Source of the DNA: Telmatactis stephensoni
Taxonomy: Eukaryota > Cnidaria > Anthozoa > Actiniaria > Isophelliidae
Direction: 5' to 3'
DNA: 64,000 nucleotides
Assembly: GCA_029948255.1 (NCBI GenBank)
Contig: JALIZF010001939.1
Coordinates: 1-64,000 of the forward strand
The notes beneath the pieces were generated by a model. It did no database searches, was not told the DNA's origin, and saw only the letters and a list, made by a program, of their open reading frames with translations. Made by a program: the position numbers and the translations under genes. Positions 1 to 64,000 of the stretch are shown here, piece by piece (within the stretch, counting starts at the first letter, position 1; every line of letters begins with the position of its first letter).

Positions 1-3000
1 GCGCTGGTGCGATATGTGGACGCTAGCAAAAGTCCATAGTGCGAATTATGGATTCAAAGTACATGGTCCATAGATTGCGCTGGCGCGATATGTGGACGCC
101 AGCAAAATTCCATAGTGCGAAATATGGATTCAAAGTGCATAGTATAGTACATGGTGTTTTGGTCCATAGATTGCGATGGCGCGATATGTGGACGCTAGCA
201 AAAGTCCATAGTGCGAATTATGGATTAAAAGTACATGGTCCATAGATTGCGCTGGCGCGATATGTGGACGCCAGCAATGCGAACTATGGATTCAAAGTGC
301 ATAGTATAGTACATGGTGTTTTGGTCCATAGATTGCGCTGGCGCGATATGTGGACGCTAGCAAAAGTCCATAGTGCGAACTATGGACTTCAAAGTACATG
401 GTCCATAGATTGCGCTGGCGCGATATGTGGACGCCAGCAATGCGAACTATGGATTCAAAGTGCATAGTATAGTACATGGTGTTTTGGTCCATAGATTGCG
501 CTGGCGCGATATGTGGACGCTAGCAAAAGTCCATAGTGCGAATTATGGATTAAAAGTACATGGTCCATAGATTGCGCTGGCGCGATATGTGGACGCCAGC
601 AAAAGTCCATAGTGCGAACTATGGACTTCAAAGTGCATAGTATAGTACATGGTGTTTTGGTCCATAGATTGCGCTGGCGCGATATGTGGACGCTAGCAAA
701 AGTCCATAGTGCGAACTATGGACTTCAAAGTACATGGTCCATAGATTGCGCTGGCGCGATATGTGGACGCTAGCAATGCGAACTATGGATTCAAAGTGCA
801 TAGTATAGTACATGGTGTTTTGGTCCATAGATTGCGCTGGCGCGATATGTGGACGCTAGCAAAAGTCCATAGTGCGAATTATGGATTCAAAGTACATGGT
901 CCATAGATTGCGCTGGCGCGATATGTGGACGCCAGCAATGCGAACTATGGATTCAAAGTGCATAGTATAGTACATGGTGTTTTGGTCCATAGATTGCGCT
1001 GGCGCGATATGTGGACGCTAGCAAAAGTCCATAGTGGGAATTATGGATTAAAAGTACATGGTCCATAGATTGCGCTAGCGCGATATGTGGACGCCAGCAA
1101 AAGTGCATGGTGCGAATTATGGATTCAAAGTGCATAGTATAGTACATGGTGTTTTGGTCCATAGATTGCTCTGGCGCGATATGTGGACGCTAGCAAAAGT
1201 CCATAGTGCGAACTAACTATGGATTCAAAGTGCATAGTATAGTACATGGTGTTTTGGTCCATAGATTGCTCTGGCGTGATATGTGGACGCTAGCAAAAGT
1301 CCATAGTGCGAACTATGGATTAAAAGTACATGGTCCATAGATTGCGCTGGCGCGATATGTGGACGCCAGCAAAAGTGCATAGTGCGAATTATGGATTCAA
1401 AGTGCATAGTATAGTACATGGTGTTTTGGGCCATAGATTGCGCTGGCGCGATATGTGGGCACCAGCAAAAGTCCATAGTGCGAACTATGGACTTCAAAGT
1501 GCATAGTATAGTACATGGTGTTTTGGTCCATAGATTGCGCCGGCGCGATATGTGGACGCTAGCAAAAGTCCATAGTGCGAACTAACTATGGATTCAAAGT
1601 GCATAGTATAGTACATGGTGTTTTGGTCCATAGATTGCTCTGGCGTGATATGTGGACGCTAGCAAAAGTCCATAGTGCGAACTATGGATTAAAAGTACAT
1701 GGTCCATAGATTGCGCTGGCGCGATATGTGGACGCTAGCAAAAGTCCATAAGTTCGAACTATGGACTTCAAAGTGCATAGTATAGTACATGGTGTTTTGG
1801 TCCATAGATTGCGCTGGCGCGATATGTGGACGCTAGCAAAAGTCCATAGTGCGAACTATGGATTCAAAGTACATAGTATAGTACATGGTGTTTTGGTCCA
1901 TAGATTGCTCTTGCGCGATATGTGGACGCTAGCAAAAGTCCATAGTGCGAACTATGGACTTCAAAGTACATGGTCCATAGATTGCGCTGGCGCGATATGT
2001 GGACGCCAGCAATGCGAACTATGGATTCAAAGTGCATAGTATAGTACATGGTGTTTTGGTCCATAGATTGCGCTGGCGCGATATGTGGACGCCAGCAAAA
2101 GTCCATAGTGCGAACTATGGATTCAAAGTGCATAGTATAGTACATGGTGTTTTGGTCCATAGATTGCGCTGGCGCGATATGTGGACGCTAGCAAAAGTCC
2201 ATAGTGCGAATTATGGATTCAAAGTACATAGTATAGTACATGGTGTTTTGGTCCATAGATTGCGCTGGCGCGATATGTGGACACCAGCAAAAGTCCATAG
2301 TGTGAACTATGGATTCAAAGTGCATAGTATAGTACATGGTGTTTTGGTCCATAGATTGCGCCGGCGCGATATGTGGACGCTAGCAAAAGTCCATAGTGCG
2401 AACTATGGACTTCAAAGTACATGGTCCATAGATTGCGCTGGCGCGATATGTGGACGCCAGCAATGCGAACTATGGATTCAAAGTGCATAGTATAGTACAT
2501 GGTGTTTTGGTCCATAGATTGCGCTGGCGCGATATGTGGACACCAGCAAAAGTCCATAGTGCGAACTATGGATTCAAAGTGCATAGTATAGTACATGGTG
2601 TTTTGGTCCATAGATTGCGCTGGCGCGATATGTGGACACCAGCAAAAGTCCATAGTGTGAACTATGGATTCAAAGTGCATAGTATAGTACATGGTGTTTT
2701 GGTCCATAGATTGCGCCGGCGCGATATGTGGACGCTAGCAAAAGTCCATAGTGCGAACTATGGACTTCAAAGTACATGGTCCATAGATTGCGCTGGCGCA
2801 ATATGTGGACGCCAGCAAAAGTCCATAGTGCGAATTATGGATTCAAAGTGCATAGTATAGTACATGGTGTTTTGTGCCATAGATTGCGCTGGCGCGATAT
2901 GTGGACACCAGCAAAAGTCCATAGTGCGAACTATGGATTAAAAGTGCATAGTATAGTACATGGTGTTTTGGTCCATAGATTGCTCTGGCGCGATATGTGG

Positions 3001-4985
3001 ACGCTAGCAAAAGTCCACAGTGCGAACTATGGACTTCAAAGTACATGGTCCATAGATTGCGCTGGCGCGATATGTGGACACCAGCAAAAGTCCATAGTGC
3101 GAACTATGGATTCAAAGTGCATAGTATAGTACATGGTGTTTTGGTCCATAGATTGCTCTGGCGCGATATGTGGACGCTAGCAAAAGTCCACAGTGCGAAC
3201 TATGGACTTCAAAGTACATGGTCCATAGATTGCGCTGGCGCGATATGTGGACGCTAGCAAAAGTCCATAGTGCGAACTATGGATTCAAAGTACATAGTAT
3301 AGTACATGGTGTTTTGGTCCATAGATTGCTCTTGCGCGATATGTGGACGCTAGCAAAAGTCCATAGTGCGAACTATGGACTTCAAAGTACATGGTCCATA
3401 GATTGCGCTGGCGCGATATGTGGACGCCAGCAATGCGAACTATGGATTCAAAGTGCATAGTATAGTACATGGTGTTTTGGTCCATAGATTGCGCTGGCGC
3501 GATATGTGGACGCTAGCAAAAGTCCATAGTGCGAACTATGGATTAAAAGTACATGGTCCATAGATTGCGCTGGCGCGATATGTGGACGCCAGCAAAAGTC
3601 CATAGTGCGAACTATGGATTCAAAGTGCATAGTATAGTACATGGTGTTTTGGTCCATAGATTGCGCTGGCGCGATATGTGGACGCTAGCAAAAGTCCATA
3701 GTGCGAATTATGGATTCAAAGTACATAGTATAGTACATGGTGTTTTGGTCCATAGATTGCGCTGGCGCGATATGTGGACACCAGCAAAAGTCCATAGTGT
3801 GAACTATGGATTCAAAGTGCATAGTATAGTACATGGTGTTTTGGTCCATAGATTGCGCCGGCGCGATATGTGGACGCTAGCAAAAGTCCATAGTGCGAAC
3901 TATGGACTTCAAAGTACATGGTCCATAGATTGCGCTGGCGCGATATGTGGACGCCAGCAATGCGAACTATGGATTCAAAGTGCATAGTATAGTACATGGT
4001 GTTTTGGTCCATAGATTGCGCTGGCGCGATATGTGGACACCAGCAAAAGTCCATAGTGCGAACTATGGATTCAAAGTGCATAGTATAGTACATGGTGTTT
4101 TGGTCCATAGATTGCGCTGGCGCGATATGTGGACACCAGCAAAAGTCCATAGTGTGAACTATGGATTCAAAGTGCATAGTATAGTACATGGTGTTTTGGT
4201 CCATAGATTGCGCCGGCGCGATATGTGGACGCTAGCAAAAGTCCATAGTGCGAACTATGGACTTCAAAGTACATGGTCCATAGATTGCGCTGGCGCAATA
4301 TGTGGACGCCAGCAAAAGTCCATAGTGCGAATTATGGATTCAAAGTGCATAGTATAGTACATGGTGTTTTGTGCCATAGATTGCGCTGGCGCGATATGTG
4401 GACACCAGCAAAAGTCCATAGTGCGAACTATGGATTAAAAGTGCATAGTATAGTACATGGTGTTTTGGTCCATAGATTGCTCTGGCGCGATATGTGGACG
4501 CTAGCAAAAGTCCACAGTGCGAACTATGGACTTCAAAGTACATGGTCCATAGATTGCGCTGGCGCGATATGTGGACACCAGCAAAAGTCCATAGTGCGAA
4601 CTATGGATTCAAAGTGCATAGTATAGTACATGGTGTTTTGGTCCATAGATTGCTCTGGCGCGATATGTGGACGCTAGCAAAAGTCCACAGTGCGAACTAT
4701 GGACTTCAAAGTACATGGTCCATAGATTGCGCTGGCGCGATATGTGGACGCCAGCAAAAGTCCATAGTGCGAACTATGGATTCAAAGTACATGGTCCATA
4801 GATTGCGCTGGCGCGATATGTGGACGCTAGCAAAAGTCCATAGTGCGAACTATGGATTCAAAGTACATAGTATAGTACATGGTGTTTTGGTCCATAGATT
4901 GCGCTGGCGCGATATGTGGACGCTAGCAAAAGTCCATATGAACTATGGACTTCAAAGTACATGGTCTATAGATTGCGCTGGCGTG
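1..4985. repeat. Complex satellite array (76- and 96-bp monomers)
   Basis: Tandem array of two interleaved monomer types. The short type (about 76 bp) runs from one gcgctggcgcgatatgtgg block to the next; the long type (about 96 bp) carries an extra segment with agtatagtacatggtgtttt. A third variant lacks about 13 bp around the block after gacgccagcaa. Each monomer holds inverted pairs, for example aagtccatag/ctatggactt around a 6-nt loop, so the array is a chain of potential hairpins. Because 96 is a multiple of 3, open frames of 60-168 codons appear on both strands; these are side effects of the period, not genes. The array begins before base 1. Confidence 0.95.
2090..4787. repeat. Higher-order repeat: two copies 1,497 bp apart
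   Basis: Within the satellite, about 1.2 kb at 2090-3290 recurs at 3587-4787 at a constant offset of 1,497 bp, with the same private variants in the same order (for example the gtgtgaac, ttttgtgcc and gtccacag variants). Upstream of this the offset becomes 1,421 bp, a difference of exactly one 76-bp monomer. This indicates a recent multi-monomer duplication, probably by unequal exchange, followed by gain or loss of one short monomer. Confidence 0.85.
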
Positions 4986-5124
4986 AAATGTGGATGCTAG
5001 CAAAAGTCCATAGTTTGAGTTGAACGCAAACTGTGGATTAATACGCCAGTCCACAGATTGCGTTCAACTCAAACTATGGACTTTTGCTAGCGTCCACATT
5101 TCGCGCTAGCGCAATCTATAGACC
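4963..5124. repeat. Palindromic end of the satellite (75-bp arms)
   Basis: Arms 4963-5037 and 5050-5124 are reverse complements with about 4 mismatches in 75 positions and a 12-nt spacer. The right arm continues to about 5163 as one inverted satellite monomer, after which unique sequence starts. The array therefore ends in a single head-to-head monomer pair. Confidence 0.9.
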
Positions 5125-5164
5125 AAAACACCATGTACTATACTATGGACTTTGAAGTCCATGA

Positions 5165-5440
5165 GTGTTTGTTTAAACTATACTTGGGGTCATCCACTGC
5201 TGTTACGAAGCTCGCAATTTCTTAAAACAACAAAGACAAAGAATATGTGGATTACTCTGAACAATGAATGAATGAATGAATAAATAAATGAATAAATTCT
5301 TTCACCAAATGATTTTCTCTGTGGCTACATAAGATAATCTAATTTTTGATTTGCAATTTAAACCTTGCACTGAGCTCCAAAACATAGGCTCTTGTTCAAC
5401 ACTCACTTAATACAAATACACAAAGCATTGCATGAACATG
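5165..5440. other. Spacer between satellite and ORC5
   Basis: AT-rich unique sequence with a short (AATG/AATA)n run near 5262-5298. No coding signal seen. Confidence 0.6.
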
Positions 5441-5443
5441 TCT

Positions 5444-5449
5444 TTTATT
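5444..5449 (-). promoter_or_regulatory. Poly(A) signal of ORC5
   Basis: AATAAA on the minus strand about 47 nt after the ORC5 stop codon, the expected place for a polyadenylation signal. Confidence 0.6.
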
Positions 5450-5495
5450 AGAAATAGGAATGCTTGGATGATGTACATAGTTGCTGTTCCTGGCA

Positions 5496-8400
5496 TTAAA
5501 CAAAATCAAAAAGATACTGCAAAATATCAAATTCTAGCTGCTTGGCAATCCCCTTGATAAAATCAAAATTAACCAAACATTTGTATTTAGCAGAATCAAT
5601 TTGGTCATCAGCTGAAACTTGAGAAAGAAGATTCAGAGACACAAGAGATGAGATTTGTGAAAGGATACTTGCTGATGGAGCCACTTTGTCTTCCACAATT
5701 GTGTAGAAAATGGCCATGAGCCTGTCTAGTGGAAATGCTTTAGGACCTGCAATATTAATTATAAGCTTGTGTTAAAAGAACTCTTAACTTTAGAACTAGT
5801 TCTCAAGAGCAATTGAACTAGAAGCAGAAGCAACATGCTCAGTCCTAGTCTGTGTGGCACGCATTTCTTTAAAGGGGATTGGGTTTCCTGTGTTACATAA
5901 ATCAGAGTTTAGGGGAGGGGGAGGTTGAGGGGATTGAAGGAAACTTCCCTCCCCCTCCCCCAAAGTCCCTATTTTTGGTTACACAGGAAACCCAATTCTC
6001 AAGATCCTTTACCCCCTAAAGAAATGCTGGCTACTTATGCAGGGAAATGCATCCTTGGTGTCACGTTTCATTAGGGAAGACAATGAACATGGTACTACTG
6101 AGTCTGGGTATGTTGCTTCTGCACTGTTGCTTAACTTGTTGCTAGGATGGGTATGAAGGGTATATGCCATAGTTAGCAAAGGGTAATAGGAAGTAAGCAA
6201 TAGGGAGGTAACCATGACAACATTACTGAACAATCTCATTTGTCAAAACTGGGTCTTATGCAAGCTACTCTCTCTCTCTCTCTCTCTATCAAAAAATCTC
6301 TGTCCTATGCTTTATGAATAATGGTGTGGGTTCTTTTTGTTCTCTCTCATGTACAAAATCTACTCTAATTGCATACATGATAATAATAATAATAATAATA
6401 ATACAATTTTCATAGCGCTTATTCAAGTCTGTTCTAAGCGCTAGGAATAAAAGGATATTAAAATAAATCTACGAACAAAAAGCTAATTTAAAAAGGTAAG
6501 TTTTGAGTTCAGTTTTGAAGGAAGATAGACTAGAAATTGATCTTATGGATGACGGCAATGAATTCCAAAGTTCAGGTCCAGCAACAGAAAAAGAGCAAAA
6601 ACCATATGTTTTAAGATGGTAGGGTCTTGAGGTCAACAGCATCTCAGATGAAGAATGAAGGTTTCGAGTTGGTTTATATCTGGAAATCATGTCACTAACA
6701 TAGGAAGGTGTCAGACCATATAGCGATTTGAAGGTAAGGAGAAGAATCTTATATTTAATCTGTTCCTCAATAGGGAGCCAATGTAGATTAATAAGCACAG
6801 GTGTGATGTGGTGATACTATGATTGTACATATTTACCTATAAGTTGACTATTAATTTTTGCTTTCTTTGCTTTTGCTGCAGCTTTGCCTCTTTTTGACAT
6901 CTTGAGCGCTTGTTTTGAGAAAAACCTTTTGTCTGTTCTGGCGGGATTATAGGATGCCATATATGCGGCAAGGAGGAGGTATTTGGAATAAAATGGGAGC
7001 TCTATATGGGATCTCTGTGGATTACCTATGAGAAGACAAAAAATATAGACATATCTTTATCTATCATCTCTCTCTTCATTATTGCGCTCTAGGATTGTCT
7101 TGTAGTATATGAGGACCACAAGTTTTCAGTAACTCAAATTACTGTCAAGTGTTACCTATAAACAGTTATCTCCTCTACTTTCCTTGCCTCGCCTCGCCTC
7201 GCCTCTCCTTGCCTCTCCTTGCCTCGCCTCACCTCACCTCTCCTTGCCTCACCTCGCCTTGCCTTGCCTCTCCTCTCCTTGCCTCGCCTCGCCTCTCCTT
7301 GCCTCTCCTTGCCTCTCCTCGCCTCACCTCTCCTTGCCTTGTCTCGCCTCACCTCTCCTCTCCTTGCCTTGCCTCTCCTTGCCTTGCCTCTCCTCTCCTC
7401 TCTTGGACTTACCACTAACAGAGGTCAATCCAGTCACAGGATCAACATTAGATTCTAAAGCTAGCATAGACTCCCACTGCTTACTGGACACTTCCCTTAA
7501 GTAAACAGTATTCAGGGCACGTTTGAGATGAGGACCAATGTTGCGCCATAACTTGTGGCTGTCGTTATAGGTAGCTTCACCTTTAGCAATAGGTTCATAA
7601 TACTTTGGAAAATGTAATGCAGCCTAGAATACCAATAAACAGATAAATTAGCAAAGTCAGTACACAAAAGAATATACATAGAATACACTGATAAATAGAA
7701 AAATAAGAGTGATTAAATAAATGAATGAATTTAATAATGAGTGAATGGACAAATGAATGAATGAATGAATGAAATAACTACATGGGTGAATGAATGAATG
7801 ATTGCTTGAATGAATGATGTAATGAATGGATGGATGGATGTATAAACTGAACGAATGTATGGAAATCATAAATTATGAAAGTAATCTTACCAAATGACGC
7901 AGCTCATTAACATCTCGGCACACTGTATAAAACACACTCAAAAGCAATTGACAAAATCCACCATAAAAGTTTTCTGGATGTCCACTTGGACAGTCGAGGC
8001 ACATAATTCCCTGTAACTCAGTTTTAGAATAATCAGGAAAGTGTATCACAATAGGATCATGAAATCCAGTTCCACAAAAGAACTTTTGCCATATGATTTC
8101 TGTTAATAGGATGACACAGATATTCATTGACGTAAGCTCTTGAAGTCTAAAAAATGCTGGTAGAATGTTTATTTCCATTTCACGGAGTCTTTCAGCTTTG
8201 TCCAAGATAATGTAGTATGTCTGGTCTTTCAACTTATTGTCTGAGATTGCTTGTTTCAAAAGTCGAATGAATTCTACCATATTATCACATCGACAATTGT
8301 GATGCTTTTCTTCTTCTTCTTCTACTTGTAGATTGTTTTGAAGTGTTTGAAGTATGTGTTCATACATCAATTTTGCAGAAAAATTCTCAACACAGTTTAT

Positions 8401-8800
8401 AAGTACATGGGGAAGCTGTGAAATAAAAGAAAACATTATTTTGTAGAATAAATGGAAGAAATTAAACATTCAGCCTTTCTGTGGTAACTGTCTTGCCATG
8501 ACTGTGCTGCTGTCACAATCAAATGAAAAACCACTCTAGTTAAGCAAATGTCTGAGAAAAATCTACCCTCCCCTCCCCCTGTACAAAGTCAAATCATCAG
8601 CTCCTCACCTTCAAATGTTTCATGAGTGTTTTGATTACATGTGATTTCCCACTACTTGTATGGCCATAAATAAAAATACTAGGGCAAGCTAAATCACTTC
8701 TACTTCCAAATAAATTCAGCAGAGTCATTATCTGTGATTCTCGGTTCGGTGCCTTTGCCAAGACGGTTTCCATCTCGTCATAGTCCCAAGGACAAGCCAT
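5496..8800 (-). CDS. ORC5: Origin recognition complex subunit 5
   Basis: AAA+ ATPase-like subunit of the origin recognition complex, which binds replication origins in the nucleus and helps load MCM. Five coding exons in transcript order: 8609-8800, 7891-8415, 7413-7623, 6837-7025, 5496-5746. All junctions are GT-AG, phases agree, and the sum is 1,368 nt (455 residues; human ORC5 is 435). Visible are the Walker A motif in [11 protein letters not shown], a Walker B-like [10 protein letters not shown], the [14 protein letters not shown] block, the [12 protein letters not shown] block and the conserved end QYLFDFV. A lysine/alanine-rich stretch near the end of exon 4 is the least conserved part. 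The start at 8800 was chosen because it precedes the conserved RESQ/Walker region and fits the family length. Introns hold a MITE, a LINE fragment and a CCTTG-type simple repeat that almost touches the exon 3 donor. It shares a 474-bp divergent spacer with the P450 gene. Confidence 0.96.
5879..5995. mobile_element. MITE with GGGTTTCCTGTG termini
   Basis: Inverted ends TTGGGTTTCCTGTG and CACAGGAAACCCAA enclose about 90 bp that is itself largely palindromic (purine-rich half, then pyrimidine-rich half). Lies in ORC5 intron 4. Same terminal family as 31226-31352, 43715-43750 and 48612-48798. A second, outer inverted pair (GCATTTCTTTAAAGGGG near 5861 and its complement near 6020) suggests insertion into, or extension of, another element. 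Confidence 0.75.
6378..6800 (-). mobile_element. 3' fragment of an L2/CR1-type LINE
   Basis: On the minus strand 6798-6469 encodes about 109 residues with the terminal reverse-transcriptase ORF signature seen in L2/CR1/Rex-like non-LTR elements: [29 protein letters not shown], the [20 protein letters not shown] block and [16 protein letters not shown]. It is followed by a short 3' tail with gcgctt/aagcgc and a terminal (ATT)n run at 6381-6402. It is 5' truncated, as is usual for LINE copies, and inserted in ORC5 intron 4 in the same orientation as the gene. Confidence 0.88.
7183..7405. repeat. (CCTTG/CCTCG/CTCTC)n simple repeat
   Basis: Pyrimidine-rich pentamer/hexamer repeat in ORC5 intron 3, stopping only about 8 nt from the exon 3 donor (GT at 7412-7411 on the minus strand). 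The long open frames across it on both strands are low-complexity artefacts. Confidence 0.9.
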
Positions 8801-9274
8801 GTTGAAAACTTGAGAACTTTGCAAGAGAAATGACCTCAAATGCCAGCAAGTTTGCAGGCAGAAAATAGAGTTAATAGAGTTCAAAAGGACTATGTAATAA
8901 TCATTTCAATTTGGGGACACAAATTTAAATTTTCAGCAACTTTTAGAGATCGATTTCACTTATTTTCAACGCACATGACCACTTTACCCACTTCGAACTT
9001 TGTCTTTTGCCGCGCGCTCCTGATCACAAAGGATTACATGGGAGGGGAGACTGAGGACTTTGTTGATTTACCTTTGTATGAGCCCTTTTAAGACATTAAA
9101 ACAAACTGAAGCATAAAACATCAAAATAGCTTGTATTTATTAAATTTGTTAATAGTAATTTTTAATTGATTTTATTAGCTTGGATTAAAAAAAGGACAGA
9201 GAAAATCTCTTTACTGACCCCTCCCTGACTAGTATGAAAGTGTCTGCTGGGTTGTACTTGGTTCCAGGCCTTTC
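8801..9274. promoter_or_regulatory. Divergent promoter spacer, ORC5 / P450
   Basis: 474 bp between the ORC5 start codon (minus) and the P450 start (plus). It should hold both transcription starts and 5' UTRs. No clear TATA box or repeat is seen. Confidence 0.5.
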
Positions 9275-12200
9275 ATGCCAAAGGCAAAATTCAATATGGC
9301 GGTCGGTTTTGCTGTTTTGGCCTTTCTTGTCGTTTCTTTACTATTTGTTTGCTTTACTCTACTTTTCTGTAGTGTAGTCCTACTCTATGATCTACGCAAG
9401 AAGTATAGCCTCATTCCTGGACCTAAAGTCGACCATTTTCTTTGGGGATATTCCAGAGAATTCAAACAAAATGCGGGAAAAGCAAATCACCTGGTTTTTG
9501 AAGATCTCGTCCAAAAACATGGCCCCGTTATCATAACTTGGAACATTCATAAACCGATCGTAACAGTTTCAGATCCAAACATCATCGATGGTGTTCTTGA
9601 TCTAACAGAATTTAAAGATTGCATTTCTAGTGGAGACTTAAATACCCTCTTCGAGCAGAGATTCATTGGAAGTCGAACCCAATTTTTGTTTGGTTTTGGT
9701 TCTGTCTTTGACAAGACAAAGGTCAAAATTCATCTGAAAAACTTTAATATTTGTTCTGAGATGTTTTTGAAAGAGCTGGAGACCTTGTCTGATGGTAAAG
9801 CAGAAGTCAAGATGGCAGAACAGTTTGAGAAACTTGCAGTGGATACTATTGCTAAGGTATTTTAGTAAAACTGCTTGTATTAAAGTTAAACTTATTGAAA
9901 ACAATATTCTTCTTTAGAGCAGATTTCATATGAGTGTGAAACAGATTGCGCCATGCCATTACTGTATCAGTGCCGTGATGTCTATAAAAACATTCGAAAT
10001 TCCTGCCGTAACCATACCATGGCAGTGCGGTGCCATTTTCACAGTCATATGAAATCTACTTTATGCATGTGGCACAGCAGAGTAATGTCCCAACATACTG
10101 ATTGTCAAAACTGAACAAATTATAGCCAATTGTTGTCCAATTATTGCCATTACTATGCTTTCCCCCCTGTCCTACCATATTGCACTGTATTTGCTGTTAT
10201 AGAATTATAATAAGAGCCCCATATTCATCTAGCAAATTATAGAGTGATTTAGTAAGTGCGATGCAACATATAAGAGGATACCATGTGCTCTGACAGATTT
10301 CATTCAAAATAACTGTGGATGTCACCATTATCAAGACCCGACGTAGTCAATCGAACATTCGGCAATCGAACTCAATCGAACATCAATCGTTCGATTGATT
10401 TTCGATTGGTTCGGCAATCGGACACAATCGTACTCACAGCAAAGCTTTAGCAATCGAACAAAATCGAACGTTTGGAAATCGAACTATAAGGCAATCGAAC
10501 CAAATCGAACAGTAAATCGAACGGGCACCGTTGTCACACGTGCACGAGAGGAGCAGTAATGACAAAGTCGGCTCAAGACTGCGAAAAGGAAATCGTTCTT
10601 AATTAACTGAATGCGTGGCTAAGGGGTACAATGAGTGCCTCTTCCACGTAGAAAATGGAGAGAAGTTTAGAGTACTGAAAAAAGTAGGAGAAAAAGGATG
10701 GGCATTAAATGTGGTTGATGACAGAGGTCAACTTGGACACTTGCAACGGGAACTTATACCAATTCTCTGGCCAATAGCATCAGGTACATTGTATATCTAA
10801 GTGAGTTCTATTTAGGGGTGTTTAGATATCCGAGTTCGCATGATTTGAAAATGTCGTCACGTTACTGTTCATTTTGGAATTTAAATATTGCCAAAATATG
10901 AATGAATCGAGTTCATAGAGGCTAATAAAACTGAAAGCATTGTTGACTGTTGACTTACGCTCTTTGGTGCCTTATTTACGTTATCTAGCGACCGTATATA
11001 TTTACCGAACAAAATCGAACAATCCAATCAGTTCGATTGGTTGAAGTTCGATTTTGTTCGGAAATCGTACTCACAGCAAAGTTCTCGTTCGATTGTGTTC
11101 GAGTGCCGAACCAATCGGCAACCAATCAAACGATTGGTGTTCGATTGAGTTCGATTGATTTTTTGTTCGGATTTGTTCGATTGACTACGTCGGGTCAAGA
11201 AGAGGATGTGAAAACAAACAAAATTGTGTCCCCATAGGATGTACTGTATACTACAACTGTTACTCTAACCTCAACTTGCATAAAAAGAGTAGTCAGGACT
11301 TCATTAGCATTCTTGATTTTTACCAGATTGCATTTGGCATCAACCTGAATTGCATACAAGATCCAGAAATACCATTCTATAAAGCTTTGCAAGAGTGTCA
11401 ACATGCCATCAATTGGAGCAAGTTGCATCCATTGCATAAATGGGATATCACAAGTTATGAATACCAAAATGATATCATTGAAGCAGTCAAGTATTTGAGG
11501 GATTTTGGTAAAAAAGTTATTGACAGAAGAAGGACTGAGGTTGCAAATGGGGAAGCAATTGATGATGATTACTTGACAAGCATATTGGAAGCCAGTGATG
11601 CCTCTACTATTACTTTTGATGATATGCTGGATGAGTTTGTCACCGTTTTCATTTCAGGTTTGTTATGCCTGCAAAAGCAATTGTATAATTAGAAATGGAG
11701 GTAAAATAGGGCAAGTTGTTGAATATTCCTTGAATGTATACAGTAAATTTTATACATCTTCTGCATTCATTCATTCATTCATTCATTTGTTCATTCATTC
11801 ATTTGTTCATTCATTCATTCATTTAACTTTGACTTAACCTAGATAGTTTTACAGCAATAAGATTGAACAAACACTATATGGGGGAAAACCTGAAAACAAA
11901 TTATGCATTTTTTATATTAAAAATTTATATATATGTATATATAGAATATTCTAGTAGATAATTTAATATTATTTAGAATTTGACAAAAGTCATTATTTAA
12001 TTTATATTCATTCCATTCATTCATTCATTCATTCATTCATTCATTCATTCATTCATTCATTCATTCATTCATTCATTCATTCATTCATTCATTCATTCAT
12101 TCATTCATTCATTCATTCATTCATTCATTCATTCATTCATTCATTCATTCATTCATTCATTCATTCATTCATTCATTCATTCATTCATTCATTCATTCAT

Positions 12201-14392
12201 TCATTCATTCATTCATTCATTCATTCATTCATTCATTCATTCATTCATTCATTCATTCATTCATTCATTCATTCATTCATTCATTCATTCATTCATTCAT
12301 TCATTCATTCATTCATTCATTCATTCATTCATTCATTCATTCATTCATTCATTCATTCATTCATTCATTCATTCATTCATTCATTCATTCATTCATTCAT
12401 TCATTCATTCATTCATTCATTCATTCATTCATTCATTCATTCATTCATTCATTCATTCATTCATTCATTCATTCATTCATTCATTCATTCATTCATTCAT
12501 TCATTCATTCATTCATTCATTCATTCATTCATTCATTCATTCATTCATTCATTCATTCATTCATTCATTCATTCATTCATTCATTCATTCATTCATTCAT
12601 TCATTCATTCATTCATTCATTCATTCATTCATTCATTCATTCATTCATTCATTCATTTGTGTTTTTGTTCATTCATTGATTCAGACATCCATGATTCATT
12701 GTTGGCTGATTCCTTGATTCATAAAATAAACTCCCTCCAAAGTAGAGAAACTTATAAATGGAACCAGCTCTTACTGTTCATCTCTTCAAGTTTAGTCTAG
12801 AATGCAATGTTGGCAGATTTTGTTAGTGAAGATTTTTAAAATCAACAGATAATTTTATAACACAATACATTAAAGGGGTACTTGGATGAAAATACGTCAA
12901 AATTGGAAAGTGGTTTTATATTTATCTATATTGGTTTTATATTTATCTATATTGGTCGTTAATTCCTAAGCTGATGTCAATTAACAACCAATATAGATAA
13001 ATATAAAACCTCCAATCCCAAAAGTTCTGCATTTTAATCATATTATCACCAAGAAATTTTGGTTTAAGATCGAAAAGAACAATAGGGTTGTACTTATGAC
13101 GTCATAGATACACAATGTAGATGCTAAAATACGTGACAACTTTTTATCTGTATATAACCTTTGGAATTTGATGAAAATATATTGCTTGGTGACTATTGGT
13201 CACATATAGATACATTGAACCAAGTTTCAAGTCATTTTAAATTTTTATCGATTTTCATCCAAGTACCCCTTTAAAGAATTAAAGATACTCTATTCTTCTT
13301 GCAGGCCACAGTCAGGTGACCAGTCTTCTTTCAAATATGCTGTCTGAACTCTTACAGCATCCAACAATTGAAGAAAAGTGAGTCATACATGTAGCAATAT
13401 TTGGAATGCATTAAATTAAGCTAGATAAAAAAATGTCATCCCTTCTTATAATTTTCACCTGGGAGTTCTAATATAAACATGTTGAAGGTATCTCAAACAT
13501 GTTTCAAACTTATTGGTAGTGATGAGGATAAGCTTGCCCACAAGGGATGCATAGATCTGTATATCAAAAGCAATTATAATAAGCTGCAGTGCTCAAGTAA
13601 GCTATGTGTCAGCAACAATCCACAAGAATGACCACGTGAGGGCCCTGCCAGGTAGGGGCACCCTGCAAGTAAGAGCTCACTGGCCAACATGGGGGTGGTG
13701 TAGGGGGGTGGGGAGTTGTGTGGGGAGGGGTGGGGATGACGATTTTTACTACAACTGACCAAGAATACCCAAGAATACTAATTTTAGCAAGTACAAAATT
13801 TACTCATTTTGAGGAACTACATAAAATTTGTCACTAAAAATGGTAACCACATTAAAACTCTGACCTGAAACATTGTACTCAAAGGTTCTCTTTTTATTGC
13901 AGGGTTTATGAGGAAGTGATTAATGCCATTCCTAATAACAGCCAGGCAGCTTTTGAAGACTTGGACAAACTCAAGTTCACATCCTGTGTCATCAAGGAAA
14001 CAGTTCGTCTTCACCCTACCATCTCCTCTCTTCAAGCACAGTTGAGAGAATCAACCAAAATTGGAAACCATGTAATCCCCATGAGCACAACAATTCAATT
14101 AATACCGTATCTTAGTAACACAAACCCTCAAATCTGGGAAGACCCCAAGGAATTCACCCCAGACAGGTTTTTAGAAAGTAATGACATGGCTATTGGTGCA
14201 CAGTTTCCATACGCATTGAGGAAGCATAACTATCTCAACGACATTTTTGCTGAGTGTATTGTTAAAGTTGTTTTTCCAAGTTTACTGAATAAGTTTAAAA
14301 TTGTATTTAAAGCTAACCAAGATGTGAGGCCTACAGGGGACTTAATGTCTGTTCCTAATGATGGTGTTGTTTGCACTTTGATGAAAATCTGA
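9275..14392 (+). CDS. CYP46-like cytochrome P450 without the haem-binding motifs
   Basis: Four coding exons: 9275-9856, 11327-11657, 13305-13377, 13903-14392. GT-AG junctions and phases agree; the total is 1,476 nt (491 residues), normal for a membrane P450. An N-terminal hydrophobic anchor (about residues 8-38) is followed by a basic/proline segment (RKKYSLIPGPK), placing it in the ER membrane. Spacing and blocks match cholesterol 24-hydroxylase (CYP46A1): IPGP, QKHGPV, QRFIGS, DTIAKIAFG, DRRRTEVANGE, and DEFVTVFISGH. ExxR is kept (E361/R364) and the PERF-type motif reads PDRF (415-418). However, the Cys-loop reads FPYALRKHNYLN, so the haem-ligand cysteine is Tyr439 and both conserved glycines and the arginine are changed. 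The I-helix reads SGHSQ instead of AGxET, and the C-helix W-xxx-R is K-xxx-K. The second in-frame ATG at 9296 has the better Kozak context. CYP46A1 hydroxylates cholesterol; this protein is unlikely to do so. No stops or frameshifts, so a pseudoenzyme is more likely than an old pseudogene. Confidence 0.9.
9916..10062. mobile_element. MITE, AGAGCAGATTTC family, copy 1
   Basis: Inverted ends AGAGCAGATTTCATATGAGT and its near complement (ending ATATGAAATCTACTTT) enclose about 100 bp rich in gtgcc/acggc palindromes and the phrase gatgtctataaaa. In P450 intron 1. Related copies at about 15260-15376 and 47883-48038. Confidence 0.8.
10337..11194. mobile_element. 858-bp TIR element with AATCGAAC-rich ends and 6-bp target duplication
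   Basis: The termini CCCGACGTAGTCAATCGAAC and its exact complement are flanked on both sides by TCAAGA (10331-10336 and 11195-11200), a 6-bp target-site duplication. About 200 bp at each end consists of many direct and inverted copies of AATCGAAC-type octamers, a subterminal repeat arrangement typical of transposase-binding regions. The centre carries a HIRAN-like coding fragment. No transposase is visible, so it is non-autonomous. The superfamily is not clear; 6-bp duplications occur in Dada and Maverick elements among others. In P450 intron 1. Confidence 0.88.
10603..10800 (+). pseudogene. HIRAN-domain-like fragment inside the TIR element
   Basis: An open frame from 10603 to the TAA at 10798 has no ATG at its head and reads ECVAKGYNECLFHVENGEKF, then FRVLKKVGEKGWALNVVDD and RGQLGHLQRELIPILWP. 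The pattern (GY/H start, GE, then AVAV-like strand, G, VGHLPRE-like turn) fits the HIRAN DNA-binding fold. Seen: the reading frame and motif. Inferred: HIRAN assignment and capture by the transposon. It may be an exon of a longer ORF of the autonomous parent. Confidence 0.5.
12012..12656. repeat. (CATT)n microsatellite, about 645 bp
   Basis: More than 155 virtually uninterrupted copies of CATT in P450 intron 2, with shorter interrupted runs just upstream (11765-11824). The exact assembled length is probably unreliable. Confidence 0.98.
12874..13270. mobile_element. 397-bp MITE with TTAA target duplication
   Basis: The ends AGGGGTACTTGGATGAAAAT and its exact complement are flanked by TTAA (12870-12873, 13271-13274), as in piggyBac- or Kolobok-type elements. 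An internal inverted pair around 12911-13011 (ttatctatattgg) gives a second hairpin. Lies in P450 intron 2, 31 bp before exon 3. Confidence 0.88.
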
Positions 14393-15259
14393 TTGTTAAA
14401 GTGAACTGATGCCTCTGCCAGGTCTACGCAAAATTAACCCTGCAGCAAAACGACTGTGTATGTGCACGTTTTCACAGGCTTATGCACATCCATGTCTTGA
14501 CCACAGGAATCCAAAGCAACATTTTTAGAATTTTTACCAATAGAATTTCCCATAATTATCATATCTTGGAGCTTAATTTTGAGTATTGGTGCAACAATAA
14601 GTAATAATTATTGGTACAATAGGCAGGTAACAATATATTACAAAGTCCTCAAACTGGTTTTTTTTCCCCCCTTTTTTGGGTTGGGGGACTAACTTTGGCT
14701 TCCATAGCTTCATTTTTACCGGCAGAGTACACAGCCAAAATAATGCTTTCATTGGGATTGTTTCGTAAGTAGCACATGTGTAGTACATTTTGCCGAGGTG
14801 TACACCAAATATTAGCCTCCTCCAAAAGCAATCTTTCTAAACTCTCTTATTTGGGTTTTCTGTGGTACTAGAAAGATGAGGGAGACTGAAATATAGAAGA
14901 ATCCCCCCCCCCCGGCCACCAATATTGCCCTAGTTTTCTAAATTCAAACCATGCTGATAGAGTAATATTGTTGATTTTGGGATTTTATAGTAGTAATTAC
15001 TATAAACAATTATTGTTTATTAATCAAGCAATTTCAAGAAGTGACAGTGATCACAAGTTAGAAGCTTTTGCTGCTAAAACTAGTTTTCAATTCTATTATT
15101 TCCTATTATTAATTAAAAGAGTACTTAATTTTAAAATAAAATATATAAAAATGTATAAAAATTAAAATTTCAAGAGATCTTGCATTGAATCCTTTTTTTT
15201 TAAAGAAAGTTTTAAAAACATATTGAATTGTACCTGATAACATGGAATTTTTGCGACAT
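14393..15259. other. Tail-to-tail spacer, P450 / amidase
   Basis: No gene seen. Contains the terminal piece of a GGG-TTCCTGTG family element (14505-14519), homopolymer runs near 14659 and 14905, and AT-rich sequence near 15120-15165 with AATAAA motifs that could serve as the P450 poly(A) signal. Confidence 0.55.
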
Positions 15260-15376
15260 TTTTGCACAGTCACGGCACGGTTACGACAGGAATTTCTAAT
15301 GTTTTTATAGACATCACGGCACTGACACGGTCACGGTACGGTACGGTAAGTTTCACACTCATTCGAAATCTGCTCT
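15260..15376. mobile_element. MITE, AGAGCAGATTTC family, copy 2
   Basis: Carries the family end gaaatctgctct (15364-15375) and the internal cacggcac/gatgtctataaaa-type sequence in inverse orientation relative to 9916-10062; the other end is degraded. It overlaps the last exon of the amidase gene and supplies its stop codon at 15331-15333. Confidence 0.75.
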
Positions 15377-18300
15377 ATTTTGAATTCCTGTGACGACACC
15401 GTGATGTGATGTGACGTGTCATTTTTGTTCATGTGACAACTGCCATATGATCCTCTGTCACGGAGTTGTTCAAAGGCATAGGCCACATTGAGGACAGTAG
15501 ATTCATCAAATTTTCTACCAATGATCATCATCCCAACTGGTAATCCTACAGAAAATCCAGCATTGATTGACAGTGCTGGGTGACCAGATACATTGAATGG
15601 GGAACAGTTGACATTCCACTGAAAAGCATTCTTTAGGAATTCTGGGGAAAAATTAGAGAAGTTTAGACAGGGTCCCCTATACCCATTTGCAAAATAAAAT
15701 CATGCAAAAGTATTTGGTCTTTTCACGCGTCACAGATAAAAAAAATTGAAAGTTGCTTTCACGTGGACGCAAAAAGATTTTAGAGACTAAATCACGTTTC
15801 ACGCAAGAGGTATAGGGGACCCTGTTAAGAGCAAAATTTAAAGCATTCTTTAAAATTTAGAGCAGTAATTGGAAATGAATATCTGCGCCCGGTTAAAAGG
15901 ATGAATAGCCCTAACCCTGGGTTAAATGAATGGTTTTCAACCTTTAGACTTAATCCTGGGTTAAATGAATGGTTTTCTTTAGAGTTAATCCTGGGTTAAT
16001 CGTGCACTCGGCGGCTTCAGACTCTCCTCGGCTGAGCATGCGCGGTAGAGACGTGTATCCATTTGTGACGGACGTGACGACGACAATGACTCGGCAGGTT
16101 ACACCCGCCTTGTAATAATTTATGTGCTGTACATGGTCTAAAACAAGATGCTCGTTTAACCGTGCACTCGGCGGCCTTGACCCACCGGCTCAGCAGAGCA
16201 GCACTTTAGAGTCTGTCATTTTGAGACAGACGCGACGACGACAAAGAAGAAAAGGTGTACTTCGGCTATGAAAGCGAGCGTACAATGGCTAGACAAGCAA
16301 GCGCGCGTGCTTCTCATGTTACTCCGTAGTGACGTATGACTGATGACAGGATAGAAATGTGTTCTTGAGAGGCAAGCTACACAACCTGTTGAGATTATAT
16401 ACATACAAGCGTTTGCATTTTCCCTCCCCCTTCCCCCTCCCCCCATGATTAATGTTCGAACCACAAACCTTCAAGTGGCAAATTTTGTGCAGGAAACGTA
16501 GAAGTCTTTTTAGGACACGTTGGCATGATTAACACATCGTAATTCTTCAAGGCCTCGTCATATGCTTTAGTCAATTCTCGTCTTAGATTCTGTGATTTAT
16601 TGTAAAACATTCCATAATAGTCCTCGTGGAGATATCTAAAACACGTTAACAGAGTCAATCCACGAAGAAAATCCACAGCATGCAAAATCTCCCTCCTCCC
16701 TACTTTTTGAGCCTATTTCTTCCTCCTCCCAACTTTTTTTCGGCCATTTCTCTTTCACTACATCTCATAATTGTTTTACTCCCTCCTCCCAAACCAATTT
16801 TTCTGCCCGTCTTTTCTCCCTCCTCTCTACTTTTTTGGGGCTATTTCTCCCTCCTCCCTAAACTGTTCCTCTCCGATCCGCTCATGAAAGACTAAGTAGA
16901 ACTGAGATAGAGTGAAGTGGAAGTTTGAATGAAAGATGCAGTGATAGAAGGGTAAAGCTGTTTAGAGTTAAGGTAAAGAATGGAATAAGATACAGGCCCG
17001 TCGCCAGCATATTGATAGGGGAGGTTCGATTTCTACAATATTCGGTTGGGATTAGTATTTAATCAGAGGTCCAGCTATCCTTTGGAAGGTAGAATGAAAA
17101 TATTATTTGAGTGTCATAGATATACATCTCATAGATAGATAACTATTATTAATTCCAGGGATTTTGTTTTCTTAATAACGAAAAATTTGAAAGCATCGAA
17201 CCAAGCTAATGTAAAGAGTTTATGGTTTTTGTTTGTTTGTTTGTTTTTGTTTTTCACTGAAGACCAGAATTTTAAGCCAAGAAAAACTAGAAAAGGGAAA
17301 TATAACCCATTAAAAACAGAAGAAAAAGAAAAAAAGAAAAGTTGTTGACCCAGGCAGGGCTCGAACCCGTTACCCAAGCAAATTAGTATACTAATTATAT
17401 GCAAAACCCAAAAAATCGACCATGCATCCAGACAAATTGCTGAATCATCGCATGTTACGTATAGGATGGAGATTTCGGCCCCTTCCGCGCTATCGGTAGA
17501 ACGCAGCGAGCTTTGCAGTCAAAGAGGGAGGAAACAGTCGGATCCTAGGCCATAAATGACTGAACCTTACCACTAGGCTAACTGGTCTACTGAGGGATTT
17601 GGAGGACAAAATAACCTAGTGTATCCTGTGAATTAATTATCTATTGTTGTGCAAATTACTTGATCCCGTGGCGCAATTGGAAAACCCTTGAACTGTGAAG
17701 CAAGTGAGCAGATGTAAGAACCGGGTTCGAAACCGGCTAAGGCCTTTTTTCCTTTTTTCTTCTTCTTTTTTTTCCCTCCTGGCTCAAAATTAAAATTAGT
17801 TGTTCATTAAAAGAGTTAGAGAAATAAAAGACAGGAAAGGAGAGAGATTATGAAAGTTAGAAAACTAAGAAATCGTTAAATAGCCGAAGGTCGGAGTTTT
17901 GATAAAACTCCAGCATTCGCCAAAGGCTCATTCAGAAAGAAATGCAAGGATGTGACTGTAGTGTAAATACATGACTCTTCAATGCAACCAAAATTTGTTT
18001 TAATCCGAGCTTTCGGGCTAAGCGCTCATCTTCAGGGATGTACAAGATGTTTGGAATCGTCATTCAATGGTTGAAAACTATTAAAGTACAAAGTGCGCGA
18101 GGAATTAAACTAAAACGTAAGCTCGATATGTTTTCTTGTACTAATTACGAGTGATCTGCCTGTCTCGCCAACGTATACTACGTTGCACTCTGAACAAGGA
18201 ATGGAATAAATTACTCCAGTTTTTCTTTTGCGATGCCCCAAAGCTCTGATTAAAACAGCAAATTTTGGTTGAAGAATCATGTATTTACACTAATGACACC

Positions 18301-21300
18301 AACCTGCAAGACAACGCTAAATGACTGTAGTTTCCTAAGGAAAAGTACTAGTAGCCTAAACTACATGACTATTTTCTGTGTGGGAAGGGAGGGGGTTCGT
18401 TCGAGCCTTCGAACTACCCCAAGCGACCTGAGATATATTTATATTAAAAGTTCGTCCCCATATTCACCTTATCTTCCAGAGCCAAGGATGGACTGTCTTC
18501 TAGCCCCCTCCCCCCACCTCCCACGCCCCCCCTCCCACCCCAACCCTCCTTCAGTGGTCCGTCCTTTCAAGTATATCAAAGAACAAAGCGTATAAATACC
18601 TTGCTAATAATCGTGATATTATTACTGTAGGTGGTAAATCGTTGGGGTGACTCTTCAACCCTCGTGCTGTTGCTCGTGATAAATTCGTGTCATAATATGT
18701 TTGCGTGCCAGTGCAACCTAGATCTGGATAAGAAAGATTTGGTGTAAGCAAGAGACCATAATACTAAGAGAGCGAAACTCAGTATTGATGTCTGTGCGAT
18801 GTTCGTGGCGACTAAGGCTATTTTTAGTAACTTCGCCATCGCGCGCGCAAAACTCTCGAACAGCAGAATTTGTTTTTTGATGTGCGCGCGAACAGGACCG
18901 ATATTGCCTTTGGCAAACATATTTTGTTTGAGAGCCTTGCGCACGCGATGGCGCGACTCACTGAACTCGTACATTAACCATAAATTTGTAACTACTTCAT
19001 TCAACTGAAGATTGCTTTGTGAAAGCCGCAAATATATTAAAAGCATGTTTCTATGATATCATACTTACTGTCAAACATAGTCCGTGACTTGCCTTCTTGA
19101 AAAATACCAGAAAATATATGTTTACCTGTGCAGAGAGGTAACTGTTACCTTTGAGGGGTATCCGCCCTACGTGGGAGTGTACTTTGAGGATATACAAGGT
19201 TGTAAGTGGGTATTACGTAATAACTGGTACATTGCGCGGGCTCTGATTGGTCGAAAACCGTGTGCAATTACAGTTTATATAAAAATTGGTATATTACGCG
19301 CGATCTGATTGGTCGAGAACCGTGCGCGATAACAGTACACACACTTAGATGACGTCATTGAATTTTACGGTTGAATCTGATTGGTTGAAATGTGTCGATG
19401 TATATTATATAAAACAAATATATTCCATTTTTCCGTTGGTCCGTATACTCTAATAGATGCACATGGGACGTCAAAATGTGGTGAGAACAACAGTCACGCC
19501 ACTCGACTTCGTCTTAGTTTGTTCTCTCACCACATTTTGACGTCATCTGTGCATCTATTAGAGTACAGACGCACGGAAAAATGGAATTTATTTGTTAAAT
19601 AAAGCATCAGGGGGTCCGTTTCTCAAAAGACCCAAAACCTTTACGGCCCCGTTAACTTACCTGATAAGGTTTACGCGTGTTTCTTGAAGTGCACGTTATT
19701 TTTAATTCGTATGATTTTACAAGCAAGTTTACGGATGGTCGCGTGCTCCCGTAATTTTTCCTGTATATCAACGAGCCCAAAAAGTTATCGAGTCTTTCGA
19801 GAAACGGGACCCAACATTTTGGCGGCATCACGCATCACGCGCAGTTCACAACACGCATCACGCAGATAGTTTTTTAGCAATCATTTCTCACGTAAAAGCA
19901 CGTTGCCCGGCCTATCAAACTTTGTGCAATACCAAGAACATATTTAATATATTACCATGCTTATGCCATGCGATGGAAACGTCCTCAACTACTGCACCTA
20001 CATTTCCAAGTCTCTGTGCTGATGCTCTTACGAGTTCATTGACATCGGGTTCAAATTGAGGGTCAAATCCTTCGCTAACAAGTCCAACACGAAGGCCTTT
20101 GATATCACCAGTTAACTGAAAAATAGATTTAAATCGTATCGACAATCGTAGACATTAGGTCATGGGAAAATCCCTTTCTAGTTCTTAGTTCCACACGTTC
20201 ATACGTACCTAATCGTAAATTATTCCCCCCTCCCTTCCTCTTTAATCAATACAGTGGTTAATAGTCTTGTTTCTGTATTGAATAGGCATCGGGAATACTT
20301 TGATGGAGGGAATGGAGAGAGGGAAGGGGAGAAGGTAGTCATATTGTGTGCAACAGCAAGTGATAACATGACGAGTATGCGCGAGCCGCTGGACGGAAGT
20401 GGCCTCAATTACGGTTTTAACCTGGCTTAGGGCTACCTCTCTCATAAATAGAGTCGTATATAGTCTCCACAAAGTTTATCGGAGCATCACATTCGAGTGC
20501 AGAAGTATGAACAGCTAGAAATGATCCTTTCAAAATTATCCATTTGTCCAAGACAATAGAAGTTGGAGACATGCGCAGATGTTATCACTTGCGTGCTGCT
20601 ATTGTGTGCGCTTTGAAAAATACAGTATAATCCCGATTCCTCGACCCGTTCCTCGAACCCTCAGTCAATTCTCGAACCTTCCGATAACTCAAACAAATTG
20701 TTTTTACCATTGGATTTGTTTCACCGTATTTTTACCCCCGATTTCACGAACTCCCGATCTCTCGAACCAATAGTTTTCGACAAATCGCAATTCTTCTGTA
20801 ATGGCAGTAGAAATTAAGCTATTAAAACCAATAAAACCGATCAACAAATCAGGCAACAGAGTACTACCTCTTTAGTGTATTGTGGTATTTTTAGATCCTT
20901 TGGTTGTCTTGGGTCCATATCATTGTCTAGACCAGCAATTGCCTTTGAAAGAAAGAGAGTTGATGCCACAGAGTTCTAGGCCCCGTTTCACAAAGCATAT
21001 ACGTAACTTAAGGCGCTGTTACACTGTGCAATTTTCTCAGCAACTTGTCTCGCAACGGCCGTTGAAGAGACCAATGTAGCTGGAGAATTGCACATGTGTA
21101 ACAGGGGTTGTCCTCGCAATGCTTTTTGTTGCGCGCAGCGTTGCAGTGAAGTAGAACTCAGTTCTACTTTCGCAATGGATTGCAGCAACTTGCAACGCCT
21201 GTTCACAGTGTATCACCCCTCCAGCAACTTTCCTCGCAATTTTTGAGGCACGTTTTCTACGAGCGCATGCGCAATTTCTCATTTCGCTCTGAGGAGCTCT

Positions 21301-24300
21301 GGGTACAAGTAAAATATTGCAAGTTGCTGTGGAAAATTGCACAGTGTAACAGTGCCATAATTTTCTCAGCAACTTGTTTCGCGAATAATACGCCGTTGCG
21401 AGACAGGTTGCTGAGAAAATTGCACAGTGCAACAGCGCCTTTACGAGTACTCGTAAATTTGTTTCTTTGTTTGTTTTTTTTTCGATGATATTCTTTTAAT
21501 ATACAGTTTTTCTTATTCTGCCAAATTTATTTATTTAATTCCCTTATTACGATGAAGATGTTTGTTACACACGAGTTTACTCATGAGTTACAGTAAACTT
21601 TGCGAAACGGAGGCGTCACGCAATATTTCTTACATTTCGATGCAATTACAGTATATATGCCATGAAATGCGTCCTCGGACGCCAAGTGCGTTTTTGACGG
21701 AAAGAATGTCAGACAAGGCTAAAAGTTGAGTATCTTTATTCCCTTTTGTGACTTTTTCTTTTCCCTCTTCTTCGCCCTCGGCAAGACAGCCAGAAATAAG
21801 TACCCCTCCCCTTTCCTGAGAAATACGATACAATAAAGAACTAATGATAGGTGGCATAACAAGTTGTACGACATGTTCCTGTACGAAAAATCTTTTCTTT
21901 ATATTGTACGCACCCCTTGAATAAGCATCCCCTCCATAATACGATCTCATTTTTGCCACTCCAAGGCCAAGAGCACTTATCGAGGAATACACGATAATCA
22001 GTATTGGCATCGCGTGTAAGTTCTGAAGCGTCAACACCCGGTCATATTCCACAATACAAATGTCAATGGTTAAGTAAGGCAATTCATCCATTTCGCTGCA
22101 GAACTATGGATGCACAGGCAATTAACCCTTTGGGCTTGGGCTTCCTGTGTAAAATTGGGTGAGAAGACGACTAGGGACGAAAATGGGGAGGGAAAGTCAA
22201 GTCAAGTCCTTCTCGCCTCTGAATTTCCAAAGGAACCCCAAAAGCAAGAGTTGCCTTCGGAGAGGCCATGGTTAAAACGGTTATTTCTGTACCTCTAGCA
22301 GGAGAGCTGTATCAGATACAGTCCTCGCCATGGGTCCCACATGGTCCAATGTAAACTCCATGGATGGGATGCCTGTGTAAGGAATTAATCCCAATGTTGG
22401 TTTTAGTCCTACAATCCCACAAGCAGCTGCTGGCATGCGTATAGATCCACCTTGATCACCACCAATAGCCATGTCTACTTCACCTGCAGTTATCTAAATA
22501 GAAAACACGTGGTATATGGCATACAGTATTGTCACGACACAGTATGGTCACGACACGGTATGGTCACGACACGGTATTGTCATGACACGGTATGGTCACG
22601 ACACAGTATGGTCACGACATGGCCGGTCAAGACAGTATGGTCACGGCATGGTCACGACATACGATTATGGCACGGAATGGTATGGTCATGACATAGTATG
22701 GTCACGACAGTATAGTCAGGACACAGTATAGTCACGACAGTATGGTCACGACACGGTATGGTCACGACACAGTATGGTCACGACATAGTATTGTCACGAC
22801 ACGGTGTGGTCACGACACGGTATGGTCACGACACGGTATGACAAGGTATGGTCACGACACGGACGACCACGAAACGGCATAGTGATACATGGGTCGATTC
22901 GCAACAACGATTTTCCACGCAACAAATTTTACCCGTAAAGTTTATGCCGTGGAAAATACAAAACGCAACTATTTTAAGCAACATTTTTGCTTAGTGAACA
23001 AGTTGCAAATGTTTGTAATAATTTTAAAAACTTTTAACACAAAATTATCAATTTGACCAAGTGTTACACGGAAAGTCGTTATTGCGAATCGACCCGTGTA
23101 ATACCACTAGGGTGAACAAGGCCTCAGCGTTTACTCAGGCTTCTTCTTCTTCTTTTTTTACTCGGGCTTCTTACCAATACTGCACATCCAGAGGACGACC
23201 CACCCGACATCTTATTAGGATCGATTGGGTTTCGTACAGGCCCAGTGGCAGACGTAAAACTTGCACCACCACAACACAAATACTCGCATGTTGCTTTTCC
23301 TGGTATTCGTCCACCATGGTCAAGAACTCTGGTAACTACTGTTGCATCTATATCTGGGATGAACCCCTCCAGGATCAGAGATCCGTTCATCATGGGAACA
23401 CCGGCTACTGGAATGTTATCTTTAATGGCTATAGTTTTACCGTGGAGTTTGCCGCTTGGATCACCTAGAATGTCACATTTCCAATACCTAATGCGAAACA
23501 CAGGACTGATGCTTTGTGTTGTTTTGTTTTGTGTTGTTTTGTGTTTTATTTTGTGTGTTGTTTTGTGTTGTGTTGTGGTTGTTTTGTGGTTGTTTTGTGT
23601 TTTGTTTTGTTTTGTTGTTTTGTTTTGTTTTGTTTTGTTTGAAAAATTTGGATCTAGCTGGAAAAACGATAATTGCTAAAAGTTTTAAACGATCGATCCA
23701 TCGATCGAACGAACGAACGAACGAACGAACAAACGATATAAAACGAACGAACGAACGAACGAACAAACGATATAAAACGAACGAACAAACGAACGAACAA
23801 ACAAGCAGCAGACGGAAAAGAGAATCATATTATCATTATCATCATCATCATCATTATTATTATCATTATCATCACATGAACCTGCTTTCTTGCATTGTTG
23901 CTCCCAAAATTAATCGTCTTTCGCAGCATCACTTCAGAAAGCTAATTGTAACAGTAATTCTCCCTGATAACATACCAAGCATTGAATGGGTTTTCTTGCA
24001 CATTTGGCTTGTATCCAGCTGTCCTAGGGTACTTCACTGGTAGTTTTGGTTCAGTTAGATCATACAGTGTTTGATAAGTCGTCTTTAAAGAGTTGCATAT
24101 CGCATCTGTAAACATCAAGTTAAACTTTGATTAACTGAATGAAAGATCCAGTGCTGGAAGAGAAATCCCACTGAGTACATTTTCTGACCCTGCCTGTCTC
24201 GTGCCCTAACAAAGCACTGAATAAACCAGACACAATTCCACAAATGTGTGTGTACTAGAGTGAATGCAACGAGTCGCAGTAAAAGGGTACTGACATAAAA

Positions 24301-24649
24301 AAATTCAAAACATATTGCTTGGGATTCCTGTGGTCATGCAGACGCGCGCAAGCCCGCGAAAACTCGCACATGCCCAGTTGTTTTGCTAATGAAAGCAACC
24401 AATCTCATCTCGTACCCAGAGCCTGCATGCGTTCCTCGCAGACCAAGAGGAACGCAGGTTCTGGGTATGAGATTGGAAAGAAACTTGAGTGCGTGCCCAC
24501 CCCCCCCCCCCCCCCCTCACCCCCCTAAGAAGAATTACCTTTATATTGCATCAATTCTTCCTCAGTCAAATCAAGATTTAGACTTTTTGCGATTTCATCG
24601 ACACGTTTAAGACTAGGTGGATGTACAGCTGGATGTCTGTAGCACTCAT
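15331..24649 (-). CDS. Amidase-signature family hydrolase, microbial type
   Basis: Amide hydrolase with the Ser-cisSer-Lys triad. Coding exons in transcript order: 24539-24649, 23976-24105, 23175-23487, 22293-22493, 20868-20942, 19956-20115, 18600-18723, 16469-16635, 15331-15641. Every junction is GT-AG and every phase matches, giving 530 residues; a first exon ending with one codon base lies upstream and was not found. Visible: N-terminal [20 protein letters not shown], catalytic Lys in KTIAIKDNI, cis-Ser in MSGGSSSG, nucleophile Ser in [12 protein letters not shown], then [49 protein letters not shown]. This resembles the aliphatic amidases of Rhodococcus/Pseudomonas type and fungal relatives more than animal FAAH or GatA. 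Substrate unknown; with no signal seen it is likely cytosolic. The last 15 or so residues are MITE-encoded. Transfer from microbes followed by intron gain is possible but not shown here. Confidence 0.9.
15667..15825. mobile_element. MITE with ACAGGGTCCCCTATACC ends
   Basis: Perfect 17-bp inverted ends ACAGGGTCCCCTATACC at 15667 and its complement ending 15825; the centre contains cacgtgg and cacgttt pairs. In the last amidase intron. Confidence 0.8.
15880..16250. repeat. Degenerate direct repeats
   Basis: Three copies of a ccctgggttaaatgaatggtttt-like phrase near 15910-15990 and two copies of a block with gtgcactcggcggc and gacgcgacgacgacaa (about 16000-16090 and 16160-16245). Function and class unknown. 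Confidence 0.5.
16680..16870. repeat. CTCCCTCCTCCC degenerate pyrimidine repeat
   Basis: About six imperfect copies of a 35-40-bp unit built around ctccctcctccc plus a T-run, in an amidase intron. No coding potential. Confidence 0.6.
17661..17742 (+). mobile_element. tRNA-derived SINE head
   Basis: Contains an A-box-like tggcgcaattgg and, about 55 bp later, the B-box gggttcgaaacc. The cloverleaf is poor and it sits in intron DNA. A related reversed B-box (ggctcgaaccc) lies at 17357-17368, so two SINE pieces flank 17340-17760. Confidence 0.55.
17990..18255 (-). mobile_element. Penelope-like element remnant with GIY-YIG motif
   Basis: On the minus strand about 18240-18135 reads [20 protein letters not shown] followed by ETGRSL and a degraded RKHI, the GIY-YIG endonuclease pattern (Y-x-[12 protein letters not shown]) found at the C terminus of Penelope-like retroelements. 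Downstream is ctgaagatgagcgctt / cccgaaagctcgg, a motif seen near the 3' end of such elements. Short, without reverse transcriptase, dead. In an amidase intron. Confidence 0.72.
18749..18960. mobile_element. Truncated copy of the CAAGAGACCATAATACT palindromic MITE
   Basis: The left half matches 44909-45040 almost exactly (caagagaccataatactaag, then gatgtctgtgcgatgttcg), but the mirrored right half is missing. It starts 25 bp upstream of an amidase exon boundary (18723). Confidence 0.8.
19285..19592. mobile_element. Fold-back element with CRE-like sites, copy 1
   Basis: A long hairpin (19425-19592) built from tccatttttccg, gtatactctaatagatgcac and gacgtcaaaatgtggtgaga with their complements, plus a tail with gattggtcgagaaccgtgcg. 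Contains full TGACGTCA octamers. Two other copies at 43190-43508 and 57518-57838. Confidence 0.82.
19611..19812. mobile_element. MITE with GGGTCCGTTTCTC ends
   Basis: Inverted ends ggggtccgtttctcaaaaga and its near complement tctttcgagaaacgggaccc enclose about 165 bp. In an amidase intron. Confidence 0.7.
20630..20775. repeat. tcgaacc-rich segment, Tigger/pogo-like end
   Basis: Begins acagtataatcccgattcct and carries several ctcgaacc/ctcgaactc copies, a layout known from ends of Tc1/mariner-superfamily Tigger/pogo elements. Only one end is recognisable. Confidence 0.4.
20980..21609. mobile_element. Nested MITEs (outer CCCCGTTTCACAAAGC, inner 21011-21441)
   Basis: The inner element has about 45-bp inverted ends starting aggcgctgttacactgtgca and many internal copies of gcaacttg/caagttgc. 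It sits inside an outer inverted pair, ccccgtttcacaaagc at 20981 and its complement around 21596-21609. The gttacac-gtgcaa motif recurs at 54617-54790. Confidence 0.7.
22520..22865. repeat. 16-bp minisatellite (ggtatggtcacgacac)n
   Basis: About 20 imperfect copies of acggtatggtcacgac in the amidase intron between the exons carrying the cis-Ser and the nucleophile Ser. Some units have lost or gained a few bases. Confidence 0.92.
23505..23880. repeat. Compound simple repeats in an amidase intron
   Basis: Three adjacent tracts: (gtttt)n-type at 23510-23640, (gaac)n with tataaaac interruptions at 23695-23805, and (atc/att)n at 23828-23874. Open frames across them are low-complexity artefacts. 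Confidence 0.9.
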
Positions 24650-24684
24650 CTAGTAGACAAACAAATTTAATATCAATGAACTTT

Positions 24685-25045
24685 TCTCGCCCCTTGCGTG
24701 ACATTTTAAATTTTAATCCAACAAAAACAAAAATACAATATTTCAAAAGAGCACACCAAAATTAGCAAAGTTGAAATTTTGAGGTAGTTTCGATGAATAG
24801 CGCCAAAGTTATAGGCGGTCGAAGTTCGTGCTTTTTGTATAGAAACGTTCGTTGGAGGGAAGCTGTTACCCTCCACCGAACGTTTCTATACAAAAAGCAC
24901 AAACTTTAACCACCCATAACTTTGGCGCTATTCATCGAAACTACCTCAAAATTTCAAGTTTTGCTAACTTTGGTGTTCGCTTTTCAAATATTATATTTTT
25001 GTTGCCGTTGGATAAAAATATTAAATTGTCACGCAAGGGGTGAGA
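24685..25045. mobile_element. Fold-back element, arms about 170 bp
   Basis: 24685-24860 and 24868-25045 are near-perfect inverted copies (cgccccttgcgtgac, then aaagttataggcggtcgaag, gctttttgtatagaaacg) around a spacer of about 8 nt. It begins 36 bp upstream of the most 5' amidase exon found, which may be why the first exon is hard to recognise. Confidence 0.88.
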
Positions 25046-26560
25046 AAAGCTCATTATGCCACAATCATCACAAGGGGATCTGAAACGCTGTACAGTATGA
25101 AATGTCCCCTCGTACCAATTCTAAAATAACTTGTAACTATTCTTATGTTGCATTTTGGGATCAAACGCACACGCCGTTCGCGGTAGACCCACACTAAAAG
25201 ACGAAAACATGCCTGGCGTCAGTTTCGAAACGGGTCATTCCGCGAACTCAAAAGCTCAAAAGACACTCAAATGAAATCAAAAGATACTCAAATGTATTCA
25301 AATGTACTCAAAAGTCAATCAGAGATTACTATGAGGCAATAGCGTTGCGGAGGGGTTCTAAAAATAGCTCGCGTAATGCATGACAGAATGGGGGGTACGG
25401 AAAACCCTAGGGAAATTTGACTTTTTCAGTTTTTCGAAAGTCAATTTCCCCACCCTTTGGTCTTCATTTTGAGTCAAATTCCCGTCCCTAGGGAACACAA
25501 ACCTTGTAAAGAAATTGTATTTTCCAAAATGGCGGACCACTGGTTTTTTAGGACCACTCCACTTTTCAAGATGGTGAACGAGTCAAATTCCCCACCTAGG
25601 GGCTCGTTATGGAAGTGGAAATCCCTACCCTGGTAGAGCTTTACGAAGTCAAATTCCTGTGGGTTGCTCTTACCCCCCATCCTGAGGCAAGCCATTGATA
25701 GGTGCATAATAGATGCATGACTCGGACAAACATTATGAAACTGTAATCGTACTGAATAGAACACGGAGAAACCTAAGTATATTATATTATGAAAACGTTG
25801 ATTACGTTTAAAAAAATGGGCATTAAAATCCAAAGTAACGAAATCGGGCTCAAGGAGATGAAAAATTTGGTTTGTTTGTCCGAGTTGTGACGTCACTGTT
25901 GCGCTTTTAGAGGAACAAATACTAACTCTTTAGTAGATATCCCAAAGAACACGTTTTAAAAAGCACAACAACATGGACGCCATATTGGAATGATGGAATC
26001 TCTCAAGACAAAAGATAGGAAGCCCTCGACAGGGCGGGATCATGACAAATCGCGTGCAAGCACCAAACGTGGTACAGATGTTCCTTTAGGTATATGAAAG
26101 AATTTCAAAAGGGGTGCCATGGAATTCGAGTATCAGAAAGTGTTATTTGTCGCGTAATTAGAAAACTTCGAACGATGAAGATTTGGCATTTTCTTTCCTT
26201 TTATGTGGATATTTCTTAGTGGATAATGAGATAAATATCTGTTAAACAAAATAAGCGTATAAAAATTCGGATGAAGAAAGTGCTGAAGTAGAAGATAAAC
26301 CCAGTTAATCATTGATTAAAGCAATTATAGAAGTGTATTAAATTTCGCGTGTTTAATTTTCGCGTATCCTTTTTTTCGCGAGTCTTTAATTTCGCGATTT
26401 TTTTACAAATCGCGAAAATCGCGAAATTAAAGCCTCGCGAAAATTAGTAATAACTATTTCACGTTTTTTTTTGAAACACTCTATTATTATGTTATTATTT
26501 AGCATACATATGACGCTAAGATCAAATTTATAATGCTACTACTCGGCTATCTACCCCAGT
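25046..26560. other. Intergenic repeats, no gene seen
   Basis: Holds several gtcaaattccc-type repeats (25400-25670) of unknown class, a short inverted pair around ttaatttcgcg/cgcgaaattaa (26340-26445) and AT-rich sequence. The missing first exon and promoter of the amidase should lie in or near this stretch. Confidence 0.5.
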
Positions 26561-26723
26561 TAGAGTGATTTTCATCGGACTGTGAAACAATTACTAATAG
26601 TCAATGTTTAAGATGTTTAATAGTGCCTATAGTTGTATTGTAACAAAAGAAAACAATGGGTGCAGAGTCTACTAGTGTCTATTAGCTTAGTAACTATTTC
26701 ACAGTCCGGTGAAAATCACTCTA
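26561..26723. mobile_element. 163-bp MITE, TAGAGTGATTTTCA family, intact
   Basis: Ends tagagtgattttcatcggac and its complement gtccggtgaaaatcactcta, probably with a TA duplication. A second copy at 27105-28171 is split by another transposon. Confidence 0.88.
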
Positions 26724-27104
26724 TCTAACCCAGTTAGCCCGCATAGGTTATTGTAGATAGCTTACATCTTTATTTAAGTATTAATGATGCCTTTTCTTTG
26801 TGTCAAAGATGAAAAAACGATGCTAAATTAAACATTGTCATTGTCAATGAGTTCTTGGCCTTGTAGCGGTTCGGCGCCGCTCAGACAATGACCTCAATAA
26901 AAGAGGTGTTTATGAGCTTTTATGGGGCATTGGTTGGGCTATTCCGACCTGAAATGAAGCTTCTCGGACTTACCTGATAACATGTAACCTTTATTCTTTT
27001 GCATTTCAAAACCTCACCACAGCGAGAACTCCAAGGTATCCGTATAATTAGTACAATTAGTTCCAGTCTGAAGCGCATGCTAGCGAGGCGCAGTCGATAT
27101 TTCC

Positions 27105-28171
27105 TAGAGTGATTTTCACCGGACTGTGAAATAGTTACTAAGGTAATAGACACTAGTAGACTCTGCACCCATTGTTTTCTTTTGTTGCAATACAACTATC
27201 AGGGGCGGTAAGGGGGGGTCTCGGCACAATTCACGAGTTTCTAAAAACGGGTAGAACGTTTCACGAAAATTAATTTTTGGTTTTCACGATTCACGAAGTA
27301 AAAAACTTTCTCAAACCAAATTATAACGCGTTTAATAATTGGAAACATGTTGAGTGTTGATCGCGTACGCTTTCGTTCCATCGCTCTTGTCCAAGCGGCA
27401 AAGTTTTATCTCAATGCATTGTCCTAAACCTCTCTTTTCGGCTTCTTCCCTTAGACCGTAGTCTCCCTCGCAGCCGTGTTTAGCCTCGTCACGCAACCTA
27501 CTTAGACCGGCAAATTCGGCAATCTCCTTCTTGTATTCAGTCCACTAAACTCAAGTCTAGCTTAAGGGGAACTCTTATACGTTCTTTACCACCAACTGCA
27601 AACGTTTGGGCAACCGAACTACCGCATTTAGGGTCTACAAAGTAGACAATTCCATCTATCATGTCCATCTCTACCTGATCGGTCCGATCGCTACAGCGTG
27701 CAGGACACCTGATACCTGTGATACAGTAGATAGCCAACGTATAAAACTGGTCAAACAGGTCAAAGAAGACCTGGGTATGAATTCCTGGTCTCAAGTATCA
27801 CTAACAGGATAAATCGGATTAACAAGATGGCTGAACGAAGCCGCTGTTATCGTGACACCTCTGACCTCTTCTCTAGTTTTTATTGACAACGGATAATTGT
27901 TGATCTGTTCCTTAACTAACAGAAGTCACGATTCACGTGGAAAAACAGCAATGTTTCACGATTATCGCAAAAAATACATTGATTTTCACGGGTCACGACC
28001 GTGGGCTGACGCACGATTCACGGCTTTTATTTTTCTCTGATCACGGTTCACGAAGAATTAAAAAGGGTCTTCACGGCTTCACGAGAAAACCCCTTACCGC
28101 CCCTGAACTATTAGACACTATTAAACACTGACTATTAGTAATTGTTTCACAGTCCGATGAAAATCACTCTA
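27105..28171. mobile_element. MITE of the same family, split by an insertion
   Basis: 27105-27199 and 28106-28171 are the two halves of a TAGAGTGATTTTCA element (reverse orientation relative to 26561-26723). The sequence AACTAT is present at both break points (27194-27199, 28106-28111), exactly the duplication left by the inserted element. Confidence 0.87.
27200..28105. mobile_element. 906-bp hAT-like element CAGGGGCGGTAAGG nested in the MITE
   Basis: The ends CAGGGGCGGTAAGG and its exact complement, with AACTAT target duplication. The first bases CAGGGGCGG are typical of hAT ends, although hAT duplications are usually 8 bp. Subterminal regions are rich in ttcacgatt/cacgaa repeats. A minus-strand open frame at 27794-27537 (85 codons, with YFVDPKCGSSVAQTFAVGG) is the only coding-like content; I do not recognise it. 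Confidence 0.85.
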
Positions 28172-28174
28172 CCC

Positions 28175-28661
28175 TTGTCCTTTTCATTTTCCTATGATAG
28201 GAAATATCTAGGAAAATGCTGAAAAATGCAATTTCCTTATGATAGGAAATATCTAGGAAAATGTATTTTCCTACATTTTGTCGAGTTCCTATCATAGGAA
28301 AATGCAATTTCCTAGATTATGAGCAAAAATTCCCAGTGATATGTTGGGCCTCCTGTGTGATTCGTTGCATTCCTTGTGGTCAGCGTTTGCAGAAATCCAA
28401 TATGGCGGACGGTGGTCAATGAAAAACCGTGTTTTTTGTTGGAGTATTCCAACGAAACTAGTTCGTTCATTGAGCAGCTATTCGATGAATCTGAACTTCT
28501 ATTGTATTAGGAGCTGTAGAGTAACGACTACGAGAAAACGTGATGTAACGTTTTGAAGATTTCACAAAATTTGTCAGACGAATGAAGCCTGCTCAACAAG
28601 TGCCTGCTCTGTTTATTAACGATAAATAACTTAATTTTTATCTATTGCACCATAAAGCAGC
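28175..28661 (+). promoter_or_regulatory. Upstream region of GTF3C2
   Basis: Starts with a hairpin-rich segment made of cctatgataggaaa/tttcctatcatagg copies (28190-28320), then about 330 bp of unique sequence that should hold the promoter and 5' UTR. No TATA box recognised. Confidence 0.45.
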
Positions 28662-31600
28662 ATGGCGAATTCCAATTCTGGTGGCTTGGAACTTGACTTA
28701 GAGAAGCTAAAAACCAAAATTCAAGATGAAGGGTCTGTCGTCTGCCCACTTGCAGGGTGCAAAGAAACTTTCAAGTCGATATGGGGTTTGCGCTTCCATT
28801 TGAAGAAGAATGCATGTAATGGTCCTAAATTTAAGTGTGATAAATGCAATGAAGTGTTTCCTACACGTGTGATACTCCAGCAACACGATGTCAACTGTAG
28901 TGCCACTGGCCAAGGAACAGAAAACATTCCAGTGGATATACTCCAAGACATTCAAAGTACCTCTGGTAACACTTCTGAAGCTAGCGGACTGAAAAGAGTT
29001 TCAGATTGTTCACAAAATGATACGGATGAAGGTCATGAGAACAAGAAAATAAAAATTTCAGAAAGTCATGAAATGGATCCACCTTCTGTTTTTTCTCCTT
29101 CAAGAGAACATCCAGCTAGTTCTTGTGAGATGACAGTTACATCTGATGCAACAACAAAAGATGTTGACTTGAACATTGCTCAGACAACTGCTACTCCTAC
29201 GCCCTCACCTATCACCAATACTCTACAGGATAGCAGTGAAGGTCTGCAGAGAAAAAGTGACCATTTGAAGTTTAAATGTGATAAGTGCAAGTTAGAGTTT
29301 CCTTCGCGTGTTTTACTCCAGAAACACATATGTGATTTACGTGTGGTATATGTTACAGTAGTCCAAAACACTCAAACTTCTTTGAACTCTTCCAAAGCCA
29401 GTAGATTGAAAAGAGGCTCAGATTATTCACCGAATAAAGATCATGAGAAAAAGAAATTAAAGACTTCAGAAAGTATAGAACAAGATTCAGCTTCTGTTTT
29501 TATTCCTCCAAGAGAACAAGCTAATTTTTCAGAGACTGAGATAATGAGTACATCTGATATACAAATAAAAGATGATAACTTGAACATTACTCAGATAAAT
29601 CCTTCTCAAGTTAGTAATACCATTTCTCCACAACCTGGCAATGACACCCCAAAGAGAAAAAGAGGTAGACCCAGAAAGTCTGATCCCAAGCCTGATGTAC
29701 CTCAGCAAAGGAAAACCCCAAAGAAGACGAATAATTTGAGTACCAAACCATGTAGGAGAAGTGCAAGATCGACTTTGAAAAAAGGTAGAGTACACTAAAA
29801 ACCCACATAAAAGAAACTGAATATTAAGGACTTCTAGGCTGAAAATTGAGCATAGCACCCTATATATACATGTATATATATAAGAACCAGACATACAATC
29901 CCCGATTCTGGAAAAGATGGCAGTCTTCATGTTGCATTTTGGGAAAATGTACCAAAGTTAGTTGAAGACCAAATGTAAATATACATGTCAAAACTTCGAT
30001 ATTTTTAGTAAGTTTTGCACCAAAAATCTCAGCTGTTTTCAGTGAAATGTCGCTCGTTGCCATGTTTGTTTACATTTGGTCTTCAACTAAATTTGGTACA
30101 TTTTCCCAAAATGTAATGTGAGATGCCATCTTTTCCAGAATCGAGGATCAATATAAAACCATTTCAGCATGGTATTAAAAATCGCAGGTTCTTTTATGCA
30201 GGTTTTTTATTTATTGTCAGTAGTTCACAGACTTAGTTTGTGATATCCCTGATAGACCAATATATTAATTATATTGCAATGTATTTATTTAAATGCTACG
30301 TCATTGATCATGATTCTTTATTGTAGTTAACTATGCCAAATTTGATGCCAATAATGATAGTGATGATGACGATGATAAACATGATGATGATAAAAGTGAA
30401 ACAATTATTAAAAAAAGACCAATTCCACCAAACAAAGACAAAGCTACAAGCAATGCTGCATCAACAGTAAATGATATTGAAAAACCAAAAAAGAAGTCAG
30501 GTTATACAAGGAAAACTCCCATAGATGTTAATGGAATGCAAAACAAGGATGATAAAATTATTATTGATGAAACTGTAAACCAACAAGTATCTACTGATGG
30601 TGTCAAAAGTGATGGCCAAGAAAATGTTTTAGAGGATTCATTATTAAAAGTAGTAGATGTAGAAAAACTGGAGGATAAGAGCCTGTCAGAGAAAACTGTT
30701 CATGTGGATGGTGAGGGCATTAAAATCGCTAATAATGTTAATCACACTGGATCAACAGATCCGTCAAATAATGATATTGCATTAGAAGTAAAAGATTTTG
30801 GGAAACAAAGTAGAGAAAGTTGTCCTCAGAAAATTGTTATTGATAATGAAAGCCAGAATAAAGGCAAAGAAATTGTTGTTGATGATGATGAACTCAATGG
30901 AGATTCTGGAAACTACAATACATTAGAGTCTGCAGCTTCACCAAGAACTGATGTTAATGCTGTTGAAACACAACAAGGCAAAGATTTGTCAAAGAATGTT
31001 ATCGACAGTGAAACCAAAATGATGAAGATGAACCCGAAATTGTATTAGAAGCAAATAAAGATGAATTTGAGAATGAGACAGAGCGAACACCTAAAAATAA
31101 AGCAGATGGTGATGTTAAAGCTTCATCCTAAAGCCAAAATAACAAAGAAAAAGGTCACAGAACAAAAAACTGAACAACAGGTATCTATGCTATTCTCATC
31201 AGTCATTATTTCTTATTGTTATTATTTGGGCTTCCTGTGTTACAGAAACAGGAATCCCCAATAAAAAGCAGTCTGTGTTGCAAAGAATGACATCCATGAC
31301 AAAACGCCTGCACATGCGTGAGTTTTCATGGGCTTGACCACAGGAATCCCAAGCAATATTTTTAGAATTTTTATGAATAGATTTTTCCAATTTTTTATTA
31401 TATCTTTGAGCTTAATTTTGAGCAAGTGGTGCGAACAGGAAAGTACTTGGTGCAAAAGTCAGGCAACAGTTGGTGTACTACCTGTGTCTAGCCTCCTCCA
31501 CAGGCAACTCCTTTTATCTCTTGGGCTTCCTGTTGCAAATTATCTCTTGGACTTCCTGTTGCAAAGAAGAGAGACTGGTAATGAGCCAACTCTCTTCTGG

Positions 31601-34600
31601 TTCCAGTCCCCCACTCCCTCTCCTCATTTACCACAGGAAATCCAATAGAAAGGAGTAGCCTGCGGAGGACTGCTATACTGTGTCCTCAAACGTTTTGTTT
31701 GGGGAATACTTTGGCTTCCATGGCTTAGTATTCACCAACAAAGTACCTTAATTGTCAAATGTTTACCTCAAGATTGTTTATAAGTTTATACCAGGATGTC
31801 ACAAAGAAGAGAACATATCTTATCTGGGTCAGGTTGCTTGAAGGCGGGTCTAAGTGCTAACCACTTAAAACCAAAGGTTTTTCTGGGTTGGTACCAACCT
31901 ACCTTTAAGCAACAGAACCTTGGACTAAATCCTCATCAACTCGGCACATTTGAAGAAGTATCCATTAAAACACCTTAAAAATGTTTCTAATGATTTTCCA
32001 AGTTTTCTCTAATGCTTAAATGCTATCAACGAACCAACTAAGATATCAGTGCCTGCACATCAAAAAAGTCACTTAGGTCATTTTTGTAGATGCCCCTTCA
32101 TTTATTACTTCTATTTTCCTTCTAGTTACTAGAACAAGCTCTAAGAAGGAAGGCTAAGAAAGGCCAAAGAATCTCATGTCCAAATAAATGTGGCAAGAAG
32201 TTTACCACTTTTGCTGGATACAAAGCTCACATAGTTATTTGTGGCAAAGCCCAGCAAGACAGAGAAATTTTCAATTGTGAAATATGTGGGAAATCATATT
32301 ATACTAAAGAAGGAATAAGATACCATTTGAAAGCTGTTCATGAGGTAATTTATTATTATTTATTTATTTATTATTATTATTATTTATGTAAGTTCATGAA
32401 AAGCTGTTGTGGCATCCCTGTATTCTTAGGAAGGGAAAGCAATAAACTGAACTAAACAGTCAGTGCAGTGACTCAAGGCAGCATGTTCAAGTGGCCAGAG
32501 CATCAGTCTCAGAATCCAGTGACCCCGAGTTTGAGTCCTGCTCTAGCTACTAGCTGAGACTGTACGTGCATTTATTCCTGGTTGGTGATGTTCAAATTCA
32601 GTTTCTGGACCATGCTTGTAATTGACCAACTGGTTTGCCTCCTTCGCCAGTTCGGATTCTTAAAACACTTTATGTTTCATTTGCATTATTTAGTTGTGAT
32701 TATTTCCCAGTGGTCAGATTGCCAGGAAACTAGCTGGATGGCTAAGTGCTCTTCCACTTCGATACTTTGATAAGTTTACTGCTAAGTACAATGCAGTTTA
32801 CACTAATACTAGGAGATAAATGAAGCATTTGCATTTGCACTTTGCCTTTTTCCCAGTCATACAAAATCTGCTGTATTCAATGTGGTTATAATCTCATTGT
32901 TCTAGGAAAAAAAGGAAGAAACTACACCAGAAAAAGAAGTGTCAGTCATTAATGAGGCCAATACTGTTACTTCTGATACACCAAGAAAGCTTAGACAAGC
33001 TGCAGTCAAGTAAGTGTAGAATAAACATTGTGTTATTATAAGACACTTGTAGTATGATCATAAAGGTGAAAATGTGAAGGGCTGCAAATGAAAATGACCA
33101 AAGTGACATTTGAGGTCCAGACATGAGAGTGATATAGCAAATGCAAGCAATGATAAAGTAGGATGTTAGATGACAAATTTATCACATTTGTTTGTTGCAT
33201 GACTACCAGTATGTTGACAACGTTGTGATGCCCATTCAGGATGCTAGTGAATACAGTGTTGGACGTCACCCAGCCATGTGGGATATTGGTTCACAGCTCA
33301 AAATACTACAAGCTTGCTCAGTGAACTGGGCATAAACTAATGCCACAAGGCGTTATAAGCAATGACAAAAATAAATAGATGTGACCAGTAAACCAGAAAA
33401 CTTTGACAACTGTTTCGGCCTTGTTGGGCCTCGTCAGCATGGTGAACTGGATACTGGTCAAGTTCTACTGAGAAAAGTGAATACGGTGCTGAACATCACC
33501 CAGCCATGTGGGATGTTTATACATACTTATTTTTGTCATTGTTTATAACACATTGTGGCCACTTGCAATATTTATTGCATTTTGTAATTAAGGCCATTGT
33601 CTTTGCCATTAACATCTGGAAATCCAAAGGTTGTGGGTTCAAACCCTGCTGGGGCTCGGATTTTTTCCGAGCAAAAATCTACACTTGAAGAAACATAATT
33701 ATATTCATCTGACCTCTTCAGCCATCATCACTTACATTCATTTTGATATCATTGTCTTCTTTTTTCTAGAGCCATGGAAAAAGTGCAAGATCTAAGGAAA
33801 GACAAACCTCTACAACCAGTAGATACCCCAAAGACACAATCTAGAGCCACGATCTTAGATGCCAACATAACAAAGCACAGAGAAGGTCTTGTAACCCCAG
33901 CAATGGTGAACACGTGGCTACAAGAAATAAGGAAGAATGGGTTTATTCTTTGTCCAAATCAGGTAGTGTTATTGTTAAGCCTTGCTCTCTCAACAACAAC
34001 ATTAAACTTTGTTGCCCTGGGTCAGATTGTTCGAAATTTACTGTACGGTGCAGATTGTTCACTGTTACCATTTAGGGACAAAGAGATCAACAAAACTGCA
34101 TTTAGACATCATGTCTACTTTTTCTCTGTGAGAAAAATATCCTTTCAAAAACAGCATGAAAATTTTCTGATTTCTCTTTTTTTGTATCAGGATTGTCAAG
34201 AGGAATTTAAATCTCACTTTGTTCTCAGAACTCATTATCTCCAATGTGGTTTTGAAGATGATCCATATGAGTGTAAACTTTGTGATAAAGGATTCCTATC
34301 TCTTGTTGGAGCACGCCAGCACGTGGAAAGCATACACCAGCTTGTAAGTTTAGTCAAAGTAATAGGGGAAGAGGTGCTTAATTTGCAGCAAAATACATTG
34401 TAGGTGTGTGTAGATGTGTCAGGTTCCAATAGGGTAAAAGAGATGTAGGTGTGTTAGGGTACATGGGGAAAAGTAAGTACTAGACGAAGAGTGTGCTTTA
34501 AGATGCAATGCAGTGCAACTGAAGATACAATGTAGATGTGTGAAAATGTCAGGGCTTGAAGAAAAAGTAGTGTGTAAGTGTGAGAGGGAAGATAGAGATG

Positions 34601-37600
34601 TGCAGAAAAGACATACTGTATATATATTTATAAAATATTTGAGATATAATGCACGCACTGATTGGCTGGCTACCATGTTTATATCAGAGGACAGAGACAT
34701 GGCTCGCTCAAAAATGGCCGAAAATATTTTATAAAAGCAATATAAAACGATCACTTATGTCTCTGTACTGTGATATAAACACTCTGGAAGATGTAGAGCA
34801 CTCGAAAAGCAAGAGAAACACTTGGCTATGCATCGCGTTCCTAAGCTTGCTTTTCTCTTGCTCTACATCTTCCATCGTGTTTATATCACAGTGCAGAGAC
34901 ATGCACGCATGTTTTATATTCCTTAAATATAGGAATGTGTAGGTGTGTCAGGGTTAAAGAGGGAAAAGAGATAGAGATATGTAGGTATGTCAGGGTTACA
35001 AGAAGGGGAAAAAGATCTGTGTGGGTGTGTCAGAGTGCAAAAGGTACAGAGTTGTATAGGTGTATTAGGATACAAGAGGGAGATAGATGTGCAAGAGGTT
35101 TGAGAGTACAGAGGTTTATCAAGCAGTGCATTAAGACTCTAACACATGCATGGCTGAAGCTCTAGCAGAATCAGTTACTTGAATGCATAAATAAATCCTC
35201 AGGAAGAAGAGGACAAGAATTCTGATGGCACACCTGATGATGATAAGGACTTCACTTTTGGCAAAGATGAATATCAAGGATCGGATTCTGATGATGAAAT
35301 CAGTGATATAGAAGATGATGATGTGTTGGAATCCCAGGAGAAAAAAGCATCACCAAGCAAGAAATGGTCAAAAGGTACCAGATTTCATTGAGGATAATGT
35401 TCTTTTAGTTACAGTTCACATTTCTGCAGATTGATTTTAATTAAGAGGAGATTTTTTTCAATGACGAGCAATAATGGCGAAAAGCGCCAAAAACTAGACG
35501 TTCGTGTGAGTTTTAATCCAAATTTTCGTTCTGGATTAACACTCAAACCCTTTTTCTACCGGTTAAAAACTGATGTACCAAGATAAAATACCTGTTTAAA
35601 ACAGATTTTTGAATTGTACAAAGACTTTTTCTAGAAGTTGTGTTGGGATTAAGCTTTTTTAAGCTGAATATAACGAAAACATAATAGCAAATGAGCAGAA
35701 GGCCTAGACCTCATTTTCGATCCAAATTTTTGCTTTGGATTAACACTTTCATTCAACATTCATCGGCCAAAACTACTTACAAACAACTTAAACTTTCTGA
35801 CAGAAATGTTTTTAGTTTTGTACAACAGCTATTCTTCATCTCAGGAGTTTTTGTCGTTCATTGCTCGAACTTGAAAAAAATCCCCTCTTAAAATAATTGT
35901 TTAAAAGCAAGTTAATGGTATTAGAAACCATTTTCTGATAAGCAGGTGTCATTTTCATTTTTGAAATTCATGGTATGTTAATTTACAATAAAGCTCTATG
36001 ATCTAAGAGAAGTATGATAAATACACTGATTACCGTGTTTAAACCAGAGGCAAGAAACAGGAATGTGGAAGTTGAAATTGAAGGGTTCTCTGTGAAAATG
36101 ACCTAAGTGACGTTTTGATGGATGTCCAGACATTGATTTTTTGGCACAGGAAAGTTAATTGATGTCATTTTATATCAATGAGAAAAATCATCAAAAAGTC
36201 ACTTAGGCCATTTTCAGCCTCAGGTAGTGGCAAAATTGGAGACTGAAACTCAGAAACCACCAGTTTATGAGGCTAGTTGTTCTAAGTTCAAGTCTCGCTC
36301 TGTTTTACAGTGATTTTCGAAATAATTCAAACTCTGACCTTCAGAAAGTCTGAGTGTTGGAATTTGGTCATTTGCTTCCACCCACCAAAACAAAAACAAA
36401 AACAAAAACAAACAAATAATAATAAAGATACCTAGAAACCTACCAAATCATCAAACAATGAACAAATGTGATCTTTAGACTATTTACATTTCCTATATAT
36501 CATTTTAGTATTAGTAGCTCTTCATATTTCTGATTTTTAACTTTGATTGACAAAAGCAAATAACCAAATTCCAACAGACTGTCTGCAGTTCAGAGTCGGC
36601 ATAATTTCAAAAATTGCTGTAATTCATGGTACAGATCTACATGTGCATGTAGCTGTTTTAATTGCTTAAATATCGCTAAAGTTTATATTTGTCTGTAGAA
36701 ATAGTGATAGTACTTGGTACTGGACCTGGGAACAAGACATATAGAGGAAATGAACAATGGTATGTTGTCTTCATATCTGGTCAATTGAAGGATAACCAAT
36801 AAAAATGGCATAAGTGATGTTTGCCAAAATGGCCATACACAAGAGACCATAATACTGAAGGGCGGATCCAGGATTTTGCAAAGGGGATGTCCCAAATAGG
36901 CCTCTTGAGAGATGACGTCACATCCAAGATGGTGGCCTCCTAACAATGGAATCTCATGACGTCATCTCGCACGGTGCTAGGGGGTGTCCGGCACACCTAT
37001 GGACACCCTCCTGGATCCGCCCATGATACTAAGAGAGTGAAACTATCAGATTGATGTCTGAGCGATGTTCGCGGCAACTAAGGCTATTTTTAGTAACAGG
37101 AAGTTGACGCCATACCATGTGCTCAGGGCAATCAAAAAATGGAATTTGATTTATATAAGTGGAACCGTTTCTTCATTGTTCATACACGTGATGGCATCAA
37201 CTTCCTGTTATTAAAAATTTCCTTAAGTGCCAAGCACATCGTGCAGACATCAATATCAGTTTCATTCTCTTGTATTACAGTCTCTTTCCAGACATTGATA
37301 TTTGACTGAGAAAGAAGTCTTTCAGGCCATTTCCATTAGAACCTCTTCAATTTTACTATCATTATAATGATTTTCCAATGAGATATTTTTTTCATCATGA
37401 TCAATTTCACAAACGTTTTTCTACATTGCAGCATTTTCACCCTCCATTTATATTTTACAGGCGGAATAAAAACTTTGGTAAAGCAGTTGTCTTCAGTGAA
37501 CACATACCCATGCTGCATCATTGGTGTAGAGTTGAAACATGGTAAACTAGCAATCCATTACACACTGGGGTAGTCAGTCAGTCAGCCAGTCCATCTGTCC

Positions 37601-37699
37601 ATCCATCAGTCAGTCAGTCAGTTGGTCAGTCAGTCAGTTGGTCAGTCAGTCAGTTGATCAGTCAGTTGATCAGTCAGTCAGTCAATCAATCAATCAGTC

Positions 37700-37731
<32 letters not shown>

Positions 37732-40700
37732 AGTCAGTCCGTCAGTTAGTCAGTTGGTCAGTCTGTTGTCAGTCAGTTGGTCAGTCAGTCAGTCAGTCAA
37801 TCAATCTGTCAGTCAGTTGGTCAGTCAGTCAGTCAGTCAGTTGGTCAGTCAGTTGGTCAGTCAGTTGTCAGTCAGTCAGTTGATCAGTCAGTCAGTCAAT
37901 CAATCAATCAATCAGTCAGTCAGTCAGTTGGTCAGTCAGTTAGTCAGTCAGTCAGTCAGTCAGTCAGTTAGTCAGTCAGATCAACAGACATTCAGACAGT
38001 CAGTCAGAAAAATAGATGGACAGAAAGGTAGTCCTTTTGCCATTAATTCATTTAAATTTATTCAGTGATTCAGTTGTCCAGTCATTCAGTCAGTTATTTC
38101 AAGGCAGTTGGCAGCTCAACAGACCATTCACAATGCTATGTATGCTATGTAAATAGGCTACATGAATATCATTAAGCAATGATGGCTTGATGTATTTCTG
38201 TTTCTTTGTTACAATTACAGCAACATATCTGACTACATTCCTACTTCTTCACTGTCACCTCACTTTGTTATCCCACGACATGTTACCATTGGACACAAAG
38301 ACGATACTCAGCTCCCCTTGTTTACAAGTTTACCTAAAGATGCCAGTAAGTCAACTAGATAATAAAAATTAGATTCAAATCTTAAAATTCCATTTTATGC
38401 ATTAACCCAATCAATCTTCAACTTGATTATTATAACGTAGAAGTTTGATCATTTCTGTTTTCAGGTGGTAACTATGGTGATCGAACCTTTTACACAGGGG
38501 GTCCTATATGGGGACTAAGCTGGTGCCCCACCCCTGGTAGGTACATTACTGATTAACATACTATGCATATAGTTAAATTTGGGGTGGCTCATCACCCTTC
38601 CTCGCAGCCAAGTGCTGAAATATGAAGGGCGCAGCTCAACGTGATTGAGTCGAAGGTTTACAAGGGCGCTTTCATTACGACCAATTGAACAATCACACAT
38701 TTACATACAAATTTACATACACATACACGTAGCAGCCACCATACGACTCATGTCTGATCATGGAGCACAGCTTAGATCGAAACTAGTTCGTTTTTACTGA
38801 GGGAGGAAAAACCGGAGAACCCAGAGAAAAAACCCTCGAAGCAAGGGAGAGAACGAACAAGAAACTCAAGCCACATGTGATGCCCCAGTCCGGGGATTGA
38901 ACGAGGGACCACATAACAGCGGTGACAGACCGGCGCAAATTAATTCATAACTAACATATTGCTCAAGTCATCATCCCTATTGGCTATGTACTGTAACTTT
39001 TTGGGCAAGTTTGTGAAAAAAGCCTTCAGTAAATATTATTATTCCATTTGTTTCTAAAACACAATGTATATATATATCTTGTAGATACAAAAAATAAGGT
39101 AGATCAATATGTGGCTGTCAGTACTCACAGAACCTATGAAACGGTATGTATACTAGGTTTGTTGACAATTTCTGAATTGAGCACATTTTATATGAATGTC
39201 AAAAACTCACAACATAGGCTATGTACATTTCAAGTGGCAGTGGCCTATATAATGCACATTTGGTATGACTGTCAAATATTATGGCACAGGCTAAGGGCTG
39301 TGCACATCTTTTCCTGACTGAAAACTCAGGGCACAAAGTTATGGCACAGGTTATGCACATTTCATATGACTGTGAAAAAGCCACCTCATGTGTTATATGC
39401 ACATTTCACATGACTCAGCTATTGCTCTACCATGTACTTATACTTCAGACAGAATTGTAAATGATTCAACATTAGTCAGAACAAAATGCGAGGCAAAAGG
39501 TGGTCCTACTACACCCATTATGGTCCCTGGTATTTTTTGTTTTATATATTGTATAGTAGTTAACTCTAAAGGCTTGTTTGCATGGCTCAACTTTTGCCTA
39601 TAGCTGTTGCATGCAATCTGCCTACAACTTAATTCTGTCTGACTTTACACAACACATCGATCTTTGGTGCTCACAATCACACAGTCAAGTTGCATGCAAC
39701 AGTACTAGTTGTAGGCAAATAAAGTAACTTGTGCCATGTTGGCCCTTATGAACTATGCATTTTGCTGTGTTTCAATACATAGGTTTGCCAGACACAAAAG
39801 TGTTATAAAGACAAAGGAACACTGCAAATCTGGAATATTGGAGCATTATCAAATACGTCATCCAGGTATTACAGCTATAGATTAACAGGCCAGCTCAGGA
39901 TTTGCAAGCTCCACAACAGTAATTATATAAACCAGAAGATTTCAAAAATTAGGGTTTCTTGCCTTCAAAGTCTGTCCTGTCTTTGGTTATAGCCACTATC
40001 CCTGAAAAGCTTGCATGAAAGCTCTAATGTTCCAAACAGGAGCAAGTGTAGCTCAGTTAGTTCATGGCTTTCTCATGCAAGAGGTCCCAAGGTCAATTCT
40101 CTGTTGGATCACCTCACACTTGTTTCAACTTCTTTCCATTCCATGTAGCTTTAATTAGCTTTAAATACCCTTGAAATGAGCACTGATGGAAAGATGGTAA
40201 AGAGTGTACCATCAGCTTCCTGGGAGACCAGCCTTTACCTTACCTTTTATCCAAACCCCAAATTGGCACTGTCTTGTAGTTAATTTTAAGACTTTTTTCT
40301 AACTATTAAGGTCTGGTGATTCTCCTATCCTGGCTCTCTGTATCGCACATGACTATGGACCCATATGGAAAATGTCTTGGTGTCCTACTGGGGTGTGGCA
40401 GTCTCCTGAAATCTCCACTGATGTAAGTGAATTTATGGATTTAGAATATTGTGCTGATGGGATGGAGTTGTAGTAGCTAATTTTGCGTACAAGTTGACAT
40501 GAAGTTTTGTTGTCTCAAAACTCAACTGTACTAACTCAATTTGAACTCTTGTCCACAGGAAAATACCATTCCAAGACTTGGGCTTTTAGCTATTGCTTGT
40601 GGAGATGGAATTGTGCACATTCTAAGGTAACCAAATTGTATCCTTCCTTCCTTCCTTCCTTCCTTCAACAACGTACTTTGTTTGTTTGTTTGTGTCATTC

Positions 40701-43700
40701 ATTCTTCCTTTCTTTCTTTCTTCCCTCCTATCTTTGTCTCTTAAATTCTCTCATACATTTTTTCATTTAGCGTTCCCCATCCTGACAAGCTGCTCTCAAA
40801 GCTTCCTGTTTGTCCAAACAATGAGGGCAATGAGAAGCACAGTTCCTTTGACCAAGGTTAGTTTTTTTTTAATTTAAAGCCACTCACTTCTTATCATTCT
40901 AAGCCTACTATATGTTAATAAAATAATGTTAAAGGGGGTGCCATGACAACTGAATCTTTAGCATGGTTCCCAGGTGGCTGTCTCATTAGTTTAAGATCTG
41001 GATTTATTTATTTATTTTATTATATTTAGAAGCTTCCACTTAGTTGACATGAGTTTACAATAACAAGAGAAAAAAAAACTGAAAAGACACAAATACATAA
41101 CAATACAGTTAAACTAAGTGAGGGAGCAACTAACGGACTCATAGGTCCCGACAAGGTTGCCCCCAACAATGAACAAGAAAAAATTAACATACATAAAACA
41201 CTTATATAAAAAATATATATTAATGCTAATAGCGGCCTCCATAAGCCAATGTGTGTGTGTGTGGGGGGGAAACGGCAAGAAAAAACGAGGGAGGAAGGAG
41301 GGCAAGGCTTATGGAGACTACTAGTAGCTTTATGAAATTAAACGGTCCTAAGACATAGATCTTTATAGCAGTGCCAAGTGAGCCACCTTAAGTAGGTCAC
41401 CAATACACTACTGTACTGAACCTGTTGTTAATATTGTCTTCCAGTAATGATTTACGGTACATCAATTATGGACTTGTACCCATGTCCTGTTAATATCAAC
41501 TATGAGGGCCAGCATGGTATGGCTTTGTGTGTAGAGTGGACACAAATCAAACCTTTTCAAAGAGTTGCTGCAGGATTTTCTGATGGTAAGACTTGGCCAA
41601 GAGTTTTGAAAAAAACTCCTGGATTTTTGGAGAACTCCTGGAAAACAGAAACGAATAAGTTACATTTACTTTGCATATATGTTTGCATAAAAGCTCTGTT
41701 ACATTCCTTAACTCAACCCGTAAATAACGTTCTGCAAATGTATTTTGCTTGAGTGAAATAGTGTCCTAGAAACCCCTGGAAATAATCTGAAAATCCTCTT
41801 TAAAACTCCTGGATTTATTGAATTTTCTGGGTGTACTAACCCCTGTAATGCAGTTTGTTGTCAGTACAGTCAGCAACAGTGTTTTTAGTGTTGTTGATTT
41901 TATAATAGTGTGTTTTACATTCACAGGTTCTGTGGCTGTGTGGAATTTAGCATCTCAGTCAACATTACTAAGAAAATCACTGGAAAACAAGCAAAAGACT
42001 TTACGTAATTACATCTCTTTGGTTTATCTGTCTGAAGTTCTACCAAATTGAATGCCAATGTTACTTTCTCTCTACAGTAGCAGATTAAGGGGAGGGTTGC
42101 AGGGGGGGGGGTGCTTGCCGCCTGAGACAATTTTAGGTCCTTTTCTTCTTGGTACTTTTCTAAAATATCCCCTGGACCCTCTGGATAGTTTCTGATTTCT
42201 GTAACACTGCACCCCCCTGAAGAATCTGCACCCCCCTGAAGGACAACCCTGGATCTGCCCCTGCTCTACAACAATCAAGAAAGTTGACTGTATTGTTCTG
42301 TCATTGTTTCTGTGCAGGTTTGGCTCCATTTGTTCTTTGTAAGGCACACACAAGCTTTGTCAAAGACCTAGCATGGTGTCCTTCACATCAAGATATTATT
42401 TTAACATGTAAGCCAAAATTATTCCTTCAAAGAAGCTTTTCCTCAATCATAATGATGCAAAGTCTGGTTATGTCAACATTCAAATGCACATGTAATCTTG
42501 AGATAAAGGACTATTTAATCCAATAACTGACTTTTGCCTATCAGCAAAGGTTTTCTTACAAAATTCACACTTTTCAAAAATTCATATTCTCACGAGTCTT
42601 GAATTTCCTTCCTTCAAACTTCACAGTTTTGCTAGTTTTAACATGCTCTTTCCAGCTATGGTAATGATTTTTTCTGATAAAGCTCATTGATTTGGGTGAC
42701 TAATCATTTAACCAAAATATTGAAAGTAGACCATTCCAGTTTTATAATACCTAGACCTCTTCCACTTCTTGAACGAAAGTGCTTATTAGTTTTTATGTAT
42801 ATTTTTAGGTGGCTACGACCGAAATTTTAAAATTTGGGATCTGAAATCTCCCATGGTACCATACATGGCGGTGAGAAAAGGTAAAGAGACAAGTCAAGAC
42901 GTTGTAAGACTTTTTTAAGGCCCTATCTACCTAAGAAAATTCTCTGTCAGGGCTCTTATTGATAGGACTATTTAATTATTAATCATAATAATTAATTTAA
43001 TTATATTGTGACTGATAGCGTTACCCTGTTGAGTTAAGGATTCTTCCTTCCTTCCTTCCTTCCTTCCTTCCTCCCTCCCTCCCTCCCTCCCTCCCTCCCT
43101 CCCTCCCTCCCTCCCTCCCTCCCTCCCTCCCTCCCTCCCTCCTTCCTTCCTTCCTTCCTTCCTTCCTTCCTTTTATTCACTCATTTATTAAATATTATAT
43201 AAAACAAATAGATTCCTTTTTACCGTGGGTCTGTACTCTATTGAAGACGTCAGAATATGGTGAGGACAACAGTCACGCCACTCGACTTTGTCTCGTTGCA
43301 TACCTTTTTGTTCTCGTCACATTTTGACGTCATCTGTGTATCTATTAGAGAACAGACCCATGGAAAATCTATTTGTTTTATATAATATCCATCGAAACAT
43401 TTTAACCAATCAAAGCGCGAGTAAGATTCAATGACGTCATCTATGCGTGTGTACTGTAATCACTCGCGGCTCTCGACCAATCAAAGTGCGCGTAATATAC
43501 CAATTATATAAAATAACTTTGCTTTTTAGCATCTTGTTGTGAGCTAGAATGGCCCTTAAAGACCCATGGCTTCCTATACGGTGAACAAGAGATATTCCAC
43601 AAGGAGCAAGCATCATTACGCCATTTTAACATCTCATCCATGGACCATTTTCGCCATTTATTCCAACAAGGCTGCACTCTGATGGTAAGCTCCCTCTTTT

Positions 43701-46316
43701 CTCTCGTTTGGGTATTGGGCTTCCTGTGTTCAACAACACAGGAAACCCAACATAAAGATTCCTGGATTACAGACTTATTGTAGTTTTCTAGTTTGCGTTG
43801 TTGATGTGTTGGCTTGTTTTTTCATCTGTCTGCAAGTTTGCTTCCTTTTTTGTTCTTTTTTTGCGTGCCTGCTCACAATTTGCATGCACGTTTGTTTGTT
43901 TCCTTTGTTTATTTGTATACAAGATTTTTTATTCACTCATTTTTCGTTTGTTTGTTTCCTTTGTTTATCTGTGTACAAGATTGTTCGTTTATTTGCTCAT
44001 TTTCTGTTTGTTTGTTTGCTTCTTTTTTTGTATGCCTGCTTACGTGTTTTGGTTGTTGCTTTGCCACGTAACTGTAGTCAGTTCGGTTCCTCCCTCCCTC
44101 CCTCCCTCCCTCCCTCCCTCCCTCCCTCCCTCCCTCCCTCCCTCCCTCCCTCCCTCCCTCCCTCCCTCCCTCCCTTCCTTCCTTCCTTCCTTCCTTCCTT
44201 CCTTCAAACATAGGCCATAAATTACAAAATGTATATTTATTCCTACAAATTTATTTTCACAGTCCATATCCTACAACAACTGGATCGACGTTACGGCCAC
44301 TTCAAGCATCGCTGGTGATGTCTTTTTATCGAAATTTCTAGGAACGAGGGCACCTTATAATAAATGGGTAAATATTTTTATTTAAATAGTATTGTTTCTG
44401 TCATCAAAAGCGTATTCCCCTTGCACTCACTTTCTTACACACTGAGTAGTCTGCACACAGTCTTTCTAGCCTCTAGCCTCATAGCCTGTGGGCAGGCGTC
44501 CTCCTTTCTGTGGGCAGGCTATGTATTTTTCGATTCAATTATAAACAATGGCGTTCGTTTCGGATCTCCCTTCTTTCCTCTCCTCCCTCTCCCCTCTCTC
44601 CCTCCCCCACCCCCTAGAGAACCTGTGGGTCGGCTAACACATTGAGTATCAGGAAAGAATAACTAGGAGCTCGTTTCTAAGCTGGGTAGCTTAGCTTATG
44701 CCAATTTACACGACAACCTTTTAACGGCACGGCCCCCCTAAATCTTGTCACATGGACCGATTATTTTGGGTACAGCACCCCTGTAAGGTCGACAAATTTT
44801 CTGTTCACACGATGATAATTACGGGTGTCGTTCCAGAAATGATGGGCCCGCGTGTCAAGATTTTGGGGTGCCATGCCATAAGAGATTGTCGTGGAAGTCG
44901 GATTAAAGCAAGAGACCATAATACTAAGAGAGCGAAACTCAGTATTGATGTCTGTGCGATGTTCGTGGCGGCTAAGGCTATTTTTAGTAAATTCGCCGTC
45001 GCGCGCGCAAGGCTCTCAAACAATAGAATTCAAACGGTCCCGTCCGCGCGCATGTCAAAAATCAATTTCTATTCCAGGTTGTTTAAGAGCCTTGCGCGCG
45101 CGACTGCGAAGTTACTAAAAATAGCCTTAGCCGCCACAAACATTGCACAGACATCAATACTGAGTTTCGCTCTCTTAGTATTATGGTCTCTTGGTTAAAG
45201 CTTATGGTCATTTCTCTAGTGTTTTCACCCTGTTCATGTATGATACATTTGTTTGCAGTGTCTTTATAACGTGCATTTGGAAGATCGCAACTTGAGTTCT
45301 GATGCAAAGATCGCTCAGAGTTCTAATGCTGACATTACCAATGAAGAGAGATCTGATATTGAGAAAACTGAGAGAACCAGTACAGAGAGTACTGATGCAA
45401 AGATCACTGGTTCTCAGAGTTCTAATTCTGACACTATCAACGAAGAGAGATCTGATATTGAGAAAACTGAGATAACCAATGCGGAGAGTACTGATGCAAA
45501 GATCACAAGTTCTCGGAGTTCTGATGCTGACACCACCAACGAAGAGAGATCTAATATTGAGAAAACTGAGAAAACTGAGATAACCAATACGGAGAGAACT
45601 GATGCAAAGATCACAAGTTCTCGGAGTTCTGATGCTGACACCACCAACGAAAAGAGATCTGATATTGAGAAAACTGAGATAACCAATACGGAGAGAACTG
45701 ATGCAAAGATCGCTGGTTATCGGAGGTCTGATGCTGACACCACCAACGAAGAGAGATCTGATATTGAGAAAACTGAGATAACCAATACGGAGAGAACTGA
45801 TGCAAAGATCACTGGTTCTCGGAGGTCTGATGCTGACATTACTAATGAAGAGAGATCTAATATTGAGAAAACTGAGATCGCCAGTGCTGGGAGTACAAAT
45901 GCTAAGATCGCTGATGCTCAGGGCGCTGATAATAAGAACACCAATGCTGAAAGCAATAAGGGCAAGGGTGACGACCCTAAGGTCGCTGGAGCTAAAAGCA
46001 CTGGTGTTACACAACAGACGGGAGACGATATATTAAAGCAGAAATGTCCAAGTATAAAGGAGGTTCTCAATAGCTCACGTTTGGTTTTTCAGGACATAAA
46101 TTATGTAAGTATAGGTTGGACAGTCTCTTTTAGATCAATAAATTTTCGTTCAAATCTTATATGAAGTTATTTATATATTCAATATTGATTGATTGTTCTA
46201 GAGGGCTGTTTATACGGGTGATTTATGGTTGCAATAAAATCGCCTTTCAAAGATAGACGATAGGCTACGATGCATCATCATCATCATCATCATCATCACA
46301 TCACCATCATCATCAC

Positions 46317-46388
<72 letters not shown>

Positions 46389-47353
46389 TATCATCATCAT
46401 CATCATCATCATTATCATCATCATCATCACCATCACCATCATCATCATCATCATCATCATCATCACCATCATCATCACCATCATCATCATCATCATCATC
46501 ATCATCACTAATCAAGTGTCTGTTTTTCCAGTTCCAGTTTCAAAGAGTGCTTGTGATGAAAGACAAAGAGTGCAAAGTAAATGCTACTCCGTACCGTTAC
46601 AATTCCTCAACATTACAATCTATTCACAAGGTATACAACCCCTTATTACCATTTTGAAATATTTGAAAATGCACCTTATTTTCTCCGTTTATGCTTTCAA
46701 CACTGAAACGGCGGTTTTCAAAAGGGCTTTTACATGATACAATTTCTCTTTCCTTTTTTAAAATGCATCGCCGTTGAGTAGCAAGTTTCAGAAGAGACTG
46801 CGCATGTAGCGACCCCTCTCTGCAACTTGCAATGCAACGAAAACTTGGGTTATAAGTTGCAGAAAACGTTAAAGGACTTCATACTTTTCGTAACGCTTTG
46901 AAGCAAGTTGCATTGTGCAACATCTATCCTCGACCTGCAATTACTGTCGCATCTCCTCCGCATCCTACTGTCTAGTTTTGTCGCAGACCAAGAAAGAGTT
47001 ACGTTGCAGGCTGCGAAGAGAGTTGCGCGCGTCTGACATCTCAACAGCAAATTACAGTGCTCTACTTTCGATAGCATATTGCAAGAACCTTTACAGTAGA
47101 CACCTCTCTAAGTCACTCATACTCCACTCGAACTAGTTCTTTTCCCTCTACGCCAGTCCTCTGTGGTGGACACTTAGATCCTCTAAATTTTGAAAGAGAA
47201 TAATATTGTTGATTATATTTCTTCCAGGTGCGATGGAACCCTAATAAACAGGCCTTAACGTGGATCGTGTCAGGAGGCGCGTCGGGATTGGTTCGAATAC
47301 ATCACGTGAAAGAAGCGGCGTCACAAGGCGATGGTGCGAAACAAAACTCCTAG
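28662..47353 (+). CDS. GTF3C2: General transcription factor 3C subunit 2 (TFIIIC110), with zinc fingers
   Basis: Subunit of TFIIIC, the nuclear factor that binds tRNA-type promoters for RNA polymerase III. 25 coding exons: 28662-29784, 30327-31180, 32126-32344, 32906-33009, 33770-33962, 34191-34343, 35203-35374, 36699-36759, 37461-37541, 38221-38345, 38465-38536, 39085-39143, 39783-39865, 40311-40422, 40559-40626, 40771-40856, 41445-41585, 41927-42004, 42318-42407, 42809-42880, 43530-43684, 44263-44367, 45259-46104, 46532-46630, 47228-47353. All GT-AG, phases consistent, 1,758 residues against 911 in human. N-terminal half: C2HC/C2H2 fingers at residues 28-52, 59-79, 206-224, two in exon 3, one across exons 5-6, one in exon 6; AT-hook RKRGRPRK at 332-339; acidic linkers. 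C-terminal half aligns to human: TFYTGGPIWGLSWCP, IPRLGLLAIACGDG, CKAHTSFVKDLAWCP, CGYDRNFKIWDL, WIVSGGASGLVRIHHV. Exon 2 has an in-frame TAG at 31046 (two apparent compensating indels). Exon 23 carries 33-residue repeats. Confidence 0.94.
29901..30147. mobile_element. Palindromic MITE, 75-bp arms
   Basis: ccgattctggaaaagatggc and attttgggaaaatgtaccaa with their complements near the other end (ttggtacattttcccaaaat, tcttttccagaatcg). In GTF3C2 intron 1. Confidence 0.85.
31226..31352. mobile_element. MITE, GGGCTTCCTGTG family
   Basis: Left end ttgggcttcctgtg, right end ccacaggaatcccaa. The right part (cacatgcgtgagttttcatg, ggcttgaccacaggaatccc) is also found near 14480-14519. Another probable copy lies at 31524-31650. 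In GTF3C2 intron 2. Confidence 0.72.
32480..32570 (+). mobile_element. tRNA-derived SINE-like fragment
   Basis: tcaagtggccagagcatcag resembles an A box region and gagtttgagtcctgctc a B box at about tRNA spacing. Similar B-box-like pieces occur at 33635-33650, 36286-36301 and 40046-40118 in other introns of the same gene. No true tRNA gene. Confidence 0.45.
34400..35110. repeat. About 40-bp minisatellite interrupted by a hairpin element
   Basis: Degenerate units around aggtgtgtcagggt plus a gaagaggga-like purine block occur at 34400-34600 and again at 34930-35110. Between them (about 34620-34930) is a palindromic insertion with gtgatataaacactctggaa / gtgtttatatcac arms and a second inner pair (agcaagag/ctcttgct). 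In GTF3C2 intron 6. Confidence 0.75.
35445..35887. mobile_element. 443-bp MITE with TTAA target duplication
   Basis: Ends gaggagatttttttcaa and its near complement ttgaaaaaaatcccctc, flanked by TTAA at 35441-35444 and 35888-35891. Internal direct repeats (atccaaattttcg/ctggattaacac, twice). In GTF3C2 intron 7. Confidence 0.85.
36076..36217. mobile_element. MITE, AATTGAAGGGTTTCCTGTG family, copy 1
   Basis: Ends aattgaagggttctctgtga and a degraded complement, with inner gacctaagtgac/gtcacttaggcc pair. A better-preserved copy lies at 47575-47727; partial copies near 32060, 33090 and 36800. Confidence 0.75.
36840..37286. mobile_element. Multiply nested MITEs in GTF3C2 intron 8
   Basis: The outer element is a CAAGAGACCATAATACT copy (36840 to about 37286). 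It is split by a 166-bp element (36857-37022, ends ggcggatccagga / tcctggatccgcc) flanked by ATAATACT and ATGATACT, an 8-bp hAT-type duplication with one change. Further in, 37096-37208 forms a third inverted pair (acaggaagttgacgccat / atggcatcaacttcctgt). Confidence 0.8.
37573..38098. repeat. (CAGT)n microsatellite
   Basis: About 500 bp of cagt tetramers with scattered caat, tagt and tggt changes in GTF3C2 intron 9. The SQS-rich open frames across it are artefacts. Confidence 0.97.
38790..38945. repeat. Interspersed repeat, copy 1 of 2
   Basis: actgagggaggaaaaccgga followed by ccctcgaagcaagggagaga and ggggattgaacgagggacc; the last part is a reversed B-box-like segment, suggesting a SINE. 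The same order occurs at 63518-63628. Confidence 0.7.
40046..40118 (+). mobile_element. tRNA-derived SINE fragment
   Basis: agtgtagctcagttagttca (A box) and aaggtcaattctctg (degraded B box) at tRNA-like spacing, in GTF3C2 intron 13. The body does not fold as a functional tRNA. Confidence 0.5.
42076..42265. mobile_element. hAT-like MITE related to GGATCCAGG/GGATCTGCC family
   Basis: Starts agcagattaaggggaggg and ends aaccctggatctgcccctgct; internal gcacccccctgaag tandem. Sister copy at about 58773-58965 (ggtggaattagaggg ... atcctggatctgccactg). In GTF3C2 intron 18. Confidence 0.6.
43034..43172. repeat. (CCTT)n/(CCTC)n microsatellite
   Basis: CCTT-CCTC-CCTT symmetrical tract in GTF3C2 intron 20. 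A similar tract (CCTC then CCTT) is at 44089-44206 in the next intron. Such polypyrimidine mirror repeats can form triplex DNA. Confidence 0.97.
43190..43508. mobile_element. Fold-back element with CRE-like sites, copy 2
   Basis: Hairpin 43200-43392 plus tail with accaatcaaagcgcgagtaa and atgacgtcat. Same family as 19285-19592; ends 21 bp before GTF3C2 exon 21. Confidence 0.82.
43715..43750. mobile_element. 36-bp minimal MITE, only the inverted ends
   Basis: ttgggcttcctgtgttca directly followed by its near-exact complement. It appears to be a GGGCTTCCTGTG element reduced to its two termini, in GTF3C2 intron 21. Confidence 0.75.
44089..44206. repeat. (CCTC)n(CCTT)n microsatellite
   Basis: Uninterrupted CCTC run passing into CCTT in GTF3C2 intron 21; antisense open frames (GRE repeats) are artefacts. 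Confidence 0.97.
44909..45193. mobile_element. Complete CAAGAGACCATAATACT palindromic MITE
   Basis: About 130-bp arms (caagagaccataatactaag, gatgtctgtgcgatgttcg, ggctatttttagtaa, gcgcgcgcaaggctct with complements) around a short loop. Best-preserved copy in the window; lies in GTF3C2 intron 22, 65 bp before exon 23. Confidence 0.9.
45313..45875 (+). repeat. 99-bp coding minisatellite in GTF3C2 exon 23
   Basis: About six in-frame copies of a 33-residue unit of the form SDADTTNEERSDIEKTEITN followed by TERTDAKITGSRR, very hydrophilic and charged. It replaces the linker that in human GTF3C2 separates the last WD segments (before the FQD motif). All copies keep the frame; one has a 4-residue internal duplication (EKTEKTE). 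Confidence 0.95.
46270..46508. repeat. (ATC)n microsatellite
   Basis: Nearly pure trinucleotide tract in GTF3C2 intron 23, ending 23 bp before the exon 24 acceptor. Poly-His, poly-Ile and poly-Asp frames across it are artefacts. Confidence 0.98.
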
Positions 47354-47468
47354 TAACAGCTATGCTGCATGTATTTATTGCTGTTAAATGAAGATGTTAT
47401 TCTTAATGTTTGTAGAGTTATTTATATTTCCAAAAGTATTACATGAAAACTAAAATGACAATTTGAAA

Positions 47469-47474
47469 AATAAA
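47469..47474 (+). promoter_or_regulatory. Poly(A) signal of GTF3C2
   Basis: AATAAA 116 nt after the GTF3C2 stop codon, followed by T/G-rich sequence (tttgtatttttggtctg). Confidence 0.65.
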
Positions 47475-47574
47475 ATATGAAAGTTATCGTTCGAGTATCT
47501 TTGTATTTTTGGTCTGCGTCCCCATCACGGGAGGGGAGGCATCATTTATCGTTCATATTTTGTACAATTGAAGG

Positions 47575-47727
47575 GTTTCCTGTGAAAACGGCCTAAGTGA
47601 CTTTTTGATGATATTTTTTCAAATGGTATAAAATGATATCAATTAACTTTCCTGTGGGGCAAAAAATCAATGTCCGGACATTCGTCAAAAAGTCACTTAG
47701 GTCGTTTTCACAGGAAACCCTTCAATT
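47575..47727. mobile_element. MITE, AATTGAAGGGTTTCCTGTG family, copy 2
   Basis: Near-perfect inverted ends aattgaagggtttcctgtga / tcacaggaaacccttcaatt, with inner aagtgactttttga pair. Confidence 0.88.
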
Positions 47728-47882
47728 ATTTATTTATGGCGAAAAAATTCCCACAGAACGGGGTAATAGCAGAACGCGCGCGTCAATACCACTATCTGAA
47801 CTCATATGACAATAGTCTTCTTTAACCAATCAGATTGCGAGATTTTGGTCGACGTAAAAGTTGTGATAGACATACGGCATAT

Positions 47883-48038
47883 AGAGCAGATTTCGTAGGA
47901 GTGTGAAACAAACCGCGCGGTGCTGTTTCCGTGTCAATGCCACGTGATGTCTATAAAACATTCAAAATTCCTTCCGTGTATAACCGTGCCGTGACCGTGT
48001 GGTGCCGTTTTCACAGTCAGTCATACGAAATCTACTCT
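47883..48038. mobile_element. MITE, AGAGCAGATTTC family, copy 3
   Basis: Left end agagcagatttcgtaggagt, right end cacagtcagtcatacgaaat and ctactct; shares the gatgtctataaaa core with 9916-10062. Confidence 0.8.
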
Positions 48039-48538
48039 AAATGGTCACAGCACGGCGCCGTCGATTTTATACTGACACGGCGCGGTGCGTTCAAACTTTG
48101 TATGAAAGCTGTTTATACTCGGTATGTAGCCGGAATGACTTATTTTCAGTATCCCAGGAGAATGCAAAAATCATTCATAGAAACAGGGCCGAAGGGTCTG
48201 AAGTTCTAGGTATGTCCTCTAGACTGGTTGGGGCATTAAATGTTCATATATAGGCTAGCTACACCAATTAAGAAGATTGTGCTACATACCGTCCTTTGTT
48301 CTTATCGAAGAAGATAGAATGCGCGCGCATCATAGATGAAATACGTGACGTCGATTTGACATAGGTTGTCCATCATTCAGGGCAGGAGCTTTAGGCTTTG
48401 AGCACGCAGTTTGGGCTACCTGTGTTTGAGTAGCAATTTTGTAAAGACCTTTGAAAAGAGTGGAGAAGAAATAAACGAATTATATATATATGTCCCTTAT
48501 TCTCTTGTCTGCTTTTTAGTGTAAGTGCTTGTTAGTCT

Positions 48539-48910
48539 CACAGGGCCCCCTAATCGCCCATAAATGTTTTAGTCTTTTGCGCGCGCGCATATATGGGATA
48601 TTCTTTTTGCATTGGGCTTCCTGTGATGCTTCACCGTGCGCAGGCTTCGTGGGTATCCTGTGTAAGCTTCCTGTCGCAGGAAAATGTTGTAAGGCGCCTA
48701 ACAAGCTAAACCGTTTATGTGTTTTTGTGCGCCATTTGCCTTGACAACACTAATTTATAAAAACGGCAGAGCACGCGCTCTTTCCACAGGAAGCCCAAGT
48801 AGAATATTACACATGCACGCGCAAATAACAAGACTAAACGACGACGATTTAGGTACATTTTTATTACCTTTATTTAAAAAAAAAATTCTGTTTGATTAGG
48901 GGGCCCTGTG
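48539..48910. mobile_element. 372-bp element CACAGGGCCCCCTAATC with 7-bp duplication
   Basis: Ends CACAGGGCCCCCTAATC and exact complement, flanked by TTAGTCT (48532-48538 and 48911-48917). It hosts a nested GGGCTTCCTGTG element at 48612-48798. Internal cgcgcgcg and caagacta motifs. Confidence 0.87.
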
Positions 48911-49289
48911 TTAGTCTTCTAGGATGGTGTTTAGGCGCATATTTTGGAGATTTTGGAGATTTTGAAGCGCGCTTCAATCATCATGCACGCACACCAGTTA
49001 AACATTTCAAACCGAATAAAAAAGATGCAAAGATTATAGTTTATGATGGTTGAATTTATTCTTTACATTAAAAATTGCCTGTGTGGCAAAACCGCAGACC
49101 GCCAGCAACGCAGGCTATGCGTGGCCAGCCATTGTGCCATTGGGTAGGGAGAGGGAGGGGGACTGGGACGAAGGCTACAAAAAACGAATAAAAATTTTTA
49201 AGTAAAAAAATAATACAAAATAAACTCTTCAGATATCACAAAAAGAAGAAAGAAAATAAGAAAAAGAAATAACAACGAAAAAAAGGATA

Positions 49290-49600
49290 AATTCCCGGCG
49301 TCGGCACGGCTCGAACCTGTAACACTTAAATCGGCACCCCCCGGAAACAAAGAAGAAGAAAATGTAACCGACGAAAAATAAAAATTGAAAAATTAAATTT
49401 TGGGACGATTCTCCCGAGACATTCTATGAAGCTGAGACATCGAATCGACTTACGTTACGGATGAAGATTTCGACCCCATCCACGCTATCCCGGTGCTACA
49501 TATTACAGTTGACTTAGCCCGAAGGCCAGGGAGGGAGACGATATCCGGACCCTAATCCATACCTTTAGATATCACCTTAGACCGCTGCGCTACCTAGACA
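49290..49600 (-). mobile_element. tRNA-Leu-like SINE
   Basis: On the minus strand 49600-49520 starts with gtagcgcagcggtctaagg, a leucine-tRNA-like A box, and a second reversed tRNA-like piece (ggctcgaacctgt) is at 49308-49320. Resembles 17340-17585, which has the same order of parts. Confidence 0.5.
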
Positions 49601-51246
49601 CTTAATTATTATGTCTAATTGGGGTAGTCTATTCGGCGAAGTTTCATTATGATGCTAATATGCTTGTCCCAAATCCTTTGGGACATATCAGAACCAATCA
49701 AAATCTTGTCCCAAATCCTTTGAGACATATCAGAACCAATCAAAATCTGGTAATCAATAGTTTTCTTGGACATTTTTTAGTGCATCAAACTTCTTTGAAA
49801 ACTCTTGCTTATTCTCATTGCTGGATGATCATCACTACAGATTTCCAGTTGGAAGCCACATTTCCTATATTTCACTAGTCAGGAATAATCCTCAAGCTAA
49901 GCATATAATGAGACGAAGGCCAAACACTTCAAGCATCATTAGAAAAGTTAAGTATTTTTATGGCTTTATAATTGTTCGCTGAGTCATTATCGATTTACTC
50001 GTACAATCTGCGTTCGACCTTTATTTAGAAGCACCTAGAAGCATCTTCCCAAATTAAAATTTGTTTGTGAGTTCAGGACTTTTAGATCTTGAACTTTAGC
50101 TATATTATTAAAACAAAAAAAACATTTTGTCGGTTGTCAAATCTGGTGCATGAACTTTATGGACACCGCTTAATAAGGACACCCGCTTATTGCGGACAGT
50201 TTATTAATACGGACACCGGTTATTACGGACAGCGGTCATGTTCATTGTTAACTTCGCTTTACATACACTTGTTATTTGCACAGTACATGTTTCTTTCCAT
50301 TGTCACAATTACGATACGTCTTAGGTAGTGACATTGTAGTAGGCTGTTACTTTGTTTTGCACTGACAATTGATGTTTGCGATGATACAATACGTTGTCAA
50401 GCATTTGATATCAAGAGAGCACGTGAATAATAAACGTACGTACTCTAGAATCAGTCAGTTATCAACTTCAAGTCGTTATTATATTAATGATTGAACTGCG
50501 CTGCAGCTATAAAGTGTTATTTATAACATAGCTTCAATCTTACGCGTGCTATAATTGGCCAGAGAGCTATGAACTATTTGCCCATGGGCTGCACTGCGCG
50601 CGCTATCTCCGTCGTCTTTTTCAAATTGCTCGTTTTCAAGATGGCGACACATATAACGCGCGCTCTGATTGGCTGAAAAATATATGAACTATTTCACCAT
50701 GAGATGCACGGCTTTGCGTTATAGACGCACTTGAGGAAAAAAAAAAAAAAAAAACTATGGCTATGGCTATGCCTCGTGCCACTCTTAAGTTTGTTCATCG
50801 TTCTTTATATTTTTCTCGTGCGTCTATAACGCCATGGGCGCACAGCTTTCTGTTGTCTTAATTATTGATTGTTTTATTTATTGTATCAGTTAAACATGTG
50901 CCATTGAGGTATGTTTTGAGGGGCGCCCGCTTAACACGGGCACCCGAATCATCATCATCATTATCATCATCATCATCATCATCATCCTCGGGTTTATGGC
51001 GTTCGTATTAACCCTCGATTAATCGCCGTCCTTTCCGATAAACGTCAACCCTCCAGTCTTCCAAAAAGAATTTAAGTTAAAAAAATGTCTGGGAAGGACA
51101 TTATTAGAAGGAATATGGTATGTCAAGTACATGAAACCCATTCAAACGTTTCCTGTTTTCCTTCGTAATTAATTACTTGCTGTTGTAACAGCAGATAAGT
51201 AAAACTGGGCAGCAACCCAGCTCCAGCTTTTTTGTAATTTCGCGTG
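49601..51246. other. Intergenic, repeats only
   Basis: Two direct 42-bp copies (gtcccaaatcctttgggaca type) at 49664-49745; a cggacaccgcttaataagga segment at 50158-50235 like ends of Tigger-type elements; an inverted region with attggctgaaaaatatatga (50520-50840); an A19 run at 50738; and an (atc)n tract at 50949-50988. No gene seen. Confidence 0.55.
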
Positions 51247-52056
51247 TCATTCAACTGCATTTTGGTTTTCTACAGCAGCAATATGCAAGGTGTGGACGAA
51301 GTCTTTTCGATAGACAGTTAAAATATCTTTAGAACCATGAAAGATTTTGTTCCAGAAGAACTGGAGAAAGTAGTTATACAAAGCAGCGCTTGAAACCATT
51401 AGCATCAGGTCCACAACTTCGATTGGGTGAATGTTGTGATCCCTATCTACAGTGTAGATCTTGTAAGCTATTTGTACTGTAGATGTGATAGCTTTTACCG
51501 TGTTGTCAAGGACATACAAAAGTAGGGCAAAGTAAAAACAAAAAATTGTCAATCTTCTGAAGTCCCTTTGTTTTGACGGAGGGAAAGTAAAATTAAGTCG
51601 AAAAACCAAAATCATCGTGAAAATCTTTGATACTATTTCCAGAATTTCAATGTGCGCTTTGCAAGATGAATTTCGGTAAATAATTAGTGAATCGTAAACA
51701 ATTACTAAGGCTAGAAGAAAAGTGTACGACCAGAAGTACGGCTTTTTCAAAACAATCTTGAAGATGTCCCAGTTCTTTCTTGGACGAATCTCTGGCACAA
51801 ACCTTTTACACAAAGCAAAAAGAAAAATAAAAGACGTCAGAATAGAGCAGGACAACCAGGCTGTTTTCCAGTGATAAGGCTCGTGGTACATTGTAAAGTT
51901 TTTACAATCTACAGTTGATAGCTGCTTTTCCAACAGACAATCGGTTGCAAAAATGGTGAAAAGAATAAGACAGGCAAGCCTAAACAATTGCAGTAATAGA
52001 AAGAACGGCATTGCAGCTGAAGCAAAACGTCGGAACCAAAGAGACAGTGGTTGATA
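51247..52056 (-). CDS. Multi-pass membrane protein of unknown family (5' end uncertain)
   Basis: A single long frame ends at 51247. From the Met at 52011 it has 254 residues with about six hydrophobic segments: LLLQLFRLACLILFTIFAT, WLSCSILTSFIFLFALC, WSYTFLLALVIVYDSLIIY, IVSKIFTMILVFRL, IFCFYFALLLYVLD, and LMLMVSSAALYNYFLQF. The first luminal or extracellular loop has cysteines and an NFT glycosylation site. A possible splice acceptor (cttcttccag) at 52066-52057 precedes YQPLSLWFRRFASAA in frame, so an upstream exon is likely. Loops keep charged motifs (RPRKNWDIFK, PPSKQRDFRR). I do not recognise the family. The uninterrupted frame, plausible topology and codon use support a real gene or a recent single-exon one. 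Confidence 0.7.
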   Translation of the reverse strand, partial: YQPLSLWFRRFASAAMPFFLLLQLFRLACLILFTIFATDCLLEKQLSTVDCKNFTMYHEPYHWKTAWLSCSILTSFIFLFALCKRFVPEIRPRKNWDIFKIVLKKPYFWSYTFLLALVIVYDSLIIYRNSSCKAHIEILEIVSKIFTMILVFRLNFTFPPSKQRDFRRLTIFCFYFALLLYVLDNTVKAITSTVQIAYKIYTVDRDHNIHPIEVVDLMLMVSSAALYNYFLQFFWNKIFHGSKDILTVYRKDFVHTLHIAAVENQNAVE

Positions 52057-52059
52057 CTG

Positions 52060-52850
52060 GAAGAAGAAAACAAGAAGAGAAATAAATGAGCTGAAGTCAA
52101 TAAATATTTAATCACATGGGTCTTGTTTTGATCGTTTTATTCAATGTTTGGACGCGCGCGCGCGGGGGTCCGAATCAGATACGGGTTTTCCCGCGAAGAG
52201 GAGGAGAAGGAAAAGGAAGCGAGAGCCGCTCCCTTCCTTGTGACCATCTCCCGCCTCAGCCACCTCCAATTTTGCAACCTCTCTTCTCTCCTTCACCCCT
52301 CCCCCAGTGCCGCTGCAACGACTAAAAGGATGTCCTCAAAATATTGTCAATCTGCTTTCTCAAAGGCCAAGTTTCCGTTCCACATTTTGAGGGCTAGGCG
52401 CGCAGAGGGTCCTGGGAGGTCAGCATTTCGTACCGATTCTATGACTGTCTATTATCAACAAAGCACATTCTTTGCTATTCTTAACACTTTGATAATGATT
52501 TTAGAGAATGAGACATCGAAACCCGAGTTTTTTACATCTCTAGTTTTTAATATTTAATGTTTACGAAAAGCTACTTTAATCAGAAAGCTACGAAAGCAGA
52601 TAAAGTAAAGAAAACATGGATTTCCGGTTTAAATGAAAACATATAAATAATACGGCCCGAGTTTCATTGAAAATTAATGTGTACGTCCATGTACATGTAT
52701 ATAAAATGCCCACTTCAGAAACCTAGCTTTAACAAATTGTACAATTATATGGAAAAGCGTTCTCCGTACGTAGGAGACAAAATAATGAGATCTTCACGAA
52801 ATTCATCCCGCTCCTTGAAGTTCGCAACGCACAACTGACCTACATTAATT
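52060..52850. other. Spacer, no gene supported
   Basis: Plus-strand open frames at 52116-52557 are arginine/serine rich, without recognisable domain. Should include the 5' part of the neighbouring minus-strand membrane gene. Confidence 0.4.
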
Positions 52851-52851
52851 A

Positions 52852-54208
52852 CTGGGCTACCTGTGGTCGCCCAGTCTTAAATTACCTTTGTTTTTTCTGA
52901 TTCGCGTGCAGACAAAATGCAAAAATTGCGCAATACACCTCCCCGTAATGCTTTGCGCGCGCAGGGTTCAAGGAGTGACTAGATACAAAATGGCCGCCAT
53001 TAGAGATGAGATTTCGAAGTAAGTTTTTAGCCTTTTTCTTCGGTATTATTGTTGTTCTTTCCATATGTTAGATAGAATTAGCCTTTGAAAATCTAGAGGA
53101 GATTTGTTGTTGAATATTTTGCTGATTCATAGAAGATTTTAAAACTTCATCGATCGTACTTGAAATACGGAAGTCAAACTTCAAATCGGTCTTCTCAAAA
53201 CCTAACCAAAGCATTCTAGCCGATCTATCGGGAACCACACACAATTCCAATAGACGTAGTACTTTTATTTGTCAATAATAAATTTAAGAAAAATACATGG
53301 AAATAAAGCTTTTGTTTTTTTTCAAAGTCTTGTTTTGAACAGTGATATATTTTCATGTGCGTGATCGAGAAAGAATACCAGTCAAGAGAATTACACGCAT
53401 CACAGATAAATCCAGGAAAACTACAAGTCATCTGTTAAAAAAAATTGAATTATCACAGAGGAGTGAATCATTCCAATTTTATTTTGTCAAGTGATATAGA
53501 AACAAACCCTGGTCCTATTGATCCCTTTAAGACTATCCAAGCACCTTGTAGTCAAGTTTGGGTTGAAAGTAGGTACCAAGTGTGTAGCTATGTCCCTTAA
53601 CATCACTAATATTTGAACTGTATGGTAGTTTATCTAGACTCAATCTAGAGTGTCCCGACAAACATTTTTAATGTTATAAACAGAAGAACCTGAAAAAATT
53701 TCCATATTCAATACTACCTTTAGATAAAATACACTACTACAGTCCAAGCTACAGTGGTATATTCATGACTGTTGTACACTAGAAACTTTTGATTACTGTA
53801 CATCATTGGTGAATCCAATGCAGTCTTTATAATCACACAAAATTATATCTCATTCATAACAACAATAGGTTGTAGTACTGTGGCCATGTACAGTACCTCA
53901 GATGGTAAAAACTATTTGATTCTGACATGCTAGAAATGCAATTACTATGCCTCACCCTCAAGAAACCTGTGCCCTTTATTAGAATGCTGCTGTGCTATAT
54001 CTTTGTATTCTCTTTGTTTTTCTCTGATAAAATCTACCTGGTATTGGAATTCAGAGACTTAGAGCTCATTTGTAGAACATGGAACAAAATTCCACAGTTC
54101 ACTTAATACTTCTGCTGAATAGCCTATAATTAGATGCACACATAGGCTCAGAACCTAATGCACACACTGATCTGTACAACCCAATGCCAAAATCCACAGG
54201 TAGCCCAG
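52852..54208. mobile_element. 1.36-kb TIR element CTGGGCTACCTGTGG with TTA duplication
   Basis: Ends CTGGGCTACCTGTGG (52852) and exact complement (ending 54208), flanked by TTA on both sides (52849-52851, 54209-54211). The termini resemble the GGGCTTCCTGTG MITE family and may represent a longer relative. It encloses a decayed coding relic with a 2A-like motif at 53493-53516. No transposase seen. Confidence 0.72.
53450..53620 (+). pseudogene. Relic of a TE-type protein start with a 2A-like motif
   Basis: 53493-53516 reads DIETNPGP, the ribosome-skipping 2A consensus, preceded by NFILSS and followed by IDPFKTIQAPCSQ. In the neighbouring frame GTKCVAMSL follows at about 53570-53600. The order (D-x-E-x-NPGP, then KTI-APYSQ, then QCVAMSLCAL) is, from memory, that of N-terminal parts of transposon-associated proteins in marine invertebrates. 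There are stops on both sides and at least one frameshift, so it is dead. Confidence 0.65.
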
Positions 54209-54372
54209 TTACCCTGCCAACAGGGTCTAGTTTATTAATAATTTAACTCGCTAAATTCTCCAGGTATTTCTAGTCTACGAACAGCAGTCGCCACTTTTCC
54301 GCTAGCCCCTGTTCGCATGTAGACAATGTTTAATATTAATTCATTTTCTGCAATAGAATTTCCGGGTGATTA

Positions 54373-54574
54373 AAGGGGTGCATTTTACATGACACTAGGA
54401 TCATCGTAGTACTAGGATCATCCTAGCAGGCGAATCATCCTACATGCTATACATTTACTGCATTCTGTTTAGTAGGATGATCCTAGTACCCGAAGTGAAG
54501 ACAAATTTCCATGTAAACAGAATGCAGTAAATGCCTGCTAGGATGATCCTAGTGTCATGTCAGAAACACCCCCT
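54373..54574. mobile_element. MITE with AGGGGTG-TGACACTAGGATCAT ends
   Basis: Left aaaggggtgcattttacatg then acactaggatcatc; right gatcctagtgtcatgtcaga then caccccct. Internal copies of aggatgatcctag make further hairpins. Confidence 0.75.
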
Positions 54575-54616
54575 AAATTGCAGACGCACGAGAGCATGGT
54601 CTCTAAACTGATAAAG

Positions 54617-54790
54617 CACTGTTACACGGCGCAATGGCGTTATGACACAAGTTGAACGAATTATTGCAGCTTGTTAACGATTGCAGCAACATTTTTCGGT
54701 GTTGCGCCGTGTAACACCCGTGCAATGGTTCGCGCAACTTGTTTTGCAACACCATTGTGAGACAAGTTGCAACACTGCACCGTGTAACTA
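54617..54790. mobile_element. MITE of the gttacac-gcgcaa family
   Basis: cactgttacacggcgcaatg at left, ctgcaccgtgtaac at right; internal caacttg/caagttg repeats as in 21011-21441. Confidence 0.65.
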
Positions 54791-54844
54791 CCACTTCGTG
54801 ATCATCAAATTCTAAGTCATAGTACTGACCTCAACTCCAGCTCG

Positions 54845-55768
54845 TTCAGCGAACATGTTTTACAGTGGTAGGAAACGATAAAAAAATCGATGCAACAATC
54901 CCTTTGCGCGTCGAAGAATTTTGACTATTTAATACTGTCAAGACTTGACAGTATATCCCATTACCAAAAGCTATTTGATAGTCGTATGGATAATCTGCAT
55001 TCAGTACTTGACGTCTTCCAAGAAAAGGCATGTACTTTGTACGAACCTGGAAGTTTTGTCGACTTCTTGGAATTGCGCACCACAGGAAGCCCAAGGGATA
55101 ACGCAAACGTAGATTTGAGATTATACATGAGATACTGTCCGTATTTTCTCTTCTTTTCTACCAAAATCTCAGTAAGAAAAAGATAACGGAGTTTACGGTA
55201 GGAATATTGTTACAAGGGAACTTAAAAAGGACAATATTTAGCGTTGGTTAGTTCCTTCAGCACACACTAATCTTCCAGGAAGTCGATGGTGCTCTCTTGA
55301 TCCCCTCTCTCCATCAGTGCTCCGTTTTAAGGGTATTCAAAGCTAATTAAAGCTACACAGAATGGAAAGAAGTTGAAACAAGTGTGGTCACCAGGTCACC
55401 AAGTGTGGTCACTAGGAACCTCTCGCATCAATTTTACAGATAATAATCTATAATACTCAACTCTTTGAAAGCTTTCCTCATGATAATAAACTTATCTAAG
55501 AAGAATGGAGCTTGGAAATGTCCTTTAAGAAGGTGGAGCCACTTCAAAGAGGAGGGGAATGCTATGCGCATGGAAAGGGAGGGGAGGGGAGGGATGGGGG
55601 TTGCTATCTCATAATTGGAAACCAGTCAACTTCTTTTCTGAATCCACCCCTGATATTTGATTGAAAATCTACAAATTAAAGTATTAAGAAATAACCTAGT
55701 GCAAGAATACAAAAACAAAGTGCAGTAGGTTCTTGAATTAAAATATCTATCTTTGTTTCATGTTGATA
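54845..55768. other. Spacer downstream of the DUF7802-like gene
   Basis: Short open frames on both strands at 54846-55186 overlap each other and show no domain. The rest is unique or weakly repetitive (gtcaccaagtgtggtcac near 55385-55412). No gene supported. Confidence 0.45.
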
Positions 55769-59446
<3,678 letters not shown>

Positions 59447-60083
59447 GATCCCGCAAAGGCGCGCAACTATTGTTTTACGAATTTTGTTCACGGTACGTAC
59501 CATGGCGGAACGTCAGAGCCGCTATTAGGAGAAATACTATTTCGCATAACAGAAATGTAGGTTCTTTTTGCCATATATCGATTGGATTACGAAAATTTAT
59601 GAACCAAGATAGAAACGACCCGCCCGCCATCTTGGAACTAAGGAGGAATGGTTACAAGGCTAAATCAAAACAAGGTGAGCAAAATGTGGGAGGGGTAGGA
59701 GAAAAGTATTTTTGAATTTATGTCTATTTGATCCAAAGTTTCGATTTTTTAGAAACTATTAAGCATTCAATTTATTTATTTTGTTTATATTTTCTTTTCT
59801 GTTTGTCTTGAAATTTTTTTGGTTGTTAAACATGATATAAAAATGTTGGTGAAAAAGCTATGCAGCCCCCTCCCCCCGATGTAAAGATCGGCTGCACTAC
59901 ACGGATCCTCGATTGGACCGACATTAGAGGCTGAATGTTGGATTTTTGTTTTCATTCTAGATATTGTAAAAAGCTCGAAAAATTGGCGATTAACCTGAGT
60001 GATCTTTTTTAATCTTTGAACTCTGAAGTGTAAAAGAGTTGTAGAGCTATACTTGCAAGCCTGCTGTTGTAATATTTGCCAAA
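59447..60083. promoter_or_regulatory. Divergent promoter spacer, DUF7802-like / FAXDC2-like
   Basis: 637 bp between two head-to-head start codons. Contains accatggcgg (59499-59508) and ccgccatcttgg (59623-59634), the latter a YY1-type CCAT motif. A plus-strand open frame at 59470-59715 has no recognised domain. Confidence 0.45.
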
Positions 60084-63000
60084 ATGCGTGTTTTCAAAGC
60101 AATACCAAGCTCGGAAGTGATTTCCGAGGCCTTTGTTGATAAATTCTCGATATTTTGGCGGTATATGCCAGGAACAGTTGGAATTATCATCGCTGGTATT
60201 GTAACGATGATACTAGGAAGTGCACTCAGAGGTGAGATTAGAAAAGTGGAAGGGATTGTAGTATACCAGCTTGCCTCAAGATTTTCCTGTTTTGTTCCCC
60301 TCTAGGGTGGGGAAATTAATAGACTATTCTTTGTTTGCATTCTTTTGGGTCTCATACTTCAAAACAAATAATTTCATTTGCCACAACTGAAATGTGAACA
60401 GTAAAATATTGAAGCAAATAGAGGCTTTGCACTAGCTATCACGTGACGGCAGCCATGACAGGATCGGCAGGAACAATAGAGTCTAGACTAATCTGGTTTA
60501 CATGAGAAAGAGTTCAGTTTCCCAGGGGAAAAACTCTGCTGTTGTGTCTGCTGTTATGACTGCCATCACGTGATGGTGCAAAGCCTCTATTGTTTGAAAA
60601 ACCAAGAATCAAGGGTTTTAGCCATAAGTATCCAAAGGGTGTAAAATATCCCCAGGGAGGTACTCCACAGAAATTTTATTGTGGTGTGCACAGCATGCTA
60701 AACACTTGCCTATTTCGACCCAGAAAATGAGATTTTTTTCTACCCTATTTCAGATAAAACAGTTGATTTTTCCCCTTAAAACTATACTCATATTTCAGAC
60801 CAGAATGTTAGATTTCTCTTAAAAGCATGCCCTATTTCTGACCAAAATGACCAAAAACGTTTCTGATCAATTAAAAACTCTGAAAACTACATCCTTTTTT
60901 GGGTCACACTAGTCTCCTTCACAGCCATGTTAATCTTGTCACACAATGCCTCCCTTGTCACGCAATGCCTTCCTTGTCTTTTTTCAGACTAAACACACCT
61001 CGGGTGCAAGGGAGACTAGGGTCACACATACACATATCTAGATAGAAGAGTAACAGCTGCTTGTCACTATGATAAATATGTGAAAAATAAGGAAAGTTGA
61101 AGTGCCTGATTACACACTATAAGAGAAACGGGGAAAGAAATTCCCTGACTCCCTGACTGAAGTGGGACTCAGACCCACAACAGCTGTGATATTTTGTCTG
61201 GCGGCTCTACCAACTGAGCTAGGCACTTCAACTTTCCGTATTTCTTATATATGTACCTATGTGACTTATATAGGGGATCTCCCTGGAAAATATCTCTCAA
61301 TAATAATAATAATAATAATTAATACTTTTTAATGTTATTACAAGGTGAATGGACCTTAGTGTTGGTATTAGTATGCAAACAACTTGGTATCAAACTCCCT
61401 GAAAGTCAATCCATTGACAATGATATGCCGGGATTTATGGAGTCTATGGGTCTAAAGGATGTTCACTGGTATATTATCATCAATATAATTAGCTCTACTG
61501 CAATTTACTATGCTCTTGGTGGGTTCTTGCAGTGGTATTTCTATATAAGGCAGAGAGGTGAACCAGAAAAATGGAAATGCCAGCCTAAAAGGTATCAATA
61601 CTGCTGTTATCATTTCCCTCCTCTCGTCCCCTTCCCAGTCCCCCTCCCCTTTCCCCTCCTTCCCCCTCCCCTCCCCTCCTTTTCCCTTGAGAGCCAGCAA
61701 TGCAGGCTATGTTATCATATCATTATCATCATCATAATCATCATCTCGAATGATTATCTTATTTTTGTTGCTATTAATATTACCAGCATTTCCTTCCTTA
61801 CTGTCAGTTCCTGCTTTCACCTGTATTTTTGGTGCCCATTTTTTTCTCATTTTGTTCTATTTAGATTCCTTTCTCGTGAAGAGGAAATTCATGAAGTCAC
61901 TCTAGGTTCCATTAACATGATGCTTGGCGCTGCAATATTTGGTGTTATATCATGCTACATCGCTAATGGAGGATATACCACAGTCTACTATGAACCCAGC
62001 GAAAGGGGCTGGATCTATCTCATCTTGTCTGCCATCTTTCTTTTCCTGTTTGAGGATGCTTGTGCTTATTACTATCATCGCATGCTTCACTGGCCATTCT
62101 TCTACAAGAGATTCCACAAAATGCACCATCGATACAAGGCGCCTACTTGCTTTAGTTCTACTGCAATGCATCCAGTGGAGTTCCTTGTGTTTCAAGCTAT
62201 CATTATTGCACCAGGTGATTCCTCAAACTTGTAATGACAACAAGCAGTCTGAGTTAAAGTCTCTAATATTTGCCTGGTTTTCCAAAGTGGTGGAAACAGA
62301 AGCAGAAGCAACATATGCAGACTCAGTATTGCATTTCTCACCTTGGTGTGAAAAGTCGGTGGATGTACATTACTGAGTCTGCTTGTGTTACTTCCATTTC
62401 TGCGTCTGTGCAGGCCTATGTGTCTATCTCTCATGAAAACTATGCAAGCTTAAGCCAGACGTGCTCAGGAGTCAATATTTTTACTGTCTGCCATAGAAGT
62501 GGTCTGCTTTAGGGACTGTTAAAGTATGAGAAATGAAAAAGAGGAAGAAATTTTTGTTACAACAAGCTCAGATTGGGCCTGGGTATTTTTGCTCCAAGGA
62601 TAGATTAGTATTTTTGAGGGAATATGCTGTGTAGATAAATTTAAATAATACTTAATTTATCCAAATATTTAGTTTATCCAGGCAAGCCATAGTGGTAAAA
62701 TTTAGGCATGACAAGAGCATTCACAGGCATCCATCTTTTGTATAGAGGCTTTGCACCATCACATAATGGCAGCCATGACAGGAGGCACAACAATAGAGTC
62801 TTTTCCCCCTGGGAAACTGAACTTTCTCGTGTAAACCAGATTAGGCCAGACTCTATTGTTCCTGCCTCCTGTCATGGCTGCCATCACGTGATGGTGCAAA
62901 GCCTCTATACATAACTTCAGGAGCTTCCATCAAGTCATCCTAGGAGAACCCTGAGGACATCAATTACTTTCCCTTCGTCTTCCCCTCTCTCCTTTACTTG

Positions 63001-63870
63001 AGGGGAAAATTTGGTTCTTCACACATGGATGCCACAAAATCACTCAAAGAACACAGTTTGACCATTTAAGGTATATCATTTCAACTGAAGATAACAGTGA
63101 AACTTTCTTTCTTATTGCAGTGTTTGTCTTTCCAATCAATGCTGGTGTTTATGTTGGTATTCTATTGTACCTTTACTACTTTGGTATGGTTGATCATTCT
63201 GGTATAAACTTGTACTCAATAGTTCCTTGGCAACCACCTGTAATGTTTCATGATGACCATCATAAGTAAGAATTAACATTTTATGCATCAATTTCACATT
63301 GCTGTTGATTGTTTTACTGAAGATTGCAGAAAACTAATTGTTCTGACATTTTGAAATTTTTGAATGAATGAATGAATGAATGAATGAGAATAAATAGTTT
63401 GTTTATAATGGCAGAGCACTTAGCTATGTACAGCTAGTTTGTACTTCCATACACACTACCACTGCATTCTTAGTAATATCCTATGCACACAACTCTCAGC
63501 TCACTAGTTTGTTTTTACTGAGGGAGGAAAACTGGAAGACCCTGAGGAAAACCCTTGAAGCAAGGGAGAGAACAAATTAACAAGCTCAAGTTGTTCCCAT
63601 TTGGGAATTGAAACCAGGACCATGGATGAATAAATGAAAGAAAAATGACTAAATAAAAGAATATGAATACATGGATAAAAGATTTCACTTTCAAAAAAAA
63701 GAAAGAAAGAAAGAAAAAAGAAAGAAAGAAAAGAAGAAAAAAAAGGAGAAGAAAAAAAGAAAAACAGGTAACTAATACCATTTCATTTTGTCCCAAGGTA
63801 TTTCCATTGCAATTTTGGCTTCAACTCACTGATTTTTGACAAACTCCATGGGACTTTACGCAGGAACTGA
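60084..63870 (+). CDS. FAXDC2-like sterol desaturase / fatty acid hydroxylase
   Basis: Di-iron membrane oxygenase of the fatty acid hydroxylase superfamily, ER membrane; the family acts on sterols or sphingoid lipids, and the substrate here is unknown. Exons: 60084-60231, 61345-61591, 61865-62214, 63121-63265, 63798-63870. GT-AG, phases agree, 320 residues (human FAXDC2 has 333). The three histidine boxes are visible: HRMLH, HKMHH and HDDHHKYFH, each in the usual context (EDACAYYYHRMLH, RFHKMHHRYKAPT, PVMFHDDHHKYFHCNFG). TM segments occur around residues 25-48, 95-120, 150-170, 185-205 and 240-265. In the last exon the frame stops at 63868 after LHGTLRRN, but a different frame just beyond reads GTDRYYDEEVFGGKGKKIS and stops at 63926, the kind of tail expected after LHGTD. 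A 13-bp insertion (about 63854-63866) would explain it. Introns 1 and 3 each contain one copy of the same MITE. Confidence 0.92.
60419..60590. mobile_element. MITE TAGAGGCTTTGCAC family, copy 1
   Basis: Ends tagaggctttgcac and gtgcaaagcctcta; inner cacgtgacggcagccatgac / tgactgccatcacgtgatgg. In FAXDC2-like intron 1. Confidence 0.9.
61163..61230 (-). mobile_element. tRNA-like SINE head
   Basis: On the minus strand gcctagctcagttggtagag is a perfect A-box region and gggtctgagtccc a B box, but the anticodon-arm region does not fold as a tRNA. It lies in FAXDC2-like intron 1 with direct repeats of agttgaagtgcc around it, so it is read as a SINE rather than a tRNA gene. Confidence 0.6.
62743..62908. 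mobile_element. MITE TAGAGGCTTTGCAC family, copy 2
   Basis: Same ends and core as 60419-60590, with longer perfect arms (caccatcacataatggcagc / gctgccatcacgtgatggtg). In FAXDC2-like intron 3. Confidence 0.92.
63518..63628. repeat. Interspersed repeat, copy 2 of 2
   Basis: actgagggaggaaaactgga, cccttgaagcaagggagaga and gggaattgaaaccaggacc, same order as 38790-38945. Confidence 0.7.
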
Positions 63871-64000
63871 TCGCTATTATGATGAGGAAGTATTTGGTGG
63901 CAAAGGCAAGAAAATCAGCAAAACGTGAACAGAAACGTTCTAAAGAAACTATGATATACTAAGAGATAATTCAACTTTGTTTAACTCTAAATATTATGTA
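63871..64000 (+). other. Downstream of FAXDC2-like stop
   Basis: Contains the out-of-frame continuation of the C-terminal tail to the TGA at 63926-63928, then AT-rich 3' UTR. No poly(A) signal before the window ends. Confidence 0.6.

Follow-up and report, generated by a model that had tools for sequence, protein, structure and literature searches.

Shared loss of the haem-contact sites in a CYP46-like P450 of the sea anemones Telmatactis stephensoni and Actinia tenebrosa: a likely pseudoenzyme

A CYP46-like P450 gene of Telmatactis stephensoni, lying within the 64,000-nucleotide stretch of DNA analysed here (the window), encodes a protein that has lost its haem-contact sites and has kept its fold motifs. 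The loss is shared with Actinia tenebrosa, and conservation between the two proteins goes beyond neutral decay. Catalytic residues are missing from a protein conserved in two species, and judging from the sequences the gene is most likely not a pseudogene but the source of a conserved P450 pseudoenzyme. The earlier note's preference for a P450 pseudoenzyme over random decay gains support from the shared loss in Actinia and from 12 full-length models with the cysteine elsewhere in the same genome.

Splicing of four exons yields an open frame of 491 amino acids (492 codons including the stop) without internal stops, as had been described, and all three introns are GT..AG (Table 1). A spliced aligner queried with CYP46A1, to which the borders were not supplied, independently recovered the same internal exon borders. 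The intron phases 0,1,2 recur in 10 of the 12 intact models of this genome, and the size of exon 3 is matched in 11 of them. Translation likely starts at M8 (9296) rather than at 9275, because M8 has A at -3 and G at +4, and it is also where the Actinia protein starts. Hydropathy peaks at 2.95 at residue 14 and never exceeds 1.6 in later stretches; an IPGP hinge (residues 47-50) follows the N-terminal anchor. Rfam gave no match in the window at gathering scores.

Table 1. Features of the CYP46-like gene, in window coordinates.
Feature	Position	Strand	Remarks
Exon 1	9275..9856	+	residues 1-194, phase 0 donor
N-terminal hydrophobic anchor	9296..9394	+	residues 8-40; sequence, hydropathy
R129-N158 segment (B-C loop/C helix)	9659..9748	+	10 residues shorter; C-helix Trp, Arg absent
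Exon 2	11327..11657	+	residues 195-304 and first base of Gly305
Region taken to be helix G	11429..11539	+	residues 229-265; best conserved versus Actinia among stretches compared
Exon 3	13305..13377	+	73 nt; carries I-helix GHSQV, Ser307-Gln308
Exon 4 with stop codon	13903..14392	+	
ExxR of K helix, kept (E361-R364)	13997..14008	+	
Ala374 for arginine	14036..14038	+	Arg in 33/33 intact rows; Met in Actinia
PDRF (PERF motif), kept	14159..14170	+	residues 415-418
Rewritten Cys loop	14201..14257	+	residues 429-447: R435 K436 H437 x Y439 x N441 D442

The cysteine ligand of FxxGxRxCxG is absent from the loop of the window protein, which reads FPYALRKHNYLN. Tyr439 (14231-14233) occupies the column of the haem-ligand cysteine, Arg435 and Asn441 stand at the two glycine columns and His437 at the arginine column. 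In the I helix, SGHSQV does not match [AG]Gx[DE]T[TS] and places Ser307-Gln308 at the acid/alcohol pair. The alignment thereby bears out what the earlier note had said of the Cys loop and the I helix, as well as its claim that ExxR and PDRF are retained. Its reading of the C-helix Trp/Arg as Lys/Lys was wrong: WxxxR is absent, and both columns are a gap inside a 10-residue deletion, the segment R129-N158 counting 30 residues here, 28 in Actinia and exactly 40 in 33/33 intact relatives. The arginine column at Ala374 is presumably the beta1-4 haem-propionate contact.

Fifty columns are at least 94% invariant in the 33 intact rows; nine of these columns we classed as haem contacts from the known structure after the table had been seen. 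All nine are lost in the window protein and in the Actinia protein alike. The other 41 are kept at 32 positions in the window protein (Fisher 1.9e-5) and at 30 in Actinia (Fisher 6.7e-5), leaving 9/41 and 11/41 lost, 3 of the 11 within a stretch missing from the Actinia isoform.

That Actinia protein (P0001), a predicted isoform lacking 26 residues ahead of the I-helix Gly, is the top database match of the window protein (54.4% identity over 454 amino acids), and the two are sisters in the tree with support 100/100. They have in common the Cys-to-Tyr change, whose sharing had been proposed as a check, the rewritten loop R-K-H-x-Y-x-N-D (R435, K436, H437, Y439, N441 and D442 identical) and a matching C-helix deletion. 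Long-branch attraction was rejected as the sole cause of this pairing, given 54.4% identity versus at most 35.2% to others and the shared deletion. Searched against the T. stephensoni genome, the Actinia protein scores best at the window gene's three long exons (E 6e-52, 1e-50 and 6e-34; next 2e-26). A haplotype or recent second copy was likewise rejected, no other place in the genome, among the best candidates scored, exceeding 40% identity to either protein. Nematostella, Exaiptasia, Actinostola and corals, all with CYP46s in the database, returned no member of the clade.

Conservation between the two proteins is uneven. The presumed helix G is identical at 30/37 positions (Fisher 8e-4; one of 15 regions compared); the Cys loop matches at 14/19, with 0.20 identity to the intact rows, and its conservation relative to the rest of the protein is not significant (Fisher 0.10). 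The beta1-4 region (12/35) and the C-helix segment (8/20) are the least conserved of the regions compared, and the I helix of Actinia, GQDQL, has retained the acid and lost the Thr. Selection on the window lineage may have been relaxed recently, because its tip is longer (0.57 versus 0.30 for Actinia) and it carries more private changes at conserved columns (16 versus 5).

The search for intact CYP46 paralogues, another proposed check, found 12 full-length CYP46-like models elsewhere in the genome, all with the cysteine, and two of them probably represent alleles of a single gene. One, L045, joins exons about 7 kb apart, passing over an open exon 4 that lies closer, at C2:2009572-2010066; it may be a chimera and was left out of the tree. 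Two C-terminal pieces found beside the 12 models are overlaps of neighbouring regions and not additional genes. Among 25 distinct P450 Cys-loop segments, a non-random sample gathered with a CYP46 profile from 50 loci of this genome, 24 have the Cys and the window gene is the sole exception. The genome also contains a tandem CYP46 array that includes one model with a stop.

The window protein matches Pfam PF00067 (p450) at 182 bits (cut-off 22.8), and its closest PDB sequence match is cholesterol 24-hydroxylase (E 8e-46). Membership of a CYP family takes about 40% identity or more, and with at most 30.5% to any intact tree row the protein falls outside the CYP46 family. By descent it can be assigned to the CYP46 clan from the PDB match and the intron phases shared with 10/12 models; the tree contained no clan other than CYP46 and does not carry this placement.

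Could the gene be a slowly decaying pseudogene that has stayed open by luck? The faster window branch with its 16 private changes at conserved columns, and the stop-bearing model in the tandem array, would fit such decay. We nevertheless regard it as unlikely: the loss is common to Actinia and both frames are open, the fold motifs persist at 54% identity, all three donor/acceptor pairs are intact, and none of 500 pairs simulated neutrally to that identity (substitutions only) was stop-free, the least affected having 4 stops. It is scarcely believable that the gene model is at fault, with misjoined exons or an alternative exon bearing a normal Cys loop. The model rests on genomic sequence, but the same loop is present in the Actinia protein, and the phases and the 73-nt exon agree with those of the intact models. 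A hidden exon carrying an FxxGxRxCxG-like motif, named earlier as grounds for refutation, was rejected: six-frame translation of the whole 64-kb window contains no such motif, and a profile of the intact family matches exons 1, 2 and 4 only (exon 3 is too short for detection).

Two further rivals were weighed. Tyr439 or His437 might replace the cysteine as haem ligand, so that a P450 fold would house a centre of catalase or peroxidase type. In catalase, the proximal side has an Arg four residues ahead of its Tyr, an arrangement that Arg435 and Tyr439 resemble, and the six loop residues identical in both species would suit such a centre. The paper on yeast Sfh5, a haemoprotein among lipid-transfer proteins, uses the word "tyrosinate" (PMC7462610), which also speaks for a changed ligand. 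Against it, the anchors on the propionate side (Trp and Arg of the C helix, Arg of beta1-4, Arg of the Cys loop) are absent, the C helix has been cut short, and Arg and Asn have taken the place of the glycines through which the loop can come close to the haem; we hold this catalase-like RxxxY reading as a rival only, and a rather improbable one. Alternatively, the P450 cavity might have been recruited for a haem-free isomerase-, lyase- or hydrolase-like reaction, as the identical polar residues R435, H437, Y439, N441 and D442 in the former haem loop could suggest. This seems very improbable, since haem-free catalysis in a P450 fold was without precedent among the titles and abstract openings searched and the beta1-4 region and C-helix segment are the least conserved of those compared.

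We therefore consider it probable, with some reservation, that the gene encodes a membrane-anchored P450-fold protein with neither haem-thiolate nor monooxygenase activity, which arose by a single ancestral loss, whose fold is under selection and which works by binding. It could hardly be a P450 monooxygenase because the haem-thiolate would no longer be held. The haem grip would have been lost once, in the common ancestor with Actinia tenebrosa, through rewriting of the Cys loop, shortening of the C helix and replacement of the I-helix Thr and beta1-4 Arg, and selection would have retained the fold ever since. The protein would carry no bound haem and, from its N-terminal anchor, would reside in the ER. 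There it might offer a surface to a partner enzyme, which could be an active P450 or some other enzyme of the ER, or it might bind a sterol-like ligand in the former substrate cavity; helix G and the Cys loop, now basic, are candidate sites of contact. Changing the invariant Cys left most tested P450s inactive and misfolded, according to a passage of PMC3990721, and the proposal therefore has to presuppose that the apo fold is stable.

P450s are usually defined by the haem cysteine, and annotation can discard models without it; passages of a cnidarian CYPome study class candidates that lack one or more Prosite motifs as gene fragments (PMC8110760). We found no animal P450 without the ligand cysteine in titles and abstract openings through an exact-word search of open-licence full texts, a scope that allows for occurrences in print, and a fly enzyme survey that treats pseudoenzymes names no P450 among them in most of the matching passages (PMC12869072). 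If the interpretation is right, a conserved haem-less P450 exists in animals and motif filters conceal real genes; one could then test whether the animal P450 fold can do binding or regulatory work without catalysis, with the intact paralogues of the same genome as natural controls.

Compared with known systems, the window protein resembles CYP46A1 and anthozoan CYP46-clan P450s in its ExxR, PxRF, IPGP hinge and N-terminal anchor, and the anthozoan ones also in the intron phases of this genome's intact models. Unlike them, it lacks the loop Cys, both Gly and the Arg, has a C-helix segment 10 residues shorter and has lost the I-helix Thr and beta1-4 Arg. In CYP20A1, which passages of PMC8110760 describe and which is also found in animals, the I helix is degenerate and the haem loop has a deletion, but the cysteine is retained (FGFAGKRKCPG in Hydra). 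The bacterial P450 homologues EryCII, DesVIII and AknT, which activate glycosyltransferases, share a P450 fold or similarity and the missing cysteine, here known from sequence. Passages of PMC3391682 describe EryCII as a P450 homologue without the cysteine and the C and C' helices that activates a glycosyltransferase, and the conserved cysteine is absent from AknT in passages of PMC10054333. Cysteine ligand and haem anchors are likewise absent from the sequence of the window protein, and its C-helix region is reduced. By this likeness, we infer a membrane-anchored binding or partner protein. More tentatively, and with considerable doubt, it may be an animal counterpart of EryCII/DesVIII, an independently evolved haem-free P450 regulatory subunit acting as membrane-anchored obligate partner or ligand sensor for sea-anemone ER sterol enzymes. 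The anatomy shared with EryCII/DesVIII in such a reading is a lost cysteine, a lost C helix and a kept I/K/L core; in EryCII an extra helix at the N terminus (A'') makes the contact with the glycosyltransferase, whereas the N terminus of the window protein is a hydrophobic anchor.

The four exons of the CYP46-like P450 (see table) splice into an open frame of 491 residues across three introns, all GT-AG and of phases 0, 1 and 2, and a spliced aligner queried with CYP46A1 reproduced the internal exon borders identically, bearing out the stop-free 491-codon frame described in the earlier note. Translation more probably starts at the ATG at 9296, which has A at -3 and G at +4 and at which both the Actinia protein discussed below and its match begin; from this start the protein would have 484 residues. 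It scores 182 bits against Pfam p450, and its best PDB sequence match is cholesterol 24-hydroxylase (CYP46A1; E 8e-46).

Features of the window and of its contig (C2 of genome G000); positions are those of the window unless prefixed C2
Feature	Position	Strand	Basis or remark
P450 exon 1	9275-9856	+	spliced frame; CYP46A1 spliced alignment
P450 exon 2	11327-11657	+	spliced frame; CYP46A1 spliced alignment
P450 exon 3	13305-13377	+	spliced frame; CYP46A1 spliced alignment
P450 exon 4	13903-14392	+	spliced frame; CYP46A1 spliced alignment
Satellite, ~5 kb	116-5014		76- and 96-bp units, higher-order patterns
ORC5-like gene	8800-5496	-	upstream, head to head with the P450, ~495 bp between starts; simple repeats in introns
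Reverse-transcriptase-like fragment	6469-6816		in ORC5-like gene introns; by eye
~860-bp element	10335-11196		P450 intron 1; perfect 23-bp inverted ends, inner AATCGAAC repeats
ATTC repeat	12006-12657		P450 intron 2; 163 copies, 99% match
Amidase (PF01425) gene exons	15331-23675	-	downstream of P450; three matches over cut-off, one below (19915-20154)
Two ORFs matching DUF7802	55995-58485	-	one adjoins a long low-complexity stretch
Fatty-acid hydroxylase-type exon (PF04116)	61323-62234	+	~47 kb from P450
Tandem CYP46-like cluster	C2:1989000-2047000	both	same contig, ~2 Mb from P450

Among the neighbours, Pfam supports the ORC5-like gene (AAA_16 and ORC5_lid) at 7873-8905 only, its last exon being judged by eye, and the reverse-transcriptase-like fragment had no Pfam match. 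The intron 1 element looks like a short inverted-repeat transposon, and the hydroxylase-type exon is possibly another lipid-oxidation gene.

Alignment with 33 intact CYP46-like sequences revealed losses throughout the haem site. The Cys loop reads FPYALRKHNYLND, compared with FPFSLGPRTCIGK in a typical intact member, with Arg435 and Asn441 for the first and second Gly, His437 for the Arg and Tyr439 for the Cys, and the I helix has SGHSQV where AGQETT is expected; the replaced loop residues and the lost acid/alcohol pair had both been recognized earlier. The C-helix Trp and Arg, previously read as Lys/Lys, are instead deleted together with their columns, the R129-N158 stretch having 30 residues versus 40 in all 33 intact rows. 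Ala374 occupies a column that is Arg in 33 of 33, which we take to be the beta1-4 Arg, whose counterpart in other P450s contacts a haem propionate. ExxR and PxRF are kept, as the note had stated, and so are the IPGP hinge, the N-terminal hydrophobic stretch and the majority of the remaining invariant columns.

About 5.8 billion proteins were searched, once with the window protein and once with a two-row profile (cut at 1e-40), and a single close relative came back: P0001, a cholesterol 24-hydroxylase-like protein (isoform X2) of Actinia tenebrosa; the remaining seven matches of the first search were distant P450s (E 1.6e-9 or weaker). The Cys loop of P0001 is PYCLRKHCYINDNFAEC, which places a Tyr in the column of Tyr439, so the Cys-to-Tyr change is shared, as is a shortened R-to-N segment (28 residues). 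P0001 has Met at the beta1-4 Arg column, and its I helix, GQDQLT, keeps the acid and has Gln in place of the first Thr. The 26 residues preceding the I-helix Gly of the window protein are absent from P0001, pointing to use of a different splice donor in this isoform. In the tree the two proteins are sisters (support 100/100); their shared stem measures 1.24 changes per site, and the tips 0.57 (window) and 0.30 (P0001). Searched against the window genome, P0001 matched the window gene's three long exons best (E 6e-52, 1e-50 and 6e-34), followed by an intact paralogue (E 2e-26).

Fifty columns show 94% or more invariance among the intact rows; both proteins have lost all nine that we class, on P450 structure, as haem contacts (C-helix W and R; I-helix T and T; beta1-4 R; loop F, G, C and G), a class chosen after the table was seen. 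The window protein keeps 32 of the other 41 (haem versus other columns, Fisher 1.9e-5) and P0001 keeps 30 (6.7e-5), three of its 11 losses falling in the stretch its isoform lacks. Such haem-site-specific loss would not be expected from random decay. In none of 500 simulations, in which two lineages diverged to 54% identity by unconstrained substitution, did the frame stay stop-free; the fewest stops were four. Between the two proteins, the helix G region is the most conserved of 15 compared (30/37 identical; Fisher 8e-4 against the rest). The Cys loop is identical at 14 of 19 positions, not a significant excess over the rest of the protein (0.10), yet has 0.20 identity to the intact rows; the C-helix segment (8/20; 0.25) and beta1-4 region (12/35) agree less. 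Overall identity, 0.54, is somewhat under that of three intact pairs from other species pairs (0.58, 0.58 and 0.65), and conserved-column changes number 16 private to the window protein, five private to Actinia and 24 common. The longer window branch and its 16 private changes count against full constraint.

An alternative FxxGxRxCxG exon, the objection anticipated in the earlier note, is absent from the window: none of its six frames holds a second Cys-loop exon. A CYP46 profile applied to 50 loci of this genome gave 47 rows that span the Cys column, in 25 distinct segments, with Cys in 24 and Tyr in the window gene alone. The genome (483.5 Mb, 1782 contigs) has at least 97 PF00067 matches, and a search for a second copy of the window gene found none. 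Spliced modelling covered 12 regions, one of which yielded none; each of the 12 resulting full-length CYP46-like models retains the haem Cys, and one further model has a stop; the intact paralogue sought in the same genome thus exists. Ten of the 12 have four exons with phases 0, 1 and 2, like the window gene, and 11 a 73-nt third exon. Two models (C291 and C56), 99.4% identical, are probably alleles, and another, L045, may combine exons from two adjacent genes. The tandem cluster holds seven full-length models (one possibly chimeric between neighbours) and another that carries a stop. Among named sequences, the intact paralogues have their closest relatives in the sea anemone Actinostola (85.9% and 73.1% identical and, over 314 residues, ~70%), which makes an actiniarian the most likely source of the window. 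Anthozoan CYP46s in the protein database include those of Actinostola, Oculina, Nematostella, Exaiptasia, Stylophora, Acropora, Montipora and Porites, so the lack of a haem-less form in these genera may reflect true loss, gene models of poor quality or sampling. Sampling is uneven, since no other Actinia CYP46 is named among the 120 of 262 matches listed.

With the thiolate, the propionate anchors, the I-helix Thr and much of the C helix gone, haem-thiolate chemistry is very unlikely, given what is established for P450s. A changed ligand, Tyr439 or His437, both present in the loop, is possible but unlikely. Changing the invariant Cys alone usually gives inactive, misfolded protein (PMC3990721), so the other changes may let an apo fold stand. 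Word searches of the literature, within their limits, found no animal haem-less P450 homologue. Among the genes tabulated in a cnidarian CYPome study, haem-loop deviations are one G-to-A change and a CYP20 deletion; candidates without any one motif were classed there as fragments (PMC8110760), and a gene like this one would have been set aside. Haem-less homologues are already known in bacteria. In EryCII (PMC3391682) the ligand Cys is missing along with the C and C' helices, and the protein activates a glycosyltransferase; AknT is likewise described as a Cys-less activator, of AknS (PMC10054333). EryCII has the same pair of losses as the window protein, presumably by convergence; where EryCII has a contact helix, the window protein has an N-terminal membrane anchor. 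By this analogy, the common losses and the anchor point to a protein that would act at the ER membrane by binding or as a partner.
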